From an uncultured Oscillospiraceae bacterium (lineage in GTDB: Bacteria; Bacillota; Clostridia; Oscillospirales; Oscillospiraceae): a stretch of DNA of 64,000 nt. Where the stretch lies: positions 1 to 64,000 of the forward strand of contig CAMVRT010000009.1 of the NCBI GenBank assembly GCA_947169975.1, read 5' to 3'. The notes below the pieces were generated by a model. The model saw only the letters and a list, made by a program, of their open reading frames with translations, made no database searches and had not been told where the DNA came from. The stretch's first letter is position 1, and each line of letters opens with the position of its first letter. Made by a program: the position numbers and the translations under genes. Shown here in pieces: positions 1 through 64,000 of this stretch.

Positions 1-1223
1 TGGAGCCGGTGGACTCGCCGGAGCCGAAGAAGCCGCCGGACTTCTTGCGCAGCTCACGCAGGTCCAGACGCAGGCGGCAGCACATGGAGCGCACGTCGCT
101 GGGCTCCATATCGGAGTTGATGTAGTTGGAGAAATAGGGGGTGCCGTACTTGGCGGTCATCTCGAAGAGGAGCTTGTTGTTTTCGGTTTCGCTCCAGTCA
201 AAGTTCCGGGTGATGGAGTAGGTGGGGATGGGGTACTGGAAGCCACGGCCGTTGGCGTCGCCCTCGATCATGATCTCGATGAAGGCCTTGTTGACCATGT
301 CCATTTCCTTCTGGCAGTCGCCATAGGTGAAGTCCAGCTCCTTGCCGCCCACGATGGCAGGCAGATTCTTCAGGTCATTGGGCACCACCCAGTCCAGGGT
401 GATGTTGGAGAAGGGAGCCTGGGTGCCCCAGCGGCTGGGGGTGTTGACGCCGTAGATGAAGGACTGGATGCACTGCTTGACCTCCTTCTGAGTCAGGTTG
501 TCCACCTTGACGAAGGGAGCCAGATAGGTATCAAAGGAAGAGAAGGCCTGTGCGCCGGCCCACTCGTTCTGCATGATGCCCAGGAAGTTGACCATCTGGT
601 TGCACAGCGTGGACAGGTGGCTGGCGGGAGAGGAGGTGATCTTGCCGGGCACGCCGCCCAGACCCTCCTGGATCAGCTGCTTCAGGCTCCAGCCGGCGCA
701 GTAGCCGGTGAGCATGGACATGTCGTGGATGTGGAAGTCGCAGTTGCGGTGGGCGTTGGCAATCTCGTCGTCGTAGATCTCGCTGAGCCAGTAGTTGGCG
801 GTGATGGCGCCGGAGTTGGAGAGGATCAGGCCGCCCACGGAGTAGGTGACGGTGGAATTCTCCTTCACGCGCCAGTCGTTGATCTTCAGATAGTTGTCCA
901 CGATGTCCTTGTAGTTGAGCAGGGTGGAGTTGATATTGCGCACCTTCTCCCGCTGGCGGCGGTAGAGGATATAGGCCTTGGCCACGTCGGCGTAGCCGGC
1001 CTCGGACAGCACCTTCTCCACGCTGTCCTGGATCTCCTCCACGGTGATCTGCCCGTTGTGGACCTTGCTCTCAAAATCAGAGGCCACGCGCAGGGAAATG
1101 AGGTCGATCACGTTGGGGTGATACTCCTTGTTCAGCGCCTCAAAGGCCTTGGTGATGGCGGCGCTGATCTTCTCGATGTGGAATTCCACGACCTTCCCGT
1201 CTCTCTTGACGACCTGATACATA
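1..1223 (-). CDS. nrdD: Anaerobic ribonucleoside-triphosphate reductase, large subunit (3' end cut by window edge)
   Basis: NrdD reduces ribonucleoside triphosphates to dNTPs without oxygen, using a glycyl radical installed by NrdG. The first 407 codons are visible. The protein begins MYQVVKRDGKVVEFHIEKI, an ATP-cone regulatory domain of about 90 residues, and continues into the NrdD core (for example LSNSGAITANYWLSEIYDD and FDTYLAPFVKVD). The glycyl radical site near the C-terminus lies outside the window. The start is the ATG at 1221-1223, preceded by a GGAGG-type ribosome binding site. It lies 150 bp downstream of nrdG but has its own strong promoter overlapped by NrdR boxes. Confidence 0.95.
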
Positions 1224-1295
1224 AAAAAGTCCCCCTCCTCGGTGTAGTTATCATGAAGGCAGGCCGACAAAAGCGGCCAAAATCTGCATGCTATT

Positions 1296-1324
1296 ATCAT
1301 ACACCGGGAAGGGGAACGTGTCAA
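1296..1324 (-). promoter_or_regulatory. Sigma-A promoter of nrdD
   Basis: On the minus strand a perfect -35 TTGACA (1319-1324) and a -10 TATGAT (1296-1301) are separated by 17 bp. The start codon of nrdD lies about 70 bp downstream. The promoter sits after the nrdG stop codon, so nrdD can be transcribed independently of nrdG. Confidence 0.8.
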
Positions 1325-1369
1325 CTATATATTTGGGCTTCTTAAAAAGTTAGCCACAACATATTGTGT
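1322..1369 (-). promoter_or_regulatory. Pair of NrdR boxes upstream of nrdD
   Basis: Two 16-bp sites resemble the NrdR consensus ACACWATATATWGTGT. The distal site (1354-1369, minus strand ACACAATATGTTGTGG) matches 14 of 16 positions. The proximal site (1322-1337, minus strand CCCAAATATATAGTTG) keeps the AT-rich core and overlaps the -35 element. The start-to-start distance is 32 bp, about three helical turns, as is usual for paired NrdR boxes. NrdR, the ATP/dATP-sensing repressor of ribonucleotide reductase genes, is the likely ligand; its gene is not in this window. Confidence 0.75.
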
Positions 1370-1373
1370 TATA

Positions 1374-2066
1374 TCAATCTACACCGCGGAGGCTGACCTC
1401 ACCCACAAAGGGCCGCACGGCGTCGGCAAAACGGAGCATATCCTCCTTGGCGGGAGCGTGGAAGCCCTCATAGGGCACGGTGTCCCGGTCGGTGAAGGCC
1501 TGAAGGAAGTAGCGCCTGGCGCCGCGGATCATGGCGCCGATCTCGGTGAAATCCGTCGCCTCGTGGAGCTCGGCGACCACGGTTGTGCGGAACTCATAGT
1601 CCGGGGCCGCGGTCATCAGCAATTCGATGCTCTGCCGGATGGGAGCCAGATCCACCGTGTCCATGCCGCAGGCGGCGGCGTACTTGGCGGGGCTGTTCTT
1701 GATGTCCATGGCCACATAGTCCACCAGGCCGCGCTCCAGCATGGTGCGCAGCAGCTCGGGGTGGCAGCCGTTGGTGTCCAGCTTCACGTCGTAGCCCATG
1801 GCGCGGATCTTCTCCAGCAGATCCGGCAGATCGGCGTGGAGACAGGGCTCGCCGCCGGTGATGGCCACGCCGTCCAGCAGGCCGGTTCTCTTTTTCAGAA
1901 AGGCCAGCAGCTCCGCCTCGTCCATCTGCGGCTGAGCCGTGCCGTCCACCAGCTCAAAGTTGTGGCAGAAGGGGCAGCGAAAGTCACACCCCCCCAGGAA
2001 CACCGTACAGGCCACACGGCCGGGGAAGTCCAGCAGCGTCATTTTCTGCAAACCGTGAATTTTCAT
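1374..2066 (-). CDS. nrdG: Anaerobic ribonucleotide reductase activating protein (radical SAM)
   Basis: NrdG uses S-adenosylmethionine and a 4Fe-4S cluster to create the glycyl radical on NrdD. The 230-residue protein has the radical SAM cysteines C27, C31 and C34 (CDFRCPFC) and the SAM-contacting GGEPCLH motif near residue 72. The length is slightly above that of the compact E. coli enzyme (about 150), as in the clostridial anaerobic-RNR activators with a full radical SAM fold. It starts 10 bp after the DUF4037 gene, so it is probably co-transcribed with it. It precedes nrdD rather than following it, with an NrdR-controlled promoter between them. Confidence 0.93.
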   Translation of the reverse strand: MKIHGLQKMTLLDFPGRVACTVFLGGCDFRCPFCHNFELVDGTAQPQMDEAELLAFLKKRTGLLDGVAITGGEPCLHADLPDLLEKIRAMGYDVKLDTNGCHPELLRTMLERGLVDYVAMDIKNSPAKYAAACGMDTVDLAPIRQSIELLMTAAPDYEFRTTVVAELHEATDFTEIGAMIRGARRYFLQAFTDRDTVPYEGFHAPAKEDMLRFADAVRPFVGEVSLRGVD

Positions 2067-2076
2067 AGGATCCTCC

Positions 2077-3018
2077 TTATACGGCCGCCAGAACGTGAAG
2101 ATTCCGCAGCTCCGGGTCGGAAATGTGATCGTTGACGGAGTAGGCGTGCTTTTCCAGATCGCCGCAGGTGGCTTTTGTGATGCCCTGTTCCATCAGCTCA
2201 TCGATGATGTCGGCGGCGATGCTCTCCATGACGTCGTACTTGTCCTCGGCCAGATCGCCCTCATTGTCGGTAGTCAGCAGGTATTCCAGCAGCTCCGCCA
2301 GCAGGGCGAGCTTCGGCAGATCCCGCATGGCGCGGAAGCACCACTTGTAGTAGGGCTGATAGCGGCGGTTCAGCAGGAACACGGCGGACATGGTGCTTTT
2401 GACAAATCCCACCGCCGCCAGCTGGGCGGCGCCGTTTTCCCCGTGGCGGATGCAGCGCCGATAGTTGTACTGGCCGGACTGGGCCATCAGCAGCAGATGC
2501 CCCGCCAGTTTTTTGCGCCGCACGTCCTCGGGATAGCAGGCAAGGGATTCCCGGATGCGGGTGACGTCGCCCCGGTTGTCAAAATACAGCTCCCCGTTGA
2601 TGCACTCCGCCAGCGATTGCTCCGGCACGGTGAGCCATTGGGAGAGGGTGAGGATGCCGTCAGCTGCGCCGATCTTTTCGGTGAAGAACTCCTCCGTCCG
2701 CAGCACGCCCCGGCGCGGGCCGCCCACCGGCCCCATCAGCGAGCGGCGGAAGCCCTCGAACTCCCGGGGAAGCTTGGCGTAGGCCCGCTCCAGAGCGAAG
2801 GCCGTTTTGCGGTCCACCACGTCCTCGCCGGGGAGAAAGAGACAGAAACCCGGCTCAAAATCGTGGTCCCGGGACACCTGGTCGTCATAGCCGAAGCACT
2901 CCGAGCCGCTGCCGAAAAAGCCGGCGGCCAGATAGGGGAGAAGGTCGGGGAACTGCTGGTCCAGCATGGGTTTTCCGTGGGCCTCAAAGTAGGCCCGTGA
3001 CAGCTCAAGTCCGTTCAT
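2077..3018 (-). CDS. DUF4037 nucleotidyltransferase-like protein
   Basis: The 313-residue protein matches the DUF4037 type. Near residue 36 it has a nucleotidyltransferase-style signature, GSGSECFGYDDQVSRDHD, in which the GSxS motif and paired acidic residues resemble a Pol-beta fold active site. The substrate is not known. It overlaps the upstream TPR gene by 14 bp (3005-3018), which suggests translational coupling, and ends 10 bp before nrdG. The assignment to DUF4037 is from recall of the signature; a nucleotidyl-transfer activity is inference. Confidence 0.75.
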   Translation of the reverse strand: MNGLELSRAYFEAHGKPMLDQQFPDLLPYLAAGFFGSGSECFGYDDQVSRDHDFEPGFCLFLPGEDVVDRKTAFALERAYAKLPREFEGFRRSLMGPVGGPRRGVLRTEEFFTEKIGAADGILTLSQWLTVPEQSLAECINGELYFDNRGDVTRIRESLACYPEDVRRKKLAGHLLLMAQSGQYNYRRCIRHGENGAAQLAAVGFVKSTMSAVFLLNRRYQPYYKWCFRAMRDLPKLALLAELLEYLLTTDNEGDLAEDKYDVMESIAADIIDELMEQGITKATCGDLEKHAYSVNDHISDPELRNLHVLAAV

Positions 3019-3847
3019 ACAGTTGCTTTGCCCTTTCGTTCAATTCCTCCGCTGCGGCAAAGTAGCCGTAATAGGAGAAGGTGGGTGCGCATTTTTCACA
3101 CACGAAGGCGTAGTAGCCGTCCCGGGGGGCGGAGGGATCGTTCAGCAGATCCCAGGCCTGATCCACCAGATCGAAGATCCGGTGCTCGCCGGCCTCCATG
3201 CCCTCCTGCGCTTCCACGGCGCCCGCCATATTGAGACAGGTGATGGCCTGCTCCAGCACGCCGCCGGGAACCCTGCTCATGGCGTCCATGGCCTTATCAT
3301 AGAGATCAAAAGCCCGGTCAAATTGCCCCAGAGCCACACAGGCCAATGCCATGTTGTTGTAGAGTCCGCCCAGCAGCTCCGGCGCGGTGCGGGGGTTGGC
3401 TTCGTACACCGCCCGGGCTTTCTCAAAGAGGGCCAGCGCTCGGTCGTTTTCTCCAAAGGCGTTGCAGGCGGTGGCCACGTTGATATAGGTGGTGCCGGAG
3501 CTGATGGTGCCGCCGAAGTCCAGCTCGTCCAGCAGACGGAGGGCCTCGTCGCCATTCTCCAGCGCTTTTTCCCGGTTTCCCACCTTGCGGTAGTGGCCCA
3601 CCAGCTCGTTGCGGAGGAGCAGCTCGCCCCGTTTGTCGCCGCCCAGCTGTGCCTCCGCCAGCCAGTAGAGGAGATGACGCTCCGCCCCGGCATAGTCCCG
3701 ACGGCTCATGTACTCGTCCATTTTCGCAATGATCCGCTGCTGTGGGATGGGCTTGACCTTTGGCTGGGCGCCGTAGGGCTCGCCGCAGAGCACGCAGTTT
3801 GGTTCCATATAGTCCTCCGGGCCGATGATGTGGGAGCGATCGCTCAT
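3005..3847 (-). CDS. Tetratricopeptide repeat protein
   Basis: The 280-residue cytosolic protein has an N-terminal CxxC pair (NCVLCGEPYG) and several TPR helices, including GDEALRLLDELDFGGTISSG, FGENDRALALFEKARAVYE and LGQFDRAFDLYDKAMDAM. The start MSDRSHI at 3847 is chosen because GGAGG lies 8 bp upstream; a longer open frame to 3985 runs through the promoter and is rejected. Its stop overlaps the DUF4037 gene, and the two products probably act together. The function is unknown. TPR proteins usually act as scaffolds. Confidence 0.75.
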   Translation of the reverse strand: MSDRSHIIGPEDYMEPNCVLCGEPYGAQPKVKPIPQQRIIAKMDEYMSRRDYAGAERHLLYWLAEAQLGGDKRGELLLRNELVGHYRKVGNREKALENGDEALRLLDELDFGGTISSGTTYINVATACNAFGENDRALALFEKARAVYEANPRTAPELLGGLYNNMALACVALGQFDRAFDLYDKAMDAMSRVPGGVLEQAITCLNMAGAVEAQEGMEAGEHRIFDLVDQAWDLLNDPSAPRDGYYAFVCEKCAPTFSYYGYFAAAEELNERAKQLYERT

Positions 3848-3877
3848 GGGCGCACCTCCGTTCCTCAATCTGGCGCC

Positions 3878-3929
3878 AGTATAGCACGATTTTTTCCCTC
3901 TTGCAAGGCGCCGCACAAACGCATATACT
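3878..3929. promoter_or_regulatory. Divergent back-to-back promoters sharing one palindromic -35
   Basis: The self-complementary hexamer TTGCAA at 3901-3906 serves as -35 in both directions. On the plus strand TATACT at 3924-3929 follows after 17 bp and drives the anion permease. On the minus strand TATACT (3878-3883) follows after 17 bp and drives the TPR-DUF4037-nrdG unit. Both spacings are ideal for sigma-A, so polymerase binding in one direction should exclude the other. Confidence 0.65.
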
Positions 3930-3959
3930 GTGGGAGAAACTGTTTTTCGGAGGGAGTCC

Positions 3960-5063
3960 ATGTCCGCCATTCGTACATTTGTCAAACGGGAGCCGGTGCT
4001 GATCCTTGCGTCACTGGCTGCGTTGGTGAGCTGCTTTTTCGTGCCGCCGGATGCCGCCTATGTGGGCTATATTGATTTTCGCACCCTGGCCCTGCTGTAC
4101 TGCCTGATGACGGTGGTGGTGGGGCTGCGGCAGGCGGGCCTGTTTTCCCACATGGCCCACGTGCTGTGCCGCAGAGCGTCCAGCACCCGCGTCATGGGGA
4201 TTCTGCTGGTGCTGCTGTGCTTTTTCAGCGCCATGGTCATCACCAACGACGTGGCACTGCTGACCTTTGTCCCCTTTGCCGTGGTGGTATTGAGCATGGC
4301 GGACCGGGAGAAGGATCTCATCCACATCGTGGTGCTGCAGACGGTGGCTGCCAACCTGGGCAGCATGCTGACTCCGGTGGGCAACCCCCAGAACCTGTTT
4401 CTGTATTCCTATTATAATCTGTCCATTGGAGACTTTCTGGGTGCGACTTTCCCCATTTGGGTGCTGTCTTTGGCGCTGGTGGTGGCAGGATGTCTTCTGC
4501 TCTCCGGCGAGCCCATCCACGCCTTTCTGGGCGAGGAGCCCGGCATCCATCACCGGGAGCTGTGGCTTCATCTGGCCCTGTTTGCCGTGTGCCTTTTGGT
4601 GGTGATGCGGCTGATTTCGTGGTACGTGATGCTGGCAGTGGTGGCGGCTGTGCTGCTGATCTTCGACCGGAAGCTGCTGCTGAAGGCGGATTTCATGCTG
4701 CTGCTGACCTTCGTGGCCTTTTTCATTTTCGCCGGAAATCTGGGGCGGATGGGGGCAGTGGCGGCCCTGCTGCGCCGTCTGCTGGACGGCCGGGAGTATC
4801 TGACCAGCGTGCTGGCCAGTCAGGTCATCAGCAACGTACCCGCCGCCGTGCTGCTGGCGGGGTTCACCGACAAGGCCCGGGCGCTGCTGCTGGGCGTCAA
4901 CGTAGGCGGTCTGGGCACGCCCATCGCCAGTCTGGCCAGCCTCATCAGCCTGAAGCTCTACTCCCACTCCCTCAGCGCCCGCATAGGCCGCTATCTGCTG
5001 GAGTTCACGGCGGTGAACGTGATTCTGCTGGTGATATTGTCTCTGATCGTGGCGATTCTGTAA
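3960..5063 (+). CDS. SLC13/ArsB-type anion permease
   Basis: A 367-residue integral membrane protein of about ten hydrophobic segments. It carries the features of the citrate-transporter/ArsB/NhaD superfamily: VITNDVALLTFVPFA in the first half, the GNPQNL loop (LTPVGNPQNLFLYSYYN) and a matching second-half motif, SNVPAAVLLAGF. Such proteins move dicarboxylates, sulfate or similar anions; the substrate cannot be read from sequence. The start is ATG 3960 behind GGAGGGAGT; an in-frame ATG at 3930 lies at the -10 element and is rejected. It is transcribed alone from the divergent promoter. Confidence 0.8.
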   Translation: MSAIRTFVKREPVLILASLAALVSCFFVPPDAAYVGYIDFRTLALLYCLMTVVVGLRQAGLFSHMAHVLCRRASSTRVMGILLVLLCFFSAMVITNDVALLTFVPFAVVVLSMADREKDLIHIVVLQTVAANLGSMLTPVGNPQNLFLYSYYNLSIGDFLGATFPIWVLSLALVVAGCLLLSGEPIHAFLGEEPGIHHRELWLHLALFAVCLLVVMRLISWYVMLAVVAAVLLIFDRKLLLKADFMLLLTFVAFFIFAGNLGRMGAVAALLRRLLDGREYLTSVLASQVISNVPAAVLLAGFTDKARALLLGVNVGGLGTPIASLASLISLKLYSHSLSARIGRYLLEFTAVNVILLVILSLIVAIL

Positions 5064-5108
5064 CTATTTTCGCCTTCCCGGGCATACTAAACCCGGAGGT
5101 GAACGTCT

Positions 5109-5318
5109 GTGGAATCGAGATTTCCCTATGACCCGACGCCGGATGTGCATCGCTTTCCCGGCGACGCGGACAACTGCTTTGATCTCATCAACAAATACGG
5201 CACCTACAACATCCAGCCCACCGCCGACAGCGACCACATCTTTCCCATGATCGCGCCGGGCATGCCCCGGGGATGGCGGAACATGAAGCTGGACAAGCCC
5301 GATCTGGAGCGGCGGTAA
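5109..5318 (+). CDS. Small hypothetical protein, 69 residues
   Basis: This open frame starts with GTG at 5109 behind a good GGAGGTGA ribosome binding site (5095-5102) and ends just before a strong terminator. The product is soluble, acidic to neutral and proline-rich (YDPTPDVHRFPGDADNCFDL; IFPMIAPGMPRGWRN). I do not recognise a family. A proper RBS, GTG start and terminator, together with the lack of a competing frame, support a real gene. It lies 45 bp after the permease and may be co-transcribed with it. Confidence 0.6.
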   Translation: MESRFPYDPTPDVHRFPGDADNCFDLINKYGTYNIQPTADSDHIFPMIAPGMPRGWRNMKLDKPDLERR

Positions 5319-5329
5319 GCCGCAAAAAA

Positions 5330-5362
5330 GCACCGGAGGACGTCGTCCTCCGGTGCTTTTTT
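5330..5362. terminator. Bidirectional intrinsic terminator between the small gene and lpdA
   Basis: A perfect 12-bp stem (5330-5341 with 5345-5356) with a 3-nt loop is flanked by A6 on the left and T6 on the right. It can end transcription of the plus-strand gene at 5109 and of the minus-strand glycine cleavage operon, whose last gene stops at 5373. Confidence 0.9.
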
Positions 5363-5372
5363 GATGGGTTGA

Positions 5373-6761
5373 TTATTTGTTCAGCTTGTTTACCAGGTCG
5401 GTCAGCGCCTCGGTGAGGGCCTCCTCGAAGGTGGGATGGGGTCGCATGGCCAGCAGCAGCTGCTGGGCGGTCATGTGGTTGGCCATGGCCTCGCTGATCT
5501 GGGAGATCATGTCGGTGCTGCCCAGGCACATGAGCTGGGCGCCGATGATCTGGCCGTTGTCAGCCCGGGCCACCACCTTCATGAAGCTGCGGCCGGGGTC
5601 GGCGATCAGTGTGCGGGCGTTGCCGCCCATGACGCACTTGCCTACCTTGACCTCGATGCCGGCGGCCTTGGCCTCGGCGTCGGTCATGCCCACCACGGCG
5701 ATCTCCGGGTGGCTGTAAATGCAGCTGGGGACCACGCTCATGTCGGTGTGGTTCTCCACGCCGCAGAGCATCTCCACGCAGGCGGTGCCCTGGGCGGCGG
5801 CCACGTGAGCCAGCTGGATCACGGAGGACACGTCGCCGATGGCGTACACGCCGGGAATGCTGGTCTCATAGCGCTCGTTCACCTGGATGGACTTGCCCCG
5901 CATCTCGGGCTGCAGGCCCTCGGCGAACAGGCCCTCACAGTAGGGCTTGCGGCCGATGGCGCACAGGACGGCCTCGCCGGTGACGGCGTCGTCCTTGCCC
6001 TTGGCGGTGAAGTTGACGGTGAAGCCGTCCTCGGCCTTCTCCACGTTTTTCACCATGGAGCTGGTGCAGACGCGGACGCCCTGCTTCTTCAGGATCAGCG
6101 CCAGGTTCTGGCCCAGCTCCCGGTCCATGGTGGGCAGCAGGCGGTCCATACCCTCAATGACGGTGACCTCGCAGCCCAGCTCGGCATAGAAGGTGGCAAA
6201 CTCCACACCGATCACGCCGCCGCCGATGATGACGATGGAGCGGTACAGATGATCGGTACCCTCCAGCAGCTCGTCGGAGGTCATGACGCCGGGCAGATCC
6301 AGACCGGGGATGGGAGGCCGTGCCGGCACGGAGCCGGTGGCCACCAGAATGCTGTCGGCGGTGCAGGTGTTCACGTTGCCCTCGGCGTCTGTGATCGCCA
6401 CAGTCTGGGGGGCGACGATCTTGGCTGTGCCGTGGAGCAGAGGCACCTTGGCAGCCTTCAGCAGGCTCTCCACGCCGGAGGACAGGGTCTGGGAGATGTG
6501 GCGCTTGTAAGCGAAGATCTCTTCCATATTGGCCGTGATGTCCTGGGTGTGGACGCCGATGCCGGCGCCGTTTTTGGCGCTGTGGTACACCTCAGAGGAG
6601 TGGAGCAGGGTCTTGGTGGGCACGCAGCCGCGATTCAGGCAGGTGCCGCCGGCCTCCCGGTTCTCCACCACGGCGGTGCGCAGGCCCAGCTTGGCGGCGC
6701 GGAGCGCTGCCGTATAGCCGCCGGGACCGGCGCCGATCACGATCAGTTGATAGTCGTTCAT
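5373..6761 (-). CDS. lpdA: Dihydrolipoyl dehydrogenase (glycine cleavage L protein)
   Basis: This FAD enzyme reoxidises the dihydrolipoyl arm of GcvH with NAD+. The 462-residue protein has the N-terminal FAD motif GAGPGG (10-14), the redox-active disulfide in GGTCLNRGCVPTK (C41, C46), the NAD-binding GGGVIGVEFA near residue 180, the second FAD motif YAIGDVSS near 310 and the C-terminal HPTFEEALTEA with its active-site His-Glu pair. It is the last gene of the gcv operon, 12 bp after gcvPB, so it is probably dedicated to glycine cleavage. Confidence 0.95.
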   Translation of the reverse strand: MNDYQLIVIGAGPGGYTAALRAAKLGLRTAVVENREAGGTCLNRGCVPTKTLLHSSEVYHSAKNGAGIGVHTQDITANMEEIFAYKRHISQTLSSGVESLLKAAKVPLLHGTAKIVAPQTVAITDAEGNVNTCTADSILVATGSVPARPPIPGLDLPGVMTSDELLEGTDHLYRSIVIIGGGVIGVEFATFYAELGCEVTVIEGMDRLLPTMDRELGQNLALILKKQGVRVCTSSMVKNVEKAEDGFTVNFTAKGKDDAVTGEAVLCAIGRKPYCEGLFAEGLQPEMRGKSIQVNERYETSIPGVYAIGDVSSVIQLAHVAAAQGTACVEMLCGVENHTDMSVVPSCIYSHPEIAVVGMTDAEAKAAGIEVKVGKCVMGGNARTLIADPGRSFMKVVARADNGQIIGAQLMCLGSTDMISQISEAMANHMTAQQLLLAMRPHPTFEEALTEALTDLVNKLNK

Positions 6762-6773
6762 AGTCCTCTCCTG

Positions 6774-8177
6774 TCAGGCCTTCTGCCAGCGCACCACGGG
6801 GTGACGGGCAGCCAGCACCTCGTCGGGACGCCCGATCTGGGCGTTGTGGGGGGCGTTATGCATGTATTCGGGATCCTTGCGGCCCAGCTCATACATCTTG
6901 CGGAACACCTCGGCGGCCCAGTCCAGGGTCTCCTTGCTCTCCGTCTCGGTGGGCTCCAGCATCAGGGCCTCATGGACGATCAGCGGGAAGTACATGGTTG
7001 GCGGATGCATGCCGTAGTCGATGAGGGACTTGGCAACGTCCAGAGCGGACACGCCGGTCTCCTTCTTGTACTCGCTCAGATCCAGCACGAACTCATGCAT
7101 GCAGGTGCGGTCAAAGGCCAGGTCGAAGGTGCCCTGGATCTTCCGCATCAGGTAGTTGGCGTTGAGCACCGCGTTCTGGGCGGCCTCGGGCACGCCCTCG
7201 CGGCCCAGGGTCATGAGATAGGTCAGGGCGCGGACCACTACCAGGAAGTTGCCGGCGAAGGACTTCACCTGCAGGTGGCCGGGCTCATCCATCAGCGCGG
7301 AGTGGGGCAGGAACTGCTCCAGGAAGTCCTTGCAGCCAACGGCGCAGGCGCCGGGACCGCCGCCGCCGTGAGGCGTGGCAAAGGTCTTGTGCAGGTTCAT
7401 GTGGATGCAGTCAAAGCCCATGTCGCCGGGGCGGACAACGCCCATGACGGCGTTGAGATTGGCGCCGTCGTAGTAGCACAGGCCGCCTGCCTCGTGGACC
7501 AGACGGGTGATCTCCAGAATGTTCTCATCGAAGATACCCACGGTGTTGGGGTTGGTCAGCATCAGACCGGCGGTATCCGGGCCCAGAACGGCCTTCAGCG
7601 CCTCCAGATCCACGCAGCCGTCGGGAGCGGAGGGGATGTTCACCACCTGGAAGCCGCACATGGCGGCGGTGGCGGGGTTGGTGCCGTGGGCGGAGTCGGG
7701 CACGATGATCTTGGTGCGGCCCATGTCGCCCCGGGAATGATGGTACTGCTTGATCAGCAGCACGCCGGTGAACTCACCGTGAGCGCCGGCGGCGGGCTGG
7801 AAGGTCATGCCGGTCATGCCGGTGATCTCGCACAGATACTTCTTGGCGGTGTCCAGCACCTCACGGCAGCCGGCCACGGAGTAGGCGGGAGCCAGGGGGT
7901 GCACGCCGGTGAAGCCGGGCAGCGCGGCCATCTCCTCGTCGATGCGGGGGTTGTACTTCATGGTGCAGGAGCCCAGGGGATAGAAGCCGCAGTTGACGCC
8001 GTGGACGTGCTGATTCAGCTCCGTGTAGTGGCGGCTCAGATCCACCTCGCTCATCTCCGGCAGAGCCGGGGGTGTCTGACGGCGGAAGGACTCGGGCAGG
8101 GCCACGGCCTCCACGTCGCACTTGGGCAGCAGGTCACAGTGCCGGCCGGGAACGCTCTTCTCAAAAATCAGCTTCAT
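6774..8177 (-). CDS. gcvPB: Glycine dehydrogenase (decarboxylating) subunit 2
   Basis: The PLP-bearing half of the split glycine decarboxylase (P protein). The motif HMNLHKTFATPHGGGGPG contains the PLP lysine and the glycine-rich loop. The start MKLIFEKSVPG at 8177 overlaps the gcvPA stop in an ATGA junction (8174-8177); a 25-codon longer frame lies inside gcvPA and is rejected. This gives 467 residues, normal for the family. It forms a heterotetramer with GcvPA, decarboxylates glycine and passes the aminomethyl group to lipoyl-GcvH. Confidence 0.95.
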   Translation of the reverse strand: MKLIFEKSVPGRHCDLLPKCDVEAVALPESFRRQTPPALPEMSEVDLSRHYTELNQHVHGVNCGFYPLGSCTMKYNPRIDEEMAALPGFTGVHPLAPAYSVAGCREVLDTAKKYLCEITGMTGMTFQPAAGAHGEFTGVLLIKQYHHSRGDMGRTKIIVPDSAHGTNPATAAMCGFQVVNIPSAPDGCVDLEALKAVLGPDTAGLMLTNPNTVGIFDENILEITRLVHEAGGLCYYDGANLNAVMGVVRPGDMGFDCIHMNLHKTFATPHGGGGPGACAVGCKDFLEQFLPHSALMDEPGHLQVKSFAGNFLVVVRALTYLMTLGREGVPEAAQNAVLNANYLMRKIQGTFDLAFDRTCMHEFVLDLSEYKKETGVSALDVAKSLIDYGMHPPTMYFPLIVHEALMLEPTETESKETLDWAAEVFRKMYELGRKDPEYMHNAPHNAQIGRPDEVLAARHPVVRWQKA

Positions 8178-9487
8178 TTTGCCAGCACCTCCTTCACGAT
8201 GGCAATGGCCCGATCCATTTCGGCCTTGGTGGCCTTCTCGGTGGCGCACCACAGCACGCCGCCCTCGATGGGCAGGCCGCCCAGGATGCCGGCCTTCTCC
8301 AGAGCGGAGAGGACCTCGTCGGTCCGGGGCAGGGTGGTGACGAACTCATGGAAGAACTCGCCGGTGTAAACCAGATCCACACCGTCGATGGCGGTGAGGC
8401 CGCGGCACAGGTAGTGGGCCTTGGCCATGGACTGGCGGGCCACCTCGGCAATGCCGTCGGGACCCATGGCGGCCATGTACACGCTGGCGGTCAGGGCGCA
8501 CAGAGCCTGGTTGGAGCAGATGTTGCTGCTGGCCTTCTCGCGGCGGATGTGCTGCTCGCGGGCCTGCAGGGAGAGGACATAGGCGCGGTTGCCGTCGTGG
8601 TCCACCGTCTCACCGACGATGCGGCCGGGCAGCTTGCGCATATGCTTGGTGGTGGTGGCCATGTAGCCCAGGTACGGACCGCCGAAAGCGATGGGCATAC
8701 CCAGAGGCTGGCCCTCGCCCACGGCCACGTCTGCGCCGCAGTCGAAGGGAGTCTTCATGATGCCCAGAGCGATGGGGTTGCAGCCCATGACGTACATGGC
8801 GCCGGCGGCGTGGACCAGAGCGCCGATGGCGTCGGCGTCCTCCAGCTGGCCGAAGAAGTTGGGCTGCTGGACGTAGAAGGAGGCCACGTCGGCCGTCAGC
8901 ATCTCACGCAGGGCTTCCATGTCGGTCTTGCCGTCCTTCATGGGCACCACGCGCATCTCGTCACCGGTGCCGAAGCAGTAGGTGCGGATGGTGTTGATGG
9001 TGTCGGGGTGAGCGGCGGCGCTGACCAGGGTCACGCGGCGCTTGCGGTCACGGCACATGGCGGCGGCCTCGGCGGCAGCCTCGGCACCGTCGTACATGGA
9101 GGCGTTGGACACGTCCATGCCGGTGAGCTCGCAGATCATGGTCTGGTACTCAAAGATGGACTGCAGCACGCCCTGGCTCATCTCGGCCTGATAGGGGGTG
9201 TAGGCGGTGAGGAACTCCTCTTTGTTGGGAACGGTCTTGACGATGCTGGGGGTGTAGTGATCGTAGGCGCCGGCGCCGCGGAGCACCGTGGGAAACACGG
9301 TGTTCCGGGCGGCCATGGCGGATACGGCACGACTGACCTCCAGCTCGCTCATCCCCTCGGGGATGTCCAGCGGGCGATCCAGGTACATCTCGCGGGGCAC
9401 GTCGCGGTACAGGTCACGGAAGTCCTGCATCCCGATGGCCCGCAGCATCTCCTGACGCTGCTCGCCGGTGGAAGGTACATAGCTCAT
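8174..9487 (-). CDS. gcvPA: Glycine dehydrogenase (decarboxylating) subunit 1
   Basis: The N-terminal-type half of the split P protein, 437 residues, beginning MSYVPSTGEQRQEMLRAIG. Typical family stretches include YTPYQAEMSQGVLQSIFEYQ (broken here as YTPYQAEMSQGVLQ) and VSNASMYDGAEAAAEA. It assembles with GcvPB, which carries the PLP lysine. It lies 12 bp downstream of gcvH and is translationally coupled to gcvPB. Confidence 0.95.
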   Translation of the reverse strand: MSYVPSTGEQRQEMLRAIGMQDFRDLYRDVPREMYLDRPLDIPEGMSELEVSRAVSAMAARNTVFPTVLRGAGAYDHYTPSIVKTVPNKEEFLTAYTPYQAEMSQGVLQSIFEYQTMICELTGMDVSNASMYDGAEAAAEAAAMCRDRKRRVTLVSAAAHPDTINTIRTYCFGTGDEMRVVPMKDGKTDMEALREMLTADVASFYVQQPNFFGQLEDADAIGALVHAAGAMYVMGCNPIALGIMKTPFDCGADVAVGEGQPLGMPIAFGGPYLGYMATTTKHMRKLPGRIVGETVDHDGNRAYVLSLQAREQHIRREKASSNICSNQALCALTASVYMAAMGPDGIAEVARQSMAKAHYLCRGLTAIDGVDLVYTGEFFHEFVTTLPRTDEVLSALEKAGILGGLPIEGGVLWCATEKATKAEMDRAIAIVKEVLAK

Positions 9488-9499
9488 GGTTTTCCTCCG

Positions 9500-9877
9500 T
9501 TAGCCCTCGGTGGCGCAGAAGGCCTCGTAAGCGGTGGCGTCCAGCAGCTCCTCGGTGCCGGTGACGTTCTCAACCTTGATGATCCAGGCGCCGTAGGGAT
9601 CCTGGTTCAGCATCTCGGGGGCGTCCAGCAGGTCCTCGTTGACGGCGCACACGGTGCCGGTGACGGGGCTGACCAGATCGCTGACGGCCTTGACGGACTC
9701 CACATCGCCGAAAGCCTCGCCGGCGGTGCACTCGTCGCCCTCCTGGGGCAGGTTGATGAACACCACGTCGCCCAGAGCGTCCTGGGCAAAGTCAGAGATG
9801 CCGATGACGGTGACGCCGTCTTCCTCGCGGATCCACTCGTGGGACTGGGAATACTTCAGCTCAGCAGGAAAGTTCAT
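9500..9877 (-). CDS. gcvH: Glycine cleavage system H protein
   Basis: The lipoyl carrier that shuttles the aminomethyl group between the P, T and L proteins. It has 125 residues, normal length, beginning [16 protein letters not shown]. The lipoylation lysine is K63 in [11 protein letters not shown], and the downstream [17 protein letters not shown] is characteristic. Lipoate attachment genes are not in the window. It lies between the GcvT-SHMT fusion gene and gcvPA. Confidence 0.95.
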
Positions 9878-9922
9878 AATGTTACCTCCAGATTATAATG
9901 TGTTTTGGATTTGTTCGGTTGA

Positions 9923-12571
9923 TTAGAAGCCGACCTTGGCGGCAAACTCCTCCAGCGCGGTCTCGAACTCGTCGTCGGAGAAGCAGTACTTCATCTCCGT
10001 GAAGTTGCTGCGCAGGCGGATGACGTCCTCCTTGACTTCCTTGCCCCGCAGGATGCAGTCGGCCATGATGGCGGCGAGCTGCTCAAACTCCTTCTTGCCG
10101 AAGCCGAAGCGGGTCATCTCGCTCATGCCCATGCGCAGGGCGCCGGAGGCGGTGAAGCCCTCCTCGTCCGGGGTGGCCTGGTAGTTGACGATGATGTTGT
10201 TGCGCTCCAGACGCTCGGCGATCTCGGCACCCTGGGCATAGCCCACGGAGACGATGACCTGGTGGGTCTCGGTGTAGTCGATGGCGGGATCGCCGCACAC
10301 GTTGAGACCCTGGGCCTTCAGGCACTTGGCGAAGTACTTGGCGTTGTCGATGATGGCCTTCTGATACTCGTCCTTAAAGTAGTTCATCTCATAGGCCGCC
10401 ATCAGCAGACCCAGCTGGGTGCCCAGGTGGTGGTTGGACACGCTGCCGGGGAAGGCGCGGCGCTCGATGGTCTCCCACAGGCCGTACTTCAGATCGTCTT
10501 CCTTGTAGTTCACAGCCACGACACCGCGCTGGGGACCGAAGAAGGTCTTGTGGGTGGAGCCGGTAACGATCTCGGCGCCCTCGGCGAAGGGCTGCTGGAA
10601 GTAGGGACCAACCAGACCCAGCACGTGGGCCATATCGTACATGATGGTGGTGGGGATCTTCTGCTCGTCCACGAACTGGCGGATAGCAGCCACGGGCTCC
10701 TTATGCAGCACCATGCTCTTGCCGAAGATGATGAACTCGGGGCGGTACTTCTCGATAACCTTCTTGGTCTCCTCCACGTCGATCTTGAAGATGTTGTCCT
10801 TGCAGACGGGGAAGTTCACCACGGCACTGCGCTCGGTGACGGGATCCACGGCGATGTAGTCGTGGAGAGCGCCCATGGGCTGAGCGGACAGGTGGCCGCC
10901 CTTGATGATGTGGTTGTTCAGCACGTAGCCAAGGCGCTTGGCGTCATGCTTGCGGTCCAGGCGGTTCTTCCAGTCCATCAGAGCGGAGAACACGGTCATG
11001 TTGGACATCTGGCCGCTGATGACGCGGGTCTCCACCTCGGTGCAGCCGAAGTACTTGCGCAGCTCCTCCACAGCCAGCTGCTCCACCTCGTCGATGAACT
11101 TGGTGCCCTGATAATAGAAGATGTCCTTGTCATAGAAGGGAACCACCTTCTTGTGCTCGGCGTAGCGGCAGGAGGGATCGGAGGAGCACAGCAGCTGCAC
11201 GGCGCGGCTGGGAGTGTTCTCGGAGGGGATCAGGTTGATGCACTGCTTCTGACGCCAGATGTGGTTCTCCTCGGCCTTGCGCAGCAGCTCCAGAGCGCGG
11301 ATGGGACGCTCGTCGGTGCTGATCTCGCGCTGATGCAGCTCCACACCGTAGATCAGGGGACGGGCATAGGGGGGCGCGGTGACGCTCATGTGGCGGGCGG
11401 GGATGGCGGCCTTCAGGCGCTTGCCGCGGATGTCCACCTCCACAACGTCGTCCACCAGCACGTCGCTGGCGATGTAGCAGGTGCCGATGGCGCGCTTGGC
11501 GATCTCGTCGGTGATGACGGTCTCCAGGCCCTCGCCCTCGGACTTGTAGTAGGGCACCATGGTGCCGCTGGTGACCCAGCCGATCTGCTCGTCACCGCGG
11601 AAGATGGGCATGCCGGCGCGCATGACGCCGCGGTCCAGCAGGACGATGGGCTTGATGACCTTGGGCAGGTCCTTGAGATCGGAGAAGTCGCGGTTCTGGA
11701 TGCGCTTGAAAGCGGCGCTCTGCTTCTCCAGCGGAGCGCGGCCGACAAACTGGCCCTTGCGCTCGGAGAAGCTGACGGCAAACTTGGCCAGAGGCACGGC
11801 AAAAATGGGCATGGGCACGCCATCGGGATCGACGCCCATCTCATGGCCGTACAGAGGCATACCGGCCTCCAGACGCAGGGTGTCGCGGGCACCCAGACCG
11901 GCGGGCTTGGCGCCCAGCTCGATCAGGCGGTTCCACAGCCAGGCGGCGTCCTCGGAGCGGACAAACACCTCATAGCCCAGAGGCTCGCCGGTGTAGCCGG
12001 TCTTGGCCACGTGGACGAGATGCCCCTCGAACTCCAGAGTGTTCAGGGCGTTCTTCATGGGCTCGGTGACGGCCACACCGCCGGCAAGGGTCATCAGCAG
12101 CTCCTTGCTCTTGGGACCCTGGACGGCGATGGAAGCCCAGTCGGCGGTGATGTTGGTGATGGTGACATTGAACTTCTCGGCGATGGGCAGCAGGTGAGCA
12201 AGATCCTTGTCGGTGTTGGCGGCGTTGACCACCAGCAGGAAGCGCTCGGCCTCGTAGCGGTACAGGTAGGCGTCGTCCACGGCGCTGCCATCCTCGGCGG
12301 GGATAATGCAGTACTGGGCCATGTTCAGATCCAGCGCCTCCACATTGCTGCTGAGCACATGCTGCAGGAAGGCCACCCGGTCGGGACCGTCGATCAGCAG
12401 ACGGCCCATGTGGGACACATCGAACAGAGAGCAGAAATGGCGGGTATACAGGTGCTCGGCAACGATGCCGGTGGGGTACTGGACGGGCATTTCCCATCCA
12501 CCGAAATCCACCATGGTGGCGCCTGCCGCCACGTGGACATCGTAGAGCTGTGTGCGCTTCAGTTCACTCAT
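9923..12571 (-). CDS. gcvT: Fused aminomethyltransferase (GcvT) - serine hydroxymethyltransferase-like protein
   Basis: An 882-residue single open frame with two enzyme domains. Residues 1 to about 405 are GcvT (T protein), including DFGGWEMPVQYP, SLFDVSHMG, the catalytic-type aspartate in VDDAYLYR (about D100) and the folate-domain stretch LEAGMPLYGHEM. Residues about 425-882 are a serine hydroxymethyltransferase fold, with INLIPSENTPS (447-455), the aspartate of YDMAHVLGL and the PLP lysine K675 in GSTHKTFFGPQRG. GcvT releases ammonia and makes methylene-tetrahydrofolate from glycine; SHMT uses it to make serine from a second glycine. Fusing the two would couple 2 glycine to 1 serine. It is the first gene of the gcv operon. 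Activity of the SHMT half is inferred from retained motifs. Confidence 0.88.
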   Translation of the reverse strand: MSELKRTQLYDVHVAAGATMVDFGGWEMPVQYPTGIVAEHLYTRHFCSLFDVSHMGRLLIDGPDRVAFLQHVLSSNVEALDLNMAQYCIIPAEDGSAVDDAYLYRYEAERFLLVVNAANTDKDLAHLLPIAEKFNVTITNITADWASIAVQGPKSKELLMTLAGGVAVTEPMKNALNTLEFEGHLVHVAKTGYTGEPLGYEVFVRSEDAAWLWNRLIELGAKPAGLGARDTLRLEAGMPLYGHEMGVDPDGVPMPIFAVPLAKFAVSFSERKGQFVGRAPLEKQSAAFKRIQNRDFSDLKDLPKVIKPIVLLDRGVMRAGMPIFRGDEQIGWVTSGTMVPYYKSEGEGLETVITDEIAKRAIGTCYIASDVLVDDVVEVDIRGKRLKAAIPARHMSVTAPPYARPLIYGVELHQREISTDERPIRALELLRKAEENHIWRQKQCINLIPSENTPSRAVQLLCSSDPSCRYAEHKKVVPFYDKDIFYYQGTKFIDEVEQLAVEELRKYFGCTEVETRVISGQMSNMTVFSALMDWKNRLDRKHDAKRLGYVLNNHIIKGGHLSAQPMGALHDYIAVDPVTERSAVVNFPVCKDNIFKIDVEETKKVIEKYRPEFIIFGKSMVLHKEPVAAIRQFVDEQKIPTTIMYDMAHVLGLVGPYFQQPFAEGAEIVTGSTHKTFFGPQRGVVAVNYKEDDLKYGLWETIERRAFPGSVSNHHLGTQLGLLMAAYEMNYFKDEYQKAIIDNAKYFAKCLKAQGLNVCGDPAIDYTETHQVIVSVGYAQGAEIAERLERNNIIVNYQATPDEEGFTASGALRMGMSEMTRFGFGKKEFEQLAAIMADCILRGKEVKEDVIRLRSNFTEMKYCFSDDEFETALEEFAAKVGF

Positions 12572-12636
12572 ATTTTTCCTCCTTGCGTTCCGCGAGTTTT
12601 TCCCCTGTGGGGACTACGCGTAATTTCACGCCCTCT

Positions 12637-12666
12637 ATTATATAGGACAAGTATGCAAGAAGTAAA
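12637..12666 (-). promoter_or_regulatory. Promoter of the glycine cleavage operon
   Basis: On the minus strand TATAAT (12637-12642) is preceded after 18 bp by TTTACT (12661-12666), a 4-of-6 match to the -35. The leader to the fusion gene start is about 60 nt. It carries no recognisable tandem glycine riboswitch, so control of the operon is not evident. Confidence 0.55.
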
Positions 12667-12736
12667 GAGCGAAATGGCAGACTTTTTATTTTGTTTTCCC
12701 CGCTAATGCGGTAAAAATCTATTCCCGCCCTGTTTC

Positions 12737-13567
12737 CTACGTCCGGGAGGAAAATCGCGCTCCCGGCGGCACGGAGGCGGTCACAAAGGCGTTGCCGCCC
12801 ACCACGGCGCCGTCCCCGATCACGGTGTCGCCACCCAGAATGGTGGCGCCGGAATAGACGGTCACGCCGTTGCCCACCGTGGGGTGGCGCTTGCGGGAGG
12901 CACCCTTCCGGCCGGAGCGGGGAGACAGGGCGCCCAGCGTCACGCCCTGGTAGAGCTTCACCCCCGCCCCGATGACGGCGGTCTCCCCAATGACCACGCC
13001 GGTGCCGTGGTCGATAAAAAAGCGCGGCCCGATTTCCGCCCCGGGGTGGATGTCGATGCCGGTGCGGCTGTGGGCATGCTCCGTCATCATCCGGGGCAGC
13101 AGAGGCACGTCCAGCCGGTATAACTCGTGGGCCGCGCGGTAGACAAACACGGCGTACAGACCCGGGTAGGCCAGAATGATCTCCTGACGGCTCCGGGCGG
13201 CGGGATCGCCGTCATAGAGGGCCTCCACGTCACTTAAAAGCAGGGACTGCACCTGGGGCAGCGCCCGGGTAAAGGCGCGGATCACCCCTTCGCTGTCCCG
13301 GCCGCCCGGCAATACGGCTGCCAGCTGACGGTCCAACCGGTGCTCGATGCGGCCCAGCATTGCCTGGGCATATGCCTCCGGGGTCTGCGTCAGCAGGGCG
13401 CGGTCGCCCCAGAAAGCGGGGAAGAACAGAGCGCGCAGATCGTCCAGCAGGCGGATGAGCCCCTGCATATCCGGCAGACGCTGCCGGGCGCCGTACAGCG
13501 GAGCGGGGGAGGCCGACATTCCCTTTGCCAGCCGTGCCGCCACGGACGGGATATAATCTTTGTTCAT
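12737..13567 (-). CDS. cysE: Serine O-acetyltransferase
   Basis: CysE acetylates serine with acetyl-CoA, the first step of cysteine synthesis. The 276-residue protein has the N-terminal helical domain (YRAAHELYRLDVPLLPRMM) and a left-handed beta-helix of hexapeptide repeats, with the active-site stretch TGIDIHPGAEIGPRFFIDHG and GVTLGALSP. It resembles the Gram-positive/EpsC type with an extended N-terminus. RBS GGGAGG lies upstream of ATG 13567. It sits next to the glycine-to-serine operon, so its substrate serine could be supplied by the fused GcvT-SHMT (inference). Candidate -10 ATTATA (13597-13602) has no good -35. Confidence 0.9.
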   Translation of the reverse strand: MNKDYIPSVAARLAKGMSASPAPLYGARQRLPDMQGLIRLLDDLRALFFPAFWGDRALLTQTPEAYAQAMLGRIEHRLDRQLAAVLPGGRDSEGVIRAFTRALPQVQSLLLSDVEALYDGDPAARSRQEIILAYPGLYAVFVYRAAHELYRLDVPLLPRMMTEHAHSRTGIDIHPGAEIGPRFFIDHGTGVVIGETAVIGAGVKLYQGVTLGALSPRSGRKGASRKRHPTVGNGVTVYSGATILGGDTVIGDGAVVGGNAFVTASVPPGARFSSRT

Positions 13568-13630
13568 GGAATTATCCTCCCTGAAATTGCTGCTCCATTA
13601 TAAGGTGAGGAGCGGGAGGAGGTGCATAAA

Positions 13631-13663
13631 GAAAGAGAACGCCCCGGGGGGACGTTCTCTTTC
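13631..13663 (-). terminator. Terminator of the feo operon
   Basis: An 11-bp stem (13631-13641 with 13653-13663) is extended by GC pairs in the loop. It lies 20 bp beyond the stop of the small Cys-rich gene and upstream of cysE, so it separates the feo transcripts from cysE. Confidence 0.7.
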
Positions 13664-13682
13664 TTTTGGAACAAGAAGACCG

Positions 13683-13871
13683 TTATGAACGGTGACACTG
13701 ACCGTGCGTGGCGCATCCGCTGCAGCCGCCTCCGCATCCGCCGCAGCTTCCGCCGCAGGCGTGGCGGCCGGCGCGCTTGTCACGGACGATCTTGCGGATC
13801 ACCAGAGCGATCACCGCCGTCAGGAGGGCGGCCACCAGCAGGGTGCCCCAGTTGGCGCTGAGCCACAGCAT
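13683..13871 (-). CDS. FeoB-associated Cys-rich membrane protein
   Basis: A 62-residue protein beginning MLWLSANWGTLLVAALLT, with one transmembrane helix (residues about 8-28), a basic stretch (RKIVRDKRAGRH) and a tail of closely spaced cysteines (CGGSCGGCGGGCSGC). Small proteins of this form follow feoB in many Firmicutes and are thought to assist ferrous iron passage or bind metal at the cytosolic face. The start at 13871 follows AAGGAAGTG. It lies 32 bp after feoB. A longer frame reaching 14108 is a shadow of feoB. Confidence 0.8.
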   Translation of the reverse strand: MLWLSANWGTLLVAALLTAVIALVIRKIVRDKRAGRHACGGSCGGCGGGCSGCATHGQCHRS

Positions 13872-13903
13872 GCCGATCACTTCCTTTCTGAAATAAGGGG
13901 GAA

Positions 13904-16399
13904 TTACTTGACCTTGACCTGGGAGGTCAACTTGGTGGCCTCCTTGTAGGGGCGGAACAGCAGGTACACGGTCAGCACCACGATGACAGCGGCCACGATG
14001 ACGCCGATGATGCTGGCGCTGCCCACGAACAGGTTCCAGATCTGATAAACGCACAGGGCCACCAGATAGGCGAAGATGCACTGATAACCGATGGCAAACC
14101 AGGTCCACTTGCGGTTGTTCATCTCACGCTTGATGGCGCCGATGGCGGCGAAGCAGGGGGCGCACAGCAGGTTGAAGATCAGGAAGCTCATGCCGGAGGC
14201 GGACGTGAACTGGCGAGCCAGCTCGCCCCAGACGGACAACTCGCCGCCGCCGTACAGGGTGCCCATGGTGGCCACGATGTTCTCCTTGGCCACCAGGCCG
14301 GTGATGGAGGCCACGGCGGCCTGCCAGTTGCCCCAGCCCAGAGGCGCGAAGATCCAGGCGATGGCGCTGCCCACGCGGGCCAGGATGCTCATGCTGATCT
14401 CTTCCTCCTCCAGCATGCCGAAGGAACCGTCCACCCAGCCGAAGCGGGAGAGGAACCAGATGACGATGGTGGACAGGAGGATGATGGTGCCGGCCTTCTT
14501 GATGAAGGACCAGCCGCGCTCCCACATGCTGCGCAGCACGTTGCCCAGCGTGGGCCAGTGGTAGGCGGGCAGCTCCATGACGAAGGGGGCGGGCTCGCCG
14601 GCAAACATCCTGGTCTTCTTCAGGATGATACCGGAGATGATGATGGCGGCCAGACCGATGAAGTATGCACCGGTGGAGACCCAGGCGCTGCCGCCGAAGA
14701 TGGCGCCGGCGATCATGGCGATGAAGGGCACCTTTGCGCCGCAGGGGATGAAGGTGGTGGTCATGATGGTCATGCGGCGGTCGCGCTCATTTTCTATGGT
14801 ACGCGAGGCCATAACGCCGGGGATGCCGCAGCCGGTACCGATCAGGATGGGGATGAAGCTCTTGCCGGACAGGCCGAAGCGGCGGAACACGCGGTCCAGC
14901 ACGAAGGCGATACGGGCCATGTAGCCGCAGGCCTCCACGAAGGCCAGCAGGAAGAACAGCACCAGCATCTGGGGCACAAAGCCCAGCACGGCGCCCACGC
15001 CGGCCACGATGCCGTCCAGGATCAGACCCTTGAGCCAGTCGGCGCAGCCGATCTTGTCCAGCAGGCCCTCGATGAGCACGGGGATGCCGGGCACCCACAC
15101 GCCGTAGTCGGCGGGATCGGGCTCGTCAAAGCCCTTCTCCTCGAAATAAGCGATGGCGTCGGTGAAGGTAATGTCGTCGGTCTCGACGCCGTCCTTTTTG
15201 GGAATATCCGCGGCGTCAAAGTAGACGGTAATCTCGTTCTGCTCCAGGGTCTCCTCGTCCTCCACGGTGTAGGAGACCGACCGCTCGTCGGGGGTAAAGG
15301 CCTTCATCTGGGCCAGGAAGGCGTCGGCGTCAAAGTCCTCGGCCTCGGTGTCGATGCCCATGAAGGCGTCGGCTGCCTGGATGGCGGCGGTGTAGTCGTC
15401 GGCGGTCTCGTTATATGCCTTGGAGCCGATGCCCAGCAGGTGGTAGCCGTCGCCGAACAGGCCGTCGTTGGCCCAGTCGGTGGCGGGGGCGCCCACGCCC
15501 ACCATGGCGATCCAGTAGATCAGGAACATCACCAGGGCGAAGATGGGCAGGCCCAGCCAGCGGTTGGTGACGATCTTATCGATCTTGTCGGAGACGGACA
15601 GCTGTCCGGCAGCCTTCTTCTTATAGCTGGCCTTCAGGATGTCCGCGATGTAGAGGTAGCGCTCGTTGGTGATGATGGACTCGGCGTCGTCGTCCAACTC
15701 GGTCTCGGCGGCCTTGATGTCCTCCTCGATATGTGCCAGCTTGTCGGCGGGGATGTTCAGCTGGCTGAGCACCTTGTCGTCCCGCTCGAAGATCTTGATG
15801 GCGTACCAGCGCTGCTGCTCCTCCGGCAGACCGTGGACGGCGGCCTCCTCGATGTGGGCCAGGGCGTGCTCCACCGGGCCGGAGAAGGTGTGCATGGGCA
15901 CGGTCCTGGTGCCCTTGGCAGCCTCGATGGCGGCCTCGGCGGCGGCCATGACGCCGTCACCCTTCAGGGCGGAGATCTCCACGATCTTGCAGCCCAGCTG
16001 GCGGCTCAGCTCCTTGGTGTTGATGGTGTCGCCGTTCTTCTTGACCACGTCCATCATGTTGATGGCCAGCACCACGGGGATGCCCAGCTCGGTCAGCTGG
16101 GTGGTCAGGTACAGGTTGCGCTCCAGGTTGGTGCCGTCGATGATGTTCAGAATGGCGTCGGGCCTCTCACCGATCAGGTAGTTGCGGGCCACCACTTCCT
16201 CCAGAGTGTAGGGGGACAGGGAGTAGATGCCCGGCAGGTCGGTGATGATGACGCCGTCGTGCTTTTTCAGGCGGCCTTCCTTCTTCTCCACGGTGACGCC
16301 GGGCCAGTTGCCAACGAACTGGTTGGAGCCGGTCAGGGCGTTGAACAGCGTGGTCTTGCCGCTGTTGGGGTTGCCGGCAAGGGCGATTCTCAGATCCAT
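13904..16399 (-). CDS. feoB: Ferrous iron transporter FeoB with long TM1-TM2 loop insertion
   Basis: FeoB is the GTP-gated inner membrane Fe(II) permease. The 831-residue protein has the N-terminal G domain with G1 GNPNSGKT (9-16), G3 DLPG (54-57) and G4 NMMD (114-117), a helical GDI-like region to about 270, then the membrane domain with the two Gate motifs (RRFGLSGKSFIPILIGTGCG and FIPCGAKVPFI). Between the first membrane helix (about 283-301) and the VPGIPVLIEGLLD helix lies an acidic insertion of about 110 residues (324-436) absent from the E. coli protein. It is preceded by two feoA genes; a dyad and a terminator lie in the feoA-feoB gap. Confidence 0.95.
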   Translation of the reverse strand: MDLRIALAGNPNSGKTTLFNALTGSNQFVGNWPGVTVEKKEGRLKKHDGVIITDLPGIYSLSPYTLEEVVARNYLIGERPDAILNIIDGTNLERNLYLTTQLTELGIPVVLAINMMDVVKKNGDTINTKELSRQLGCKIVEISALKGDGVMAAAEAAIEAAKGTRTVPMHTFSGPVEHALAHIEEAAVHGLPEEQQRWYAIKIFERDDKVLSQLNIPADKLAHIEEDIKAAETELDDDAESIITNERYLYIADILKASYKKKAAGQLSVSDKIDKIVTNRWLGLPIFALVMFLIYWIAMVGVGAPATDWANDGLFGDGYHLLGIGSKAYNETADDYTAAIQAADAFMGIDTEAEDFDADAFLAQMKAFTPDERSVSYTVEDEETLEQNEITVYFDAADIPKKDGVETDDITFTDAIAYFEEKGFDEPDPADYGVWVPGIPVLIEGLLDKIGCADWLKGLILDGIVAGVGAVLGFVPQMLVLFFLLAFVEACGYMARIAFVLDRVFRRFGLSGKSFIPILIGTGCGIPGVMASRTIENERDRRMTIMTTTFIPCGAKVPFIAMIAGAIFGGSAWVSTGAYFIGLAAIIISGIILKKTRMFAGEPAPFVMELPAYHWPTLGNVLRSMWERGWSFIKKAGTIILLSTIVIWFLSRFGWVDGSFGMLEEEEISMSILARVGSAIAWIFAPLGWGNWQAAVASITGLVAKENIVATMGTLYGGGELSVWGELARQFTSASGMSFLIFNLLCAPCFAAIGAIKREMNNRKWTWFAIGYQCIFAYLVALCVYQIWNLFVGSASIIGVIVAAVIVVLTVYLLFRPYKEATKLTSQVKVK

Positions 16400-16422
16400 A
16401 ACAAACGTTCCTTTCTCTCTCT

Positions 16423-16438
16423 GTTAGCAGATGCTAAC
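16423..16438. promoter_or_regulatory. Operator-like dyad upstream of feoB
   Basis: GTTAGCAGATGCTAAC is a perfect inverted repeat with 7-bp arms and a 2-bp centre, in the 89-bp gap between feoA and feoB. It shares GTTA..TAAC half-sites with three dyads at the feoA promoter. It may control a second start for feoB. A possible -35 (TTGAGA, minus strand) lies in the terminator T-tract just upstream, but the matching -10 is weak. Confidence 0.5.
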
Positions 16439-16448
16439 CCTATTTCTC

Positions 16449-16473
16449 AAAAAACGGAGGGGGGACCCCTCCG
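16449..16473 (-). terminator. Intrinsic terminator between feoA and feoB
   Basis: On the minus strand an 8-bp GC stem (16466-16473 with 16455-16462) with a 3-nt loop is followed by six T residues (16449-16454). It lies 16 bp after the feoA stop and should reduce read-through into feoB, giving more FeoA than FeoB mRNA. Confidence 0.75.
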
Positions 16474-16488
16474 GCGCGGGGGTGAATA

Positions 16489-16716
16489 TTACAGCTCCAC
16501 TTCGATCATCTCGGCGTCTGCCTTGCGGATGGACAGCTCGTAGCCCCGCACGGTGACCTCGATGGGATCGCCCAGGGGCGCCACCTTGCGCACGTAGACC
16601 TCCACGCCCCGGGTAATGCCCATGTCCATGATGCGGCGCTTGACGGCGCCCTCACCGTGGAGACGGACCACCTTGCAGGTGTGACCGATGTTGACCTCTC
16701 TCAGGTTGGTGTTCAT
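16489..16716 (-). CDS. feoA: FeoA family ferrous iron transport protein
   Basis: A 75-residue SH3-like FeoA protein: MNTNLREVNIGHTCKVVRLHGEG, then KRRIMDMGITRGVEVYVRKVAPLGDPIEVTVRGYELSIR (a typical FeoA pattern). FeoA binds FeoB and is needed for Fe(II) uptake. The start is ATG 16716 behind GGAGGAAAG. A long upstream extension of this frame lies antisense to no gene but runs through the preceding feoA in another frame and is rejected. Thirty bp separate it from the upstream paralogue. Confidence 0.9.
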   Translation of the reverse strand: MNTNLREVNIGHTCKVVRLHGEGAVKRRIMDMGITRGVEVYVRKVAPLGDPIEVTVRGYELSIRKADAEMIEVEL

Positions 16717-16745
16717 ATGCTTTCCTCCTCCTTGCTCTGTGTGGT

Positions 16746-16958
16746 TCAAACCATGATTTTCTGGGCCATTTCGCGGCTGATGGCGATGCGGGACTCCTTC
16801 ACGTTCACGATCACGTTGCCGTTCAGTGTGGAGACCACCGTCACCGTACCGCCCACCACGAAGCCCATGTCCTCCAGGTGCTTCTTGACCTCCGGCAACC
16901 CGCCGATGCGGCGGATCACGTTTTCCTCGCCTGCGTTTACCAACGTCAGCGGCATCAT
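16746..16958 (-). CDS. Second FeoA family protein
   Basis: A FeoA paralogue of about 70 residues: MMPLTLVNAGEENVIRRIGG, then HLEDMGFVVGGTVTVVSTLNGNVIVNVKESRIAISREMAQKIMV. The LEDMGFxxG and SRIAISREMA stretches are FeoA hallmarks. Start choice is uncertain: ATG 16958 has GGATGTGA 8 bp upstream; a GTG at 16970 is also in frame. Tandem feoA genes ahead of feoB occur in many clostridia. It is the first gene of the iron-regulated operon. Confidence 0.88.
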   Translation of the reverse strand: MMPLTLVNAGEENVIRRIGGLPEVKKHLEDMGFVVGGTVTVVSTLNGNVIVNVKESRIAISREMAQKIMV

Positions 16959-16996
16959 CCCAGCGCTCACATCCTCTCGTCCTGTGAAAAATATTA

Positions 16997-17079
16997 GTTA
17001 TAGCTAACCGACGGTAAAAAAACAACGCGGATTAGCCAACCCTAACTGCACAACACATTATAGTTAGCCGCGGGTAACT
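16997..17079. promoter_or_regulatory. Cluster of three TTAG/CTAA dyads at the feo promoter
   Basis: Three inverted repeats share GTTA/TAAC half-sites: 16997-17008 (GTTATAGCTAAC), 17032-17045 (TTAG, 6 bp, CTAA) and 17062-17079 (AGTTAGCCGCGGGTAACT, 16 of 18 positions symmetric). The last fills the spacer between -35 and -10. They resemble DtxR/IdeR-type iron boxes (TTAGGTTAGSCTAACCTAA) more than Fur boxes (GATAATGATWATCATTATC). A metal-dependent repressor is the inferred ligand. Confidence 0.6.
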
Positions 17080-17085
17080 TGTCAA
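17057..17085 (-). promoter_or_regulatory. Sigma-A promoter of the feo operon
   Basis: On the minus strand a perfect TTGACA (17080-17085) and a perfect TATAAT (17057-17062) are 17 bp apart. The spacer is occupied by an operator-like palindrome, the arrangement expected of a strong promoter shut off when iron is plentiful. Confidence 0.85.
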
Positions 17086-17132
17086 GAGGGACAGGAAAAT
17101 TTTTTATCCCGGGTTTTGAGGCAAAAAGTGTA

Positions 17133-17161
17133 TTGAAATCGCGGGAATGATAGGATATAAT
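17133..17161 (+). promoter_or_regulatory. Promoter of the DegV gene
   Basis: TTGAAA (17133-17138) and TATAAT (17156-17161) are separated by 17 bp. The gene starts 82 bp after the -10. Confidence 0.75.
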
Positions 17162-17242
17162 ACATCTATTGCAAATATAAACTGGAATACTGTACGGTGC
17201 CGCTCTGATGCGACGGGCGCACCCTCGGGAGGGAACCCCACT

Positions 17243-18088
17243 ATGGAAAAAATCAAAGTGACCTGCGACTCCACCTGTGACCTGACGCCGGAGCTGTATG
17301 AGCAATATGGCGTACAGGTGCTGCCTCTGGGCATCACGCTGGGGGAGGAGCTGCATTACGACGGCGTGGACGTGGCGGCGGAGGATCTGTTTGCCTTTGC
17401 CGACAGCACCGGCACGCTGCCCAAGACGTCGGCCCTTAGTCCGCTGGAGTATGAGAAGGCCTTTCGTCCCTTCGTGGAGCAGGGCTATACCGTAATCCAC
17501 ATCAACATTTCCTCGGAGTTCTCCTCCTGCTATCAGAACGCCTGTCTGGCGGCGGAGGAGCTGGGGAACGTCTATGCCATCGACAGCCGGAATCTCTCCA
17601 GCGGCTCGGGCCATCTGGTGCTGCTGGCGGTGGAGCTGGCCCGGGAGGGCAAGAGCGCAAGGGAGATCGTGGATATTCTCAATGAGCGCAAGGAAAAGCT
17701 GGACGTCAGCTTCGTGCTGCAGCATCTGAACTACCTGCGCATGGGCGGCCGCTGCTCCGGCGTGGCGGTGCTGGGCGCCAACCTGCTGAAGCTGCGCCCG
17801 GAGATTCGTGTGGTGGACGGCAAGATGGTGGTGGGCACCAAGTACCGCGGCAGCATGGAGCGCTCTGTGATGGATTACATCCGCGGCCGTCTGGCCGGCC
17901 GGGATGACATCGACACCGGCCGCATTTTCGTGACCCACTCCCCCATGCCGGAGGAGATCGTGGAGAAGGCCGTGGCGCTGGTGAAGGAGCTCCATCCCTT
18001 CCGGGAGGTACTGGTCACCAGTGCCGGCTGCACCGTGTCCAGCCACTGCGGCCCGGAGTGCATCGGCGTACTGTTCTTCAAGAAATAA
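17243..18088 (+). CDS. DegV family fatty-acid-binding protein
   Basis: DegV/FakB proteins bind a fatty acid and present it to the kinase FakA for phosphorylation and entry into phospholipid synthesis. The 281-residue protein has CDSTCDLTPE (substrate pocket strand), GTLPKTSALSPLEY, the helix-turn motif IDSRNLSSGSGHLV and the C-terminal SSHCGPECIGVLF (fatty-acid head-group binding in the family). The start MEKIKVTCDST at 17243 follows GGGAGGG; an upstream in-frame ATG lies within the promoter. It is a single-gene unit ended by a strong terminator. FakA is not in the window. Confidence 0.9.
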   Translation: MEKIKVTCDSTCDLTPELYEQYGVQVLPLGITLGEELHYDGVDVAAEDLFAFADSTGTLPKTSALSPLEYEKAFRPFVEQGYTVIHINISSEFSSCYQNACLAAEELGNVYAIDSRNLSSGSGHLVLLAVELAREGKSAREIVDILNERKEKLDVSFVLQHLNYLRMGGRCSGVAVLGANLLKLRPEIRVVDGKMVVGTKYRGSMERSVMDYIRGRLAGRDDIDTGRIFVTHSPMPEEIVEKAVALVKELHPFREVLVTSAGCTVSSHCGPECIGVLFFKK

Positions 18089-18101
18089 GGGAATACATAG
18101 C

Positions 18102-18135
18102 AAGAACCCCGGAGGGCAGATCCTCCGGGGTTCTT
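18102..18135. terminator. Bidirectional terminator between degV and malG
   Basis: A perfect 14-bp stem (18102-18115 with 18122-18135) with a 6-nt loop lies between the convergent DegV gene and the end of the starch ABC operon (stop at 18162), and can serve both. Confidence 0.85.
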
Positions 18136-18161
18136 ATTGCGTTTTGGGTGCGCCGGGGGGA

Positions 18162-19094
18162 TCAGCCCTTGACTGCGCCGGCGGTGACGCCCTCTACGTA
18201 GTACTTCTGCAGGAACATAAACAGCGTCACGATGGGGATGGCAACAATGACACACCCTGCGGCGAACTGCGTAAACAGGTTGGTGTTGGAGTACTGGCCG
18301 AACAGCATGGAATAAAGACCCACGGACACCGTCCAGTACGACGGGTTGTCCGCACCGATGATGACCTTGGCGAAGATGAAGTCCATCCACGGGCCGGTGA
18401 AGCTCATCAGCGCCTGATAGATGATGATGGGCTTGGCCAGAGGCAGGATGATCCGCCGGAAGATCTGGAAGTTGGTGCAGCCGTCCAGCTTGGCGGATTC
18501 CACCAGGGCGTTGGGGATCACGTCGAAGAAGCCCTTGGCGATCTGGAAGCCCAGACCGGCGCCGGCGCTGTAGGCCAGGATCAGACCGATGACGGAATAC
18601 TCGGGATGTGCGGGGTTGCCGGTCAAACCGATGGACTTGAGCAGGAAATAGATGGCGATCATGCTCATGAAGCCCGGGAAAAGACCGATGACCATGGACA
18701 GGTTCATGAATGTCTTGCGCAGCTTGAAGCGCAGCTTGGACATGCAGTAGGCCACCGACAGCACCAGGAAGGTGGAGATCAGGCAGTCCACCACGGCGAT
18801 GATCAGCGTGTTCAGCATCCAGCGGGGGAAGGCTCTGGGCACGGCGTAATACGTGGCCGAGAACAGATCCGCAAAGTTCTTGAGCCCGAAGTGCTTGGGG
18901 AAGAAGTAGCTGGTGACTGTGCCGATGAAGGTGCCGTCAGACTGGTAGTCGCAGCGGAACGCGGACAGCAGGATCCAGACGAAGGGAACCAGCCAGATAA
19001 TGCCCAGAATGATCAGGATGGCGTAGGTGACGGTCAGACTGACCCGGCGGTTGCGGGACTGGCTGGCCACCTTTTTGGTCTTTGTCATACTCAT
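18162..19094 (-). CDS. Maltodextrin ABC transporter permease, MalG type
   Basis: A 310-residue permease with six predicted membrane helices and the ABC EAA loop (SAKLDGCTNFQIFRRIILPLAKP split around residue 200; key residues E-A-x3-G-x9-LP region) that docks to the ATPase. It begins MSMTKTKKVASQSRNRRVSL, a basic cytosolic tail. It overlaps malF in an ATGA junction (19091-19094) and is the last gene of the starch operon. It forms the channel with the MalF-type subunit for import of malto-oligosaccharides. Confidence 0.88.
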   Translation of the reverse strand: MSMTKTKKVASQSRNRRVSLTVTYAILIILGIIWLVPFVWILLSAFRCDYQSDGTFIGTVTSYFFPKHFGLKNFADLFSATYYAVPRAFPRWMLNTLIIAVVDCLISTFLVLSVAYCMSKLRFKLRKTFMNLSMVIGLFPGFMSMIAIYFLLKSIGLTGNPAHPEYSVIGLILAYSAGAGLGFQIAKGFFDVIPNALVESAKLDGCTNFQIFRRIILPLAKPIIIYQALMSFTGPWMDFIFAKVIIGADNPSYWTVSVGLYSMLFGQYSNTNLFTQFAAGCVIVAIPIVTLFMFLQKYYVEGVTAGAVKG

Positions 19095-20554
19095 TGGAAC
19101 GTATCCTCCTCATTGTAGGCTTTGCTGCGGCGGTACGTGACCAGGGTGATGGTGGCGGTGATCAGGAAGGTCAGAATGCCGATAACGGCGCCGGTGTTAT
19201 ACAGATGCTGATCGATCGTCACCTTATACAGCCATGTGACCAGCAGATCCGTGCCGCCGGCCTGGTAGCCCGGGTAGGCGGGGCCGCCTCCCGTCAGCAG
19301 GAAGATGGAGTTGAAGGCGTTCATGTTTCCGATGAAGCTGGAGATCAGATACGGCGTCGTAATGAAGATGACATAGGGCAGGGTGATCTTGAAGAACATC
19401 TTCACGGTGGAGGCGCCGTCCACACGAGCTGCCTCGTACAGATCTGCGGGGATGTTCATCAGGATGCCGGAGGTCATCAGCATGGTGTATGGCACGCCAA
19501 CCCACATGTTGATGATGATGACCATGACCTTGGCCAGCGACTCGCTGTCGCCCGTCCTCAACCCCAGGAAACCGATGGGATCTGCCGTCAGGCCAAGATC
19601 GATCAGAAGGGTGTTGATGGGACCGTACTCGCCCAGCAGGTTTCTCACCGCCAGCAGAGAGATGAACTGAGGCACCGCGATGGTGAGGATAAAGATCGTC
19701 CGGAACAGCTTTTTGCCCTTCAGACCCTTCTTGTTGATGAGCAGAGCCAGGATGATGCCGCCGAAATAGCAGGTCAGAGTGGCGAAGACGGCCCAGATGA
19801 AGGTCCAGCCCAGAACGGGCAGGAACCGGTTGTGGATCTCCACGCCCAGGGAACCCTCTCCGGTAAACACCGCCCGGAAGTTCTGCAGGCCGTTCCAGTG
19901 GAACAGATTGGTGCCCAGATCGTTCATGTCCTGCTGGTTATATGTGGTAAAGGCCAGAGCGATCATGAATACGGTGGGCAGGATGGTGAACACCGCCGCG
20001 GCAATGCAGGTGGGAGTCAGCATCAGCACGTGGAACCGGCCGTCCAGCAGCTCCCGCAGATCCTCCCGGAAGGTTGTGGGCTTTTTGCCGATCTTCCGGT
20101 CCATGTCCGCCTTGTAGGACGAGGCGATGTTCAGGTTCCACACCAGGAGGTAGACGATGATCATGGCGATGGTCACGAAGCCGAACAGGATCATCAGCTT
20201 GCAGTCTGAGGAGATGGTATCGAACTGACCGGTGACCGGGTTGAATCCGCCGCCCTCGACCGTGTTTTTCAGGGACAGATTCTGCAGCGCCTTCCAGCCG
20301 TAGGGAGTGTTGTTGATCGACGGACAGAGGATCATCAGCGCCAGAATACCCACCTGAATCAGCAGGAAAAGAAATCCCTTGATATACTGCTTGTGGTAAA
20401 AATTTCCCGCTCCGAAAATAAAGTGCGACAGCTTGGTTCCCAGAGACCCGTCGACGAATCGCTTGCCGAACGAGGAGAAGGCCGTGCCGATCCGCTCCGG
20501 GAAACTCAGCCGACTCTGTTTATTTTTCGGGGCTTTTTTCACTTTTGAACCCAT
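19091..20554 (-). CDS. Maltodextrin ABC transporter permease, MalF type
   Basis: A 487-residue permease, longer than the usual 290-residue sugar permease because of an N-terminal region with two extra helices (about 59-77 and 118-141) as in MalF proteins. The EAA loop reads EAARVDGASTVKMFFKITLP near residue 380. It starts at ATG 20554 behind GGGAGGAG, 45 bp after the binding-protein gene. It pairs with the MalG subunit to import malto-oligosaccharides released by the surface amylase and pullulanase. Confidence 0.9.
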   Translation of the reverse strand: MGSKVKKAPKNKQSRLSFPERIGTAFSSFGKRFVDGSLGTKLSHFIFGAGNFYHKQYIKGFLFLLIQVGILALMILCPSINNTPYGWKALQNLSLKNTVEGGGFNPVTGQFDTISSDCKLMILFGFVTIAMIIVYLLVWNLNIASSYKADMDRKIGKKPTTFREDLRELLDGRFHVLMLTPTCIAAAVFTILPTVFMIALAFTTYNQQDMNDLGTNLFHWNGLQNFRAVFTGEGSLGVEIHNRFLPVLGWTFIWAVFATLTCYFGGIILALLINKKGLKGKKLFRTIFILTIAVPQFISLLAVRNLLGEYGPINTLLIDLGLTADPIGFLGLRTGDSESLAKVMVIIINMWVGVPYTMLMTSGILMNIPADLYEAARVDGASTVKMFFKITLPYVIFITTPYLISSFIGNMNAFNSIFLLTGGGPAYPGYQAGGTDLLVTWLYKVTIDQHLYNTGAVIGILTFLITATITLVTYRRSKAYNEEDTFQ

Positions 20555-20598
20555 AATCTCCTCCCAAAAAATGTTCAGGAATCAAATCGGCTGTCTGT

Positions 20599-22047
20599 TT
20601 ATGCCTTTTCAGGCAGCTTGGCGGGGAAGCTGCTGGGGACGACACCGTGCATCCAAAGGTACTCGATGAGGTACAGACCCTTTCGGATGCCGTCCACGGA
20701 CGTGGTCTCGGTGAGGATCTTGTCGCCGGTGGTGGGATAAGCGGTCCTGTCGATCATGGCGCGGAACACGGCGGGGGCGTTTTTGGAGTAGTAGTAGGTA
20801 TTCAGCGTGCCGGTGATGAAGGGCTGGGGGATGCCCCACTCGGACATGGCCACCTGGGTGGCGGCCAGATTGTACTGGGTCTCGGAGATCTTGCCATCGT
20901 CAAAGCTCTGCTTGATGAACTCCGTGGCGCCCACGTAGGCGGGCACGTTCATGCACTCCAGGAAGGAGGCGTTCTGCACTTCCTTGCCGGACAGGTATTT
21001 GATGAGCTCCTGCTCCTTGGCGTATTTGCTGCCGGCGGAATGGGCGTTGATCATGAAGCACTTGCAGTCGGCAAAGGTGCCGCCGCGGTACACGTCGCCG
21101 GCGGACACGCCGGAAAGCCCCTGCACGGAAGCTGCGGTCAGGGTGAAGGTGGGGATAAGGGTGATGCCCAGATTGGTCTCGCCCAGAGCGGCCATGGCGG
21201 ACTCATATTTCCATGCGCCGCCGATCACGGCCAGCACGCCCATGTTGTCCTTGTTCAGATCAGCCTCCCAGCCGTCGGGAGAGGCCCACTTGAAGCCGTT
21301 GGGATCCGCGGCGTAGTCCTGCAGCCAGCGGATGATGGCCACAGTGTCGTCGCCCTGGCAGTTGCTCGTGCCCTTGGCGCCGCCGGCCTTGGCCTCGGCA
21401 CCCTCGTAGATCTTGACGGTGGTGCTGCGGTCGCTGACCTTCCGGGCCAGCAGGGCAAAGGACATGTTGAAGCCGTCGTCGCCGGTGACGGTGACGGCCT
21501 TGGTGCCGGCGCGCTTGGCGGCAGCCTGGAGGCCCTCAAAGCTCTTGGCCTCATCCTCGGTGACCACAGCCTTGTTGTAGTACAGGAACAGGGCCTGGGA
21601 GATGTAAGGCACGCCGTACAGATACTTGGTGTTGTCCATCGTGGAATAGATCACGTTCTGGTATGCCTCGGGGTTGTCTGCCAGAACCTGATCGATCAGA
21701 GCCTGATCGGTGATGGGCTTGGCGCACTGGGTGGAGGCCAGCTTGCCGATGTTGTCGTGAGCAACGGTGTAGATATCCGCCGCGGCGGTGGGGTCGTTGG
21801 TGATGGTGCCGGCCACGGAGCCGGTGTCCATGCCTTTGACCTCGATCTTGTAGCCGAAGTCGGAGTGCTTGGCAACGTATTCATCGCAGATCTTCTGGTA
21901 AAACTCTGCCGACTCCTCACCGACCCAAAGCCGGATGATGCCGTCGTCAGAGACACCGGGCCCGCCGTTGGCGCCGCCGTTGCCGCAGGCGGTCAGCAGG
22001 GAGGCCACCATGGCGATAGCCAGCAGGAATGCAAATATCTTTTTCAT
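20599..22047 (-). CDS. Maltodextrin-binding lipoprotein of ABC transporter
   Basis: A 482-residue extracytoplasmic solute-binding protein. The signal peptide MKKIFAFLLAIAMVASLLTACGN has the lipobox LTAC, so it is lipid-anchored. The body resembles family 1 sugar-binding proteins of the MalE group (IRLWVGEESAEFYQKICDEY; SGKEVQNASFLECMNVPAY; YNLAATQVAMSEWGIPQP). It overlaps the RDD gene stop by 4 bp (ATGA). It delivers maltodextrin to the MalF/MalG permease. Confidence 0.88.
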   Translation of the reverse strand: MKKIFAFLLAIAMVASLLTACGNGGANGGPGVSDDGIIRLWVGEESAEFYQKICDEYVAKHSDFGYKIEVKGMDTGSVAGTITNDPTAAADIYTVAHDNIGKLASTQCAKPITDQALIDQVLADNPEAYQNVIYSTMDNTKYLYGVPYISQALFLYYNKAVVTEDEAKSFEGLQAAAKRAGTKAVTVTGDDGFNMSFALLARKVSDRSTTVKIYEGAEAKAGGAKGTSNCQGDDTVAIIRWLQDYAADPNGFKWASPDGWEADLNKDNMGVLAVIGGAWKYESAMAALGETNLGITLIPTFTLTAASVQGLSGVSAGDVYRGGTFADCKCFMINAHSAGSKYAKEQELIKYLSGKEVQNASFLECMNVPAYVGATEFIKQSFDDGKISETQYNLAATQVAMSEWGIPQPFITGTLNTYYYSKNAPAVFRAMIDRTAYPTTGDKILTETTSVDGIRKGLYLIEYLWMHGVVPSSFPAKLPEKA

Positions 22048-22718
22048 CGTTTTTCTCCTCCTTGGAATGAATTGATGCCATCATATGACAGTTTTTCTAT
22101 CATCATGATGCCGGTTACATAGTCACATACGGTTTTGTTTTTCTCCCGGCTGATCAGCAGCTCCACCAGCCGCAGCACCGGCAGCAGCAGAAAGGTCAGA
22201 ATCCCCGTGTAGAGATACAGGGCCAGGCTGTCGATCACCAGCACGAACAGGAACCGGGATACCACCTGATACCATGCCATCCGGGACTGCCGCTTTTCGC
22301 TGAAGGGGATGATCCCCGTCATCAGCTTGCCGGGCGTCGCCCGAAACCGGTTCAGGAACGGGCACACCAGCAGGATCAGGCTCTCCGCCAGAAAACAGGC
22401 GGCGGCCTTGAGCAGATAGCCGTGCAGATTTGCCGCGAAACGCTCGTCCTGATAGGCTGTGTTCCGGCTCAGCGCCTCGCCGATGGCTGCAGAGTCGCCG
22501 TCCAGCGCCGCGGCGGTCGTCTCCTCGATGGCCCTGTACTGCGCGTAATGGGCGTTGTAGGTATCTGCCAGAGGCGTTTTCAGCAGCAGCGCCGTGAACA
22601 CCATGAACAGCACGAAAATCAGGAAGATGTCAAACCCGTCCGCTGCCAGCCTCTTGACGAGCAGGGGCTTGGAATTCGGCTCGAGCTCGATTTGTCTGCC
22701 GTGGACATCAACTTTCAT
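22044..22718 (-). CDS. RDD family membrane protein in the starch operon
   Basis: A 224-residue protein with an N-terminal soluble strand (MKVDVHGRQIELEPN) and three to four hydrophobic helices. The first contains the RDD-type pattern (KRLAADGFDIFLIFVLF) and the second region FNRFRATPGKLMTG has the family's conserved PGK. RDD proteins are poorly understood; some affect ion transport or envelope stress. It sits between the ATPase (1-bp gap) and the binding protein (4-bp overlap), so it is co-translated with the importer. A transport accessory role is inference. Confidence 0.78.
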   Translation of the reverse strand: MKVDVHGRQIELEPNSKPLLVKRLAADGFDIFLIFVLFMVFTALLLKTPLADTYNAHYAQYRAIEETTAAALDGDSAAIGEALSRNTAYQDERFAANLHGYLLKAAACFLAESLILLVCPFLNRFRATPGKLMTGIIPFSEKRQSRMAWYQVVSRFLFVLVIDSLALYLYTGILTFLLLPVLRLVELLISREKNKTVCDYVTGIMMIEKLSYDGINSFQGGEKR

Positions 22719-22719
22719 G

Positions 22720-24606
22720 TCAGCAGATCTTCATGTCAATGGCGGTGGAGTATACGGAGATATCCTCGCTGTTAAAGGCGATGCGCGCCTGATCTGCCCG
22801 GAAGTCGGGCGCAACGTGAATCAGGAATTCCTGGCCGGCGGCCTCCACCCGTGCAAAGGCGACGTTGCCGTAGTCCAGCAGCTCCAGCACGGTGCAGTCC
22901 AGACCGGGCTCGTCGTCCCGCACCTGACGGATACACTGGCGGTTCACGGCGTAGCGGTAGGTGTTCTTGTAGCAGGCATCCCCGTCGATGGAGTTGATCT
23001 TGTAGCCCTGCTCCGGCGCAGCCTCCACGGTGTAGCCGCCGATGTTATAGAAGAAGTGGAGCACACGTGCGCCGTTCTCCCGCGTCTCCTTCTTGGAGAA
23101 GCTGCCGGTAATGGACACATCATCATCCACTGCCGCCAAAACCTCTGCGCCGTCCACAGAGACGTTGATCTTTTCATTCAGGAGCGAGAAGGCGTATTCA
23201 TCGCCCTCCCGGACATTCTCGCCCACCAGGGCGAAGAGGTAGCTGTCGCCGTTGGCGAGGTAGGCAAGACGCTTGTCGTCAACCGCCTCGATGCGGGCCA
23301 CCTTCAGCCGGAAATCGTTGCCCGGCACAATGGCCTGGGGCGGGATAATGAGCTCGAAGCGGCCGGCGTCCTTTACGGCCGCCTGAATGACCGGCGGGAT
23401 GGCGACCCGGCTGTTCAGCAGATGCATTTCGCCGCCGGAGACTGTGGCCTCCACCGTGTTGTAGGGAGGGATCTTGCTCATCAGGGTGACCTCGGTCTCG
23501 GCGTCGAAGAAGTGGACCTTGTTGGGGTTGGGGACGGCGTAAACAACATCGTCCACCTCAATGTCATCCCGATCCACCACCTTGACGATGATGCTGTTGC
23601 CCTCGTCCTTCATGGTGAACTCGCCCAGCTGGTCGCCCAGCTTGCCGTAGACGATGGTCTCGTTGCCCAGCCGCTCCACGTTGGTGACGACGAACTTCAG
23701 GCCGCTGCCGTCCCTGGCCAGAGAAATGTGCTCGGGGCGGATGCCGAAGGTCACCGTGGTCCGGCCGTCCAGATAGCGGGGATGGATCTTGCAGACCTTT
23801 TCATAAGGAACGGTGACGCGGTCGCCGTTGACAAAGGTGACGGTCACGTTTTCGCCCTCGCGCTTCAGCGTTACGTCAAAGAAATTCATCTGGGGCGTGC
23901 CGATGAAGCCGGCCACGAACTTGTTGTAAGGCTCGTTGTACAGGTTCATGGGGGTGTCGATCTGCTGGACGTAGCCCAGCTTCATGACCACGATGCGGGT
24001 GCCCATGGTCATGGCCTCCACCTGATCGTGAGTGACGTAGATGAAGGTGGTCTGCAGACTCTTGTGAAGGGATGTGATCTCCGTGCGCATGGCGGCGCGG
24101 AGCTTGGCGTCCAGATTGGACAGGGGCTCATCCAGCAGGAAGACCTTGGGATCCCGCACGAGAGCACGGCCCAGAGCCACACGCTGACGCTGGCCGCCGC
24201 TCATCTCCTTGGGCTTGCGCTCCAGATAGTCCTCGATGTCCAGCATCTTGGCCGCCTTCAGGACGCGCTCTTTGATCTCGTTCTCGGGCATTTTACGGTT
24301 TCTCAAACCGAATGCCATGTTCTCGTACACGGTCATGTGGGGATACAGGGCGTAGCTTTGGAACACCATCGCGATGTCGCGGTCCTTGGGCTCCATGTCG
24401 TTCACCAGCGTGTCGCCGATAAACAGATCGCCTGCAGTGATCGTCTCCAGTCCGGCAATCATGCGCAGCGTGGTGGACTTGCCGCAGCCGGAGGGACCGA
24501 CGAAGACGATAAATTCCCGGTCGGCAATGTCGATGGAGAAATCGTTGACCGCCTTGTGTCCGTTGTCATAGACCTTGTAGATGTGGGAAAGCTTCAGATT
24601 TGCCAT
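22720..24606 (-). CDS. Sugar ABC transporter ATPase (MsmK/UgpC type) with long C-terminal extension
   Basis: The ATPase that powers the maltodextrin importer. It shows Walker A GPSGCGKS (37-44), the Q-loop VFQSYALYPH, signature MSGGQRQRVALGRAL (from 135), Walker B VFLLDEP (155-161), H-loop H193 and a regulatory OB/TOBE domain to about residue 360. The protein is 628 residues, against about 370 for the family. The extra 260 residues (SKIPPYNTVEATVSGGEM onward) contain more beta-rich segments and a second TOBE-like end (ARIAFNSEDISVYS). RBS GGGAGGAG precedes ATG 24606. Firmicutes often use one shared MsmX ATPase; a dedicated, enlarged one is unusual. Confidence 0.9.
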   Translation of the reverse strand: MANLKLSHIYKVYDNGHKAVNDFSIDIADREFIVFVGPSGCGKSTTLRMIAGLETITAGDLFIGDTLVNDMEPKDRDIAMVFQSYALYPHMTVYENMAFGLRNRKMPENEIKERVLKAAKMLDIEDYLERKPKEMSGGQRQRVALGRALVRDPKVFLLDEPLSNLDAKLRAAMRTEITSLHKSLQTTFIYVTHDQVEAMTMGTRIVVMKLGYVQQIDTPMNLYNEPYNKFVAGFIGTPQMNFFDVTLKREGENVTVTFVNGDRVTVPYEKVCKIHPRYLDGRTTVTFGIRPEHISLARDGSGLKFVVTNVERLGNETIVYGKLGDQLGEFTMKDEGNSIIVKVVDRDDIEVDDVVYAVPNPNKVHFFDAETEVTLMSKIPPYNTVEATVSGGEMHLLNSRVAIPPVIQAAVKDAGRFELIIPPQAIVPGNDFRLKVARIEAVDDKRLAYLANGDSYLFALVGENVREGDEYAFSLLNEKINVSVDGAEVLAAVDDDVSITGSFSKKETRENGARVLHFFYNIGGYTVEAAPEQGYKINSIDGDACYKNTYRYAVNRQCIRQVRDDEPGLDCTVLELLDYGNVAFARVEAAGQEFLIHVAPDFRADQARIAFNSEDISVYSTAIDMKIC

Positions 24607-24667
24607 ATTCTCCTCCCTCTTATTTTAAATTTTTTCTTTTTTGATTCAATGCGCGGGAATCTATGCA

Positions 24668-25081
24668 TCAATCAAAGTGGACGCCGCCTTGATCCAGCCG
24701 ATTCAGGAGCCGGTCGATGCCGGTCAGCTTGGCGTTGATGGTCCCCAGCAGCTCACCTTTCGAGCCGTACACAGAGTATATGTCGTCCTTGTACGCGAGC
24801 CGACCGATCCTGTCCAGGGGAACCCGGGTTCTGCGGAAAAGATAGCGCATATATAGCGTGCCGTCCTTGATGTATGCCTGATCCGATACCATGGCGAACA
24901 GCACCGCGCCGGAGGCGGCGGCCACCACCGCCAGCAGGATCCCTGCGAACACGCCGAGAGCATGACCCCGGCTGAGGACAATGACCAGCACCGCGGCGGT
25001 CAGACTGCCGGCAAAGGCGATCAGCGTGAACCAAAACGGCTTTTTATCCGTTTCCGTACTGACGTCACCGTGTCGGAACAT
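24668..25081 (-). CDS. Small membrane protein with PH-like domain, function unknown
   Basis: A 137-residue protein with two helices near the N-terminus (about 17-39 and 42-66), followed by a soluble beta-rich region (AYIKDGTLYMRYLFRRTRVPLDRIGRLAYKDDIYSVYG) like a bacterial PH-type domain. It starts 1 bp beyond the pullulanase stop and precedes the ATPase by 61 bp, so it belongs to the starch operon. I do not recognise a named family; a role beside the importer is inferred only from position. Confidence 0.65.
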   Translation of the reverse strand: MFRHGDVSTETDKKPFWFTLIAFAGSLTAAVLVIVLSRGHALGVFAGILLAVVAAASGAVLFAMVSDQAYIKDGTLYMRYLFRRTRVPLDRIGRLAYKDDIYSVYGSKGELLGTINAKLTGIDRLLNRLDQGGVHFD

Positions 25082-25082
25082 A

Positions 25083-27878
25083 TCAGCCCACCTTCTTCAG
25101 CACGACGGACTCGTTGTTTCCGACCTGGAAGACGCCGGAAACGGCAGAGCCGGCATCGCGGACGTTGGAGTATACGATCACGTAGCCGCCGTCCAGCTCG
25201 AAGCTGCCGCCCGTCAGGGAGTGAATGACCAGCAGATCGTCCACACGGAAGGAGATGTTGCCGCCGTCACAAACCACATCTGTCAGCCGCTCGGCGATCT
25301 CCTGACGGCTGGAAAGCCGGAAGGAGTCGTGCTCGGCGCGGAGGGCGATCAGCTCTTGAACCTTCTCAAAGGTGTCCATGTGGTCAATCTTCAGGGAGTA
25401 GTCCATGACGTTGACAAAGTCGCCCGCGTTGTAGGAGTTGCCCTCGTACTTCCCGGTGTCGGGATCCAGCTTGCTGCGCATGAACTCCTCGCCCTCCTGA
25501 ATGAAGGGCACGCCCTGGGACAGGAATACGATGGACTCGGCTTGGGTATAGGCAACGGGCAGACGATCCTCGTTCATGGTCTGCACCAGCTGGTCGTACA
25601 GCGTGTAATTGTCGTGGCAGGATACGTAGTTGAGCACCTGATTGGGATCGATGCGCTGGGTTTTTACCGTTCCGTTGGAGAACTTGCCCTCCAGGCACAT
25701 GGCGATCAGCGAAGCATTGGCGGAGCTGCCCTGCACGTAGCCCTTGCCGGGATTGTTCTCGCCGCGCACGGCGTTGCGGATCACATCGTTGAACGCGCCG
25801 ACCAGTACGCCGCTGCCGCAGAAGAAATCCTGGGCAAGGGATTCCTGCACGGTGGTCTGCTCTGTCAGCGCCGTGTCGCTGACGCCGGCCTTCAGCTTGG
25901 AGGCTCCGCCGGTCCACGGCTCGCCGTAAATCATGATATGGGGGCAGAGAGCCTTGCAGTCGTTGTAGATGTCGATCATGGTCTGGTTGTCGATGAGGCC
26001 CATCAGGTCGAACCGAAAGCCGGAGAGGTGGTACTCATCGATCCAGAACCGGCAGGAATCCCGGAAGAACCTGTTGACCATGTACCGCTCGGAGGCCAGC
26101 TCGTTGCCGCAGCCGGAGCCGTTGTAGAAGGCGCCGTTGGCCTTGGTGCGGTAGTAATAGTAGGGCACCAGCAGGTTGAGGTTGGAGTTTTCAGAGGCGC
26201 TGGTGTGGTTGTAGACCACGTCCATATTGATGGAGAGGCCTGCCTGATGCATGGCCATGACCATCTGCTTGAACTCGACAATGCGGTTGTAGCCGTCATA
26301 GGGATCGGTGGAGTAGCTGCCCTCCAGCACGTTGTAGTTCAGGGGATCGTAGCCCCAGTTGTAGTTGTCCTTCGACATCTCGCTGCCGGAGCGGGTCTCA
26401 TCCACGGAGGAGTAGTCGTAGAACGGCTGGAGCTGTACATGGGTCACGCCCAGCTCTTTTACGTGGTCAAGGCCGGTGGACACGGTCACGCCATCCCTGG
26501 TGCAGGTGGTGCCGGACTCCGCAAGGCCCAGGAATTTGCCCCGATTCGCCTCAGTCACGCCGCTGGTGGGGCTGATGGTCATGTCCCGGACATGGGCCTC
26601 GTAGATCACCGCGTCGGTGCTGTTTCCGTCAAAGGGCCGCCGGTCCTCTGCCCAGCCGGGGAGGGAGGCGTTCAGCTTCGTAAAGTTGACCACCATGCCG
26701 CGGCGGCCGTTGACGCCGGCGCTCCTGGCGTAGGGATCCACCACCTCGTTGGTGCCCTTGGCATTGGAGACCACGTAAGTGTAGTACTTGCCGTCCAGAT
26801 CCTCGTTTACCGTATAGCTGAACACACCCTTTTCGCCCTTCTCCATGGTATAGGCGGCGGCAGGTGCCGTCTCGGTCATGTAGTCGCCGGTATTGTAGAT
26901 ATTCAGCACCATCGAGCTGCTGGTCGGCGCCCAGACCTTAAAGGTGGTGGCCGTTGGGCTGTCCTCGTTGTCAAATGTCACGCCCAGATCGTCTCCGTCG
27001 TAGGCGTAGCGCAGATTGAATTCCTCGGTGTCAAAATAGTTGGTCATCATCAGCTCCACTTTGTTGATCCAGCTGCTGTCGAAGCGGTATCTGACCGCAA
27101 CAACGTCAGAGATGTCGATATCGTCCTTCAGCGTCAGATCCACCCGGTTCAGGGAGGAATCGTACTCGCCCATGGTGAAATCGCCGTAGTCTTTCCCGTT
27201 CACCGTGAGGGAGAAGCGGGGAGCGTAGGACTTGAAATCCGCAGCCAGCGGCTTGAAATAAACGCTGATCGTTTTGGCGTCCCGCAGCATGGCATAGCTG
27301 ATGATGGATTTCAGGGCGTTCTCCTGGGTGTCGAACACCGTGGATTCCGTGGTGCGGACGTAGACGTTCTGGATGCCGCCCGGGGTCTCGGGCAGGATGT
27401 CGATGGAGCGATCGCCGTCGGGATCCTTGGACCAGTTGTCCGTCCGGACGATAAAACCGATCCGGTCCGTCCCCTGCCCGTCGGAGATCACGGCCAAGTC
27501 CAGATCGGCGTAGACACCGTAGTCGTCGTAGCCGGTGAAGGGGTAGGCTGCGCCGCTGCCGCCGTTTGCCATATCCCATGCCCACACGTTCCAGGGCTGG
27601 TAGCAGCTCCTGTCGTTGGCGGTATCGTCGTTGCGCCGGTAGTGCAGGCGCACGGTTTTCGTGGCCTCCTGAGGCATGGAGTCATAGTCGGTATCGTCCT
27701 TTTTGTACTGGGCGATCACGTCGCCTGCCGGCTCCAGCGTAATGGGCTTGTCATCAGGTCCCTCGTCCGCGGGCTTGCTGTCCGGCTTTCTGCTGACGCT
27801 GCCGCTGCTGCCGCACCCTGCCAGCAGCAAAATAGCCAGAAGGAACGCGATCACAGATGTGTATTTTCTGCTTTTCAT
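25083..27878 (-). CDS. Type I pullulanase lipoprotein
   Basis: A 931-residue starch-debranching enzyme that cuts alpha-1,6 links outside the cell. The signal peptide [20 protein letters not shown] ends in the lipobox LAGC. An N-terminal CBM41-like region ([16 protein letters not shown]) is followed by a CBM48 domain ([21 protein letters not shown]), then the GH13 barrel with the pullulanase signature YNWGYDP, nucleophile region [10 protein letters not shown], acid/base [11 protein letters not shown] and [10 protein letters not shown]. It lies 15 bp after the alpha-amylase gene. Released linear maltodextrins would feed the ABC importer encoded downstream. Confidence 0.93.
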
Positions 27879-27893
27879 GGAAACCTCCCCCGG

Positions 27894-29924
27894 TTAAAAT
27901 CCGGTCATGTCAAAGAAACCGGCCTTCAGAATATCGCCCTTGATGTCGGCGCTCTGCTTGATGACGTTGGGATCCCAGCTGTGTATATCCTGAACCTCGT
28001 AGCCCTTGGGGAACACGGCGATGAGGAAGCCCTCCATGCCGGCAGTGTCCACCAGCATGACGCCGTCCCGGATCTCATAGTTTTTGCTCCATATACCGGG
28101 CGACCAGCTCCAGATATATAGCTCGCAGTCGCCGGTAAGATATTTGTCCGGCAGGTTGACCACGTTGAAGCCGCCCGCAAGCAGCTGCAGCTGCTGATAG
28201 GTGAAGGTCTGCTCCCGGGTGTTGACGCCCTTGCGGAGACAGACGTGGAGCTGCACCGTTCCGTTCTCCACATGGGGGGAGAGCTGCACGGTGGCTGTAC
28301 CGTCGATGGGATGGCGGTCGGACTGGCCGTTGAAATAGTAGTACGCCTCGTCGCAGTTGGTTGCCTTCAGGGTGATTTCCTTCTCCCCCACAAAGGAGCA
28401 GTCCCGCTCCGAGATCTCCAGCCGGGGATGCACGTCCTTCGAGCGGGTGATGACCGCCATGCCGTTTGCCTCAAACCGCACACTGGCCACGTGGTCGGTG
28501 ACCGCCACCGGATTGCCGGTCAGGGCATCGTAGTAATTTCCGTTTTCCAGATGGGGCACGGCAACCCGGACCGTTTCCTCCGGATCCACGTCGCCCACGT
28601 TCAGGATCAGCACGCCCTGATCGTCCGCGCCGATCTTCTCATTTATGTAACAGCTTCCATCCACAGATTCGTAGGAATCGGCGGCATAAAAGCGGTTGTG
28701 AAAGCGGTTGGAAACCGCAACATATTCACTCTCAAAAGCATAGGAGCCAATCTGACCTACCGTCAGCTCCCCGGTGGGTCTTGCCAGATACAGTCCGCCC
28801 AGATCCTGCTTTGCCGCGATGACAGACCAGTATTTGGCCACCCGCACATCGGAGTAGTGGGTGTTGGTGGTCACGTACTCGTCGTGGCTCTCCACCCAGG
28901 CGATCAGCGCCGAGGCGCTGTCTGTTTTCAGACTGGCGTTCAGAATCTTGGAGGGATCCTTGGCAGCAAAGGCGTTTTTAAACTGAGCGGCGTAGCCGTC
29001 GTCAGTGATACGCATGATGTCGGTGTAAACCGACAGATCGCGCCCTGCGGGTGCGTTGAGGATTTCCCCGTATACGTACAGGTTTTTCCCCGTCTTTTCG
29101 CGGTAATATTCCTTGGCCTTCACCACAGTGTTTTCCCAGAAGTCGCTGGGATAGTCGGGATCGGAGGAGGTCTCAATGTGCTTGGCGGCGTCGAAGCGGA
29201 ACCCGTCCACGCCGGCGTCGATGCATTCCATGAGCAGCGCAAGCACCCGCTGCTGCACATAGGGGTTGGAGGTGTCCAGATCCGGCAGGTTGCCGTAGGC
29301 GTAGTACTGGGTCTCCGCGCCGGAGCCGGCGGCGGTGCGGTTGTGGTGGAAGGTCACGCCGATGCCGTCCACGTCCTCGTTGCGGTTGCGGTAGATAATG
29401 GGCTCATACTCCTCCACGGCGGGGGAGACGGTGGGGGTGCCGTCCGGCTCCTTGCCCTCGTCGTCGGTGGTGGCCAGATGGTTCGCTACTACGTCCACCA
29501 GGATGCAGATGCCGTATTTCTCCGCCTCGCTGCACAGGGCGATCAGCTCGTCCTTGGAGCCCAGGGCGGAATTGTTCCCGATGGAAAAGCTCAGGGGCTG
29601 GTAGAAGGCCCACCAGGCGGAGCCGCCGCCCTTGGGCTGCTGCACCGGCATGGTCAGCACATTCTTGAAGCCGGCGTCCCGTATGCCCTCCAGATTCACC
29701 ATGATCTCATGGTACGTCCAGTTAAAGGCGTGAAGCGTCAGTCCGTCCTCCGCGTTTTCGGGCAGAGCGTCCACATAGGTGTCCGGGAAATCCATATATT
29801 CCGTCAGTTGAGGGGCCTTGTCTGCTTCCGCAGGCTGCGGGTTATTGTTCTTGCCGCAGCCGAACACCGGCAGCACCAGCAGGGCTGCCAACAGGAGACA
29901 AACGATTCTTTTGGCTGTTTTCAT
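27894..29924 (-). CDS. Alpha-amylase lipoprotein (GH13)
   Basis: A 676-residue secreted amylase. The start MKTAKRIVCLLLAALLVLPV at 29924 gives a lipoprotein signal with lipobox VFGC; a frame extending to 29981 runs through the upstream terminator and is rejected. The four GH13 regions are visible: VDVVANHLA, GFRFDAAKHIE (nucleophile), YVYGEILNAP (acid/base) and WVESHDEYVT. After the barrel and C domain, about 200 residues form beta-rich modules (ISERDCSFVGEKEITLKATN; NGTVQLHVCLRKG), possibly starch binding. It is the first gene of the main starch operon after the terminator at 29968-29996. Confidence 0.92.
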   Translation of the reverse strand: MKTAKRIVCLLLAALLVLPVFGCGKNNNPQPAEADKAPQLTEYMDFPDTYVDALPENAEDGLTLHAFNWTYHEIMVNLEGIRDAGFKNVLTMPVQQPKGGGSAWWAFYQPLSFSIGNNSALGSKDELIALCSEAEKYGICILVDVVANHLATTDDEGKEPDGTPTVSPAVEEYEPIIYRNRNEDVDGIGVTFHHNRTAAGSGAETQYYAYGNLPDLDTSNPYVQQRVLALLMECIDAGVDGFRFDAAKHIETSSDPDYPSDFWENTVVKAKEYYREKTGKNLYVYGEILNAPAGRDLSVYTDIMRITDDGYAAQFKNAFAAKDPSKILNASLKTDSASALIAWVESHDEYVTTNTHYSDVRVAKYWSVIAAKQDLGGLYLARPTGELTVGQIGSYAFESEYVAVSNRFHNRFYAADSYESVDGSCYINEKIGADDQGVLILNVGDVDPEETVRVAVPHLENGNYYDALTGNPVAVTDHVASVRFEANGMAVITRSKDVHPRLEISERDCSFVGEKEITLKATNCDEAYYYFNGQSDRHPIDGTATVQLSPHVENGTVQLHVCLRKGVNTREQTFTYQQLQLLAGGFNVVNLPDKYLTGDCELYIWSWSPGIWSKNYEIRDGVMLVDTAGMEGFLIAVFPKGYEVQDIHSWDPNVIKQSADIKGDILKAGFFDMTGF

Positions 29925-29967
29925 ACGCAGATCCCTCTTCTTGTCGATGATTTCCCGGATGAAGAAA

Positions 29968-29996
29968 CAAAGGGGCCCCATAAAGAGGCCCCTTTG
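29968..29996 (-). terminator. Hairpin between the starch-binding lipoprotein and alpha-amylase genes
   Basis: A perfect 10-bp stem (29968-29977 with 29987-29996) lies directly after the stop of the upstream gene (30007). On the minus strand it is followed by a weak T run, so it may be a partial terminator that lets some transcription reach the amylase gene; no separate promoter for the amylase was found. Confidence 0.6.
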
Positions 29997-30006
29997 TCAA
30001 GGCAAT

Positions 30007-31044
30007 TTACTTCGCGACAACGTTGACGGTACCGTCAGCACCGTCGAAGGTGATGGTGATGACATAGGTGCCGTCAGCCTCGCAATGGCAGTTGCCATCC
30101 TCGCTGTCAGGATCGCCCCAGCTGTAGTCCCAAGCGCCGTCAGCGCGGACCTTGAAAGCGTCGCCGGCAGCCAGCTCGACCTCACCGGTCCAGGAACCGT
30201 CACCGTTATCGGTCATAGCGACGTCTTTGCCGTCCTCCCAGTTGGAGCCCTCGAAGCTGCCCACGATGCCGTAGGTGTGATCAGCGGGGACGTACTCCAC
30301 GATCTCCTCATAAGCCTGGCCGTCCTTGGCCTCCTTCAGCACCAGACCGATGCCGAAGCCGGCCTGCTCGGGAGTGGAAGCGTTGTTGTACTGGGCAATG
30401 ACCAGGGTGTACAGGCCGGCGCCGCCGATGACGACGGGGTTGCTGGCCCAGGAGAAGCCGTTCTCATCGGCCTCTTCCTGCCACACGGGCATGAACATGG
30501 TGGCGGGAGTCAGAGACTCGGCATGAGCGGTGTGGGGATCGCTGATCCACTGATCCTCGGCGTAGACCTTGTTGTCGCCGTCCACGTCGACGCTGCACTG
30601 GGCGACCTTGAACGCATAGGAGCCGTTGGCACGATACAGCTTGCCATCCTTCAGGAAGTTGGTGGTCCAGCCGGCGTCGTTGGTGCCGAACAGCAGGTCG
30701 ATGGTGTACAGGTACTTGACGTCCTTGCCGGACAGCGCGGTGTACAGGTCGTTGTCGATGGCCTTCACGTCCTCGAGGGCGATGGCCTTCAGAGCGGAAG
30801 CCTCATACAGGGCGGAATCCTTGCCGTTCCAGCCGTTCTCGGTGCCGTCAGAGAGCAGGAACTGGCCGTGGGCAACCCAAGCGGCGTGGGTCTCGTCTGC
30901 CAGAGGGGCGGCGGGCTGGTTGGGCTCGGGCTGGGTCTGGGGATCGTTCTTGGGCTCATTGGTGCCGCCGTTGTTCGTCTGACCGCAGGCGATCAGAGCG
31001 AAGAGCATGACGACAGCCAGCAGAGCTGCAGCAAATTTCTTCAT
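30007..31044 (-). CDS. Putative starch-binding lipoprotein
   Basis: A 345-residue lipoprotein: signal MKKFAAALLAVVMLFALIACG (lipobox LIAC), then a Pro/Gln/Asn-rich linker (residues about 22-50). The middle region is not recognised. The C-terminal about 95 residues (YGIVGSFEGSNWEDGKDVAM, then GDGSWTGEVELAAGDAFKVRADGAWDYSWG) resemble the SusE/SusF-like starch-binding modules with conserved tryptophans. No catalytic motif is seen. It probably binds starch at the cell surface beside the amylase and pullulanase. ATG 31044 is chosen over 31056 because AGGAG would overlap the earlier start. Confidence 0.7.
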   Translation of the reverse strand: MKKFAAALLAVVMLFALIACGQTNNGGTNEPKNDPQTQPEPNQPAAPLADETHAAWVAHGQFLLSDGTENGWNGKDSALYEASALKAIALEDVKAIDNDLYTALSGKDVKYLYTIDLLFGTNDAGWTTNFLKDGKLYRANGSYAFKVAQCSVDVDGDNKVYAEDQWISDPHTAHAESLTPATMFMPVWQEEADENGFSWASNPVVIGGAGLYTLVIAQYNNASTPEQAGFGIGLVLKEAKDGQAYEEIVEYVPADHTYGIVGSFEGSNWEDGKDVAMTDNGDGSWTGEVELAAGDAFKVRADGAWDYSWGDPDSEDGNCHCEADGTYVITITFDGADGTVNVVAK

Positions 31045-31161
31045 GGTTGTGTACATCTCCTTTTTTCATCATTCTTGCATTTTATTACCGCAACGACACA
31101 TCGGCGTCGCTGTGAGTAAACAATAAAAGGTGAATCAGCGGGTGATAATGCAATCCCGCTC

Positions 31162-31183
31162 CACTATAAAAAGAATTATAGTG
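31162..31183. promoter_or_regulatory. Perfect dyad overlapping the -10 of the starch locus promoter
   Basis: CACTATAA-N6-TTATAGTG, with 8-bp perfect arms (31162-31169 and 31176-31183), covers the -10 hexamer. The position is that of a repressor operator. It does not fit the usual catabolite-response (cre) consensus. Confidence 0.5.
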
Positions 31184-31203
31184 CCGACAGGTGAAATTGT
31201 CAA
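31175..31203 (-). promoter_or_regulatory. Sigma-A promoter of the starch locus
   Basis: On the minus strand a perfect TTGACA (31198-31203) and a perfect TATAAT (31175-31180) with 17-bp spacing lie 131 bp upstream of the starch-binding lipoprotein start. The long leader (about 125 nt) has no recognised riboswitch. The rest of the 31045-31462 gap holds the hairpin at 31336-31374 and otherwise nothing recognisable. Confidence 0.85.
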
Positions 31204-31335
31204 GCAAACCGTGTGGCCGTTTCGGCAGAGACAAAAAAACGGCACGTGACCGGCGGTGAACGGCCGGTTCCGGGACCAAGGCCGCAGGCCTGTACGGAGG
31301 ACGCTCTGCCCCATTGGAATATCCGGTAAAGGTAA

Positions 31336-31374
31336 GAGGGCCTGACACCTGAGATAAGCAGGTATCAGACCCTC
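31336..31374 (-). terminator. Long hairpin downstream of the subtilase-VWA gene
   Basis: A 15-bp stem (31336-31350 with 31360-31374; two G-U pairs on one strand) with a 9-nt loop lies 89 bp after the stop of the subtilase-VWA gene. The minus strand has only a short T-rich stretch after it, so termination is plausible but not certain. Confidence 0.5.
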
Positions 31375-31462
31375 CCGGTCACCTTATACAGGATGCTGTT
31401 TTTCTTTGCCGATTCGCCCCGACAGGACGGTCAATCCGGCAGACATCTGTTCAAATAAGTGC

Positions 31463-34264
31463 TTACGGATCCACCTTTGCCCCGCAATGATCGCAGAATT
31501 TGGCGTCGTGGGGCAGCTTTGCGCCGCAGTGCGTGCAGAAGACGAATTGCGGCTCTGTCGGCTTCACTTTCTTTGCAGCGGCGGGCTTGCCAGCGGCTTT
31601 GGCAATGGTGGGCGGCACAAGCAGGAAGAAGAGAACGATCAGCACGGAGAAGAGGATGAACATCGCCTTGTGCTGTTCCCACTTCGACAGGATCGGGGTA
31701 AACCAGTGCTGCTGCGTTGTTTCAACGGAGGCAGAACGACCGTCCTCTTTCACCTTGATGGATCCGCCGACCATGGTTTCCGGGCATCTCCAATCGTATG
31801 TGGCCGCCTCCATGGAATCAAGCTGGAACGCGCCTTCGTCATCTGTTTTAATGGAGAAGAGATAGGCGTCGTCCCGGTAGATATCGATGGTCTTTTCCTT
31901 CAGTGAATCGCCGAAATCTGCACGGACGGAAACGGTGGGGATGATTTCAATCTGCTCAATGGAGTCAATAATGGCATCGCCCACCTCCGAAGCGTCTGAA
32001 ACACCGGAGTAGCTTCCACCGGTTTCGGTTGAAATGTTTTCGAAGAAGTCTGCCGCATCGCTGCTTGCATCCGTTCCGATGGAATAGACGGTTATCAGGC
32101 TGCCATCCATTGCCCCGGCGACTCTGCGGTCTGAATGATCGTAATCAAGGCTGATCTCGGCGTTGATCAGCGCGTTCAGAACATCATCAAAGGTGTATCC
32201 CGTTTCGGGTTCCGGGTCAAGAGGAGCAGCGTCTCCCAGAATGATGATGACTTTTTTCGCGTTGGGACGCCAGTCCAGCCCCACTGCGGCCATGAGTCCG
32301 GAATAAACGGTTTCTTCGGTATCGCCGCCGTGGCCCAGATCAAGTCCGTTAATGGCACTCTCGATGGCTTCGTTGTCGCTTGTAAATCTCAGCTGGATCT
32401 GAGAGGGATAATCATAGGAACGCCCCGTCCTGCTGGAAAAGTCGCGGTAATCAACCAGTGCCACCCGATAATCCGACGTTTTCTCTGACAGGTGGAGGAG
32501 GATCTCCGACATATTCTCCTTTGCGTTGTCAATATCGTCTCCCATGGAACCGGTCGTATCCACCACAAAGCAGAGGTCCAAGCCGTTGCTGGCTGATGTA
32601 TGCAGCACCTTGCCGACGGAATTGTTCCGGGTCTGAAGGGCGTTTACCACAGCCATATTTGCATCGATCATACCGCTGTATCCGTTGTAGTAATAAAAAC
32701 GTCCGGCTGTGGATGCAAGCAGGATGTTTTTCACATCAGGACCGCTTAAATCGGGATTGCACGCAAAGACCAGTCCTGCCACGCCGGCCACATGGGGCGT
32801 TGCCATGGATGTACCGCTCAATGAAGCGTATCCGCTGGCTGTACAGCTGTACACATGCTCTCCGGGCGCCACGACATCCACCCGGTCTCCCACATTTGAA
32901 AAGGCGGAATAGGAATACTTGGTCTGTGCGCTTGTGGATCTGTCATAATCAATGCCCACAGAGCCTACGACAATAACGCGATCCTTGACTTCGCTGGCGC
33001 TCATCAGGTTCAGGAAATTGTTGTAAAGGGCCAGGGAGTTGCCGATTTCACCGCGCCACCCGAATACGTATTTGATGGACTCCCCGGCAGTCGCGTCCTC
33101 GCGGTAACCGTACGGCGCGTCCTCGTCCTTATAATAATAAGTGCTGTTGCTGTTGCCCGCAGCCACGCAGATGACAAAGTCACCCTTGCCCGCAGCTTTT
33201 CTGGCAGCGATGATCCGCAGCAAACCTGCCTCCGTCAGCTCTGCCTGCCGGGTCAGATAGTCGATGGCGTTCTGATTCCCGTGACTTGCGGCGAAGCCAA
33301 CCAGTCTGCTCGTGTTCTGGCTGATGTTGATGACCTGCACATCCTGATCGATAAGTGTCTTCAGGGCCAGCAGATAACTGTATGCGGTCCCGTATCTCGA
33401 TGAAATGCTGCCGTTGGTATCATAATACACGGCGCTGTAATACAGGCTGCCCTTCCCGCCGGTTACGCCGGAAACGCCGATATCATTATTCCACTCTGCC
33501 CCCATGATTCCGGATACATGGGTTCCGTGATCCGCGGCTGAGATGGTATAGGTATTCGTGCTCGTTGAGCCGGTTTCGGTGTCAACAAACAGGCAGCTGG
33601 TATTGGCAAAAGACAGATCCGGATGCGAGGAATAGGGCATGGTATCAATCAGGCCGATACGGACGTTGCTCATCTGATCCAGGTAGCCCCAGGCTCCCGG
33701 TGCGTTGATGGCCTCCATGCCCCAGTTTTCTCCACTGGGGACCGAGGTGTTCCAGGCGTCTCCGCTCCAGTCATCCTTCGGATATACAGGGCTCTGATAG
33801 TCGAAGTCCTCATCGATCGCATCCGCCTCAAGGGGCGAGACGGTGTTAAAGTACGCGTCCGCAACAGACAGGTTTTCCTTGATCTCCGTAATGGTCGATT
33901 CCAGCTTTTTGTAGGACATCCGGGCCGGATAAGTAAACTTGTAGATGCCGATATCGGCCATCGTATCATCGATGGTCGCTCCCTGTTCTGCGGCAAGGGC
34001 GTTCATATCGCCGGATCCGGCGTCCGCTGCAGCGACCACAACGATTTCGTTGTTCACATAGAGCAGGCCGCTGCTTTCATTGAAATCGATCTGCTCATTT
34101 TCCTCGGCAATGGTTTCTATTCGGGCAGAGGGATCTGTGGAGCGGTACAGATCACTGTTTTGGAGCTTGGGGAAAATCAAATATACCCACGACACAAGGA
34201 AAGCGGCAACACAAAGAACAAGAACCGCAAAGGCAATCAGAAGATTTTTGAGTACCTTATTCAT
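31463..34264 (-). CDS. Membrane-anchored subtilase - VWA - zinc-ribbon protein
   Basis: A 933-residue protein of unusual architecture. Residues 8-30 form a membrane helix; 40-180 a propeptide-like region; about 195-545 a subtilisin-family (S8) protease with D207 (RIGLIDTM), H246 (DHGTHVSG), oxyanion N371 (AAGNSNS) and S486 (SGTSMATPHVAG); about 560-770 a von Willebrand A domain with a MIDAS-like D569-x-T-G-S573 and D678; 775-850 a beta-rich module; 867-885 a second membrane helix; then a cytosolic tail ending in a zinc ribbon (C910, C913, C924, C927). The catalytic and VWA parts would face outward, the zinc ribbon inward. Base composition is lower in GC than the flanking genes. It overlaps the upstream membrane gene by 4 bp. 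The substrate and role are unknown. Confidence 0.88.
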   Translation of the reverse strand: MNKVLKNLLIAFAVLVLCVAAFLVSWVYLIFPKLQNSDLYRSTDPSARIETIAEENEQIDFNESSGLLYVNNEIVVVAAADAGSGDMNALAAEQGATIDDTMADIGIYKFTYPARMSYKKLESTITEIKENLSVADAYFNTVSPLEADAIDEDFDYQSPVYPKDDWSGDAWNTSVPSGENWGMEAINAPGAWGYLDQMSNVRIGLIDTMPYSSHPDLSFANTSCLFVDTETGSTSTNTYTISAADHGTHVSGIMGAEWNNDIGVSGVTGGKGSLYYSAVYYDTNGSISSRYGTAYSYLLALKTLIDQDVQVINISQNTSRLVGFAASHGNQNAIDYLTRQAELTEAGLLRIIAARKAAGKGDFVICVAAGNSNSTYYYKDEDAPYGYREDATAGESIKYVFGWRGEIGNSLALYNNFLNLMSASEVKDRVIVVGSVGIDYDRSTSAQTKYSYSAFSNVGDRVDVVAPGEHVYSCTASGYASLSGTSMATPHVAGVAGLVFACNPDLSGPDVKNILLASTAGRFYYYNGYSGMIDANMAVVNALQTRNNSVGKVLHTSASNGLDLCFVVDTTGSMGDDIDNAKENMSEILLHLSEKTSDYRVALVDYRDFSSRTGRSYDYPSQIQLRFTSDNEAIESAINGLDLGHGGDTEETVYSGLMAAVGLDWRPNAKKVIIILGDAAPLDPEPETGYTFDDVLNALINAEISLDYDHSDRRVAGAMDGSLITVYSIGTDASSDAADFFENISTETGGSYSGVSDASEVGDAIIDSIEQIEIIPTVSVRADFGDSLKEKTIDIYRDDAYLFSIKTDDEGAFQLDSMEAATYDWRCPETMVGGSIKVKEDGRSASVETTQQHWFTPILSKWEQHKAMFILFSVLIVLFFLLVPPTIAKAAGKPAAAKKVKPTEPQFVFCTHCGAKLPHDAKFCDHCGAKVDP

Positions 34265-34818
34265 GCCGAAGCTCCCCCTTTCTTATGGGCGGTGATCAAG
34301 CCCAGGGAAATAAAGATCGAAGCGATCACAAAACACGTCAGAGCAATGACAATCAACAGATTTCCCAGCGCTGGCGCTGTTTCCAAAAGGCCGTCCCGCA
34401 ATGCGCCGGGCAGGTGTCTGGCCGTTACAGGGCACAGCAGGCCGGAGACAAGTCCGATCCCGCCGGGGATGACAAATGCCATTCCGAGGGACATGAAAAG
34501 CTGCTTTGAAGACCTCCTGTTCTTAAGAACGATCATCAGCAGGAGGAACAGCAGGAGGATGAGGCAGATAATCGTCGGGAAAACGGTGGCGAAGAAGCCG
34601 CCGCCCGCGCCGCTGTCGGAATCTGAGGGTTGAATGATTGCGTCGCCCGCCGCTGCCTGATAAAAACTGACCGCAATGGTTATCTCCAGCAGCAGGCCGA
34701 AAAGAATGACAAGAAATCCGGTGAGAACCCGGGAGAAACCTGCCTTTTCGGGCTTGGGCTGAATAGGAACCTGTGATGTGTTGACAGAGGCCTGCGGTGA
34801 TTGTTTTTCTTTTGCCAT
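34261..34818 (-). CDS. Four-helix membrane protein coupled to the subtilase-VWA gene
   Basis: A 185-residue protein with a polar Gln/Pro/Lys-rich N-terminus (about 25 residues), then four predicted membrane helices (about 29-50, 75-98, 106-128 and 148-172). A short Ser/Asp/Gly-rich loop (QPSDSDSGAGGG) lies after the first. No known family is recognised. Its stop overlaps the start of the subtilase-VWA gene (34261-34264), which implies co-translation and a shared membrane complex. ATG 34818 has GAGGGATCGCC upstream. The base composition is similar to its partner and lower in GC than the neighbourhood. Confidence 0.7.
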   Translation of the reverse strand: MAKEKQSPQASVNTSQVPIQPKPEKAGFSRVLTGFLVILFGLLLEITIAVSFYQAAAGDAIIQPSDSDSGAGGGFFATVFPTIICLILLLFLLLMIVLKNRRSSKQLFMSLGMAFVIPGGIGLVSGLLCPVTARHLPGALRDGLLETAPALGNLLIVIALTCFVIASIFISLGLITAHKKGGASA

Positions 34819-34926
34819 GGCGATCCCTCTCTTTCGTTATAGTATTGGCGTATTGACAAAACAGCGCCCGTGTCTTCCACTGAACGATGGCAGGCCGGGC
34901 TTTTCGTGGCCGCCCCTTTTTTCGGA

Positions 34927-34976
34927 TTAACAATCTACTGTGTTAATAATCTATCATGTGTGCCGAATAAAGTCAA
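34927..34976 (-). promoter_or_regulatory. Promoter of the subtilase-VWA operon with direct repeats
   Basis: On the minus strand TTGACT (34971-34976) and TAGATT (34948-34953) are 17 bp apart. Two direct copies of TAGATTNTTAA (34943-34953 and 34927-34937), 16 bp apart, begin at the -10 and run into the transcribed region. They may be binding sites for an unidentified regulator. Confidence 0.5.
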
Positions 34977-34980
34977 GAAA

Positions 34981-35087
34981 CGCGAAAGATGTAAGGCCGC
35001 CCGCCAAAAAGAACAAGCACCCACCGAAGTGAGTGCTTGTAAAAGAGACCTTTTAGCGCTTGGAGAACTGAGGTGCGCGACGGGCGG
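34981..35087. repeat. Diverged duplicate of the rpsI 3' end and terminator (copy A)
   Basis: Copy A (34981-35087) repeats the block at 35149-35259. It contains, on the minus strand, the last ten codons of rpsI plus stop ([10 protein letters not shown]) with only synonymous changes, and then a terminator hairpin of different stem sequence (35013-35024 with 35029-35040) at the same place, and the shared tail GGCGGGCGGCCTT. The mix of a conserved gene end and a divergent hairpin points to DNA from another strain rather than simple slippage; this is how integration at a gene 3' end looks. Confidence 0.75.
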
Positions 35088-35148
35088 AGACGCCGCCTCC
35101 GGCGGCGCTCCGGGGTTATGGCGTTTCGCTCGCCGCTTGCGCAGCAAC

Positions 35149-35259
35149 CGCGAAACATGCCAAAAGGCCGCCCGCCAAAAAAAGTACCTGCCCCGTTCGG
35201 AGCAGGTACATAGTTTGAAAACGGTTAGCGCTTGGAGAACTGAGGAGCACGACGGGCGG
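35149..35259. repeat. Genuine rpsI 3' end and terminator (copy B of the repeat)
   Basis: The partner of copy A. It spans the real rpsI stop and terminator. The about 60 bp between the copies (35088-35148) are GC-rich with a small hairpin and no open frame. Confidence 0.75.
35177..35209 (-). terminator. Terminator of rplM-rpsI
   Basis: An 11-bp stem (35184-35194 with 35199-35209) with a GTTC loop is followed on the minus strand by seven T residues. It starts 16 bp after the rpsI stop. Confidence 0.9.
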
Positions 35260-35629
35260 CCTTCAGACCGTACTTCTTGCGCTCCTTCATGCGAGGATCG
35301 CGGGTCAGGAAACCGGCCTTCTTCAGCAGAGGACGGAACTCGGGATCCATCAGCAGCAGGGCGCGGCTGATGCCGTGACGCAGGGCGCCGGCCTGGCCGG
35401 ACACACCGCCGCCCTCGACGGTGGCGACGATGTCCACCTTGCCGGTGGTGTTGGTGGTGTTCAGGGGCTGACGGACGACCATCTTCAGAGTCTCCAGACC
35501 GAAGTACTCGTCGATGTCGCGGCCGTTGATGGTGATCTTGCCGGTGCCGTTCTGGAACAGGTGCACGCGGGCCACGGAGGACTTGCGACGGCCGGTGCCG
35601 TACAGATAGGGATTCTTGGACTGATACAT
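35225..35629 (-). CDS. rpsI: 30S ribosomal protein uS9
   Basis: A 134-residue S9 with [12 protein letters not shown] near the N-terminus, [20 protein letters not shown] in the middle and the conserved C-terminal tail RRAPQFSKR, whose final Lys-Arg reaches the P-site tRNA. It is 14 bp downstream of rplM, in the universal L13-S9 operon. Its 3' end is duplicated at 35055-35087. Confidence 0.97.
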
Positions 35630-35643
35630 TCTTCTTTTCCTCC

Positions 35644-36069
35644 TTATTTGACCAGTTCGGGCTTCTGAGCCTGATGCTCATGCTGCTCGCCGGCATAGAT
35701 GTGCAGGCGCTTCAGGGAGTCCTTGGTGATGGTGTTGCGGGGCATCATGCCGCGGACGGCCACGCGCATAGCCAGCTCGGGCTTCTCCTGCATCAGGATG
35801 CGGTACTTGGTCTCCTTCAGACCGCCCACCCAACCGGAGTGGGTGCGATAATACTTCTGTTCCAGCTTGTTGCCGGTCAGAACGGCCTTGCCGGCGTTGA
35901 TGACGATGACGTTGTCACCGCAGTCGGCGTGGGGGGTGTAAGTGACTTTGCCCTTGCCGCGCAGCAGGTCGGCCACGATGACGGCGGTCTTGCCCATGGG
36001 CTGGCCGGCGGCATCCACGACGTACCACTTGCGCTCAATGTTGGCCTTGTTTGCCATGAAAGTGGACAT
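35644..36069 (-). CDS. rplM: 50S ribosomal protein uL13
   Basis: A 141-residue L13: [59 protein letters not shown] and RGMMPRN are hallmark segments (quoted in pieces). ATG 36069 follows GGAGG; the frame is open further upstream but that part is leader. It is the first gene of the L13-S9 operon. Confidence 0.97.
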
Positions 36070-36074
36070 GTTGT

Positions 36075-36160
36075 TTCCTCCATTTATTTCAATGTTTCTT
36101 GCTTTACTTTTCCGGACTCCCTTGTTACAATCGGGAGGGAGAAAGGCGCTCAAACGCGCA
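36075..36160 (-). ncRNA. Candidate L13 leader (autoregulatory mRNA structure)
   Basis: The transcribed leader of rplM contains a hairpin CTCCC-loop-GGGAG (minus strand; plus 36117-36121 with 36133-36137) whose loop reads GATTGTAACAA, a form I associate with the L13 leader of Firmicutes. In that family L13 binds the leader to repress its own operon. The match is by eye only. Confidence 0.4.
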
Positions 36161-36166
36161 GGATTA

Positions 36167-36195
36167 TTTATAGCACAGCATTTTTCCCTTGTCAA
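36167..36195 (-). promoter_or_regulatory. Sigma-A promoter of rplM-rpsI
   Basis: On the minus strand a perfect TTGACA (36190-36195) and TATAAA (36167-36172) are separated by 17 bp, about 100 bp upstream of rplM. Confidence 0.8.
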
Positions 36196-36301
36196 CACTA
36201 ATTTTGATTACGGGCAAAACATCTGTGATTTACTCTTAATTACTCCTGTTTTCTCTTGTTTTCTTCAATCACAAATTTGTTTTTTCAACGGAGGAGCCGT
36301 T

Positions 36302-37027
36302 ATGCAGCACATTTTGGGGCTTGTCCGCCGCTGCGTGGAGGACTACCACATGATCGCCCCGGGGGATAGGATCGCCGTGGGCGTCAGCGGGGGAAAGGAC
36401 AGCCTGCTGACCCTGGCCGCCCTGGTGCGGCTGCGGGAGTTTTACCCTGTACCCTTTACGGTGGAGGCCATCACGCTGGAAATGGGCATGCCCGGCATGG
36501 ACTTTACGCCTGTGGCGGAGCTGTGCCAGAGCTGGGGAGTGCCCTACACCCGCATTGCCGTACCGGTCTATGAGATCGTCTTTCAGGAGCGGAAGGAGAA
36601 GAATCCCTGCTCCCTCTGCGCCAAGCTGCGCCGGGGCAGTCTCAACACCGCGCTGGTGGAGCGGGATATCCACAAGATCGCTCTGGGCCACCACTACGAC
36701 GACGCCGTAGAGACGCTGCTGATGAACCTGCTGTTTGAAGGCCGCATCGGCTGCTTCCAGCCGGTGACGTATCTGGACCGCACCGGCGTCACCCAGATCC
36801 GTCCGCTGCTCTACTGCCGTGAGGACGAGATCCGCCGCACGGTGGAAAAACTGAACCTGCCGGTGGTGAAGAATCCCTGCCCCGCCGACGGCGCCAGCCG
36901 CCGACAGGAGATCAAGGAGCTGATCGCCGATCTGGAGAGGAAATATCCCAACCTGAAGCAGAAGCTGTTCGGCGCCGTACAGCGCTATCCTCTGTACGGC
37001 TGGAATCTGGAGGCGGAGGAACGATGA
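36302..37027 (+). CDS. TtcA-like tRNA 2-thiolation ATPase
   Basis: A 241-residue PP-loop protein with SGGKDS (29-34) for ATP binding, PCSLC (C102, C105) and C192 (NPCPADG), which match the three Fe-S cysteines of TtcA, the enzyme making 2-thiocytidine at position 32 of some tRNAs. GHHYDDAVETLLMNLL is also typical. The start ATG 36302 follows GGAGGA; the frame is open far upstream but overlaps rplM on the other strand. The gene is coupled by ATGA to the MFS gene. TtcA is the best match; a relative in the TilS/Ncs6 group is possible. Confidence 0.8.
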   Translation: MQHILGLVRRCVEDYHMIAPGDRIAVGVSGGKDSLLTLAALVRLREFYPVPFTVEAITLEMGMPGMDFTPVAELCQSWGVPYTRIAVPVYEIVFQERKEKNPCSLCAKLRRGSLNTALVERDIHKIALGHHYDDAVETLLMNLLFEGRIGCFQPVTYLDRTGVTQIRPLLYCREDEIRRTVEKLNLPVVKNPCPADGASRRQEIKELIADLERKYPNLKQKLFGAVQRYPLYGWNLEAEER

Positions 37028-38298
37028 AAAAGAAAGCCACACCCCTTGGCGGACGCACCTGGGCGGCCCTGCTGATTTTCGGGCTGTTCGGCCAGATCGC
37101 CTGGGTCATCGAGAACATGTATTTCAACGTGTTCCTGTACAACACCATCTCCGGCGACACGGCCATGATCGCCGCCATGGTGGGCTGGAGCGCCGTCACC
37201 GCCACGGTGACCACCCTGATCATGGGCGCGCTCAGCGACAAGCTGGGCCGGCGCAAGGCGTTCATCGTGGGCGGCTACCTTCTGTGGGGCGTCAGCATCG
37301 CCGTGTTCGCCCTGGTGCGCACACCTGCCGCTGCCGCCGCCCACGGCACCGCCGTGCTGGTGGTGATCCTGGACTGCGTGATGACCTTCTTCGGCTCTAC
37401 CGCCAACGACGCCGCCTTCAACGCCTGGGTCACCGACGTGACCACCGAGGACAACCGTGGCCGCACAGAGACTGTGCTGGCCATCATGCCGCTGATCGCC
37501 ATGCTGGTGGTATTCGGCGCGCTGGACGGTCTGACCCAGAGCGGCAGCTGGCCCCTGTTCTTCCTGATCGTGGGCGGATTGACCGCGGCGGGCGGTCTGG
37601 TGGGCCTGTTCGTGCTGAAGGAGCCCGTTGGGCTGAAACGAGCCGACGGCAGCTACTTTGCCGATATTCTCTACGGCCTGCGGCCTTCGGTGGTGAAGGC
37701 CAACCCGCTGCTGTATCTGTCCCTGTGCGCCCTGGGAGTCTACTCCATCAGCCAGCAGGTCTATATGCCATACCTTATAATTTACATCCAGCAGTTCCTG
37801 GGCATCACCGATTACACCATGTTGCTGGCCGGGGTGCTGATCGTCAGCTCCGTTGTGTCCGTGGCTGTGGGTAAGACGGTGGACCGTGTGGGAAAGCTGC
37901 CCAGTTTGTGGGCGGCGGCGCCGGTGGGCGTGATCGGGCTGGCGCTGATGTACTTCGCCCGGAGCCAGTGGGCCGTGCTGGGCGCCGGCATCGTGATGCT
38001 GGGCGGCGGCATGGTGATCCTGGCCTGCTGCAACGGTCTGATCCGGGACTACACGCCGGAGCACATGGCCGGGCGGTTCCAGGGCATCCGCATCATTTTC
38101 CAGGTGCTGATCCCCATGGTCACCGGCCCGTATCTGGGCGTGCTGGCCATCCGCTCCACCGGCATGACCTATGACGACCTTGGCACCTTGAAGGAGGTGC
38201 CCACCCCCGGTATCTTCCTGATGGCGGCGGCTGTTTTGCTGCTGATCTTTATTGTCATTGCCCTGCTGGGCAGGCAGAAGAGAAAGGGGGCGGCGTGA
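37024..38298 (+). CDS. Major facilitator superfamily transporter
   Basis: A 424-residue protein with about twelve hydrophobic helices. The loop between helices 2 and 3 holds an MFS motif (GALSDKLGRRKAFIVGGY) and PPSVVKANPLLYL-like inter-domain loop residues separate the halves. It resembles sugar/cation symporters or the SLC45-like group (WVIENMYFNVFLYNTI). Overlap with ttcA (ATGA) and a 1-bp overlap with the GH2 gene suggest it imports the substrate or product of that hydrolase. Confidence 0.85.
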   Translation: MKKKATPLGGRTWAALLIFGLFGQIAWVIENMYFNVFLYNTISGDTAMIAAMVGWSAVTATVTTLIMGALSDKLGRRKAFIVGGYLLWGVSIAVFALVRTPAAAAAHGTAVLVVILDCVMTFFGSTANDAAFNAWVTDVTTEDNRGRTETVLAIMPLIAMLVVFGALDGLTQSGSWPLFFLIVGGLTAAGGLVGLFVLKEPVGLKRADGSYFADILYGLRPSVVKANPLLYLSLCALGVYSISQQVYMPYLIIYIQQFLGITDYTMLLAGVLIVSSVVSVAVGKTVDRVGKLPSLWAAAPVGVIGLALMYFARSQWAVLGAGIVMLGGGMVILACCNGLIRDYTPEHMAGRFQGIRIIFQVLIPMVTGPYLGVLAIRSTGMTYDDLGTLKEVPTPGIFLMAAAVLLLIFIVIALLGRQKRKGAA

Positions 38299-40025
38299 TG
38301 AACCGTTTGCTGACCCCCTGGGGCGAGACGCTGGACCGGGCACATCCCCTGCCGGAATACCCCCGGCCCCAGATGGTGAGGGACAGCTATCTCAATCTGA
38401 ACGGGCCGTGGACCTATACCGTGGAGGACGGCGACGAGTATTCCCGCCGCCGCACCGGTACCATCACCGTGCCCTTCTCGCCGGAATGCCTGCTCTCCGG
38501 CTGCGATTTCCAGCTCCGGAGCGGGGAGACGCTGTGGTACGAGCGGACCTTTACCCTGCGGTCGGGGTTCCGGCGGGACCGGGTGCTGCTCCACTTCGGC
38601 GCTGTGGACCAGAGCTGTACCGTTCGGGTCAACGACAAGGCGGTGGGCGGCCACGAGGGCGGTTACCTGCCCTTTACGCTGGACATTACCGACGCGTTGA
38701 CAGACGGGGAGAACCGGCTCACCGTGGCGGTGCGCGACCTCACCAACGGCGGCGAACACGCCTACGGCAAGCAGAAATATGACCGGGGCGGCATCTGGTA
38801 CACCGCCACCAGCGGCATCTGGCAGACGGTGTGGCTGGAGAGCGTGCCGGCCAATTATATCAAAACACTGCGCCTGACCCCGGATTTTGACAACCGCTGC
38901 CTGCGCTGGGAGATCGAAGCCGACGATGCCGCCGGCGCACATCTCACCGTGTATATGGACGGCCGGGTCATTGCGGAGGACGAATCGGGCTGCTGCCCTG
39001 TCCCCGGGGACTGCTTCCGTCCGTGGACACCGGAAGATCCGTTTCTCTATACGGTGGAGTTTGAGCTGGGAGAAGACCGGGTGGAGAGCTATTTCGGCAT
39101 GCGGAAGTTCTCCACGGTGGAATACAAGGGACACCGCGTCTTTGCCCTCAACAACGAGCCGTATTTCCAGACGGGGCTGCTGGATCAGGGCTACTGGTCC
39201 GACGGGCTCTACACCGCGCCCTCCGACGAGGCCATGCTCCACGACCTGCGCACGGTGAAGGCCATGGGCTTCAATATGCTGCGCAAGCACATCAAGATCG
39301 AGCCGGCCCGGTGGTATTACCACTGCGACCGGCTGGGGATCCTGGTGTGGCAGGACGCCCCCAGCGGCGGCGATCCCTTCCTGCCGCTTTACACCCAGTA
39401 TCTGCCCTTTATCGGCGTCAGGGTGAAGGACAGGCCGTCCCGGAAATTCGGCCGGGCCGACGAAAAAGGCCGCGCCCGGTTCGAGCGCGACCTGGAGGAG
39501 ATGATCGCTCATCTCTATAACTACGTATCGCTTTGTCTGTGGGTGCCCTTCAACGAGGGATGGGGTCAGTTTGACGCCAACCGTATCGCCGAGAAGGTGA
39601 AGAAGCTGGATCCCACCCGCCCGGTGGATCACGCCAGCGGCTGGCACGATCAGGGCGGCGGCGACGTGGACAGCCGCCACGTCTACTACAAGCCCGTCCG
39701 GCTGAAAAACGACGGCCGCCGGGTGCTGGCCCTGACGGAGTTCGGCGGCTACAGTCTGCCGATCCCCGGACACTGTGCCGAGGATAAGGAGTTCGGCTAC
39801 CGGGCCTACCAGAGCGAGGAGGCGTGGATGGACGCGGTGGAGAAGCTGTACCGGGAGCAGGTGATCCCCCACATTGAAAAAGAGGGGCTCAGCGCCGCCG
39901 TCTACACCCAGGTCAGCGATGTAGAGGAGGAGGTCAACGGTCTCATGACCTTTGACCGCCGTGTGACGAAGATGGACGAGAGCCGGATGGCGGCCATCAA
40001 CGCCGCGTTGAAATTTATTAAGTAA
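38298..40025 (+). CDS. Glycoside hydrolase family 2 protein
   Basis: A 575-residue intracellular (no signal peptide) GH2 enzyme: N-terminal jelly roll (YEYPRPQMVRDSYLNLNGPW region), an Ig-like domain (about 185-270) and a TIM barrel with the acid/base glutamate in WVPFNEGWGQFD and the nucleophile in ALTEFGGYS. Family members cleave beta-galactosides, beta-glucuronides or beta-mannosides; the substrate is unclear. ATG 38298 overlaps the MFS stop (TGATG). With the transporter it forms a small glycoside uptake and hydrolysis unit. Confidence 0.88.
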   Translation: MNRLLTPWGETLDRAHPLPEYPRPQMVRDSYLNLNGPWTYTVEDGDEYSRRRTGTITVPFSPECLLSGCDFQLRSGETLWYERTFTLRSGFRRDRVLLHFGAVDQSCTVRVNDKAVGGHEGGYLPFTLDITDALTDGENRLTVAVRDLTNGGEHAYGKQKYDRGGIWYTATSGIWQTVWLESVPANYIKTLRLTPDFDNRCLRWEIEADDAAGAHLTVYMDGRVIAEDESGCCPVPGDCFRPWTPEDPFLYTVEFELGEDRVESYFGMRKFSTVEYKGHRVFALNNEPYFQTGLLDQGYWSDGLYTAPSDEAMLHDLRTVKAMGFNMLRKHIKIEPARWYYHCDRLGILVWQDAPSGGDPFLPLYTQYLPFIGVRVKDRPSRKFGRADEKGRARFERDLEEMIAHLYNYVSLCLWVPFNEGWGQFDANRIAEKVKKLDPTRPVDHASGWHDQGGGDVDSRHVYYKPVRLKNDGRRVLALTEFGGYSLPIPGHCAEDKEFGYRAYQSEEAWMDAVEKLYREQVIPHIEKEGLSAAVYTQVSDVEEEVNGLMTFDRRVTKMDESRMAAINAALKFIK

Positions 40026-40183
40026 ACGATGAATGAATCGAAGTGCGCGGATTGGCGAACTGATTTTTCGACTGATGAAGACGAAAAAACGCAGGAATAC
40101 TTTGTGTATTTCAAGTTTTTGAGGCAAAATCAGACGGGAAAATATGCCGTCAAGACGTGTGCGGCGATTTGTTCAGCGTTTAC

Positions 40184-40450
40184 TCAAGTAAGTACCCAGC
40201 GCACCAGCACCAGCAGAATGAACCCGGGCACGCCCAGGATCCCCACCACAAGGCCGTTGAAGAGGTTGAGGCCCAGGGAGAGACCGGTGTAGCCGGAGGT
40301 GAGGTTCAGCAGCCACATGGCGCCGAAGCCCAGCGCGGCGTTCAGCAGCACCCGCACCGCCAGCTTCAGCGGGGAGGAGAAGAGCCGCACCGCCGCCACC
40401 AGCAGAAAGAGCAGTGTGAGCCCCAGGGCGATCTTCTCTACGACAGACAT
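40184..40450 (-). CDS. bofA: BofA family pro-sigma-K processing inhibitor
   Basis: An 88-residue membrane protein (MSVVEKIALGLTLLFLLVAAV) with helices near 8-25, 32-50 and 63-86 and a conserved GLNLFNGLVVGILGVPGFILL end. In Bacillus, BofA holds the SpoIVFB protease inactive in the forespore membrane until sigma-K is needed. It overlaps the YaaL gene by 13 bp, the same neighbour as in Bacillus. About 160 bp to the convergent GH2 gene hold no feature I can name. Confidence 0.85.
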   Translation of the reverse strand: MSVVEKIALGLTLLFLLVAAVRLFSSPLKLAVRVLLNAALGFGAMWLLNLTSGYTGLSLGLNLFNGLVVGILGVPGFILLVLVRWVLT

Positions 40451-40692
40451 ATGCCGCCTCCGCCGGCGGCCAGCGCCGCCACATAGCCGTCCGCCGGGCC
40501 TTTTGCCAGGCGCAGCAGATAGTTGTATTTGGCCTGCAGGGCGTTGATCTCAAACACGCAGGACTCCACCAGCTCCGGGTCGCATACGTAGTTGAAGCGT
40601 TCATAGGCCCGGCGCAGGGCCTGGGCGGTGTCCTGCAGCTCCCGCTGCAGCTCCGCCGCGGCGGTACGGGCGGTATCGTTTCGTCTTTTCAT
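40438..40692 (-). CDS. YaaL-like DUF2508 protein
   Basis: An 84-residue, helical, cytosolic protein: MKRRNDTARTAAAELQRELQDTAQALRRAYERFNYVCDPEL (split), VESCVFEINALQAKYNYLLR. The F-N-x2-DPELVE and I-ALQAKYNYL pattern fits DUF2508/YaaL. The function is unknown; it sits upstream of bofA in many spore formers. The start ATG 40692 follows GGAGGGATC; a longer frame reaches 40749 but has no RBS. Confidence 0.8.
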   Translation of the reverse strand: MKRRNDTARTAAAELQRELQDTAQALRRAYERFNYVCDPELVESCVFEINALQAKYNYLLRLAKGPADGYVAALAAGGGGICLS

Positions 40693-40781
40693 GGGGGATC
40701 CCTCCTGTTCTGTCTTATATGTACTAGCTATTCTGGACAAATATGCCACCGATTAAACCGTTGGCGAGAAAGGAATGGATC

Positions 40782-41225
40782 ATGCACGAGGAATTTATGC
40801 GTCAGGCGCTGATTCTGGCCCGGGAAGCCGCCGCCGCGGGCGAGGTGCCTGTGGGCTGCGTCATTGTGAAGGACGGGGAAATCGTGGGCCGCGGCCGCAA
40901 CCGCCGGGAGGAGAAGCAGCAGGTAGCCTCCCACGCGGAGATGGAGGCCATGGCTCAGGCCAACGAGACACTGGGCACCTGGCGGCTGGACGGCTGCACC
41001 ATGTACGTGACGCTGGAGCCCTGCCCCATGTGCGCCGGCGCCATTATCAACGCCCGGATCGACCGGGTCTACTACGGCACCCGGGACGAGGCCATGGGAG
41101 CCTGCGGCGGCGTACTGAATCTGTTTATGGAGGCCTTTCCCCACCGCCCCGCCCTGGTGGGCGGCGTGCTGGCGGCGGAGTGCCGGGCGGTGCTTTCCGC
41201 GTTTTTCCGGGGCTTGCGGGGATAA
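40782..41225 (+). CDS. tadA: tRNA-specific adenosine deaminase
   Basis: TadA converts A34 to inosine in tRNA-Arg(ACG). The 147-residue protein has the zinc-binding deaminase motif H51-A-E53 and PCPMC (C81, C84), with NARIDRVYYGTRDEAMGACGG at the C-terminal half. The start ATG 40782 follows AAAGGA. It is divergent from yaaL across 89 bp. Confidence 0.92.
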   Translation: MHEEFMRQALILAREAAAAGEVPVGCVIVKDGEIVGRGRNRREEKQQVASHAEMEAMAQANETLGTWRLDGCTMYVTLEPCPMCAGAIINARIDRVYYGTRDEAMGACGGVLNLFMEAFPHRPALVGGVLAAECRAVLSAFFRGLRG

Positions 41226-41298
41226 AACGGCGCTGCAAACGGATTTAATACTTTTGTAATAAAATTACGTGGGATTCTGTAACAACCTCTTGGTATTC

Positions 41299-41388
41299 TA
41301 TAATCGCAAGTAACGAATCTTTTTTCATCAATCTTCCTACCTAATCAAGCGGAAACCGGGGGCACGGTTTCCGCTTGACGGTTTTTTT
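41299..41388 (+). ncRNA. Candidate short transcript or leader with terminator ahead of spoIID
   Basis: A TATAAT (41299-41304) without a clear -35 is followed by a strong terminator: 13-bp stem (41346-41358 with 41365-41377), loop GGGGCA, then T7 (41382-41388). The terminator lies 120 bp after tadA and 80 bp before spoIID. It either ends tadA transcription late or defines a short independent RNA of about 80 nt. No open frame is present. Confidence 0.35.
41346..41388 (+). terminator. Intrinsic terminator between tadA and spoIID
   Basis: A perfect 13-bp stem (41346-41358 and 41365-41377) with a 6-nt loop and a T7 run at 41382-41388. Confidence 0.85.
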
Positions 41389-41468
41389 CGGGGAATGGAG
41401 CGGACGAGCCGGGCATACAGTGGACAGAAGGGGGACAGCCCCCCAATCCGCTGAAAGGAAGTGCCGCC

Positions 41469-42458
41469 GTGAAATCGTCTGTTGTGACCGGCCTGCTGAT
41501 GACCGTTCTGCTGTTTGTGCCGCCGTTGCTGTTCGCCCCTGTCGATGCGCCGGAGAGCGCCGCTCCACGGGAGGAACCGAAGACCGTGGAGGAGTCCGCC
41601 CCGATCCGCCGGGACGCCAACGTGACTGTGCGGGTGTGGGACGGGGAGAAAATCGTGGAGACCACCATGGCAGAGTATCTGCCCGGCGTGGTGCGGGGTG
41701 AGATGCCCGCCGCCTTTGAGCCGGCTGCCCTTTCTGCCCAGGCGGTGGCGGAGCGCACCTATATATATTATCTCCGGGGCAGGCATAAGAGCAGCCACCC
41801 GGACGCGGACGTATGTACCGACCCGGCCTGCTGCAGCGCGTGGATGTCCGCGGACAGCGCCCGGGAGAAGTGGGGCGACCGGTTTGCCGAGTATGAGGCA
41901 AAAATCGAACAGGCCGTGGCGGATACCGACGGGCAGATCATTCTGTACGGCGGCGAGCCGATCATGGCGGTGTTCCACTCCTCCTCCGCCGGAGCCACCG
42001 CCGCCAGCGGCCAGGTGTGGACGGCGGATCTGCCCTATCTGCGCAGCGTGTCCAGCCCGGAAACGGAGGACACCGTGCCCAACTACTACAGCGTCACCGA
42101 CGTTTCAGCAGAGAAATTCCGCTCCGCCGTGCTGGCGGCCTATCCCCAGGCCGATCTCTCCGGCGACGCCGCCGGATGGATCACCGGCGTCCGGCGGGAT
42201 GACTCCGGCCGGGTGGAGGAGCTGACGGTGGGCGGCGTCACCGTGCCCGGCACGGCACTGCGCGCCATGTTCTCCCTGCGCTCCACTGCCTTTACCGCCG
42301 CGGCGGAGGGGGATACCGTCACCTTCCGCGTCACCGGCTACGGTCACGGTGTTGGCATGAGTCAGTACGGCGCCAACGAGCTGGCCCGGCAGGGCAAAAC
42401 GTGGCAGGAGATCCTCCGGTGGTACTATTCCGGCGTCACCATCGGCCCGGCGACGTAA
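41469..42458 (+). CDS. spoIID: SpoIID family stage II sporulation protein
   Basis: SpoIID is a membrane-bound lytic transglycosylase that helps remodel peptidoglycan during forespore engulfment. The 329-residue protein has one N-terminal helix (5-23), MAEYLPGVVRGEMPAAFEPAA, LSAQAVAERTYIYY, HSSSAGATAASGQVW and the C-terminal FRVTGYGHGVGMSQYGA. The start is GTG 41469 behind AAGGAAGTG. It precedes a two-component system by 138 bp. Confidence 0.9.
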   Translation: MKSSVVTGLLMTVLLFVPPLLFAPVDAPESAAPREEPKTVEESAPIRRDANVTVRVWDGEKIVETTMAEYLPGVVRGEMPAAFEPAALSAQAVAERTYIYYLRGRHKSSHPDADVCTDPACCSAWMSADSAREKWGDRFAEYEAKIEQAVADTDGQIILYGGEPIMAVFHSSSAGATAASGQVWTADLPYLRSVSSPETEDTVPNYYSVTDVSAEKFRSAVLAAYPQADLSGDAAGWITGVRRDDSGRVEELTVGGVTVPGTALRAMFSLRSTAFTAAAEGDTVTFRVTGYGHGVGMSQYGANELARQGKTWQEILRWYYSGVTIGPAT

Positions 42459-42529
42459 AGAAAACCTATACAAGACGGGAAAAATGTGCTATACTGCAAA
42501 GTGGTTTTCCGGGCAAATTTACAGAATGT

Positions 42530-42559
42530 TCAGGAAAACCGGGCTTTTACGGCTATAAT
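42530..42559 (+). promoter_or_regulatory. Possible promoter of the two-component system
   Basis: TATAAT (42554-42559) has TTCAGG (42530-42535) 18 bp upstream, a weak -35. The response regulator starts 38 bp further on. Confidence 0.4.
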
Positions 42560-42596
42560 GACAGACAAAACCACACCGTGGAGGGAGGCTTCGCGT

Positions 42597-43277
42597 ATGG
42601 CACGAAATATTCTGGTGGTGGAGGACGACCGCAATATCTCCGACCTGATCCGCATGTATCTGGAGAAGGAGGGCTTTGAGGTCCGCATTGCCTACGACGG
42701 CGGCAAGGCCGTGGAGGAGTACGACGCCCAGGCGCCGGATATGGTGCTGCTGGACATCATGCTGCCCGTGATGGACGGCTGGGCGGTGTGCGCCCATATC
42801 CGGGAGAAAGCCCGGACGCCCATCATCATGCTGACAGCCAAGAGCGAGGTCAACGACCGCATCACCGGTCTGGAAATGGGCGCCGACGACTATCTGGTCA
42901 AGCCCTTCGAGATGAAGGAGCTGATGGCCCGGATCAACGCCGTGCTGCGCCGCAGCGAGATCCCCGACGACACCCGCAAGCGCCTGACCTTTGACAAGCT
43001 GGTCATCGACCTGGACAGCTATGAGCTGATCGTGGACGGTAAGAGCGTGGATACGCCGCCCAAGGAGCTGGAGCTGCTGTACCATCTTGCCTCCACGCCA
43101 AACCGGGTCTATACCCGCAACCAGCTGCTGGACGAGGTGTGGGGCTTCGACTACTTCGGCGACAGCCGCACCGTGGACGTCCACATCAAGCGCCTGCGGG
43201 AAAAGGTGGAGAACGTGTCCGATCAGTGGAGCCTGAAAACCGTTTGGGGCGTGGGCTACAAGTTCGAAGTGAAGTGA
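42597..43277 (+). CDS. OmpR-family response regulator
   Basis: A 226-residue regulator. The receiver domain (1-120) has the acidic pair (VVEDD), phosphoacceptor D53 (LLDIMLPVMDG) and the K of LVKPFE. The winged-helix DNA-binding domain (130-226) has PPKELELLYHLAST, NQLLDEVWGFDYFGDSRTVD and HIKRLREKVE. ATG 42597 follows GGAGGGAGG. It is 1 bp ahead of the kinase gene and probably controls this operon, including the HtrA protease. Confidence 0.93.
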   Translation: MARNILVVEDDRNISDLIRMYLEKEGFEVRIAYDGGKAVEEYDAQAPDMVLLDIMLPVMDGWAVCAHIREKARTPIIMLTAKSEVNDRITGLEMGADDYLVKPFEMKELMARINAVLRRSEIPDDTRKRLTFDKLVIDLDSYELIVDGKSVDTPPKELELLYHLASTPNRVYTRNQLLDEVWGFDYFGDSRTVDVHIKRLREKVENVSDQWSLKTVWGVGYKFEVK

Positions 43278-43278
43278 T

Positions 43279-44742
43279 ATGGCGCAGCTGAAGGAGAAAG
43301 GCCGGCGCTTCCGCAGGCTGTACTGGCAGCAGTTCTTTCTCACGGCCGGTATGGTGCTGCTGGCGCTGCTGCTGCTGGGAGCGTCCTTCTACGCGTTGAG
43401 CTACAACTATACGCTGAAGGAAAAAAGAAACGAGATGACAGATCGGGCGCGGCTCATTGCCAAGATGTCCGCTCCGTTTCTGACCCGGGAGGACGGGGAA
43501 GAGATCGACCGGGAGGGCACGCTGCGCAATCTGGCCGGCGTGGCGTCCCTGATGTCCGATGCGAATTTTCTCATCTGCGACGATCAGGGCCGGGTACTTT
43601 TGACCTCTGATGAGAGCCTGGTGGGCCGATCCGTCACCGTGCCGGACGACATCCTGACCGAGATCCTGCGGGGAGACGGTTCCTATGAAGGCCGTACCAC
43701 CGTGGGCAATATCTATGAGAGCAAGCAGTTTGTTACCGGTGTGCCCATCGTGTCCGGGGGACGGCAGCTGGGCGTGGTGCTGGCGGTGATGGACACCAGC
43801 CAGCTTATGGAGATCTGGCGCTCGTTTATCGCCATCTTCTTTATGACTGCCGCCATCGTGCTGCTGGCTGCCTTTGTGGCCAGCTCCCTCATGTCCATGC
43901 GCCAGACCCAGCCCATCTCCGAGATGGTGCAGGCAACCCGGGCCTATGCCGCCGGCAATCTGGACGTACGGCTTCATGAGGACGGGCGGGACGACGAGAT
44001 CGGCGAGCTGGCCGCCTCCTTCAACCTGATGGCAGACTCCCTGGCCGAGACGGAGCGGCAGCGCCGGGACTTCATTGCCAACATCTCCCATGAGCTGAAA
44101 ACGCCCATGACCACCATCGCCGGCTATACCGACGGCATTCTGGACGGAACCATCCCGCCGGAGAAGGAGCGGCACTATCTGCAGATCATCTCCGACGAGA
44201 GCCGCCGGCTCAGCCGTCTGGTGCGCCGGATGCTGGATATCTCCCAGATCCAGTCTCTGGAGCTGAAAAAAGAGGAATTCGACCTGTGCGAGAGCATGCG
44301 TCTGGCCCTGTTGAGCATGGAGCGGAAGATTACCGGCCGGGGACTGGACGTGGACGCCGACATACCGGAGGATTCCGTGATGGTGCTGGGGGACAACGAT
44401 CTCATTACACAGGTGATCTACAACCTGCTGGAGAACGCCGTCAAGTTTGCCGCCCCGGCGTCCCGGCTGTATCTGGGGCTTCACACCGTGGGGGACAAGG
44501 CGGTGGTGTCCGTGCGCAACAGCGGGCATACGATTCCTGCCGAGGAGATCCCCTTGCTGTTCGAGCGGTTCCACAAGTCGGACAAGTCCCGCAGCGAGGA
44601 CAAGGACGGCTACGGTCTGGGTCTCTATATCGTCAAAACCATTCTGGAGCTGCACAAGGAAAAGATCGCCGTCACCAGCGAGAACGGCGTTACCACCTTC
44701 AGCTTTACCATGCAGACTGTCCGGCCGGGCCGGGCGGGCTGA
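43279..44742 (+). CDS. Sensor histidine kinase
   Basis: A 487-residue kinase with membrane helices at about 17-39 and 183-206 enclosing an extracytoplasmic sensor domain of about 140 residues (SYNYTLKEKRNEM to MDTSQLMEIW). A HAMP segment (207-260) leads to HisKA with H271 (FIANISHELKTPM) and a HATPase domain (NLLENAVKFA; DGYGLGLYIVK). Paired with the OmpR-type regulator; the downstream HtrA gene suggests it senses envelope or secretion stress like CssS (inference). Confidence 0.93.
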   Translation: MAQLKEKGRRFRRLYWQQFFLTAGMVLLALLLLGASFYALSYNYTLKEKRNEMTDRARLIAKMSAPFLTREDGEEIDREGTLRNLAGVASLMSDANFLICDDQGRVLLTSDESLVGRSVTVPDDILTEILRGDGSYEGRTTVGNIYESKQFVTGVPIVSGGRQLGVVLAVMDTSQLMEIWRSFIAIFFMTAAIVLLAAFVASSLMSMRQTQPISEMVQATRAYAAGNLDVRLHEDGRDDEIGELAASFNLMADSLAETERQRRDFIANISHELKTPMTTIAGYTDGILDGTIPPEKERHYLQIISDESRRLSRLVRRMLDISQIQSLELKKEEFDLCESMRLALLSMERKITGRGLDVDADIPEDSVMVLGDNDLITQVIYNLLENAVKFAAPASRLYLGLHTVGDKAVVSVRNSGHTIPAEEIPLLFERFHKSDKSRSEDKDGYGLGLYIVKTILELHKEKIAVTSENGVTTFSFTMQTVRPGRAG

Positions 44743-44767
44743 TTTGTCTACAAAAGCGAGGATTCAT

Positions 44768-46237
44768 ATGATGAGCGAAGACAACAACAACCTGTGGCAT
44801 CCCCTGGCAGGTGTGCCGGTGGAGATCCCCATGCCCCCTGCGGAGCCGGACGAGGAGCCGGAGGAGATCGTATCCTGGTATATCTCACCGGAGACGCTGG
44901 ATGAGGAGCCGGAGGAGATCGTATCCTGGTATGTTCCGCCGAAAACGCCGGATGAACAGCCGGGGGAGAACGGGATTACCCGGCGGGAGCTGCCGTCCGC
45001 CGGCAGCAAATTCGACAGCATCCGCGAGCCGGAGACGCCGCGATCCGTGGATATGTGGCACAAAGCAGCCCGGCGGGAGAAGAGACGGCGCCGTCTTGCC
45101 CTGTGGGGCTCGCTGGCAGCATGCCTGTTGATTATTGCGGGTATCGCTGCTGTCCTGCGCTGGCCGAAGCTTTCAGCTGACCACGGGAGAGACACGGGCG
45201 AGTTGAGGCCGGAAGCGGGCGACAGTGCCAGCAGTATCGTGGATGTGACCGGAGGGGACAAGACCTCCATCCCCCGATATGATAAAAAGAGGGGTGTGGT
45301 GCGCCTTGTCATCAAACCGCAGCGCGGCGACGAGTTGAGCGCTGTGGAGATCTATCAGAAGGTGAATCCCTCTGTGGTCACGGTGGTGACGGAGACGGAC
45401 ACCGGCTCCTCGGTGGGAACAGGCGTCATTATGACGCCGGACGGCTATATCATCACCAACGCCCATGTGATTTCCGGCGGTCGGAAATGCTGGGTGGCAC
45501 TGGATTCCGGCGCAAGCCTGGACGCTATGCTGGTGGGATATGACGAGGACGAGGATCTGGCCGTGCTGAAAGCCGTTGCCGCCAAGAACCTTCCCCCTGC
45601 GGAGTTCGGCGATTCGGAGACGCTGCAGGTGGGCGAGCGGGTCTATGCCATCGGCAATCCTCTGGGCATCGAGCTGCGGGGCACCATGACCGACGGCATC
45701 ATCTCCGCCGTCAACCGGCAGGTGGAGGTGGGCGACGGCCGCATGACCATGATCCAGACCACCGCCGCCCTGAACAACGGCAACTCCGGCGGTCCTCTCA
45801 TCAACAGCAGCGGCCAGATCGTGGGCATCAATACCCTGAAAATGGGCGGCAGCGGCTGGAGCGGCGAGGCCACCGTGGAGGGCCTGGGCTTTGCCCTGCC
45901 CATCAGCTCGGTCAGCTTCGTGGTCAACGACCTCATCGCCACCGGTGAGTTCCGGGGCGTGCCCACCATCGGCATCTCCGTCATTACCGCCATGGACGAT
46001 CAGGGCGGCACCCGGGTGGAGGTCTATTCCGTGGAGGAGAACATGGGCGCTGCCGCGGCGGGTATCAAGGCCGGCGATATCATTCTGGCGGCGGACGGCA
46101 CGGATGTGCACACCGTGGATGATCTGCAGGTCGTGCGCCGCAATCACGCCATCGGCGACACAGTAACGCTGACCATCCTGCGGGATGGCAAGACCATGGA
46201 TATCGACGTGGTTCTGTACTCCAACAAGAATAAATAA
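44768..46237 (+). CDS. HtrA/DegP-type serine protease with repeated cytosolic motif
   Basis: A 489-residue membrane-anchored protease. The cytosolic N-terminus (1-108) is acidic and proline-rich, with two 17-residue repeats DEEPEEIVSWYxxPxT (28-44 and 45-61). A helix (109-130) is followed by the trypsin-like domain with H233 (TNAHVISGG), D263 (DEDLAVLK), S340 (NNGNSGGPL) and one C-terminal PDZ domain (about 395-489). It degrades or refolds damaged exported proteins. Starts at ATG 44768 or 44771, behind GAGG. It lies 25 bp after the kinase gene, in one operon. Confidence 0.92.
   Translation: MMSEDNNNLWHPLAGVPVEIPMPPAEPDEEPEEIVSWYISPETLDEEPEEIVSWYVPPKTPDEQPGENGITRRELPSAGSKFDSIREPETPRSVDMWHKAARREKRRRRLALWGSLAACLLIIAGIAAVLRWPKLSADHGRDTGELRPEAGDSASSIVDVTGGDKTSIPRYDKKRGVVRLVIKPQRGDELSAVEIYQKVNPSVVTVVTETDTGSSVGTGVIMTPDGYIITNAHVISGGRKCWVALDSGASLDAMLVGYDEDEDLAVLKAVAAKNLPPAEFGDSETLQVGERVYAIGNPLGIELRGTMTDGIISAVNRQVEVGDGRMTMIQTTAALNNGNSGGPLINSSGQIVGINTLKMGGSGWSGEATVEGLGFALPISSVSFVVNDLIATGEFRGVPTIGISVITAMDDQGGTRVEVYSVEENMGAAAAGIKAGDIILAADGTDVHTVDDLQVVRRNHAIGDTVTLTILRDGKTMDIDVVLYSNKNK
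44849..44932 (+). repeat. Direct repeat inside the HtrA gene
   Basis: Two 33-bp near-identical copies (44849-44881 and 44900-44932; one base differs) start 51 bp apart and encode the repeated acidic-aromatic motif of the HtrA N-terminus. Confidence 0.85.
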
Positions 46238-46255
46238 GACGCATTGAACGCACAA

Positions 46256-46285
46256 AACACCGCCGGGCAGCCGCCCGGCGGTGTT
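46256..46285. terminator. Terminator-like hairpin after htrA
   Basis: A perfect 13-bp GC-rich stem (46256-46268 with 46273-46285), loop AGCC, between htrA and the convergent TauE gene. The T-tract is poor in both directions. Confidence 0.65.
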
Positions 46286-46650
46286 CATATATGATCCTTT
46301 TTCAACAGCGTCATAAGCCCTGCGATCAGCAAAAAGACGCCGAAGGGACGGCGGAAAAGGCTGGGATCCACAGCGGTGGCAAGCCAGGCCGCTGCGGCGG
46401 CGGAGAGCAGCCCCCAGGGCACGGTCTGGCGGATCAGATCCCGATCCAGCAGGCCGTTTTTCCTGTGGCAGATCAGTCCCGCCGCGGCGGTTGGCAGAAA
46501 ATACAGCAGATTGATGCCACGGGCGGTGGTCTGATCCACCCCCAGCACCAGCGTCATGATGAGCAGCAGCAGCGTGCCGCCGCCTACGCCCCAGGCGGAC
46601 AGAATGCCGGTGAGACAGCCCACCAGCATCGGCAGCAGGATGTCCTTCAC
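46285..46650 (-). CDS. TauE/SafE family permease, second half-size protein
   Basis: A 121-residue protein: VKDILLPMLVGCLTGILSAWGVGGGTLLLL, GINLLYFLPTAAAGLICH (quoted in parts), with four predicted helices. The G-x-GGG pattern after the first helix is typical of TauE/SafE permeases, which export sulfite, sulfonates or other organic anions. The full family has about 250 residues with two such halves. The start is GTG 46650, overlapping the stop of the preceding half-size gene (GTGA, 46647-46650). Confidence 0.8.
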   Translation of the reverse strand: MKDILLPMLVGCLTGILSAWGVGGGTLLLLIMTLVLGVDQTTARGINLLYFLPTAAAGLICHRKNGLLDRDLIRQTVPWGLLSAAAAAWLATAVDPSLFRRPFGVFLLIAGLMTLLKKDHI

Positions 46651-47000
46651 AGCAGATACCGCGCGGCGCCGTAGAGGAGGAAGGCGGCGAAGATCCGCCG
46701 CAACCACGTGACGCTGACCTTTCCGAACAGTTTGCCGCCGATCAGCCCGCCCGCCAGACCGCCCAGCAGATAGGGCCAGGCGGCAGTCAGATCCATCCCG
46801 CCCCGCCACCAATAGACGGCTGCCGACAGCACGCACAGGGGCAACACGATGGCCACGCAGCTGGCAAAGGCACGGCGCTCCTCCGCGCCGCACCAGCGAC
46901 TCAGCAGCGGGACGAGCACCATGCCGCCTCCGCCGCCGAAGCAGCCGTTCACCGCGCCGCCCGCCAATCCCGTCAGCCGCAGCCTCCATTTTCGATCCAT
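46647..47000 (-). CDS. TauE/SafE family permease, first half-size protein
   Basis: A 117-residue protein with four predicted helices and the same repeat-unit signature (GAVNGCFGGGGGMVLVPLL). ATG 47000 follows GGGAGG. With the next gene it would rebuild a complete TauE/SafE permease as a heterodimer (inference). The second half follows through a 4-bp overlap. Confidence 0.8.
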   Translation of the reverse strand: MDRKWRLRLTGLAGGAVNGCFGGGGGMVLVPLLSRWCGAEERRAFASCVAIVLPLCVLSAAVYWWRGGMDLTAAWPYLLGGLAGGLIGGKLFGKVSVTWLRRIFAAFLLYGAARYLL

Positions 47001-47057
47001 GATCTGCCTCCCGTGTAATGTATTGGGGCAGCCGAGCTGCCCCGGGTGAAAAAGCCG

Positions 47058-47264
47058 TTACCAGTTCTTCTTGAAGCTCTGGCAGTCGGTGCACTGATCC
47101 TGGGTGGGGTTGGTCTCGTGGGTGCCCACCTGGATGCTGTTCAGGCCGCAGCGCTGGGCGTCCTGGCAGTGATAGGCGCAGCTGGTCACGGTGCAGCTGA
47201 TGGAGCTGTTGGGGGTGCAGGGCTGGCCCTCGTTGGTGCGGTCGCGGTTGGAATACTCGTTCAT
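47058..47264 (-). CDS. DUF1540 small Cys-rich protein
   Basis: A 68-residue protein with seven cysteines: PNSSISCTVTSCAYHCQDAQRCGLNSIQVG, then QDQCTDCQSF. The spacing C-x4-C-x3-C-x5-C with C-x2-C at the end fits DUF1540 metal-binding-like domains common in clostridia, including some spore-associated proteins. RBS AGGAGG upstream of ATG 47264. A hairpin (47025-47032 with 47036-47043) follows without a strong T run. Confidence 0.8.
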   Translation of the reverse strand: MNEYSNRDRTNEGQPCTPNSSISCTVTSCAYHCQDAQRCGLNSIQVGTHETNPTQDQCTDCQSFKKNW

Positions 47265-47282
47265 GGCACGTACCTCCTGAAT

Positions 47283-47324
47283 GCAAAAATAGAGTCAGAC
47301 CTCTCGGCCTGACTCTATTTTTGC
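47283..47324 (-). terminator. Terminator of mgtE
   Basis: A perfect 16-bp stem (47283-47298 with 47309-47324) with A5/T5 runs within it lies 29 bp after the mgtE stop on the minus strand. Confidence 0.85.
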
Positions 47325-47352
47325 CCGGTAAATATGAAAATATGAACGCAGC

Positions 47353-48726
47353 TTACAATCCCAGCATGTTTTTGGCAAACTGGAAGTAAATGAGCAGGGA
47401 CAGAGCGTCCACGATGGTGGTGATGAAGGGCGAGGCCATGACCGCCGGGTCGAGACCCACCTTTTTGGCCAGCAGCGGCAGCGTGCAGCCCACGAACTTG
47501 GCCACGGCTACGGCGCACACCAGCGTCAGACACACCACCGCGGCGGTGATGGGCGCCAGAGAGGTGTTGCCCAGCAGCATCTTGTCCACCAGCATCATTT
47601 TGCCGAAGTTGGCGATGGCCAGCACCAGACCGCACAGCAGCGCCACGCGGATCTCCTTCCAGATGACCTGGAAAATATCGGAAAAATCCACCTCGTCCAG
47701 ACTCAGGGCGCGGATCACGGTGACGCTGGCCTGGGAGCCGCAGTTGCCGCCGGTGTCCATCAGCATGGGGATATAGGCGGTCAGCACAGGCAGGGCGGCC
47801 AGTGACGTTTCAAAGCTGGTGATGATGAGGCCGGTGAAGGTGGCGGACACCATCAGCAGCAGGAGCCACGGGATGCGGGCCTTGAAGGTGTCGAAGGCGG
47901 AGGTCTTGAGGTACGGCTTGTCGGTAGGCGTGATAGCCGCCATCTTCTCGATATCCTCGGTGGCCTCCTCTTCCATAACGTCCATGGCGTCGTCAACGGT
48001 GACGATACCCACCAGACGGCCCTCCTGATCCACCACGGGCATGGACAGGAAGTCGTACTTGCTCATGGCCTGGGCCACGTCTTCCTTATCGTCCAGCGTG
48101 CTGACGGACACCACGTTGTCATCCATGATGTCCTCAATGAGATCGTCGCTCTCCGCCAGCAGCAGATCGCGGACGGACAGCACGCCCAGCAGACGGCGGG
48201 TGGGGTCGGTGACGTACAGGGTGTTGATGGTCTCCAGCTCGCCGCCGATGCGGCGGATGCGCTTGAAGGCGTCCTCCACCGTCATGTCCTTTTTCAGGGA
48301 CAGGAACTCCATGTTCATGATGGAGCCGGCGGAGTCCTCCGGGTATTTCAGCAGCTCGTTGATGGACTTGCGCATCTCCGGCGTGGCCTTGTCCAGGATG
48401 CGGATCACCACCGTGGCCGGCATCTCCTCCACGATGTCCGCCACGTCGTCCAGATACAGCTCATCCAGCACTTCCTTCAGTTCGTTGTTGGAGAAGCCGT
48501 TGATCAGCATCTCCTGGCTGTCGGCCTCCAGCTCCACGAAAACCTCGGCGGCCAGCTCCTTGGGCAGCAGGCGGTACAGCAGGGGCATGGACTCCTCGCC
48601 GGATTCCTCCAGCATTGCGGCGATGTCTGCAGGCTCCATGGGGAGCAGCAGATCCCGCAGGGCGGCGTACTGCTTACTTCGCAGCAGCTCCTCCACCTTT
48701 TCCAGATTGGACTCGTAATCGAACAT
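47353..48726 (-). CDS. mgtE: Magnesium transporter MgtE
   Basis: A 457-residue Mg2+ channel. The N-domain (LRDLLLPMEPADIAAMLEE) and two CBS domains (NMEFLSLKKDMTVEDA; LSMPVVDQEGRLVGIVTVDDAMDV, in parts) form the cytosolic Mg2+ sensor. Five C-terminal helices follow, with PMLMDTGGNCGSQASV in the pore region. ATG 48726 follows AGGAGGAG; a 34-codon upstream extension lies in the riboswitch leader. It is controlled by the M-box upstream. Confidence 0.95.
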   Translation of the reverse strand: MFDYESNLEKVEELLRSKQYAALRDLLLPMEPADIAAMLEESGEESMPLLYRLLPKELAAEVFVELEADSQEMLINGFSNNELKEVLDELYLDDVADIVEEMPATVVIRILDKATPEMRKSINELLKYPEDSAGSIMNMEFLSLKKDMTVEDAFKRIRRIGGELETINTLYVTDPTRRLLGVLSVRDLLLAESDDLIEDIMDDNVVSVSTLDDKEDVAQAMSKYDFLSMPVVDQEGRLVGIVTVDDAMDVMEEEATEDIEKMAAITPTDKPYLKTSAFDTFKARIPWLLLLMVSATFTGLIITSFETSLAALPVLTAYIPMLMDTGGNCGSQASVTVIRALSLDEVDFSDIFQVIWKEIRVALLCGLVLAIANFGKMMLVDKMLLGNTSLAPITAAVVCLTLVCAVAVAKFVGCTLPLLAKKVGLDPAVMASPFITTIVDALSLLIYFQFAKNMLGL

Positions 48727-48749
48727 CTCCACGCTCCTCCTTTCAGCCA

Positions 48750-48789
48750 AAATAAAACAAAATCCACAACGCCCGGAACGGCGCTGCGG
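48750..48789 (-). terminator. Riboswitch expression-platform terminator of mgtE
   Basis: On the minus strand a 10-bp stem (48780-48789 with 48764-48773, two G-U pairs) is followed by the T-rich run at 48750-48763. It lies between the M-box aptamer and the mgtE start. Confidence 0.75.
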
Positions 48790-48817
48790 AATAATCTTCC
48801 ATGAGGCCCGTGGCCCC

Positions 48818-48966
48818 CACCGTTTCAAGCTTTAGCATCGCCGGGCGGTGAAACTGCGTTAGATGATACCTTGGTTTCGATATCGCCTGTTCAAACCCTC
48901 TCATGGTGTCTCCACCACTTCGCGGCAGCAGTCCGTATCCCTGCGGTAGCCTTACCTACCGGACGT
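48818..48966 (-). ncRNA. M-box (ykoK leader) magnesium riboswitch
   Basis: The minus strand contains the conserved M-box elements in order: GGTAGGTAAGGCTACC (P1/P2 region), GGATACGGACTGCTGCCGC, AACCAAGGTATCATC, and GATGCTAAAGCTTG. Mg2+ binding compacts this aptamer and lets the downstream terminator form, so mgtE is expressed when magnesium is low. The ends of the aptamer are estimated. Confidence 0.9.
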
Positions 48967-48982
48967 GATTTACTTCCCGTTT

Positions 48983-49011
48983 ATAGTAAAGCAAAACGGC
49001 GGCTGTGTCAA
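48983..49011 (-). promoter_or_regulatory. Promoter of the M-box-mgtE transcript
   Basis: On the minus strand a perfect TTGACA (49006-49011) is followed after 17 bp by TACTAT (48983-48988). The aptamer starts about 17 bp further downstream. Confidence 0.65.
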
Positions 49012-49057
49012 CCCCGGAGGCGTGGGAAACAGCCGGAAATTTCCGGGCGGATCGTGC

Positions 49058-49086
49058 TTGTGGAACGCAGCGATGTATGATATAAT
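49058..49086 (+). promoter_or_regulatory. Promoter of the radC-uvrB-uvrA run
   Basis: TTGTGG (49058-49063) and TATAAT (49081-49086) are 17 bp apart, 46 bp ahead of radC. No LexA box was noticed. Confidence 0.6.
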
Positions 49087-49132
49087 ATATGCTTACAAAA
49101 AGCTGCATGAAGCGGAAAGCGGGGGAGATCGG

Positions 49133-49807
49133 ATGGGGGTGCACGACGGGCACCGGGCACGGATGAAAGAGAGATTTCTGGAGCAGGGACTGGGGAGCCT
49201 CGCCGATCACGAGGTGCTGGAGCTGGTGCTCTACTATGCCATTCCCCGGCGGAACACCAACGAGACGGCCCACCTGCTGCTGGAGCGGTTCGGCACGCTG
49301 AAAAACGTGCTGGCGGCCGATATCCGGGAGCTGCAGGAGGTGCCCGGCGTGGGCAAAAACGCCGCCGCGCTGCTGAAGCTGCTGCGCGCCGTCATCGACC
49401 GGGCGGATATGCCCGCTCCGCCCAGAGAGCCCATCCGCACCGGCGAGCAGGCCGGCGCGTATTTTGTTCAACTGCTGAACGGAGAGCAGCATGAGGTGCT
49501 GTATCTCATGTGTCTGGACGGCAAGGGGAAGCTGCTCTCCTGCCAGACGGCGGCCAAGGGCGGCGTGAACGTCACGGCGGTCAGCGTGCGGCAGGTGGTG
49601 GATCTTGCCCTGCGCAGCGGCGCCACGGCGGTGGTGCTGGCCCACAACCATCCCAGCGGCGTGGCCCTGCCCAGCCGGGCGGATCAGTTTATGACCCGGC
49701 AGGTGGCCGACGCCCTGCGGCCGCTGGGCATCCACCTGCTGGATCACATTGTGGTGGCCGACGGGGACTACGTGTCCATGGCCGACAGCGGCATGGATCT
49801 TTCCTGA
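49133..49807 (+). CDS. radC: RadC family JAB1/MPN-domain protein
   Basis: A 224-residue protein with an N-terminal helix-hairpin-helix-like part (LQEVPGVGKNAAALLKLLRA) and a JAMM metalloprotease-like C-domain with HNHPSGVALPSRAD. Historically linked to DNA repair, its true role is unsettled. ATG 49133 follows GGGGGAG. It is 24 bp ahead of uvrB. Confidence 0.92.
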   Translation: MGVHDGHRARMKERFLEQGLGSLADHEVLELVLYYAIPRRNTNETAHLLLERFGTLKNVLAADIRELQEVPGVGKNAAALLKLLRAVIDRADMPAPPREPIRTGEQAGAYFVQLLNGEQHEVLYLMCLDGKGKLLSCQTAAKGGVNVTAVSVRQVVDLALRSGATAVVLAHNHPSGVALPSRADQFMTRQVADALRPLGIHLLDHIVVADGDYVSMADSGMDLS

Positions 49808-49831
49808 CAGAGAAGAGAGGAGGGGCGCAGG

Positions 49832-51796
<1,965 letters not shown>

Positions 51797-51799
51797 ACC

Positions 51800-52291
51800 A
51801 TGGCAAAGCACAAAGAGGAAAAAACCAACGTCATGCGGACGCTGGAGCAGAAAAAAGTGCCCTACACCGCCCACGCCTATCCGGTGGGGGACAGTGCCCC
51901 GGACGGCGTGTCCGTGGCAGAGATGATGGGCCAGAACGCCGCCGCCGTGTTCAAGACGCTGGTGTGCCGGGGCGCATCCGGCGGATACTACGTGTTCGAC
52001 ATCCCCGTGGCCGCTACGCTGGATCTCAAGAAGGCGGCGAAGGCCGTGGGAGAGAAATCCGTAGCCATGATTGCCCAAAAGGAGCTGCTGCCCCTGACGG
52101 GCTATATCCACGGCGGCTGCAGCCCCGTGGGCATGAAGAAACCCTTTCCCACCGTGTTCCACGGGAGCGTCACGGCGCTGGATACCGTGTTCGTCTCCGC
52201 CGGGAAGGTGGGCTTTCAGATCGAGTGCAAACCCGCCGATCTTCTGACGCTGGTAGGCGCCAAAACGGCGGATATTACAGTGGAGAATTGA
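51800..52291 (+). CDS. YbaK/EbsC-type aminoacyl-tRNA deacylase
   Basis: A 163-residue protein of the Cys-tRNA(Pro)/prolyl-tRNA editing family: [60 protein letters not shown] and [17 protein letters not shown] (the GGxSP region binds the tRNA end). It hydrolyses Cys-tRNA(Pro). It lies between uvrB (3 bp) and uvrA (3 bp), an unusual location with no evident functional tie. Confidence 0.88.
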
Positions 52292-52294
52292 CCG

Positions 52295-55120
52295 ATGCAG
52301 AATGAGATTTTTATCAAGGGAGCCCGGGAGAACAACCTGAAGAACATCGACGTCACCATCCCCCGGGACAAGCTGGTGGTGATGACGGGCCTCAGCGGCT
52401 CCGGCAAGTCGTCTTTGGCCTTTGACACCATCTACGCCGAGGGCCAGCGGCGGTACGTGGAGAGCCTCAGCTCCTATGCCCGTATGTTTCTGGGCCAGAT
52501 GGACAAGCCTGACGTGGACTATATCGACGGCCTGTCCCCGGCTATTTCCATCGACCAGAAGACCACCAGCAAGAACCCCCGGTCCACCGTGGGCACGGTG
52601 ACGGAGATCTACGACTATCTCCGCCTCCTGTGGGCGCGGATCGGTGTGCCCCACTGCCCCAGGTGCGGCAAGGAGATCCGCCAGCAGACCATTGACCAGA
52701 TCGTGGATCAGGTGCTCTCGCTGCCGGAGGGCACCCGCATCCAGATCCTGGCCCCGGTGATCCGGGGCCGCAAGGGCGAGCATACCAAGATCTTCGAGGA
52801 CGCCCGCCGCTCCGGCTATGTTCGGGTGCGCTGCGACGGCCACCTCTATGAACTCAGCGAAGAAATCGCGCTGGAGAAGAACAAGAAGCATACTGTGGAG
52901 ATCGTGGTGGACCGCCTCATTGTCCGGCCGGATCTGGGCCAGCGGCTCACCGACTCCATCGAGACCGCCTCCTCCCTCACCGGGGGACTGGTGACGGTGA
53001 ATCTGGTGCGGGAGGAGCAGGACATGAGCTTCTCCCAGAACTACGCCTGCGAGGACTGCGGCATCTCCATCGAGGAGCTGGCGCCCCGGATGTTCTCCTT
53101 CAACAACCCCTTCGGCGCCTGCCCCACCTGCACCGGCCTGGGCATGCAGCTGAAGGCCGACCCGGTGCTGATGGTGCCGGATGACAAGCTGTCCATTCTG
53201 GACGGGGCCATCGCTGTGTCCGGCTGGGGCAACATCCGCTCCGACGGCATCAGCCGCATGTATTTTGAAGCCCTCAGCAAGAAGTACAATTTCTCCCTGC
53301 GCACGCCGTGGCGGGAGCTGCCCCAGAGCGTGAAGGACATCGTGCTCTACGGCACCGGCGGCGAGCTGCTGACGCTGGAGTACGACCAGCCCCGGGGCAA
53401 GGGTGTGCTGCGCCAGCCCTTTGAGGGCATTGCCAACAACGTGGAGCGCCGCTACCGGGAGACCCAGTCCGACGCCAGCAAAAAGGAACTGGAGGAGCTG
53501 ATGGCCGAGTGTCCCTGCCCCACCTGCCGGGGCAAGCGGCTGCGGCCGGAGGCACTGGCTGTCACCGTGGGCGGCAGGAACATTGTGGACGTGACGGAAT
53601 GGAGCGTGGGCGATGAGCTGGCCTTTTTCAATGCCCTGGCCCTCACCGGCAACCAGAAGCTCATCGCCGAGCAGATCCTGCGGGAGATCCGCTCCCGGCT
53701 GGACTTTTTGCAGAGTGTGGGCCTCAGTTATCTGACGCTGTCCCGCTCGTCGGGCACCCTGTCCGGCGGCGAGAGCCAGCGCATCCGTCTGGCCACCCAG
53801 ATCGGCTCCTCCCTCATGGGGGTGCTGTATATTCTGGACGAGCCCTCCATCGGCCTCCACCAGCGGGACAACGACAAGCTGCTGGGCACGCTGAAGCACC
53901 TGCGGGATCTGGGCAACACCCTCATCGTGGTGGAGCACGACGAGGACACCATGCGCGCCGCCGACTACCTTATCGACATTGGTCCCGGCGCCGGCAGCCA
54001 CGGCGGACAGATCGTGGCGGCGGGTACGCCGGAGGAGGTCATGGCCAACCCCATGAGTCTTACCGGCCAGTATTTGAGCGGCAAGAAGCGCATCGAGATC
54101 CCGGCTGTGCGGCGGAAGGGGAACGGCAAGCTTCTCACCGTCCGGGGCGCGCGGGAGAACAACCTGAAAAGCATCGACGTCACCGTGCCTCTGGGCACCT
54201 TCACCTGCGTCACCGGCGTCAGCGGCAGCGGCAAATCATCGCTGGTCAATGAGATCCTCTATAAGAAGCTGGGCGTGGAGCTCAACCGCATGAAGGCCCA
54301 CCCCGGCAAGCATGACGCCATCGAGGGACTGGAGCATCTGGACAAGGTCATCAACATCGACCAGAGTCCCATCGGCCGCACGCCCCGCTCCAACCCCGCC
54401 ACCTATACGGGCCTGTTCAACGATATCCGGGATCTGTTCGCCTCCACCAACGAGGCCAAGGCCCGGGGCTACGGCCCGGGGCGGTTCTCCTTCAACACCC
54501 GTGGCGGCCGCTGCGAGGCCTGCTCCGGCGACGGCGTGCTGAAGATCGAGATGCACTTCCTGGCGGACGTGTACGTCCCCTGCGAGGTGTGCCGCGGCAA
54601 GCGGTACAACCGGGAGACCCTGGAGGTCAAATACAAGGGCAAATCCATCGCCGACGTGCTGGAGATGACTGCCGAGGAGGCCGCCATTTTCTTCGCGCCC
54701 ATTCCGAAGATCGCCGACCGTCTGCGGACGCTGTGCGAGGTGGGATTGGGCTACGTAAAGCTGGGCCAGTCCAGCACCACCCTCTCCGGCGGCGAGGCCC
54801 AGCGGGTCAAGCTGGCCACGGAGCTTTCCAAGCGCTCCACCGGACGGACCATCTATATTCTGGACGAGCCCACCACCGGCCTCCACACCGACGACGTGAA
54901 GAAGCTGCTGGAGGTGCTGCAGCGTCTGGTGGACGAGGGCAACACGGTGCTGGTCATCGAGCACAATCTGGACGTGATCAAGTGCGCCGACTACCTCATC
55001 GACCTGGGGCCCGAGGGCGGCAGCGGCGGCGGCACGGTGGTAGCCACCGGCACGCCGGAGGCGGTTGCCCGGGTGGAGAGCTCCTTTACGGGCCAATATC
55101 TGAAGAGAATACTGAGCTAA
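52295..55120 (+). CDS. uvrA: Excinuclease ABC subunit A
   Basis: The damage-recognising ATPase of nucleotide excision repair. The 941-residue protein has two ABC modules: Walker A GLSGSGKS near residue 32 and GVSGSGKS near 645, signatures [12 protein letters not shown] and [12 protein letters not shown], and zinc modules ([13 protein letters not shown] with [14 protein letters not shown] with CEVCRG). Normal length. It is the third gene of the repair run. Confidence 0.97.
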
Positions 55121-55165
55121 CCGATCCTGCGCCCGATGCATAGACTGTACCGAGGTGATGGGATC

Positions 55166-55492
55166 ATGACACTGCTGCAGGACGGGATCCTTGCCCTGCT
55201 GGCCGCTGTAGGCGCCGTGGCGCTGCTGTGGCTGCTGGCCGGGGTGCTGCTGCACCGGGCGGAGGATCTGCCCGTGGTGCTGATGGTGCCTCTGCGGGGC
55301 AAGGCCGAGCAGATGGAATACATAGTCCGCACGCTGGAGCTGCGGCGCAGCCGCACCGGCAGCCGCGCGCCCATCGTGCTGGTGGACGCTGGGCTGGAGA
55401 TGGAGGCTCTCCGCCGGGCGCGGCTGCTGACGGGCGACCATCCGGACGTGCTGCTGATGAGCGCGGCGGATGTGGCGAAATTCTGGGAATAA
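55166..55492 (+). CDS. Small membrane-anchored protein of unknown function
   Basis: A 108-residue protein starting MTLLQDGILALLAAVGAVAL, with one helix (5-28) and a soluble domain: DLPVVLMVPLRGKAEQMEYI, VRTLELRRSRTGSRAPIVLVDAGLEMEA (split), LLTGDHPDVLLM. The pattern resembles a glycosyltransferase- or Rossmann-like fragment, but I recognise no family. ATG 55166 follows GAGGTGATGG. It lies 45 bp after uvrA and 10 bp before recD2. Confidence 0.65.
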   Translation: MTLLQDGILALLAAVGAVALLWLLAGVLLHRAEDLPVVLMVPLRGKAEQMEYIVRTLELRRSRTGSRAPIVLVDAGLEMEALRRARLLTGDHPDVLLMSAADVAKFWE

Positions 55493-55502
55493 GGAGACAA
55501 CC

Positions 55503-57710
55503 ATGGGGGAGCGCCAGACGGTGGAGGGCACCGTAGAGCACGTCATTTTCCGCAACGAGGAGAATGGCTACACCATACTGAATCTGGTCACGGAGGACGG
55601 CGAGGCCGTCACCGTGGTGGGGTGCATCCCCTTTGCCGCCGCCGGGGAGGGGATGACCGTCACCGGCGTGTGGGTGGAGCATCCGTCCTACGGCCGTCAG
55701 ATGAACGCCGAGTCGGTGGACCGCCGCATGCCGGAATCCGGAGATGAGATCATCGCTTATCTGGGCTCCGGCGTCATCAAGGGCATCGGCCCTGCCACTG
55801 CGGCACGTCTGGTGGAGCGCTTCGGGGACGACACCCTGCGCGTCATGGAGGAGGAGCCGGAGCGGCTGAAGACCGTCAAGGGAATCACCGCCAAACGCGC
55901 CGTGGAGATTTCGGAGGCGTTCCGGTCTTTGACCGGTCTGCGCCGTGTGACGGAATTTTTGGCCCGGTACGAGCTGCCGGTGAACCTGGCCATGCAGCTC
56001 TACCGCGCCTACGGCCCGGAGGCGCTGCCCCGGCTGAAGGACGACCCCTATCTGCTGACCCGCCCGGTCTACGGCGTACCCTTTGCCGCCGTGGATGAGA
56101 TCGCCCTGTCCATGGGCTTCGAGGGGGATGATCCCTGCCGCATCGGCGCGGCGCTGACCTACGAGCTGGAGCACAATCTGGGAAACGGTCACGTGTTCCT
56201 GCCCCGGGACAAGCTGCTGGCCGCCACAGCGGCTCTCATCGGCGTGGAGCCGGAGCCGCTGGAGATCGCGCTGGACAAGCTGCTCTCCCGCGGCGTGCTG
56301 GTGCAGGAGCGGGTGGCCAACGTGGACGCCTGCTATCTGCGGCGGATGCATGAGGCGGAGGTAAATGTGGCGGACAAGCTCCGCGTATTGCAGAAGATGC
56401 CCTTTGACGCCCGTGCGAATGTGAACCGGGTCATTGACGAGATCCAGGTCACACAGGGCATTACATACGCTCCGGCCCAGCGCCAGGCGGTGGAGCTGGC
56501 CGCCCGCGAGGGTGTGCTGCTGCTGACCGGCGGACCGGGCACCGGCAAGACCACTACGGTCCGGGCCATCGTGACCCTGTTCGGCCGCATGGGGCTGGAC
56601 GTGCTGCTGCTTGCCCCTACCGGCCGTGCCGCCAAGCGGCTGGGGGAGGTCTGCGGCATGGACGCCCAGACCATCCACCGGTGTCTCGGCATGAGCTTCA
56701 ACGAGCTCACCGGCGAGGTCACGTTCAAGAAAAACGAAAAGGAGCCGCTGGAGACGGACGCCGTCATCGTGGACGAGATGAGCATGGTGGACCTGGAGCT
56801 GATGCAGGCCCTGCTGTGTGCCCTGCGTCCCGGCTGCCGCCTGGTGATGGTGGGTGACCCGGATCAGCTGCCGTCGGTGGGACCGGGCAACGTGTTCGGC
56901 GATCTGATCCGCAGCGAAACGGTGCCGGTGGCCGCGCTCCACACCGTGTTCCGCCAGGCGGAGCAGTCCGCCATCATCCGCAACGCCCACGCCGTCAATG
57001 AGGGCCGTGGGCCGGATCTGAACAACAAACAAAACGACTTTTTCTTCCTGTGCCGCCGGTCGCCGGATCGGCTGGTGCAGACGGTGGTGGAGCTGTGCCG
57101 GGAGCGGCTGCCCAGGAACATGGGCATTCCCACCGCCGACATCCAGGTGATCTCCCCCACCCGGCGGGGTGAGTGCGGCACAGTGCAGCTCAACCGCGCT
57201 CTCCAGGCGGCGCTGAATCCCGCCGCTCCCGGCAAGCGCCAGAAGGTCTGGGGCGACCTCACATTCCGGGAGGGCGACCGGGTCATGCAGAACCGAAACA
57301 ACTACGACGTCATCTGGGAAAAGGACGACGGCGATGTGGGCGCCGGCATTTTCAACGGCGACGTGGGCGTCATTCAGGAGATCGATCCCTCCGGGGAGCT
57401 GCTCACCATCCGCTTTGACGACCGCACCGCCACCTATACCCCGGATCTTCTGAATCAGCTGGACATGGCCTACGCCATCACCGTCCACAAATCCCAGGGC
57501 AGCGAGTACCGCGCGGTGGTGCTTTCCACCGCGCCGGCCGCGCCGGGCCTGATGGTGCGGGGCGTGCTGTACACCGCCATCACCCGGGCAAGAGAGCTGC
57601 TGGTGCTGGTGGGCGACGATACTGTGCCGGGCAAAATGGCGGCGGACGACCGCCGACAGAGACGATACAGCGGACTGCGCCGCAGACTGCGGCAGGGAGG
57701 TGGCCAATGA
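55503..57710 (+). CDS. recD2: RecD2-type ATP-dependent DNA helicase
   Basis: A 735-residue SF1B helicase without RecBC partners. The N-terminal region (1-330) has an OB-like start (GTVEHVIFRNEENGYTIL) and tandem helix-hairpin-helix segments. The helicase core holds Walker A GGPGTGKTT, DEMSMVDLELM (Walker B), GDPDQLPSVGPGN and the C-terminal AITVHKSQGSEY. RecD2 unwinds 5'-3' and acts in replication and repair. ATG 55503 follows AAGGAG. Its stop overlaps comF (57707-57710). Confidence 0.95.
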   Translation: MGERQTVEGTVEHVIFRNEENGYTILNLVTEDGEAVTVVGCIPFAAAGEGMTVTGVWVEHPSYGRQMNAESVDRRMPESGDEIIAYLGSGVIKGIGPATAARLVERFGDDTLRVMEEEPERLKTVKGITAKRAVEISEAFRSLTGLRRVTEFLARYELPVNLAMQLYRAYGPEALPRLKDDPYLLTRPVYGVPFAAVDEIALSMGFEGDDPCRIGAALTYELEHNLGNGHVFLPRDKLLAATAALIGVEPEPLEIALDKLLSRGVLVQERVANVDACYLRRMHEAEVNVADKLRVLQKMPFDARANVNRVIDEIQVTQGITYAPAQRQAVELAAREGVLLLTGGPGTGKTTTVRAIVTLFGRMGLDVLLLAPTGRAAKRLGEVCGMDAQTIHRCLGMSFNELTGEVTFKKNEKEPLETDAVIVDEMSMVDLELMQALLCALRPGCRLVMVGDPDQLPSVGPGNVFGDLIRSETVPVAALHTVFRQAEQSAIIRNAHAVNEGRGPDLNNKQNDFFFLCRRSPDRLVQTVVELCRERLPRNMGIPTADIQVISPTRRGECGTVQLNRALQAALNPAAPGKRQKVWGDLTFREGDRVMQNRNNYDVIWEKDDGDVGAGIFNGDVGVIQEIDPSGELLTIRFDDRTATYTPDLLNQLDMAYAITVHKSQGSEYRAVVLSTAPAAPGLMVRGVLYTAITRARELLVLVGDDTVPGKMAADDRRQRRYSGLRRRLRQGGGQ

Positions 57711-58375
57711 GCGAAAAAAACCGGCTGGACGGGATCGGAAAGAGCATCGCCGAATTTTTCTTTCCCCGGCGCTGCCCCTTCTGCGGCGGCGCGGCCAACG
57801 ATGGGCTGATGTGCCGCAAATGCCGCAGCACGCTGCCCTACACCGGCGAGCATGCCGTACAGAAGGGCACCTTCGGACGGTGCGCCTCGCCCCTGTGGTA
57901 CGAGGGCGGCGTGCGTCGGGCCATTTTGGACTACAAGTTCAAGGGCAAACTGGGCGGACTGGATTGCTTTGGCCAGATGATGGCCCGGTGTGCCGCCGAG
58001 GAGTTCGGCGGCGAGTTCGACGCCGTGACCTGGGTGCCTGTCAGCAAAAAGCGGCTGCGCAAGCGTCACTTTGACCAAAGCCGCTTTCTGGCCGCCAGCC
58101 TCTGTGTGGACTGGCATGTGGCCCCGGTGGAGACGCTGCGCAAGACGGTGGACAACCCGCCCCAGTCCGGCACCGCGGACCATGCCCGGCGCCGTGCCAA
58201 CGTGCTGGGCGTCTATGAAGCCGTCGATCCGGCCCAGATCGCCGGGAAGCGCTGGCTGCTGGTGGACGATGTGGTCACCACCGGGTCTACGCTCTCCGAA
58301 TGTGCCCGGGTTCTGAAGGACGCCGGCGCGGCAGACGTGGTCTGCCTGACGCTGGCTGCCGCCCGGAACAGATAA
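57707..58375 (+). CDS. comF: ComF family phosphoribosyltransferase-like protein
   Basis: A 222-residue protein with an N-terminal zinc finger (CPFCGGAANDGLMCRKC), KFKGKLGG and the PRPP-binding loop LLVDDVVTTGSTLSECARVL. ComF is needed for DNA uptake in competent Bacillus, probably at the cytosolic side. Coupled to recD2 by ATGA. In non-competent clostridia the role may differ. Confidence 0.88.
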   Translation: MSEKNRLDGIGKSIAEFFFPRRCPFCGGAANDGLMCRKCRSTLPYTGEHAVQKGTFGRCASPLWYEGGVRRAILDYKFKGKLGGLDCFGQMMARCAAEEFGGEFDAVTWVPVSKKRLRKRHFDQSRFLAASLCVDWHVAPVETLRKTVDNPPQSGTADHARRRANVLGVYEAVDPAQIAGKRWLLVDDVVTTGSTLSECARVLKDAGAADVVCLTLAAARNR

Positions 58376-58412
58376 GGAGCAAATATCGACAGGAAAAACA
58401 GGGAAAATTCTA

Positions 58413-58441
58413 TTGCAAAAGGCAGACGCGGTCGGTATAAT
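58413..58441 (+). promoter_or_regulatory. Promoter of mreB
   Basis: TTGCAA (58413-58418) and TATAAT (58436-58441) with 17-bp spacing. The leader contains a 6-bp GC hairpin (GCCCGC-AAA-GCGGGC) near 58463-58478 followed by a short T run. Confidence 0.75.
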
Positions 58442-58512
58442 ATAAGTCCGGACGCATTTTGGGCCCGCAAAGCGGGCTTTCCCATACTCTTATGAAAAGG
58501 CAGGATCTTACT

Positions 58513-59544
58513 ATGTGTGGATTGGCAAAGGATATCGGTATCGACTTGGGCACCGCATCGGTGCTGGTCTATATCAAGGGCAAGGGCCTGGTGCTCAATG
58601 AGCCGTCGGTGGTGGCCATCGACAAGACGGACGGCAAGCTGCTGAAGGTTGGCGCCGAGGCCCAAGCCATGCTGGGGCGTACCCCCGGCAACATCGTGGC
58701 CATCCGTCCTCTGCGGGATGGCGTCATTTCCGACTACGACATGACCGAGCGGATGCTGCGTGAGTTCATCCACAAGGTCAGCGGCGGGCTGCAGCTGTTC
58801 AAGCCCCGGGTCATTATCTGCGTGCCCTCCGGCATCACCGAGGTAGAGGAGCGCGCCGTCATCGACGCCGGCATCCAGGCCGGCGCCCGCCGGGTCTACC
58901 TCATCGAGGAGCCCGTAGCCGCCGCCATCGGCGCCGGTATCGACATCTCCAAGCCCGACGGCCACATGGTGGTGGACATCGGCGGCGGCACCAGTGACAT
59001 CGCTGTCATCTCCCTGGGCGGCGTAGTGGAGTCTGCATCCATCAAGGTGGCGGGCGACCAGTTCAACGAGTCCATCGTCAAGTATATGCGCCGCAAGCAT
59101 AACCTGCTCATCGGTGAGCGCACTGCCGAGCAGATGAAGATTCAGATCGGCTGCGTCTTCCCCAAGGAGGAGGAGGCCACCATTGAGATCAAGGGCCGCT
59201 GCCTGATGACCGGCCTGCCCCGCTCCCTCACCGTCACCTCCACGGAAATGATGGAGGCCTTTGAGGAGCCGGTGGAGCGGATCCTGGAGGCAGTTCACAG
59301 CGTGCTGGAGCGCACACCCCCGGAGCTGGTGGCCGACATCTCCAACAACGGCATTGTTATGACCGGCGGCGGCAGCCTCATTGAGGGCTTTGACAAGCTC
59401 ATCACCGCCCGCACCGGCATCCACACCCAGGTGGCGGAGGACGCTATCTCCTGCGTGGCCCTGGGCACCGGCAAGAGCCTGGACGACATCGGCGACATGA
59501 CCGACGGCACCGTGAACCTGAGCCGCCGCCGCCAGATGAACTGA
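58513..59544 (+). CDS. mreB: MreB/Mbl family rod-shape actin homologue
   Basis: A 343-residue bacterial actin that organises lateral wall synthesis. Phosphate 1 motif DIGIDLGTASVLVYIKGKG, VDIGGGTSDIAVISLGG (phosphate 2), LIEEPVAAAIGAGIDI and the C-terminal MTGGGSLIEGFDKLI and ALGTGKSLDD. The start MCGLAKDIG at 58513 follows AGGATC; in-frame ATG 58492 is possible. No mreC/mreD follow, so this may be an Mbl-like paralogue. Confidence 0.92.
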   Translation: MCGLAKDIGIDLGTASVLVYIKGKGLVLNEPSVVAIDKTDGKLLKVGAEAQAMLGRTPGNIVAIRPLRDGVISDYDMTERMLREFIHKVSGGLQLFKPRVIICVPSGITEVEERAVIDAGIQAGARRVYLIEEPVAAAIGAGIDISKPDGHMVVDIGGGTSDIAVISLGGVVESASIKVAGDQFNESIVKYMRRKHNLLIGERTAEQMKIQIGCVFPKEEEATIEIKGRCLMTGLPRSLTVTSTEMMEAFEEPVERILEAVHSVLERTPPELVADISNNGIVMTGGGSLIEGFDKLITARTGIHTQVAEDAISCVALGTGKSLDDIGDMTDGTVNLSRRRQMN

Positions 59545-59598
59545 AGTTATATCGGCGCGATACGCGCTTGAATAGAGAACAAACAGGAGGAGATTACC

Positions 59599-60792
59599 AT
59601 GAATTTTTCCAGCAAGGTGAAGCGCTGCGGCCTTTCCCCCATGCGGAAGTTCCACCCCTACGCGGTGGCCGCCGAGCAGAAGGGCAGAAAGATCTATCAC
59701 CTGAACATCGGTCAGCCCGACATCGCCACGCCCCCCGAGTATTTTGAGGCCGTGCGCAACTTCAACCAGGACGTCCTGGCCTATGCCCCGTCTCCCGGCA
59801 TCCCCGCGCTGATCGAGGCCATTCGCAGCTACTATGCCAAGCTGGACATGCACTTTGCCTCCGATGAGATCCTCATCACCACCGGCGGCTCCGAGGCCCT
59901 GTCCATCACCTTCCAGTGCATTCTGGACGACGGCGACGAGGTGCTGATCCCCGAGCCCTTCTATCCCAACTACAATACCATGGTCGCCACCTGCGGCGCC
60001 CATATCCATCCCATTCCCACCAGCCCCGAGGAAGGCTACCACTACGCCGACCGCGAGAAGATCGAGCGAGAGATCAACGAGCATACCCGCGCCATCGTGG
60101 TCACCAACCCCGGCAACCCCACCGGCGTGGTGCTGACCCACGACGAGATGCGCATGATCGTGGACATCGCCAAGGAGCACAACCTGTTTGTCATCGGTGA
60201 CGAGGCCTACCGCGAGTTCGTCTACGCCGGCGAGCCCCTGCAGTCCATGGGCGAGTTTGCCGACGCCGCCGACAACGTCATCCTGGCCGACACGGTGTCC
60301 AAGCGGTTCTCCGCCTGCGGCGCCCGCATCGGCTGCCTCATCTCCCGGAACCACGAGTTCCTGGGCCACGCCATGAAGTACTGCCAGGCCCGCCTGTCCG
60401 TGGCTACTTTGGACCAGGTGGCCTCCGCCGCCCTGTACAACGTGGGTCCGGAGTATTTCGACGCCGTGCGCAAGGAGTACAAGCTCCGCCGCGACACCGT
60501 GGTGGGTGCCCTCCAGAAGATCCCTGGCGTGGTGTGCAAGTGCCCCCACGGCGCCTTCTACGTCATGGCTGCCCTGCCTGTGGACGATTCCGACAAGTTC
60601 CAGAAGTGGCTGCTGGAAGAGTTCGAGGACAACGGCGACACCGTCATGTTCGCCCCCGGCGAGCCCTTCTACGCCACCCCCGGTAAGGGCCGCAACGAGA
60701 TCCGCATCGCCTACGTGCTCAAGCAGGCGGATCTGGAGCGCGCCATGGAGCTGCTGGCCAAGGGCATCGAGGCCTACAACAACCGCAAGTAA
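59599..60792 (+). CDS. PLP-dependent aminotransferase (class I/II)
   Basis: A 397-residue fold type I aminotransferase. NIGQPDIATPPEYFEAV, TTGGSEALSITFQ, VTNPGNPTGVVLTHDEM, VIGDEAYREFVYAG and the PLP lysine in ADTVSKRFSACGARIG are visible. It resembles the AspC/AlaA group, but the amino acid specificity cannot be assigned. RBS AGGAGGAG precedes ATG 59599. Confidence 0.92.
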   Translation: MNFSSKVKRCGLSPMRKFHPYAVAAEQKGRKIYHLNIGQPDIATPPEYFEAVRNFNQDVLAYAPSPGIPALIEAIRSYYAKLDMHFASDEILITTGGSEALSITFQCILDDGDEVLIPEPFYPNYNTMVATCGAHIHPIPTSPEEGYHYADREKIEREINEHTRAIVVTNPGNPTGVVLTHDEMRMIVDIAKEHNLFVIGDEAYREFVYAGEPLQSMGEFADAADNVILADTVSKRFSACGARIGCLISRNHEFLGHAMKYCQARLSVATLDQVASAALYNVGPEYFDAVRKEYKLRRDTVVGALQKIPGVVCKCPHGAFYVMAALPVDDSDKFQKWLLEEFEDNGDTVMFAPGEPFYATPGKGRNEIRIAYVLKQADLERAMELLAKGIEAYNNRK

Positions 60793-60810
60793 TTTTATCC
60801 CGACAGACCC

Positions 60811-60838
60811 GGCGGGGGCGGCGAGTGCCGCCCCCGCC
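60811..60838 (+). terminator. GC-rich hairpin after the aminotransferase gene
   Basis: A perfect 12-bp stem (60811-60822 with 60827-60838), loop GAGT, followed by a short T run. It lies between the aminotransferase and DUF2461 genes. Confidence 0.55.
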
Positions 60839-60866
60839 GTTTATCCCAAAGACAAGGAGACCGACT

Positions 60867-61544
60867 ATGTTCCAAGGCTATACCCAGGAGACGGTGGATT
60901 TCATGTGGGGAATCCGCTTCAACAACGACCGGGAGTGGTTTACTCCCCGGAAGGAAATCTATCAGCAGCACCTGCTGCGGCCCACCCGCGAGCTGGGCGA
61001 GCAGGTTTACGACGCCCTGTCCGCCGAGCTGAAGGGGGAGCCCCTGCTGCTGAAGGTGTCACGCATTTACCGGGATGCCCGCCGGCTTTTTGGCCGGGGA
61101 CCGTACAAGGACCACCTGTGGTTCGCCATCCGTACCGGCGACAGGGACTGGACCGGCCGGCCCACCTTCTACTTTGAGATCGCCCCGGAGTACTACAGCT
61201 ACGGCATGGGCTTCTGGGCGGCGGAGAGGGAGCTGATGGACCGCTACCGCCGGAACATCGCGGAGCATCCGGAGCAGCTGGCCAAGCTGGTGCGGCGGTT
61301 CAACCGTCAGAGCGTATTTGTGCTGGAGGGGGAGTCCTACGCCAAGCCCAAGGGTGACGTGGGCCCGCTGCTGCAGCCCTGGTTCCAGATGAAATCCATT
61401 AACCTGGCTCATACGGCGCAGCTGGATGAGAAGATCTACTCTCCGGCGCTGGCCGACGAGGTCATTGCGGGGCTGAAGGAGCTGCTGCCCTTCTACCGCT
61501 ACTTTGCCGCCCTGTGCGCCGAGGTATACCGGGAGCAGGCGTGA
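60867..61544 (+). CDS. DUF2461 domain-containing protein
   Basis: A 225-residue soluble protein of the DUF2461 family: the N-terminal FMWGIRFNNDREWF and the central RIYRDARRLFGRGPYKDHLW, then FYFEIAPEYYSYGMGFW are characteristic. The function is unknown. The start ATG 60867 follows AAGGAGA. It is ended by a bidirectional terminator. Confidence 0.85.
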   Translation: MFQGYTQETVDFMWGIRFNNDREWFTPRKEIYQQHLLRPTRELGEQVYDALSAELKGEPLLLKVSRIYRDARRLFGRGPYKDHLWFAIRTGDRDWTGRPTFYFEIAPEYYSYGMGFWAAERELMDRYRRNIAEHPEQLAKLVRRFNRQSVFVLEGESYAKPKGDVGPLLQPWFQMKSINLAHTAQLDEKIYSPALADEVIAGLKELLPFYRYFAALCAEVYREQA

Positions 61545-61551
61545 AAACACA

Positions 61552-61586
61552 AAAAAGGAAGCAGGGGACGCTCCTGCTTCCTTTTT
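61552..61586. terminator. Bidirectional terminator
   Basis: A 14-bp stem (61552-61565 with 61573-61586) with A5 and T5 at its outer ends, between the convergent DUF2461 gene and the membrane protein gene. Confidence 0.85.
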
Positions 61587-61602
61587 GCCTATATGATGAC
61601 GA

Positions 61603-62487
61603 TTAACCACCGCTCTCCGTGATCTCCTCGATGGAGTAGGTATCTCTCCCGACGGTCAGGGCAAAGGTCCGCACCGTGCCGTCCGGCGCGGTCAGATAGA
61701 GCTTCGTCTGGCCGGTTTTGGTGAAGTGCGCGTTGACCATCCAGCCCTCGCTGCCCTTATCGTAGACCATCTCCACCGTGCCGAAGGCGGGATCGTCCAG
61801 CGCCACGTGATAGCTGTCGTCGAATTCGCCGGACATCTCGCCCCCTTGCGCCAGCACCGTGGTATCGTAGCTGATCCGACCGCTGGCCAGAGCTAAAACG
61901 GTGGCCGCGGCCAGGATCACCAGACTGATGATCAGTCCCGCGGTTTTCAGCTTCCTGCTGCTGAAGATGAACAGGGGATAGATGATCACCGTGGCGGCGC
62001 AGAAGACGGCGCTGAGCAGGTGGTTGGGGAAGAAGGACACGGCCTCCTGCAGGAAGCCGAGATAGTGGTAGCCCACAAAGAACAGCATGGGCACCAAAAT
62101 CAGCAGGCTCCACCACTTCTCCTTCTTCATATACCAGCCGATAAAGCCCATGGGCAGCGTGCAGAGCGTCCACACGAACCAGGGGGGATAGTAGACGAAG
62201 ATGCCCCAGCCCAGCGGATTGAAGGGTACCTGCACCAGATAGACCAGGGGCTGGCTGATGAGGAAGAACACGAAGCACTTGAGGGCGGAGTCCACAGGCG
62301 ATTGGCTGTTGACGATGATGAGAATGCCGAAGAGCACCCACCACTCAAAGGAGATACTGATGTCGGCGAAGGAGGTGTCCTTCGTAAAGGGCAGGGCGGC
62401 CATGGCGCCGGTCCAGACGCCGGCGATCACCGCAAAAATAATGAGCTTTGTCCATGTCAGGTTGAGTTGTCCGAACAGCTTTTTCAT
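61603..62487 (-). CDS. Polytopic membrane protein of unknown function
   Basis: A 294-residue protein starting MKKLFGQLNLTWTKLIIFAVIAGVW, with about seven predicted membrane helices in the first 200 residues and a C-terminal extracytoplasmic beta-rich part (YDTTVLAQGGEMSGEFDDSYH; QTKLYLTAPDGTVRTFALTV). I recognise no family. The start 62487 follows AAAGGAACC; a frame open to 62604 covers the tRNA terminator and is rejected. Confidence 0.7.
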   Translation of the reverse strand: MKKLFGQLNLTWTKLIIFAVIAGVWTGAMAALPFTKDTSFADISISFEWWVLFGILIIVNSQSPVDSALKCFVFFLISQPLVYLVQVPFNPLGWGIFVYYPPWFVWTLCTLPMGFIGWYMKKEKWWSLLILVPMLFFVGYHYLGFLQEAVSFFPNHLLSAVFCAATVIIYPLFIFSSRKLKTAGLIISLVILAAATVLALASGRISYDTTVLAQGGEMSGEFDDSYHVALDDPAFGTVEMVYDKGSEGWMVNAHFTKTGQTKLYLTAPDGTVRTFALTVGRDTYSIEEITESGG

Positions 62488-62570
62488 ATGGCTTGGTTCC
62501 TTTCTGCTGAAAATACGAAAAAAACAGACGGAAATCGGGCAGAATATGCATCGTTCCGGATCACAGTGTT

Positions 62571-62602
62571 GAAAAAACCTCGTCTTTCGACGAGGTTTTT
62601 TC
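62571..62602 (-). terminator. Terminator of the tRNA operon
   Basis: A perfect 14-bp stem (62571-62584 with 62589-62602), loop TTTC, with T6 on the minus strand. It begins directly after the tRNA-Val 3' end. Confidence 0.9.
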
Positions 62603-62603
62603 A

Positions 62604-62680
62604 TGGTGGAGACTGCTGGACTCGAACCAGTGACCTCCTGCGTGTGAAGCAGGCGCTCTAACCAGCTGAGCTAAGCCTCC
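62604..62680 (-). tRNA. tRNA-Val (CAC)
   Basis: A cloverleaf can be drawn from GGAGGCTTAGCTCAGCTGG to the encoded CCA. The anticodon loop TTCACAC gives CAC, reading GUG. The T-arm GGTTCGAGTCC is intact. Confidence 0.93.
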
Positions 62681-62709
62681 ATATTGTGCGGGACGGTGGA
62701 CGTCCCGCT

Positions 62710-62784
62710 TGGTGACCCGTACGGGATTCGAACCCATGTTACAGCCGTGAAAGGGCCGTGTCTTAACCACTTGACCAACGGGCC
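62710..62784 (-). tRNA. tRNA-Glu (TTC)
   Basis: GGCCCGTTGGTCAAGTGGTT, the anticodon loop CCTTTCA (anticodon TTC), T-arm GGTTCGAATCC and encoded CCA match bacterial tRNA-Glu. Confidence 0.95.
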
Positions 62785-62833
62785 GCTTGACCCTATCGGG
62801 TACCGGTGAGACGGCGGACGTCTCACCGGCATA

Positions 62834-62910
62834 TGGTAGCGGCACCTGGATTTGAACCGGGGACACTGCGGGTATGAACCGCATGCTCTAGCCAACTGAG
62901 CTATGCCGCC
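62834..62910 (-). tRNA. tRNA-Met (CAT)
   Basis: GGCGGCATAGCTCAGTTGG, anticodon loop TTCATAC (CAT), T-arm GGTTCAAATCC and encoded CCA. The A-U-rich acceptor start GGCGGCA fits elongator Met rather than initiator; a CAT tRNA-Ile2 cannot be fully excluded. First gene of the tRNA operon. Confidence 0.88.
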
Positions 62911-62932
62911 ATGCCACGATAGGGCAAGAGTT

Positions 62933-62962
62933 AATATAACACAGGGCTTGTCGCCTTGTCAA
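62933..62962 (-). promoter_or_regulatory. Promoter of the tRNA operon
   Basis: On the minus strand TTGACA (62957-62962) and TATATT (62933-62938) are 18 bp apart, 22 bp upstream of tRNA-Met. Confidence 0.75.
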
Positions 62963-63034
62963 GAATTATTTTTCCCCATGGGACAACTTTTTTTCTGCTG
63001 TGATCTGCGTCGGAAGCTGTCGCAAAGTTGGGGG

Positions 63035-63063
63035 TGTACAAAAGGGGCAAGGTGTGGTATACT
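63035..63063 (+). promoter_or_regulatory. Probable promoter of the RNase J gene
   Basis: TGTACA (63035-63040) and TATACT (63058-63063) with 17-bp spacing. The resulting leader is about 230 nt and has GC hairpins, including GGGAGG-CATA-CCTCCC (about 63137-63152). I see no open frame in the gap. Confidence 0.5.
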
Positions 63064-63298
63064 TTGTGCAAAGTGCAGAATTATAGCACGATTTTTTGTG
63101 TGTTTCGCAGCTCTGCGGAGGCTGCGATCCGATAGAGGGAGGCATACCTCCCGATCACACGGCGGTCGGGCGATGATCCGGCAGACGGCGGCGAAGCAGG
63201 GCCGTGCGGATGCGGACGCGCCCTTTCTTTTGCTGCGCCCATTTTCGGCCGCGGCAGTCTCCGCCGGATGAAAACCCTGTGCAAATAAAGGAGAAACT

Positions 63299-64000
63299 AT
63301 GGCAGAAAAACTGAAAATCATCCCCCTTGGCGGTCTCAACGAGATCGGCAAGAACATGACCGCCTATGAGTACGGCGGCGAGATCATCGTGGTGGACTGC
63401 GGCATGGCCTTTCCCGGCGACGATATGTACGGTATCGACTGCGTGATCCCTGACGTGACGTATCTGGAGAAGAACAGGGCACGCCTGCGCGGCCTGTTTA
63501 TCACCCACGGCCACGAGGACCACATCGGCGGCATCCCCTACGTGCTGCAGCAGGTCAACATGCCCATCTACTGCACCCGGCTCACTGCCGGTCTCATCAA
63601 GCTGAAGCTGCAGGAGCACGGGATGGTGAGCACCACCAAGCTCATCACGGTGGAGTCCGGCATGACCATCCGGGCCGGCAAGTTCCAGGTGGAGTTCCTC
63701 CACGTGAACCACTCCATCCCTGACTCGGTGGCCTTCGCCATCCACACCCGGATGGGCACGATTGTTCACACCGGCGACTTCAAGATCGACTCCACCCCCA
63801 TCGACGGGGAGGTCATCGACCTGGCCCGCTTCGGCGAGCTGGGCAAGGAGGGCGTGCTGGCCCTGCTTGCCGACTCCACCAATGTGGAGAAGCCCGGCTA
63901 CACCATGAGCGAGCGGGCAGTTGGCCGCACCTTTGCGCGGCAGTTCGCCGGCTGCGACAAGCGCATCATTGTCACCACCTTTGCCAGCAACGTCCACCGC
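63299..64000 (+). CDS. rnj: Ribonuclease J (3' end cut by window edge)
   Basis: RNase J is a metallo-beta-lactamase fold exo/endoribonuclease central to mRNA decay and rRNA maturation in Firmicutes. The first 234 codons are visible: MAEKLKIIPLGGLNEIGKNM, the zinc site H70-G-H72-E-D74-H75, VNHSIPDSVAFAIHT, HTGDFKIDSTPIDG and LLADSTNVEKPGYT. ATG 63299 follows AAAGGAG. The beta-CASP and C-terminal domains lie beyond the window. Confidence 0.95.
   Translation, partial: MAEKLKIIPLGGLNEIGKNMTAYEYGGEIIVVDCGMAFPGDDMYGIDCVIPDVTYLEKNRARLRGLFITHGHEDHIGGIPYVLQQVNMPIYCTRLTAGLIKLKLQEHGMVSTTKLITVESGMTIRAGKFQVEFLHVNHSIPDSVAFAIHTRMGTIVHTGDFKIDSTPIDGEVIDLARFGELGKEGVLALLADSTNVEKPGYTMSERAVGRTFARQFAGCDKRIIVTTFASNVHR

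Follow-up and report, generated by a model that had tools for sequence, protein, structure and literature searches.

S8 subtilases with a fervidolysin-type prodomain are the nearest described counterparts of the main product of this locus. The 933-aa protein encoded in the window (the whole 64,000-nucleotide stretch analyzed here) has in common with them the prodomain and an S8 domain with the full catalytic triad and oxyanion Asn, and its best PDB sequence matches were subtilisins, thermitase and Tk-subtilisin. Unlike these enzymes, it adds two membrane segments, a VWA domain, a beta domain and a zinc ribbon predicted to be cytosolic. Mycosin, a membrane-anchored subtilase, offers a second comparison. 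The type VII mycosin model TIGR03921 was the best NCBIfam match and the likeness extends over the S8 part, but the window protein falls far below the equivalog cut-off and has a VWA domain and a ribbon; no NCBIfam model spanned the whole 933-aa chain.

Other systems resemble the locus in part. Two reports on Bacillus subtilis pspA-ydjGHI (PMC8581546, PMC11237479) describe an envelope-stress complex with ribbon-bearing membrane proteins. The likeness lies in operon-encoded membrane proteins that carry zinc ribbons, but we saw no homologous protein in the window system, and the resemblance is one of design. In MoxR-vWA ternary conflict systems, the MIDAS VWA has been proposed to capture peptides and peptidases occur in the same systems; however, these systems rest on a MoxR ATPase, and none was seen by eye near the eight S8-VWA loci. 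IMESag-rpsI, an element of about 9 kb in Streptococcus, is integrated at the rpsI 3' end, the same site as we infer for the genus of the window, whereas the window retains only a 35-nt repeat. Among the literature matches listed, none described an S8-VWA-zinc-ribbon chain.

Domain architecture and conservation

A sequence-only reading of the window had described a single 933-residue protein with two membrane anchors, an S8 protease, a VWA domain and a zinc ribbon, and our analysis bears this out. The protein is encoded by one ORF on the minus strand (31463..34264; the features below lie on the same strand). Pfam searches returned matches above the cut-offs for Peptidase_S8 (PF00082, residues 200–519, 32708..33667; E = 5.9e-29, 101.7 bits vs. 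21.8), for VWA_4 (residues 564–685; E = 2.5e-12, 47.2 bits vs. 27) and VWA (residues 563–760, 31985..32578; E = 4.9e-9, 37.1 bits vs. 23.8), and for Zn_Ribbon_1 (PF13240, residues 909–931, 31472..31540; E = 2.2e-7, 30.9 bits vs. 25). Hydropathy analysis yielded two membrane segments. TM1 (residues 9–27, 34184..34240), which coincides with a helix at residues 3–34 of the structure model, is a probable signal anchor with a cytosolic N terminus, and TM2 (residues 869–887, 31604..31660) is positive on its C side. The net charge is positive on the presumed inner sides of both segments, and all eight full-length versions of the protein share this predicted two-segment topology. Hydropathy and charge thus place the S8 protease and VWA domain outside the cell and the ribbon inside, in agreement with the orientation proposed earlier, at the level of prediction.

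Two further features were absent from the earlier account. A subtilase prodomain of the fervidolysin type (residues about 61–150, 33815..34084) matched PF22148 with 15.1 bits, below the cut-off of 21, and is supported by pLDDT blocks of 87–91 over residues 71–140 of the model. Among relatives, the same match exceeded the cut-off in L010 (21.9 bits) and L035 (24.3 bits) and fell below it in L008 (20.2 bits), and L007 had no listed match. Between the VWA domain and TM2, the model places a small all-beta domain of seven strands at moderate confidence (residues about 776–850, 31715..31939); L010 has an fn3_3 match below the cut-off. The predicted chain order is therefore membrane segment, prodomain, S8, VWA, small beta domain, membrane segment and cytosolic zinc ribbon. 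Overall, confidence in the structure model is limited (mean pLDDT 62, pTM 0.53). Strands and helices alternate in its VWA domain, and the surroundings of the active site include stretches with pLDDT <50; we discarded the active-site geometry since the model is too weak there.

We aligned eight full-length S8-VWA-ribbon proteins, including the window protein, to which six relatives are 46–60% identical overall. D207, H246 and S486, which we take to be the Asp-His-Ser triad, and N371, presumably the oxyanion Asn, are identical in all eight, consistent with the putatively active S8 domain of the sequence-only reading. Identity is likewise complete at D569, T571 and S573 (DxTxS), at D678 and at T652, a position not named earlier; we regard these five as the MIDAS ligands. 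The four ribbon cysteines (C910, C913, C924 and C927) are also invariant, as is the domain order at the eight loci. Conservation is highest in the S8 and VWA parts (100/365 and 75/215 invariant positions, compared with 2/40 around TM2), which fits a single protease-plus-VWA working unit. Four further candidates (G262, G704, G565 and G066) gave only partial model matches and were left out of the set, the first two after inspection of their sequences and the last two on the matched range alone. At L009, the match covered 81 residues of S8 only.

The four-helix partner and gene neighborhoods

The gene for a 185-aa membrane protein with four hydropathy segments (34261..34818, minus strand) precedes the protease gene and, as noted before, overlaps it by 4 bp. 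A promoter-like site ahead of the pair (34948..34976, minus strand) is a consensus match only; the region holds 5 such sites compared with 2.6 ± 1.9 in shuffles. The window partner is 21–25% identical to its relatives, and its alignment to four of them by hhalign gave 95.6% (E = 1.3e-8, 89 columns). The proposed coupling of the two proteins was upheld in that a partner homologue precedes the protease gene at five of the eight loci, but it is not universal: the partner is absent from the neighboring ORFs at L008 and L035. In a tree built without S-layer-type outgroups, partner-bearing loci form exactly one side of a branch with 100/100 support, and the partner label requires one change. With the two S-layer-type subtilase outgroups it required three; these were dropped because their branches of about 10 broke the tree. 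Two upstream proteins at L007 were excluded from the count because their alignment with the partner family is confined to the zinc ribbons, and weak, partial partner-profile matches in 11 of 13 matching genomes (25.5–36.9 bits) were not counted as partners. Protease and four-helix protein are a real pair, although not an obligatory one.

Ribbon-bearing membrane proteins lie upstream of the protease at three loci. The L034 operon comprises four other ribbon-bearing proteins (including the partner, whose ribbon is below the Pfam cut-off), then the S8-VWA protein and, downstream, a Trypsin_2+PDZ protein, giving a total of five proteins with ribbons plus one protease of the HtrA type. L004 has a ribbon protein of 815 aa that matches PD40 below the cut-off, and the two L007 proteins have four segments and C-terminal ribbons. 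The envelope system suggested by the sequence-only reading thus finds envelope-type context at these loci, but only in some relatives. At L006, the four-helix protein is the only companion, and the scanned neighbors of L005, L006, L007, L008 and L035 include housekeeping genes, among them RecJ, PdxS, TrmO and SbcD types.

Base composition and the rpsI 3' end

The lower GC of the pair was evident: among 64 kilobases, the five with the lowest values are those that start at 31001, 32001, 33001 and 34001 and one (62001) that contains tRNA genes. GC3 values of 0.646 and 0.634 for the two genes lie 5.5 and 5.8 sd below the mean of 35 ORFs picked by eye as credible genes (0.845, sd 0.036). Against all 50 other ORFs, a set that includes 15 doubtful or short ORFs from a list pre-filtered for GC3 > GC2, the deviations were −2.0 and −2.2 sd, with 3/50 lower. 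A search of 31 other genomes from the genus did not recover the low-GC segment.

The gene for ribosomal protein S9, rpsI (35225..35629, minus strand), was matched by orthologues in 9 of the 11 genomes examined. Its last 35 nt (35225–35259) recur with 94% identity at 35053..35087 on the same strand, and this second copy, with similar copies in relatives, is a likely attachment-site scar; shuffled sequence would be expected to contain its 20-nt core 0.00 times. Other species of the genus have copies of the rpsI end next to integrases (L064 and L069), to an HsdR-like gene (L066) and to a gene that matches HTH_3 and, below the cut-off, HipA_C (L027), and we infer that the rpsI 3' end is a recurrent integration site in the genus. 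The window pair thus appears to follow an integration scar at rpsI and is apparently on imported DNA. The mobile-element link raised earlier holds insofar as the pair adjoins the repeat, but no element is recognizable at present: the window has two copies of the core at ≤3 mismatches of 20 and none beyond the pair, and a Pfam scan of the two credible genes between rpsI and 31056, which are the pair itself, revealed no integrase. Searches for full-length relatives returned none among viral contigs (50 pattern matches), plasmids (64 records, none at 80% coverage, and no DNA match) or phages (49 records, none at 80% coverage). A Vibrio plasmid match (H1; 23% identity, query 245–699) lay under no gene among the table entries listed.

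Possible functions

Our preferred reading, held tentatively and at a little under even confidence, is an envelope protease that uses its VWA domain to capture extended peptides and its ribbon to dock into a membrane complex. With two membrane crossings, the protein would have both termini inside the cell and leave prodomain, S8 protease and VWA domain outside. The prodomain would aid folding of S8 and, like that of other subtilases, probably be cleaved off in cis, after which TM2 would hold the enzyme in the membrane. With its intact MIDAS residue set, the VWA domain may bind extended or unstructured substrate peptides, a link stated in PMC7159879, and hand them to the neighboring S8 site. Through its cytosolic ribbon, the enzyme could then dock to the four-helix partner and to further membrane proteins with ribbons, which would localize or gate the protease within an envelope quality-control complex.

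This reading is favored by the full catalytic, MIDAS and Cys4 sets and the shared predicted topology in 8/8 proteins, by the ribbon-bearing neighbors in L004, L034 and L007, and by the pspA-ydjGHI precedent. It is weakened by the modest structure model and by neighbors that vary between loci and include housekeeping genes. Docking to the partner is further weakened by the divergence of the window partner from its relatives and by its lack of the N-terminal ribbon motif present in three of them, and with 23 zinc-ribbon matches in the window genome, docking specific to this complex stays putative.

The same abundance of ribbons would suit an ordinary surface or nutrient protease, in which a clostridial-type S8 domain digests outside protein, the VWA domain serves plain adhesion and the ribbon is a generic lineage tail. 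We consider this possible, though rather unlikely. Downstream of the pair (27894–31056) lie an alpha-amylase gene and another gene that matches X25 weakly, and two S8-only relatives inspected by eye (L011 and L014) resemble surface proteins with S-layer-type repeats. However, no comparable sugar genes were seen by eye beside the relatives, the partner and other ribbon proteins recur, and the C-terminal ribbon is kept in all eight proteins despite a preceding linker of widely varying length. Beyond the envelope protease as set out above, a bolder version, which we regard as doubtful, would have a cytosolic assembly of zinc ribbons from several operon proteins switch the outside S8-VWA unit on and off, so that intracellular state would be passed outward by proteolysis, with the VWA domain choosing substrates. 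The "ligand sensor" and "signaling" roles of the sequence-only reading were not supported.

A role like that of type VII mycosin, in which the protease would serve maturation in a secretion system or in surface assembly, is improbable: the mycosin match, despite its E value of 1.3e-23, covers the S8 part only and scores 83.7 bits where the cut-off is 278.75, and no secretion gene was seen by eye among neighboring ORFs. Least probable is a defense system carried as cargo in the rpsI hotspot, a weak candidate role to which the low GC, the scar, the genes at rpsI-end copies elsewhere in the genus, a PADLOC "subtilase" match (PDLC03014; E = 1.2e-12, 46 bits, searched without a score cut-off) and a DEAD/UvrD helicase downstream of the L004 protease (matching DpdF, 5.4e-96, and GajB models) point, but against which stand the restriction of the PADLOC subtilase match to S8, the predicted outside location of protease and VWA, the lack of full-length matches among viral contigs, plasmids and phages, and the separate contigs of protease and rpsI in G058. 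The helicase matches 66 PADLOC models across its helicase regions and may therefore be a generic hit, and no DpdF- or GajB-system companion was seen by eye nearby. Among ten neighbors scanned from six loci, those other than this helicase gave weak or generic matches (four) or none (five); a viperin-type radical SAM match reached 51 bits in L005, and the matches in L008 and L035 scored 25–40 bits. Most of the remaining neighbors were assessed by eye.

Taken together, the two-gene unit may be one that has gone unstudied, judging from the literature matches listed, and its main product looks like a surface protease. With protease and ligand-binding domain outside the cell and a zinc ribbon inside it, all in one chain, it would present a defined, testable protein and a handle on the role of zinc-ribbon membrane proteins in such bacteria, and its setting suggests that cargo is repeatedly inserted at the rpsI 3' end in one genus.

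Domain architecture of the S8-VWA protein

The two open reading frames lie on the reverse strand and share 4 bp, as proposed from the sequence alone, with the 185-residue partner at 34261-34818 and the 933-residue S8-VWA protein at 31463-34264. The three domain types assigned to the larger protein were all recovered above cut-off in Pfam (Peptidase_S8, 5.9e-29; VWA_4, 2.5e-12; VWA, 4.9e-9; VWA_2, 5.8e-6; Zn_Ribbon_1, 2.2e-7); the partner gave no Pfam match above any cut-off. In NCBIfam, neither window protein reached the cut-off of any model, the best match of the pair being T7SS mycosin (83.7 bits vs a cut-off of 278.75), nor did the two protease relatives checked (L034 and L035). PDB matches of the S8-VWA protein fell in the prodomain-S8 region (among the best 60 of 150 and the best 60 of 152), and phmmer found no PDB match for the VWA region alone or for the partner.

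When one genome was scanned for each species, six loci emerged, five of which encode full-length relatives (L004-L008, with record titles of Clostridia, Clostridiaceae or Ruminococcaceae); the sixth, L009, matched over a short part of S8. Further full-length relatives came from whole-genome searches, in G058, from the window's family (locus L010/L034), and G725, from its class (L035). In an alignment of the eight full-length proteins, the window's included, the S8 residues D207, H246, N371 and S486, the VWA residues D569, T571, S573, T652 and D678, and the ribbon cysteines C910, C913, C924 and C927 are identical throughout, so that the claimed S8, MIDAS-like and Cys4 residues are both present and invariant. 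Invariant positions number 100 of 365 in S8, 75 of 215 in VWA and 2 of 40 in the TM2 region. Each of the eight proteins has two hydrophobic segments, with the presumed inner side positively charged, and one to four CxxC...CxxC ribbons after the second segment. The order S8, VWA, ribbons was the same in L010, L007, L008 and L035 by Pfam, and was assessed from the alignment for L004, L005 and L006.

An AlphaFold2 model of the S8-VWA protein (six sequences; mean pLDDT 62, pTM 0.53) shows the prodomain with confidence, as a beta-alpha-beta fold; in it the VWA consists of strands that alternate with helices, residues 777-850 form seven strands and TM2 is a long helix; the S8 is uneven, and stretches near the active site score under 50.

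The window's own genome encodes another VWA protein (L002, contig C10; 28% identity to the window VWA over 206 positions), which by eye contains a hydrophobic segment but lacks a protease domain. In the same genome, at G000:C16:33182-34671, an open frame of 680 residues has six zinc-ribbon matches and adjoins a 182-residue frame with three (L041, L042, L044, L045, L048, L050, L052, L054 and L055).

The four-helix partner and gene neighborhoods

The pairing inferred for the window is conserved at five of the eight loci, where a partner homologue lies directly upstream of the protease (window, L004, L005, L006 and L010); none was seen in L007, L008 or L035. In the tree of all eight proteins, a 100/100 branch separates these five loci from the other three. 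The genes overlap by 17 nt in L004 and L006 and by 8 nt in L010, and are 71 nt apart in L005. The window partner is 21-25% identical to the others and aligned with all four by hhalign (95.6%, E = 1.3e-8, 89 columns); by hydropathy, the L005 partner has five hydrophobic segments and each of the others four. An N-terminal CxxC...CxxC motif is present in the L004, L005 and L010 partners and absent from those of the window and L006; Pfam, applied to two of the motif-bearing partners, scored the ribbon just under the cut-off of 25 in L004 (24.8) and under it in L010 (19.7). Two other ribbon-bearing membrane proteins precede the L007 protease and were rejected as partner homologues, as their membrane parts do not align; no partner-type or ribbon membrane gene was seen upstream in L008 or L035. 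Across 300 family genomes (vs 150 for the protease), strong partner matches were confined to the window's genome (223 bits) and G058 (300 bits), both of which carry the S8-VWA protein, and 11 further matches were weak and partial.

In G058, the genes run in the order 179-residue protein with a C-terminal ribbon, 795-residue protein with an N-terminal ribbon, 153-residue two-ribbon protein, partner, two-ribbon S8-VWA protein and Trypsin_2+PDZ (HtrA-type) protease. In L004, a relative of the 795-residue protein (52% identical) precedes the partner, the protease and a DEAD/UvrD helicase; this was the one clear relative among the seven other carrier genomes searched, and in the L006 genome the first 59 and 108 residues of the 795-residue protein were matched weakly. 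Ten further neighbors were scanned with models: the L004 helicase, a radical SAM protein (L005), RecJ and PdxS types (L006), an aldo/keto reductase (L007), a nucleotidyltransferase, MarR and an FMN oxidoreductase (L008), and SbcD and TrmO types (L035). The rest were assessed by eye. With PADLOC, the helicase matched 66 models (best DpdF, 320.7 bits) and the radical SAM protein scored 51 bits against viperin models; of the other eight, three matched at 25-40 bits and five had no match. Directly downstream of the L005 protease, positions 8949-16076 encode a very large BspA-type leucine-rich-repeat protein (first 1000 residues scanned).

Distribution and a probable attachment-site scar at rpsI

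The S8-VWA-ribbon protein is sporadically distributed. With the genome of origin included in every count, and in overlapping samples with non-uniform E-value limits, matches occurred in 1 of 32 genus genomes (14 of them at least 90% complete), 2 of 150 in the family, 2 of 245 in the order (the second an S-layer-type protease matched across prodomain and S8), 5 of 391 in the class (two full-length), 2 of 398 in the phylum (one full-length) and 1 of 16 in the family of G725.

The lower GC noted at the pair is borne out, as four of the five lowest of the window's 64 kilobases fall there. GC3 values of 0.646 and 0.634 lie 5.5 and 5.8 sd below 35 ORFs chosen by eye as credible, but only 2.0 and 2.2 sd below all 50 other ORFs listed, three of which, all doubtful by eye, are lower still. 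Just downstream of the pair is an apparent sugar-uptake cluster (18162-31056, reverse strand; transporter parts by eye), with an alpha-amylase match at 27894-29981 and an X25 match below cut-off at 30007-31056 (Pfam); an ordinary M-box magnesium riboswitch lies at 48809-48970 (reverse strand, 85.7 bits).

The pair sits after rpsI, whose last 35 nt (35225-35259) recur 172 bp away at 35053-35087. Of nine rpsI regions read (the window, seven genus relatives and G058), three have such a downstream copy: that of the window, that of G751 (at 3.3 kb) and that of G036 (at 1.5 kb). The pattern was matched in 24 of 32 genus genomes and at least twice in 10, of which G756 and G765 count through one-mismatch copies; in G760, G762, G764, G771 and G777 the extra copy and rpsI are on separate contigs, so adjacency there is not demonstrated. 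In both G760 and G777, an integrase (PF00589) ends about 110-140 nt ahead of a copy; in G762, rpsI is followed by part of an integrase. Adjoining genes vary (HsdR-like in G762, LytTR in G036, HTH_3 plus a HipA_C match below cut-off in G751), and the window and G771 scars are 82% identical across 226 bp. Copies are recorded in the window, L027, L029, L063, L064, L065, L066 and L069. The rpsI 3' end is probably an integration hotspot in the genus, and the available text of one study names it as the site of a streptococcal element (PMC5090054). Neither an integrase nor a far-side repeat was found in the window, and capture by an rpsI-integrating element is accordingly likely rather than demonstrated. 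Protease and rpsI are on separate contigs in G058, and inspection by eye of the regions flanking the other relatives showed no rpsI.

Relation to known systems and a putative mechanism

The S8-VWA-ribbon protein is built entirely of familiar domains, and subtilases anchored in the membrane are already known. We found no description of the architecture among the papers listed, in literature that included few subscription journals, or in the accessible portions of PMC7159879 and PMC10907252. The nearest parallel among working systems is the pspA-ydjGHI operon of B. subtilis, alike in design and not by descent: in the available text, YdjG has two ribbons and a protein printed as YdjL, taken here as YdjI, has one (PMC11237479), and deletion of ydjG or ydjH is described as abolishing recruitment of YdjI and PspA to the membrane (PMC8581546).

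Together, these data establish the domains of the S8-VWA system, their order, invariant residues and predicted topology, and a clade-specific partner. In the proposed mechanism, the prodomain would assist folding and then be clipped, and the VWA may capture extended peptides; a MIDAS motif mediates binding of extended or unstructured peptide in the portion available of PMC7159879. The adjoining S8 would cleave the captured peptide, and the cytosolic ribbon may dock with other ribbon proteins.
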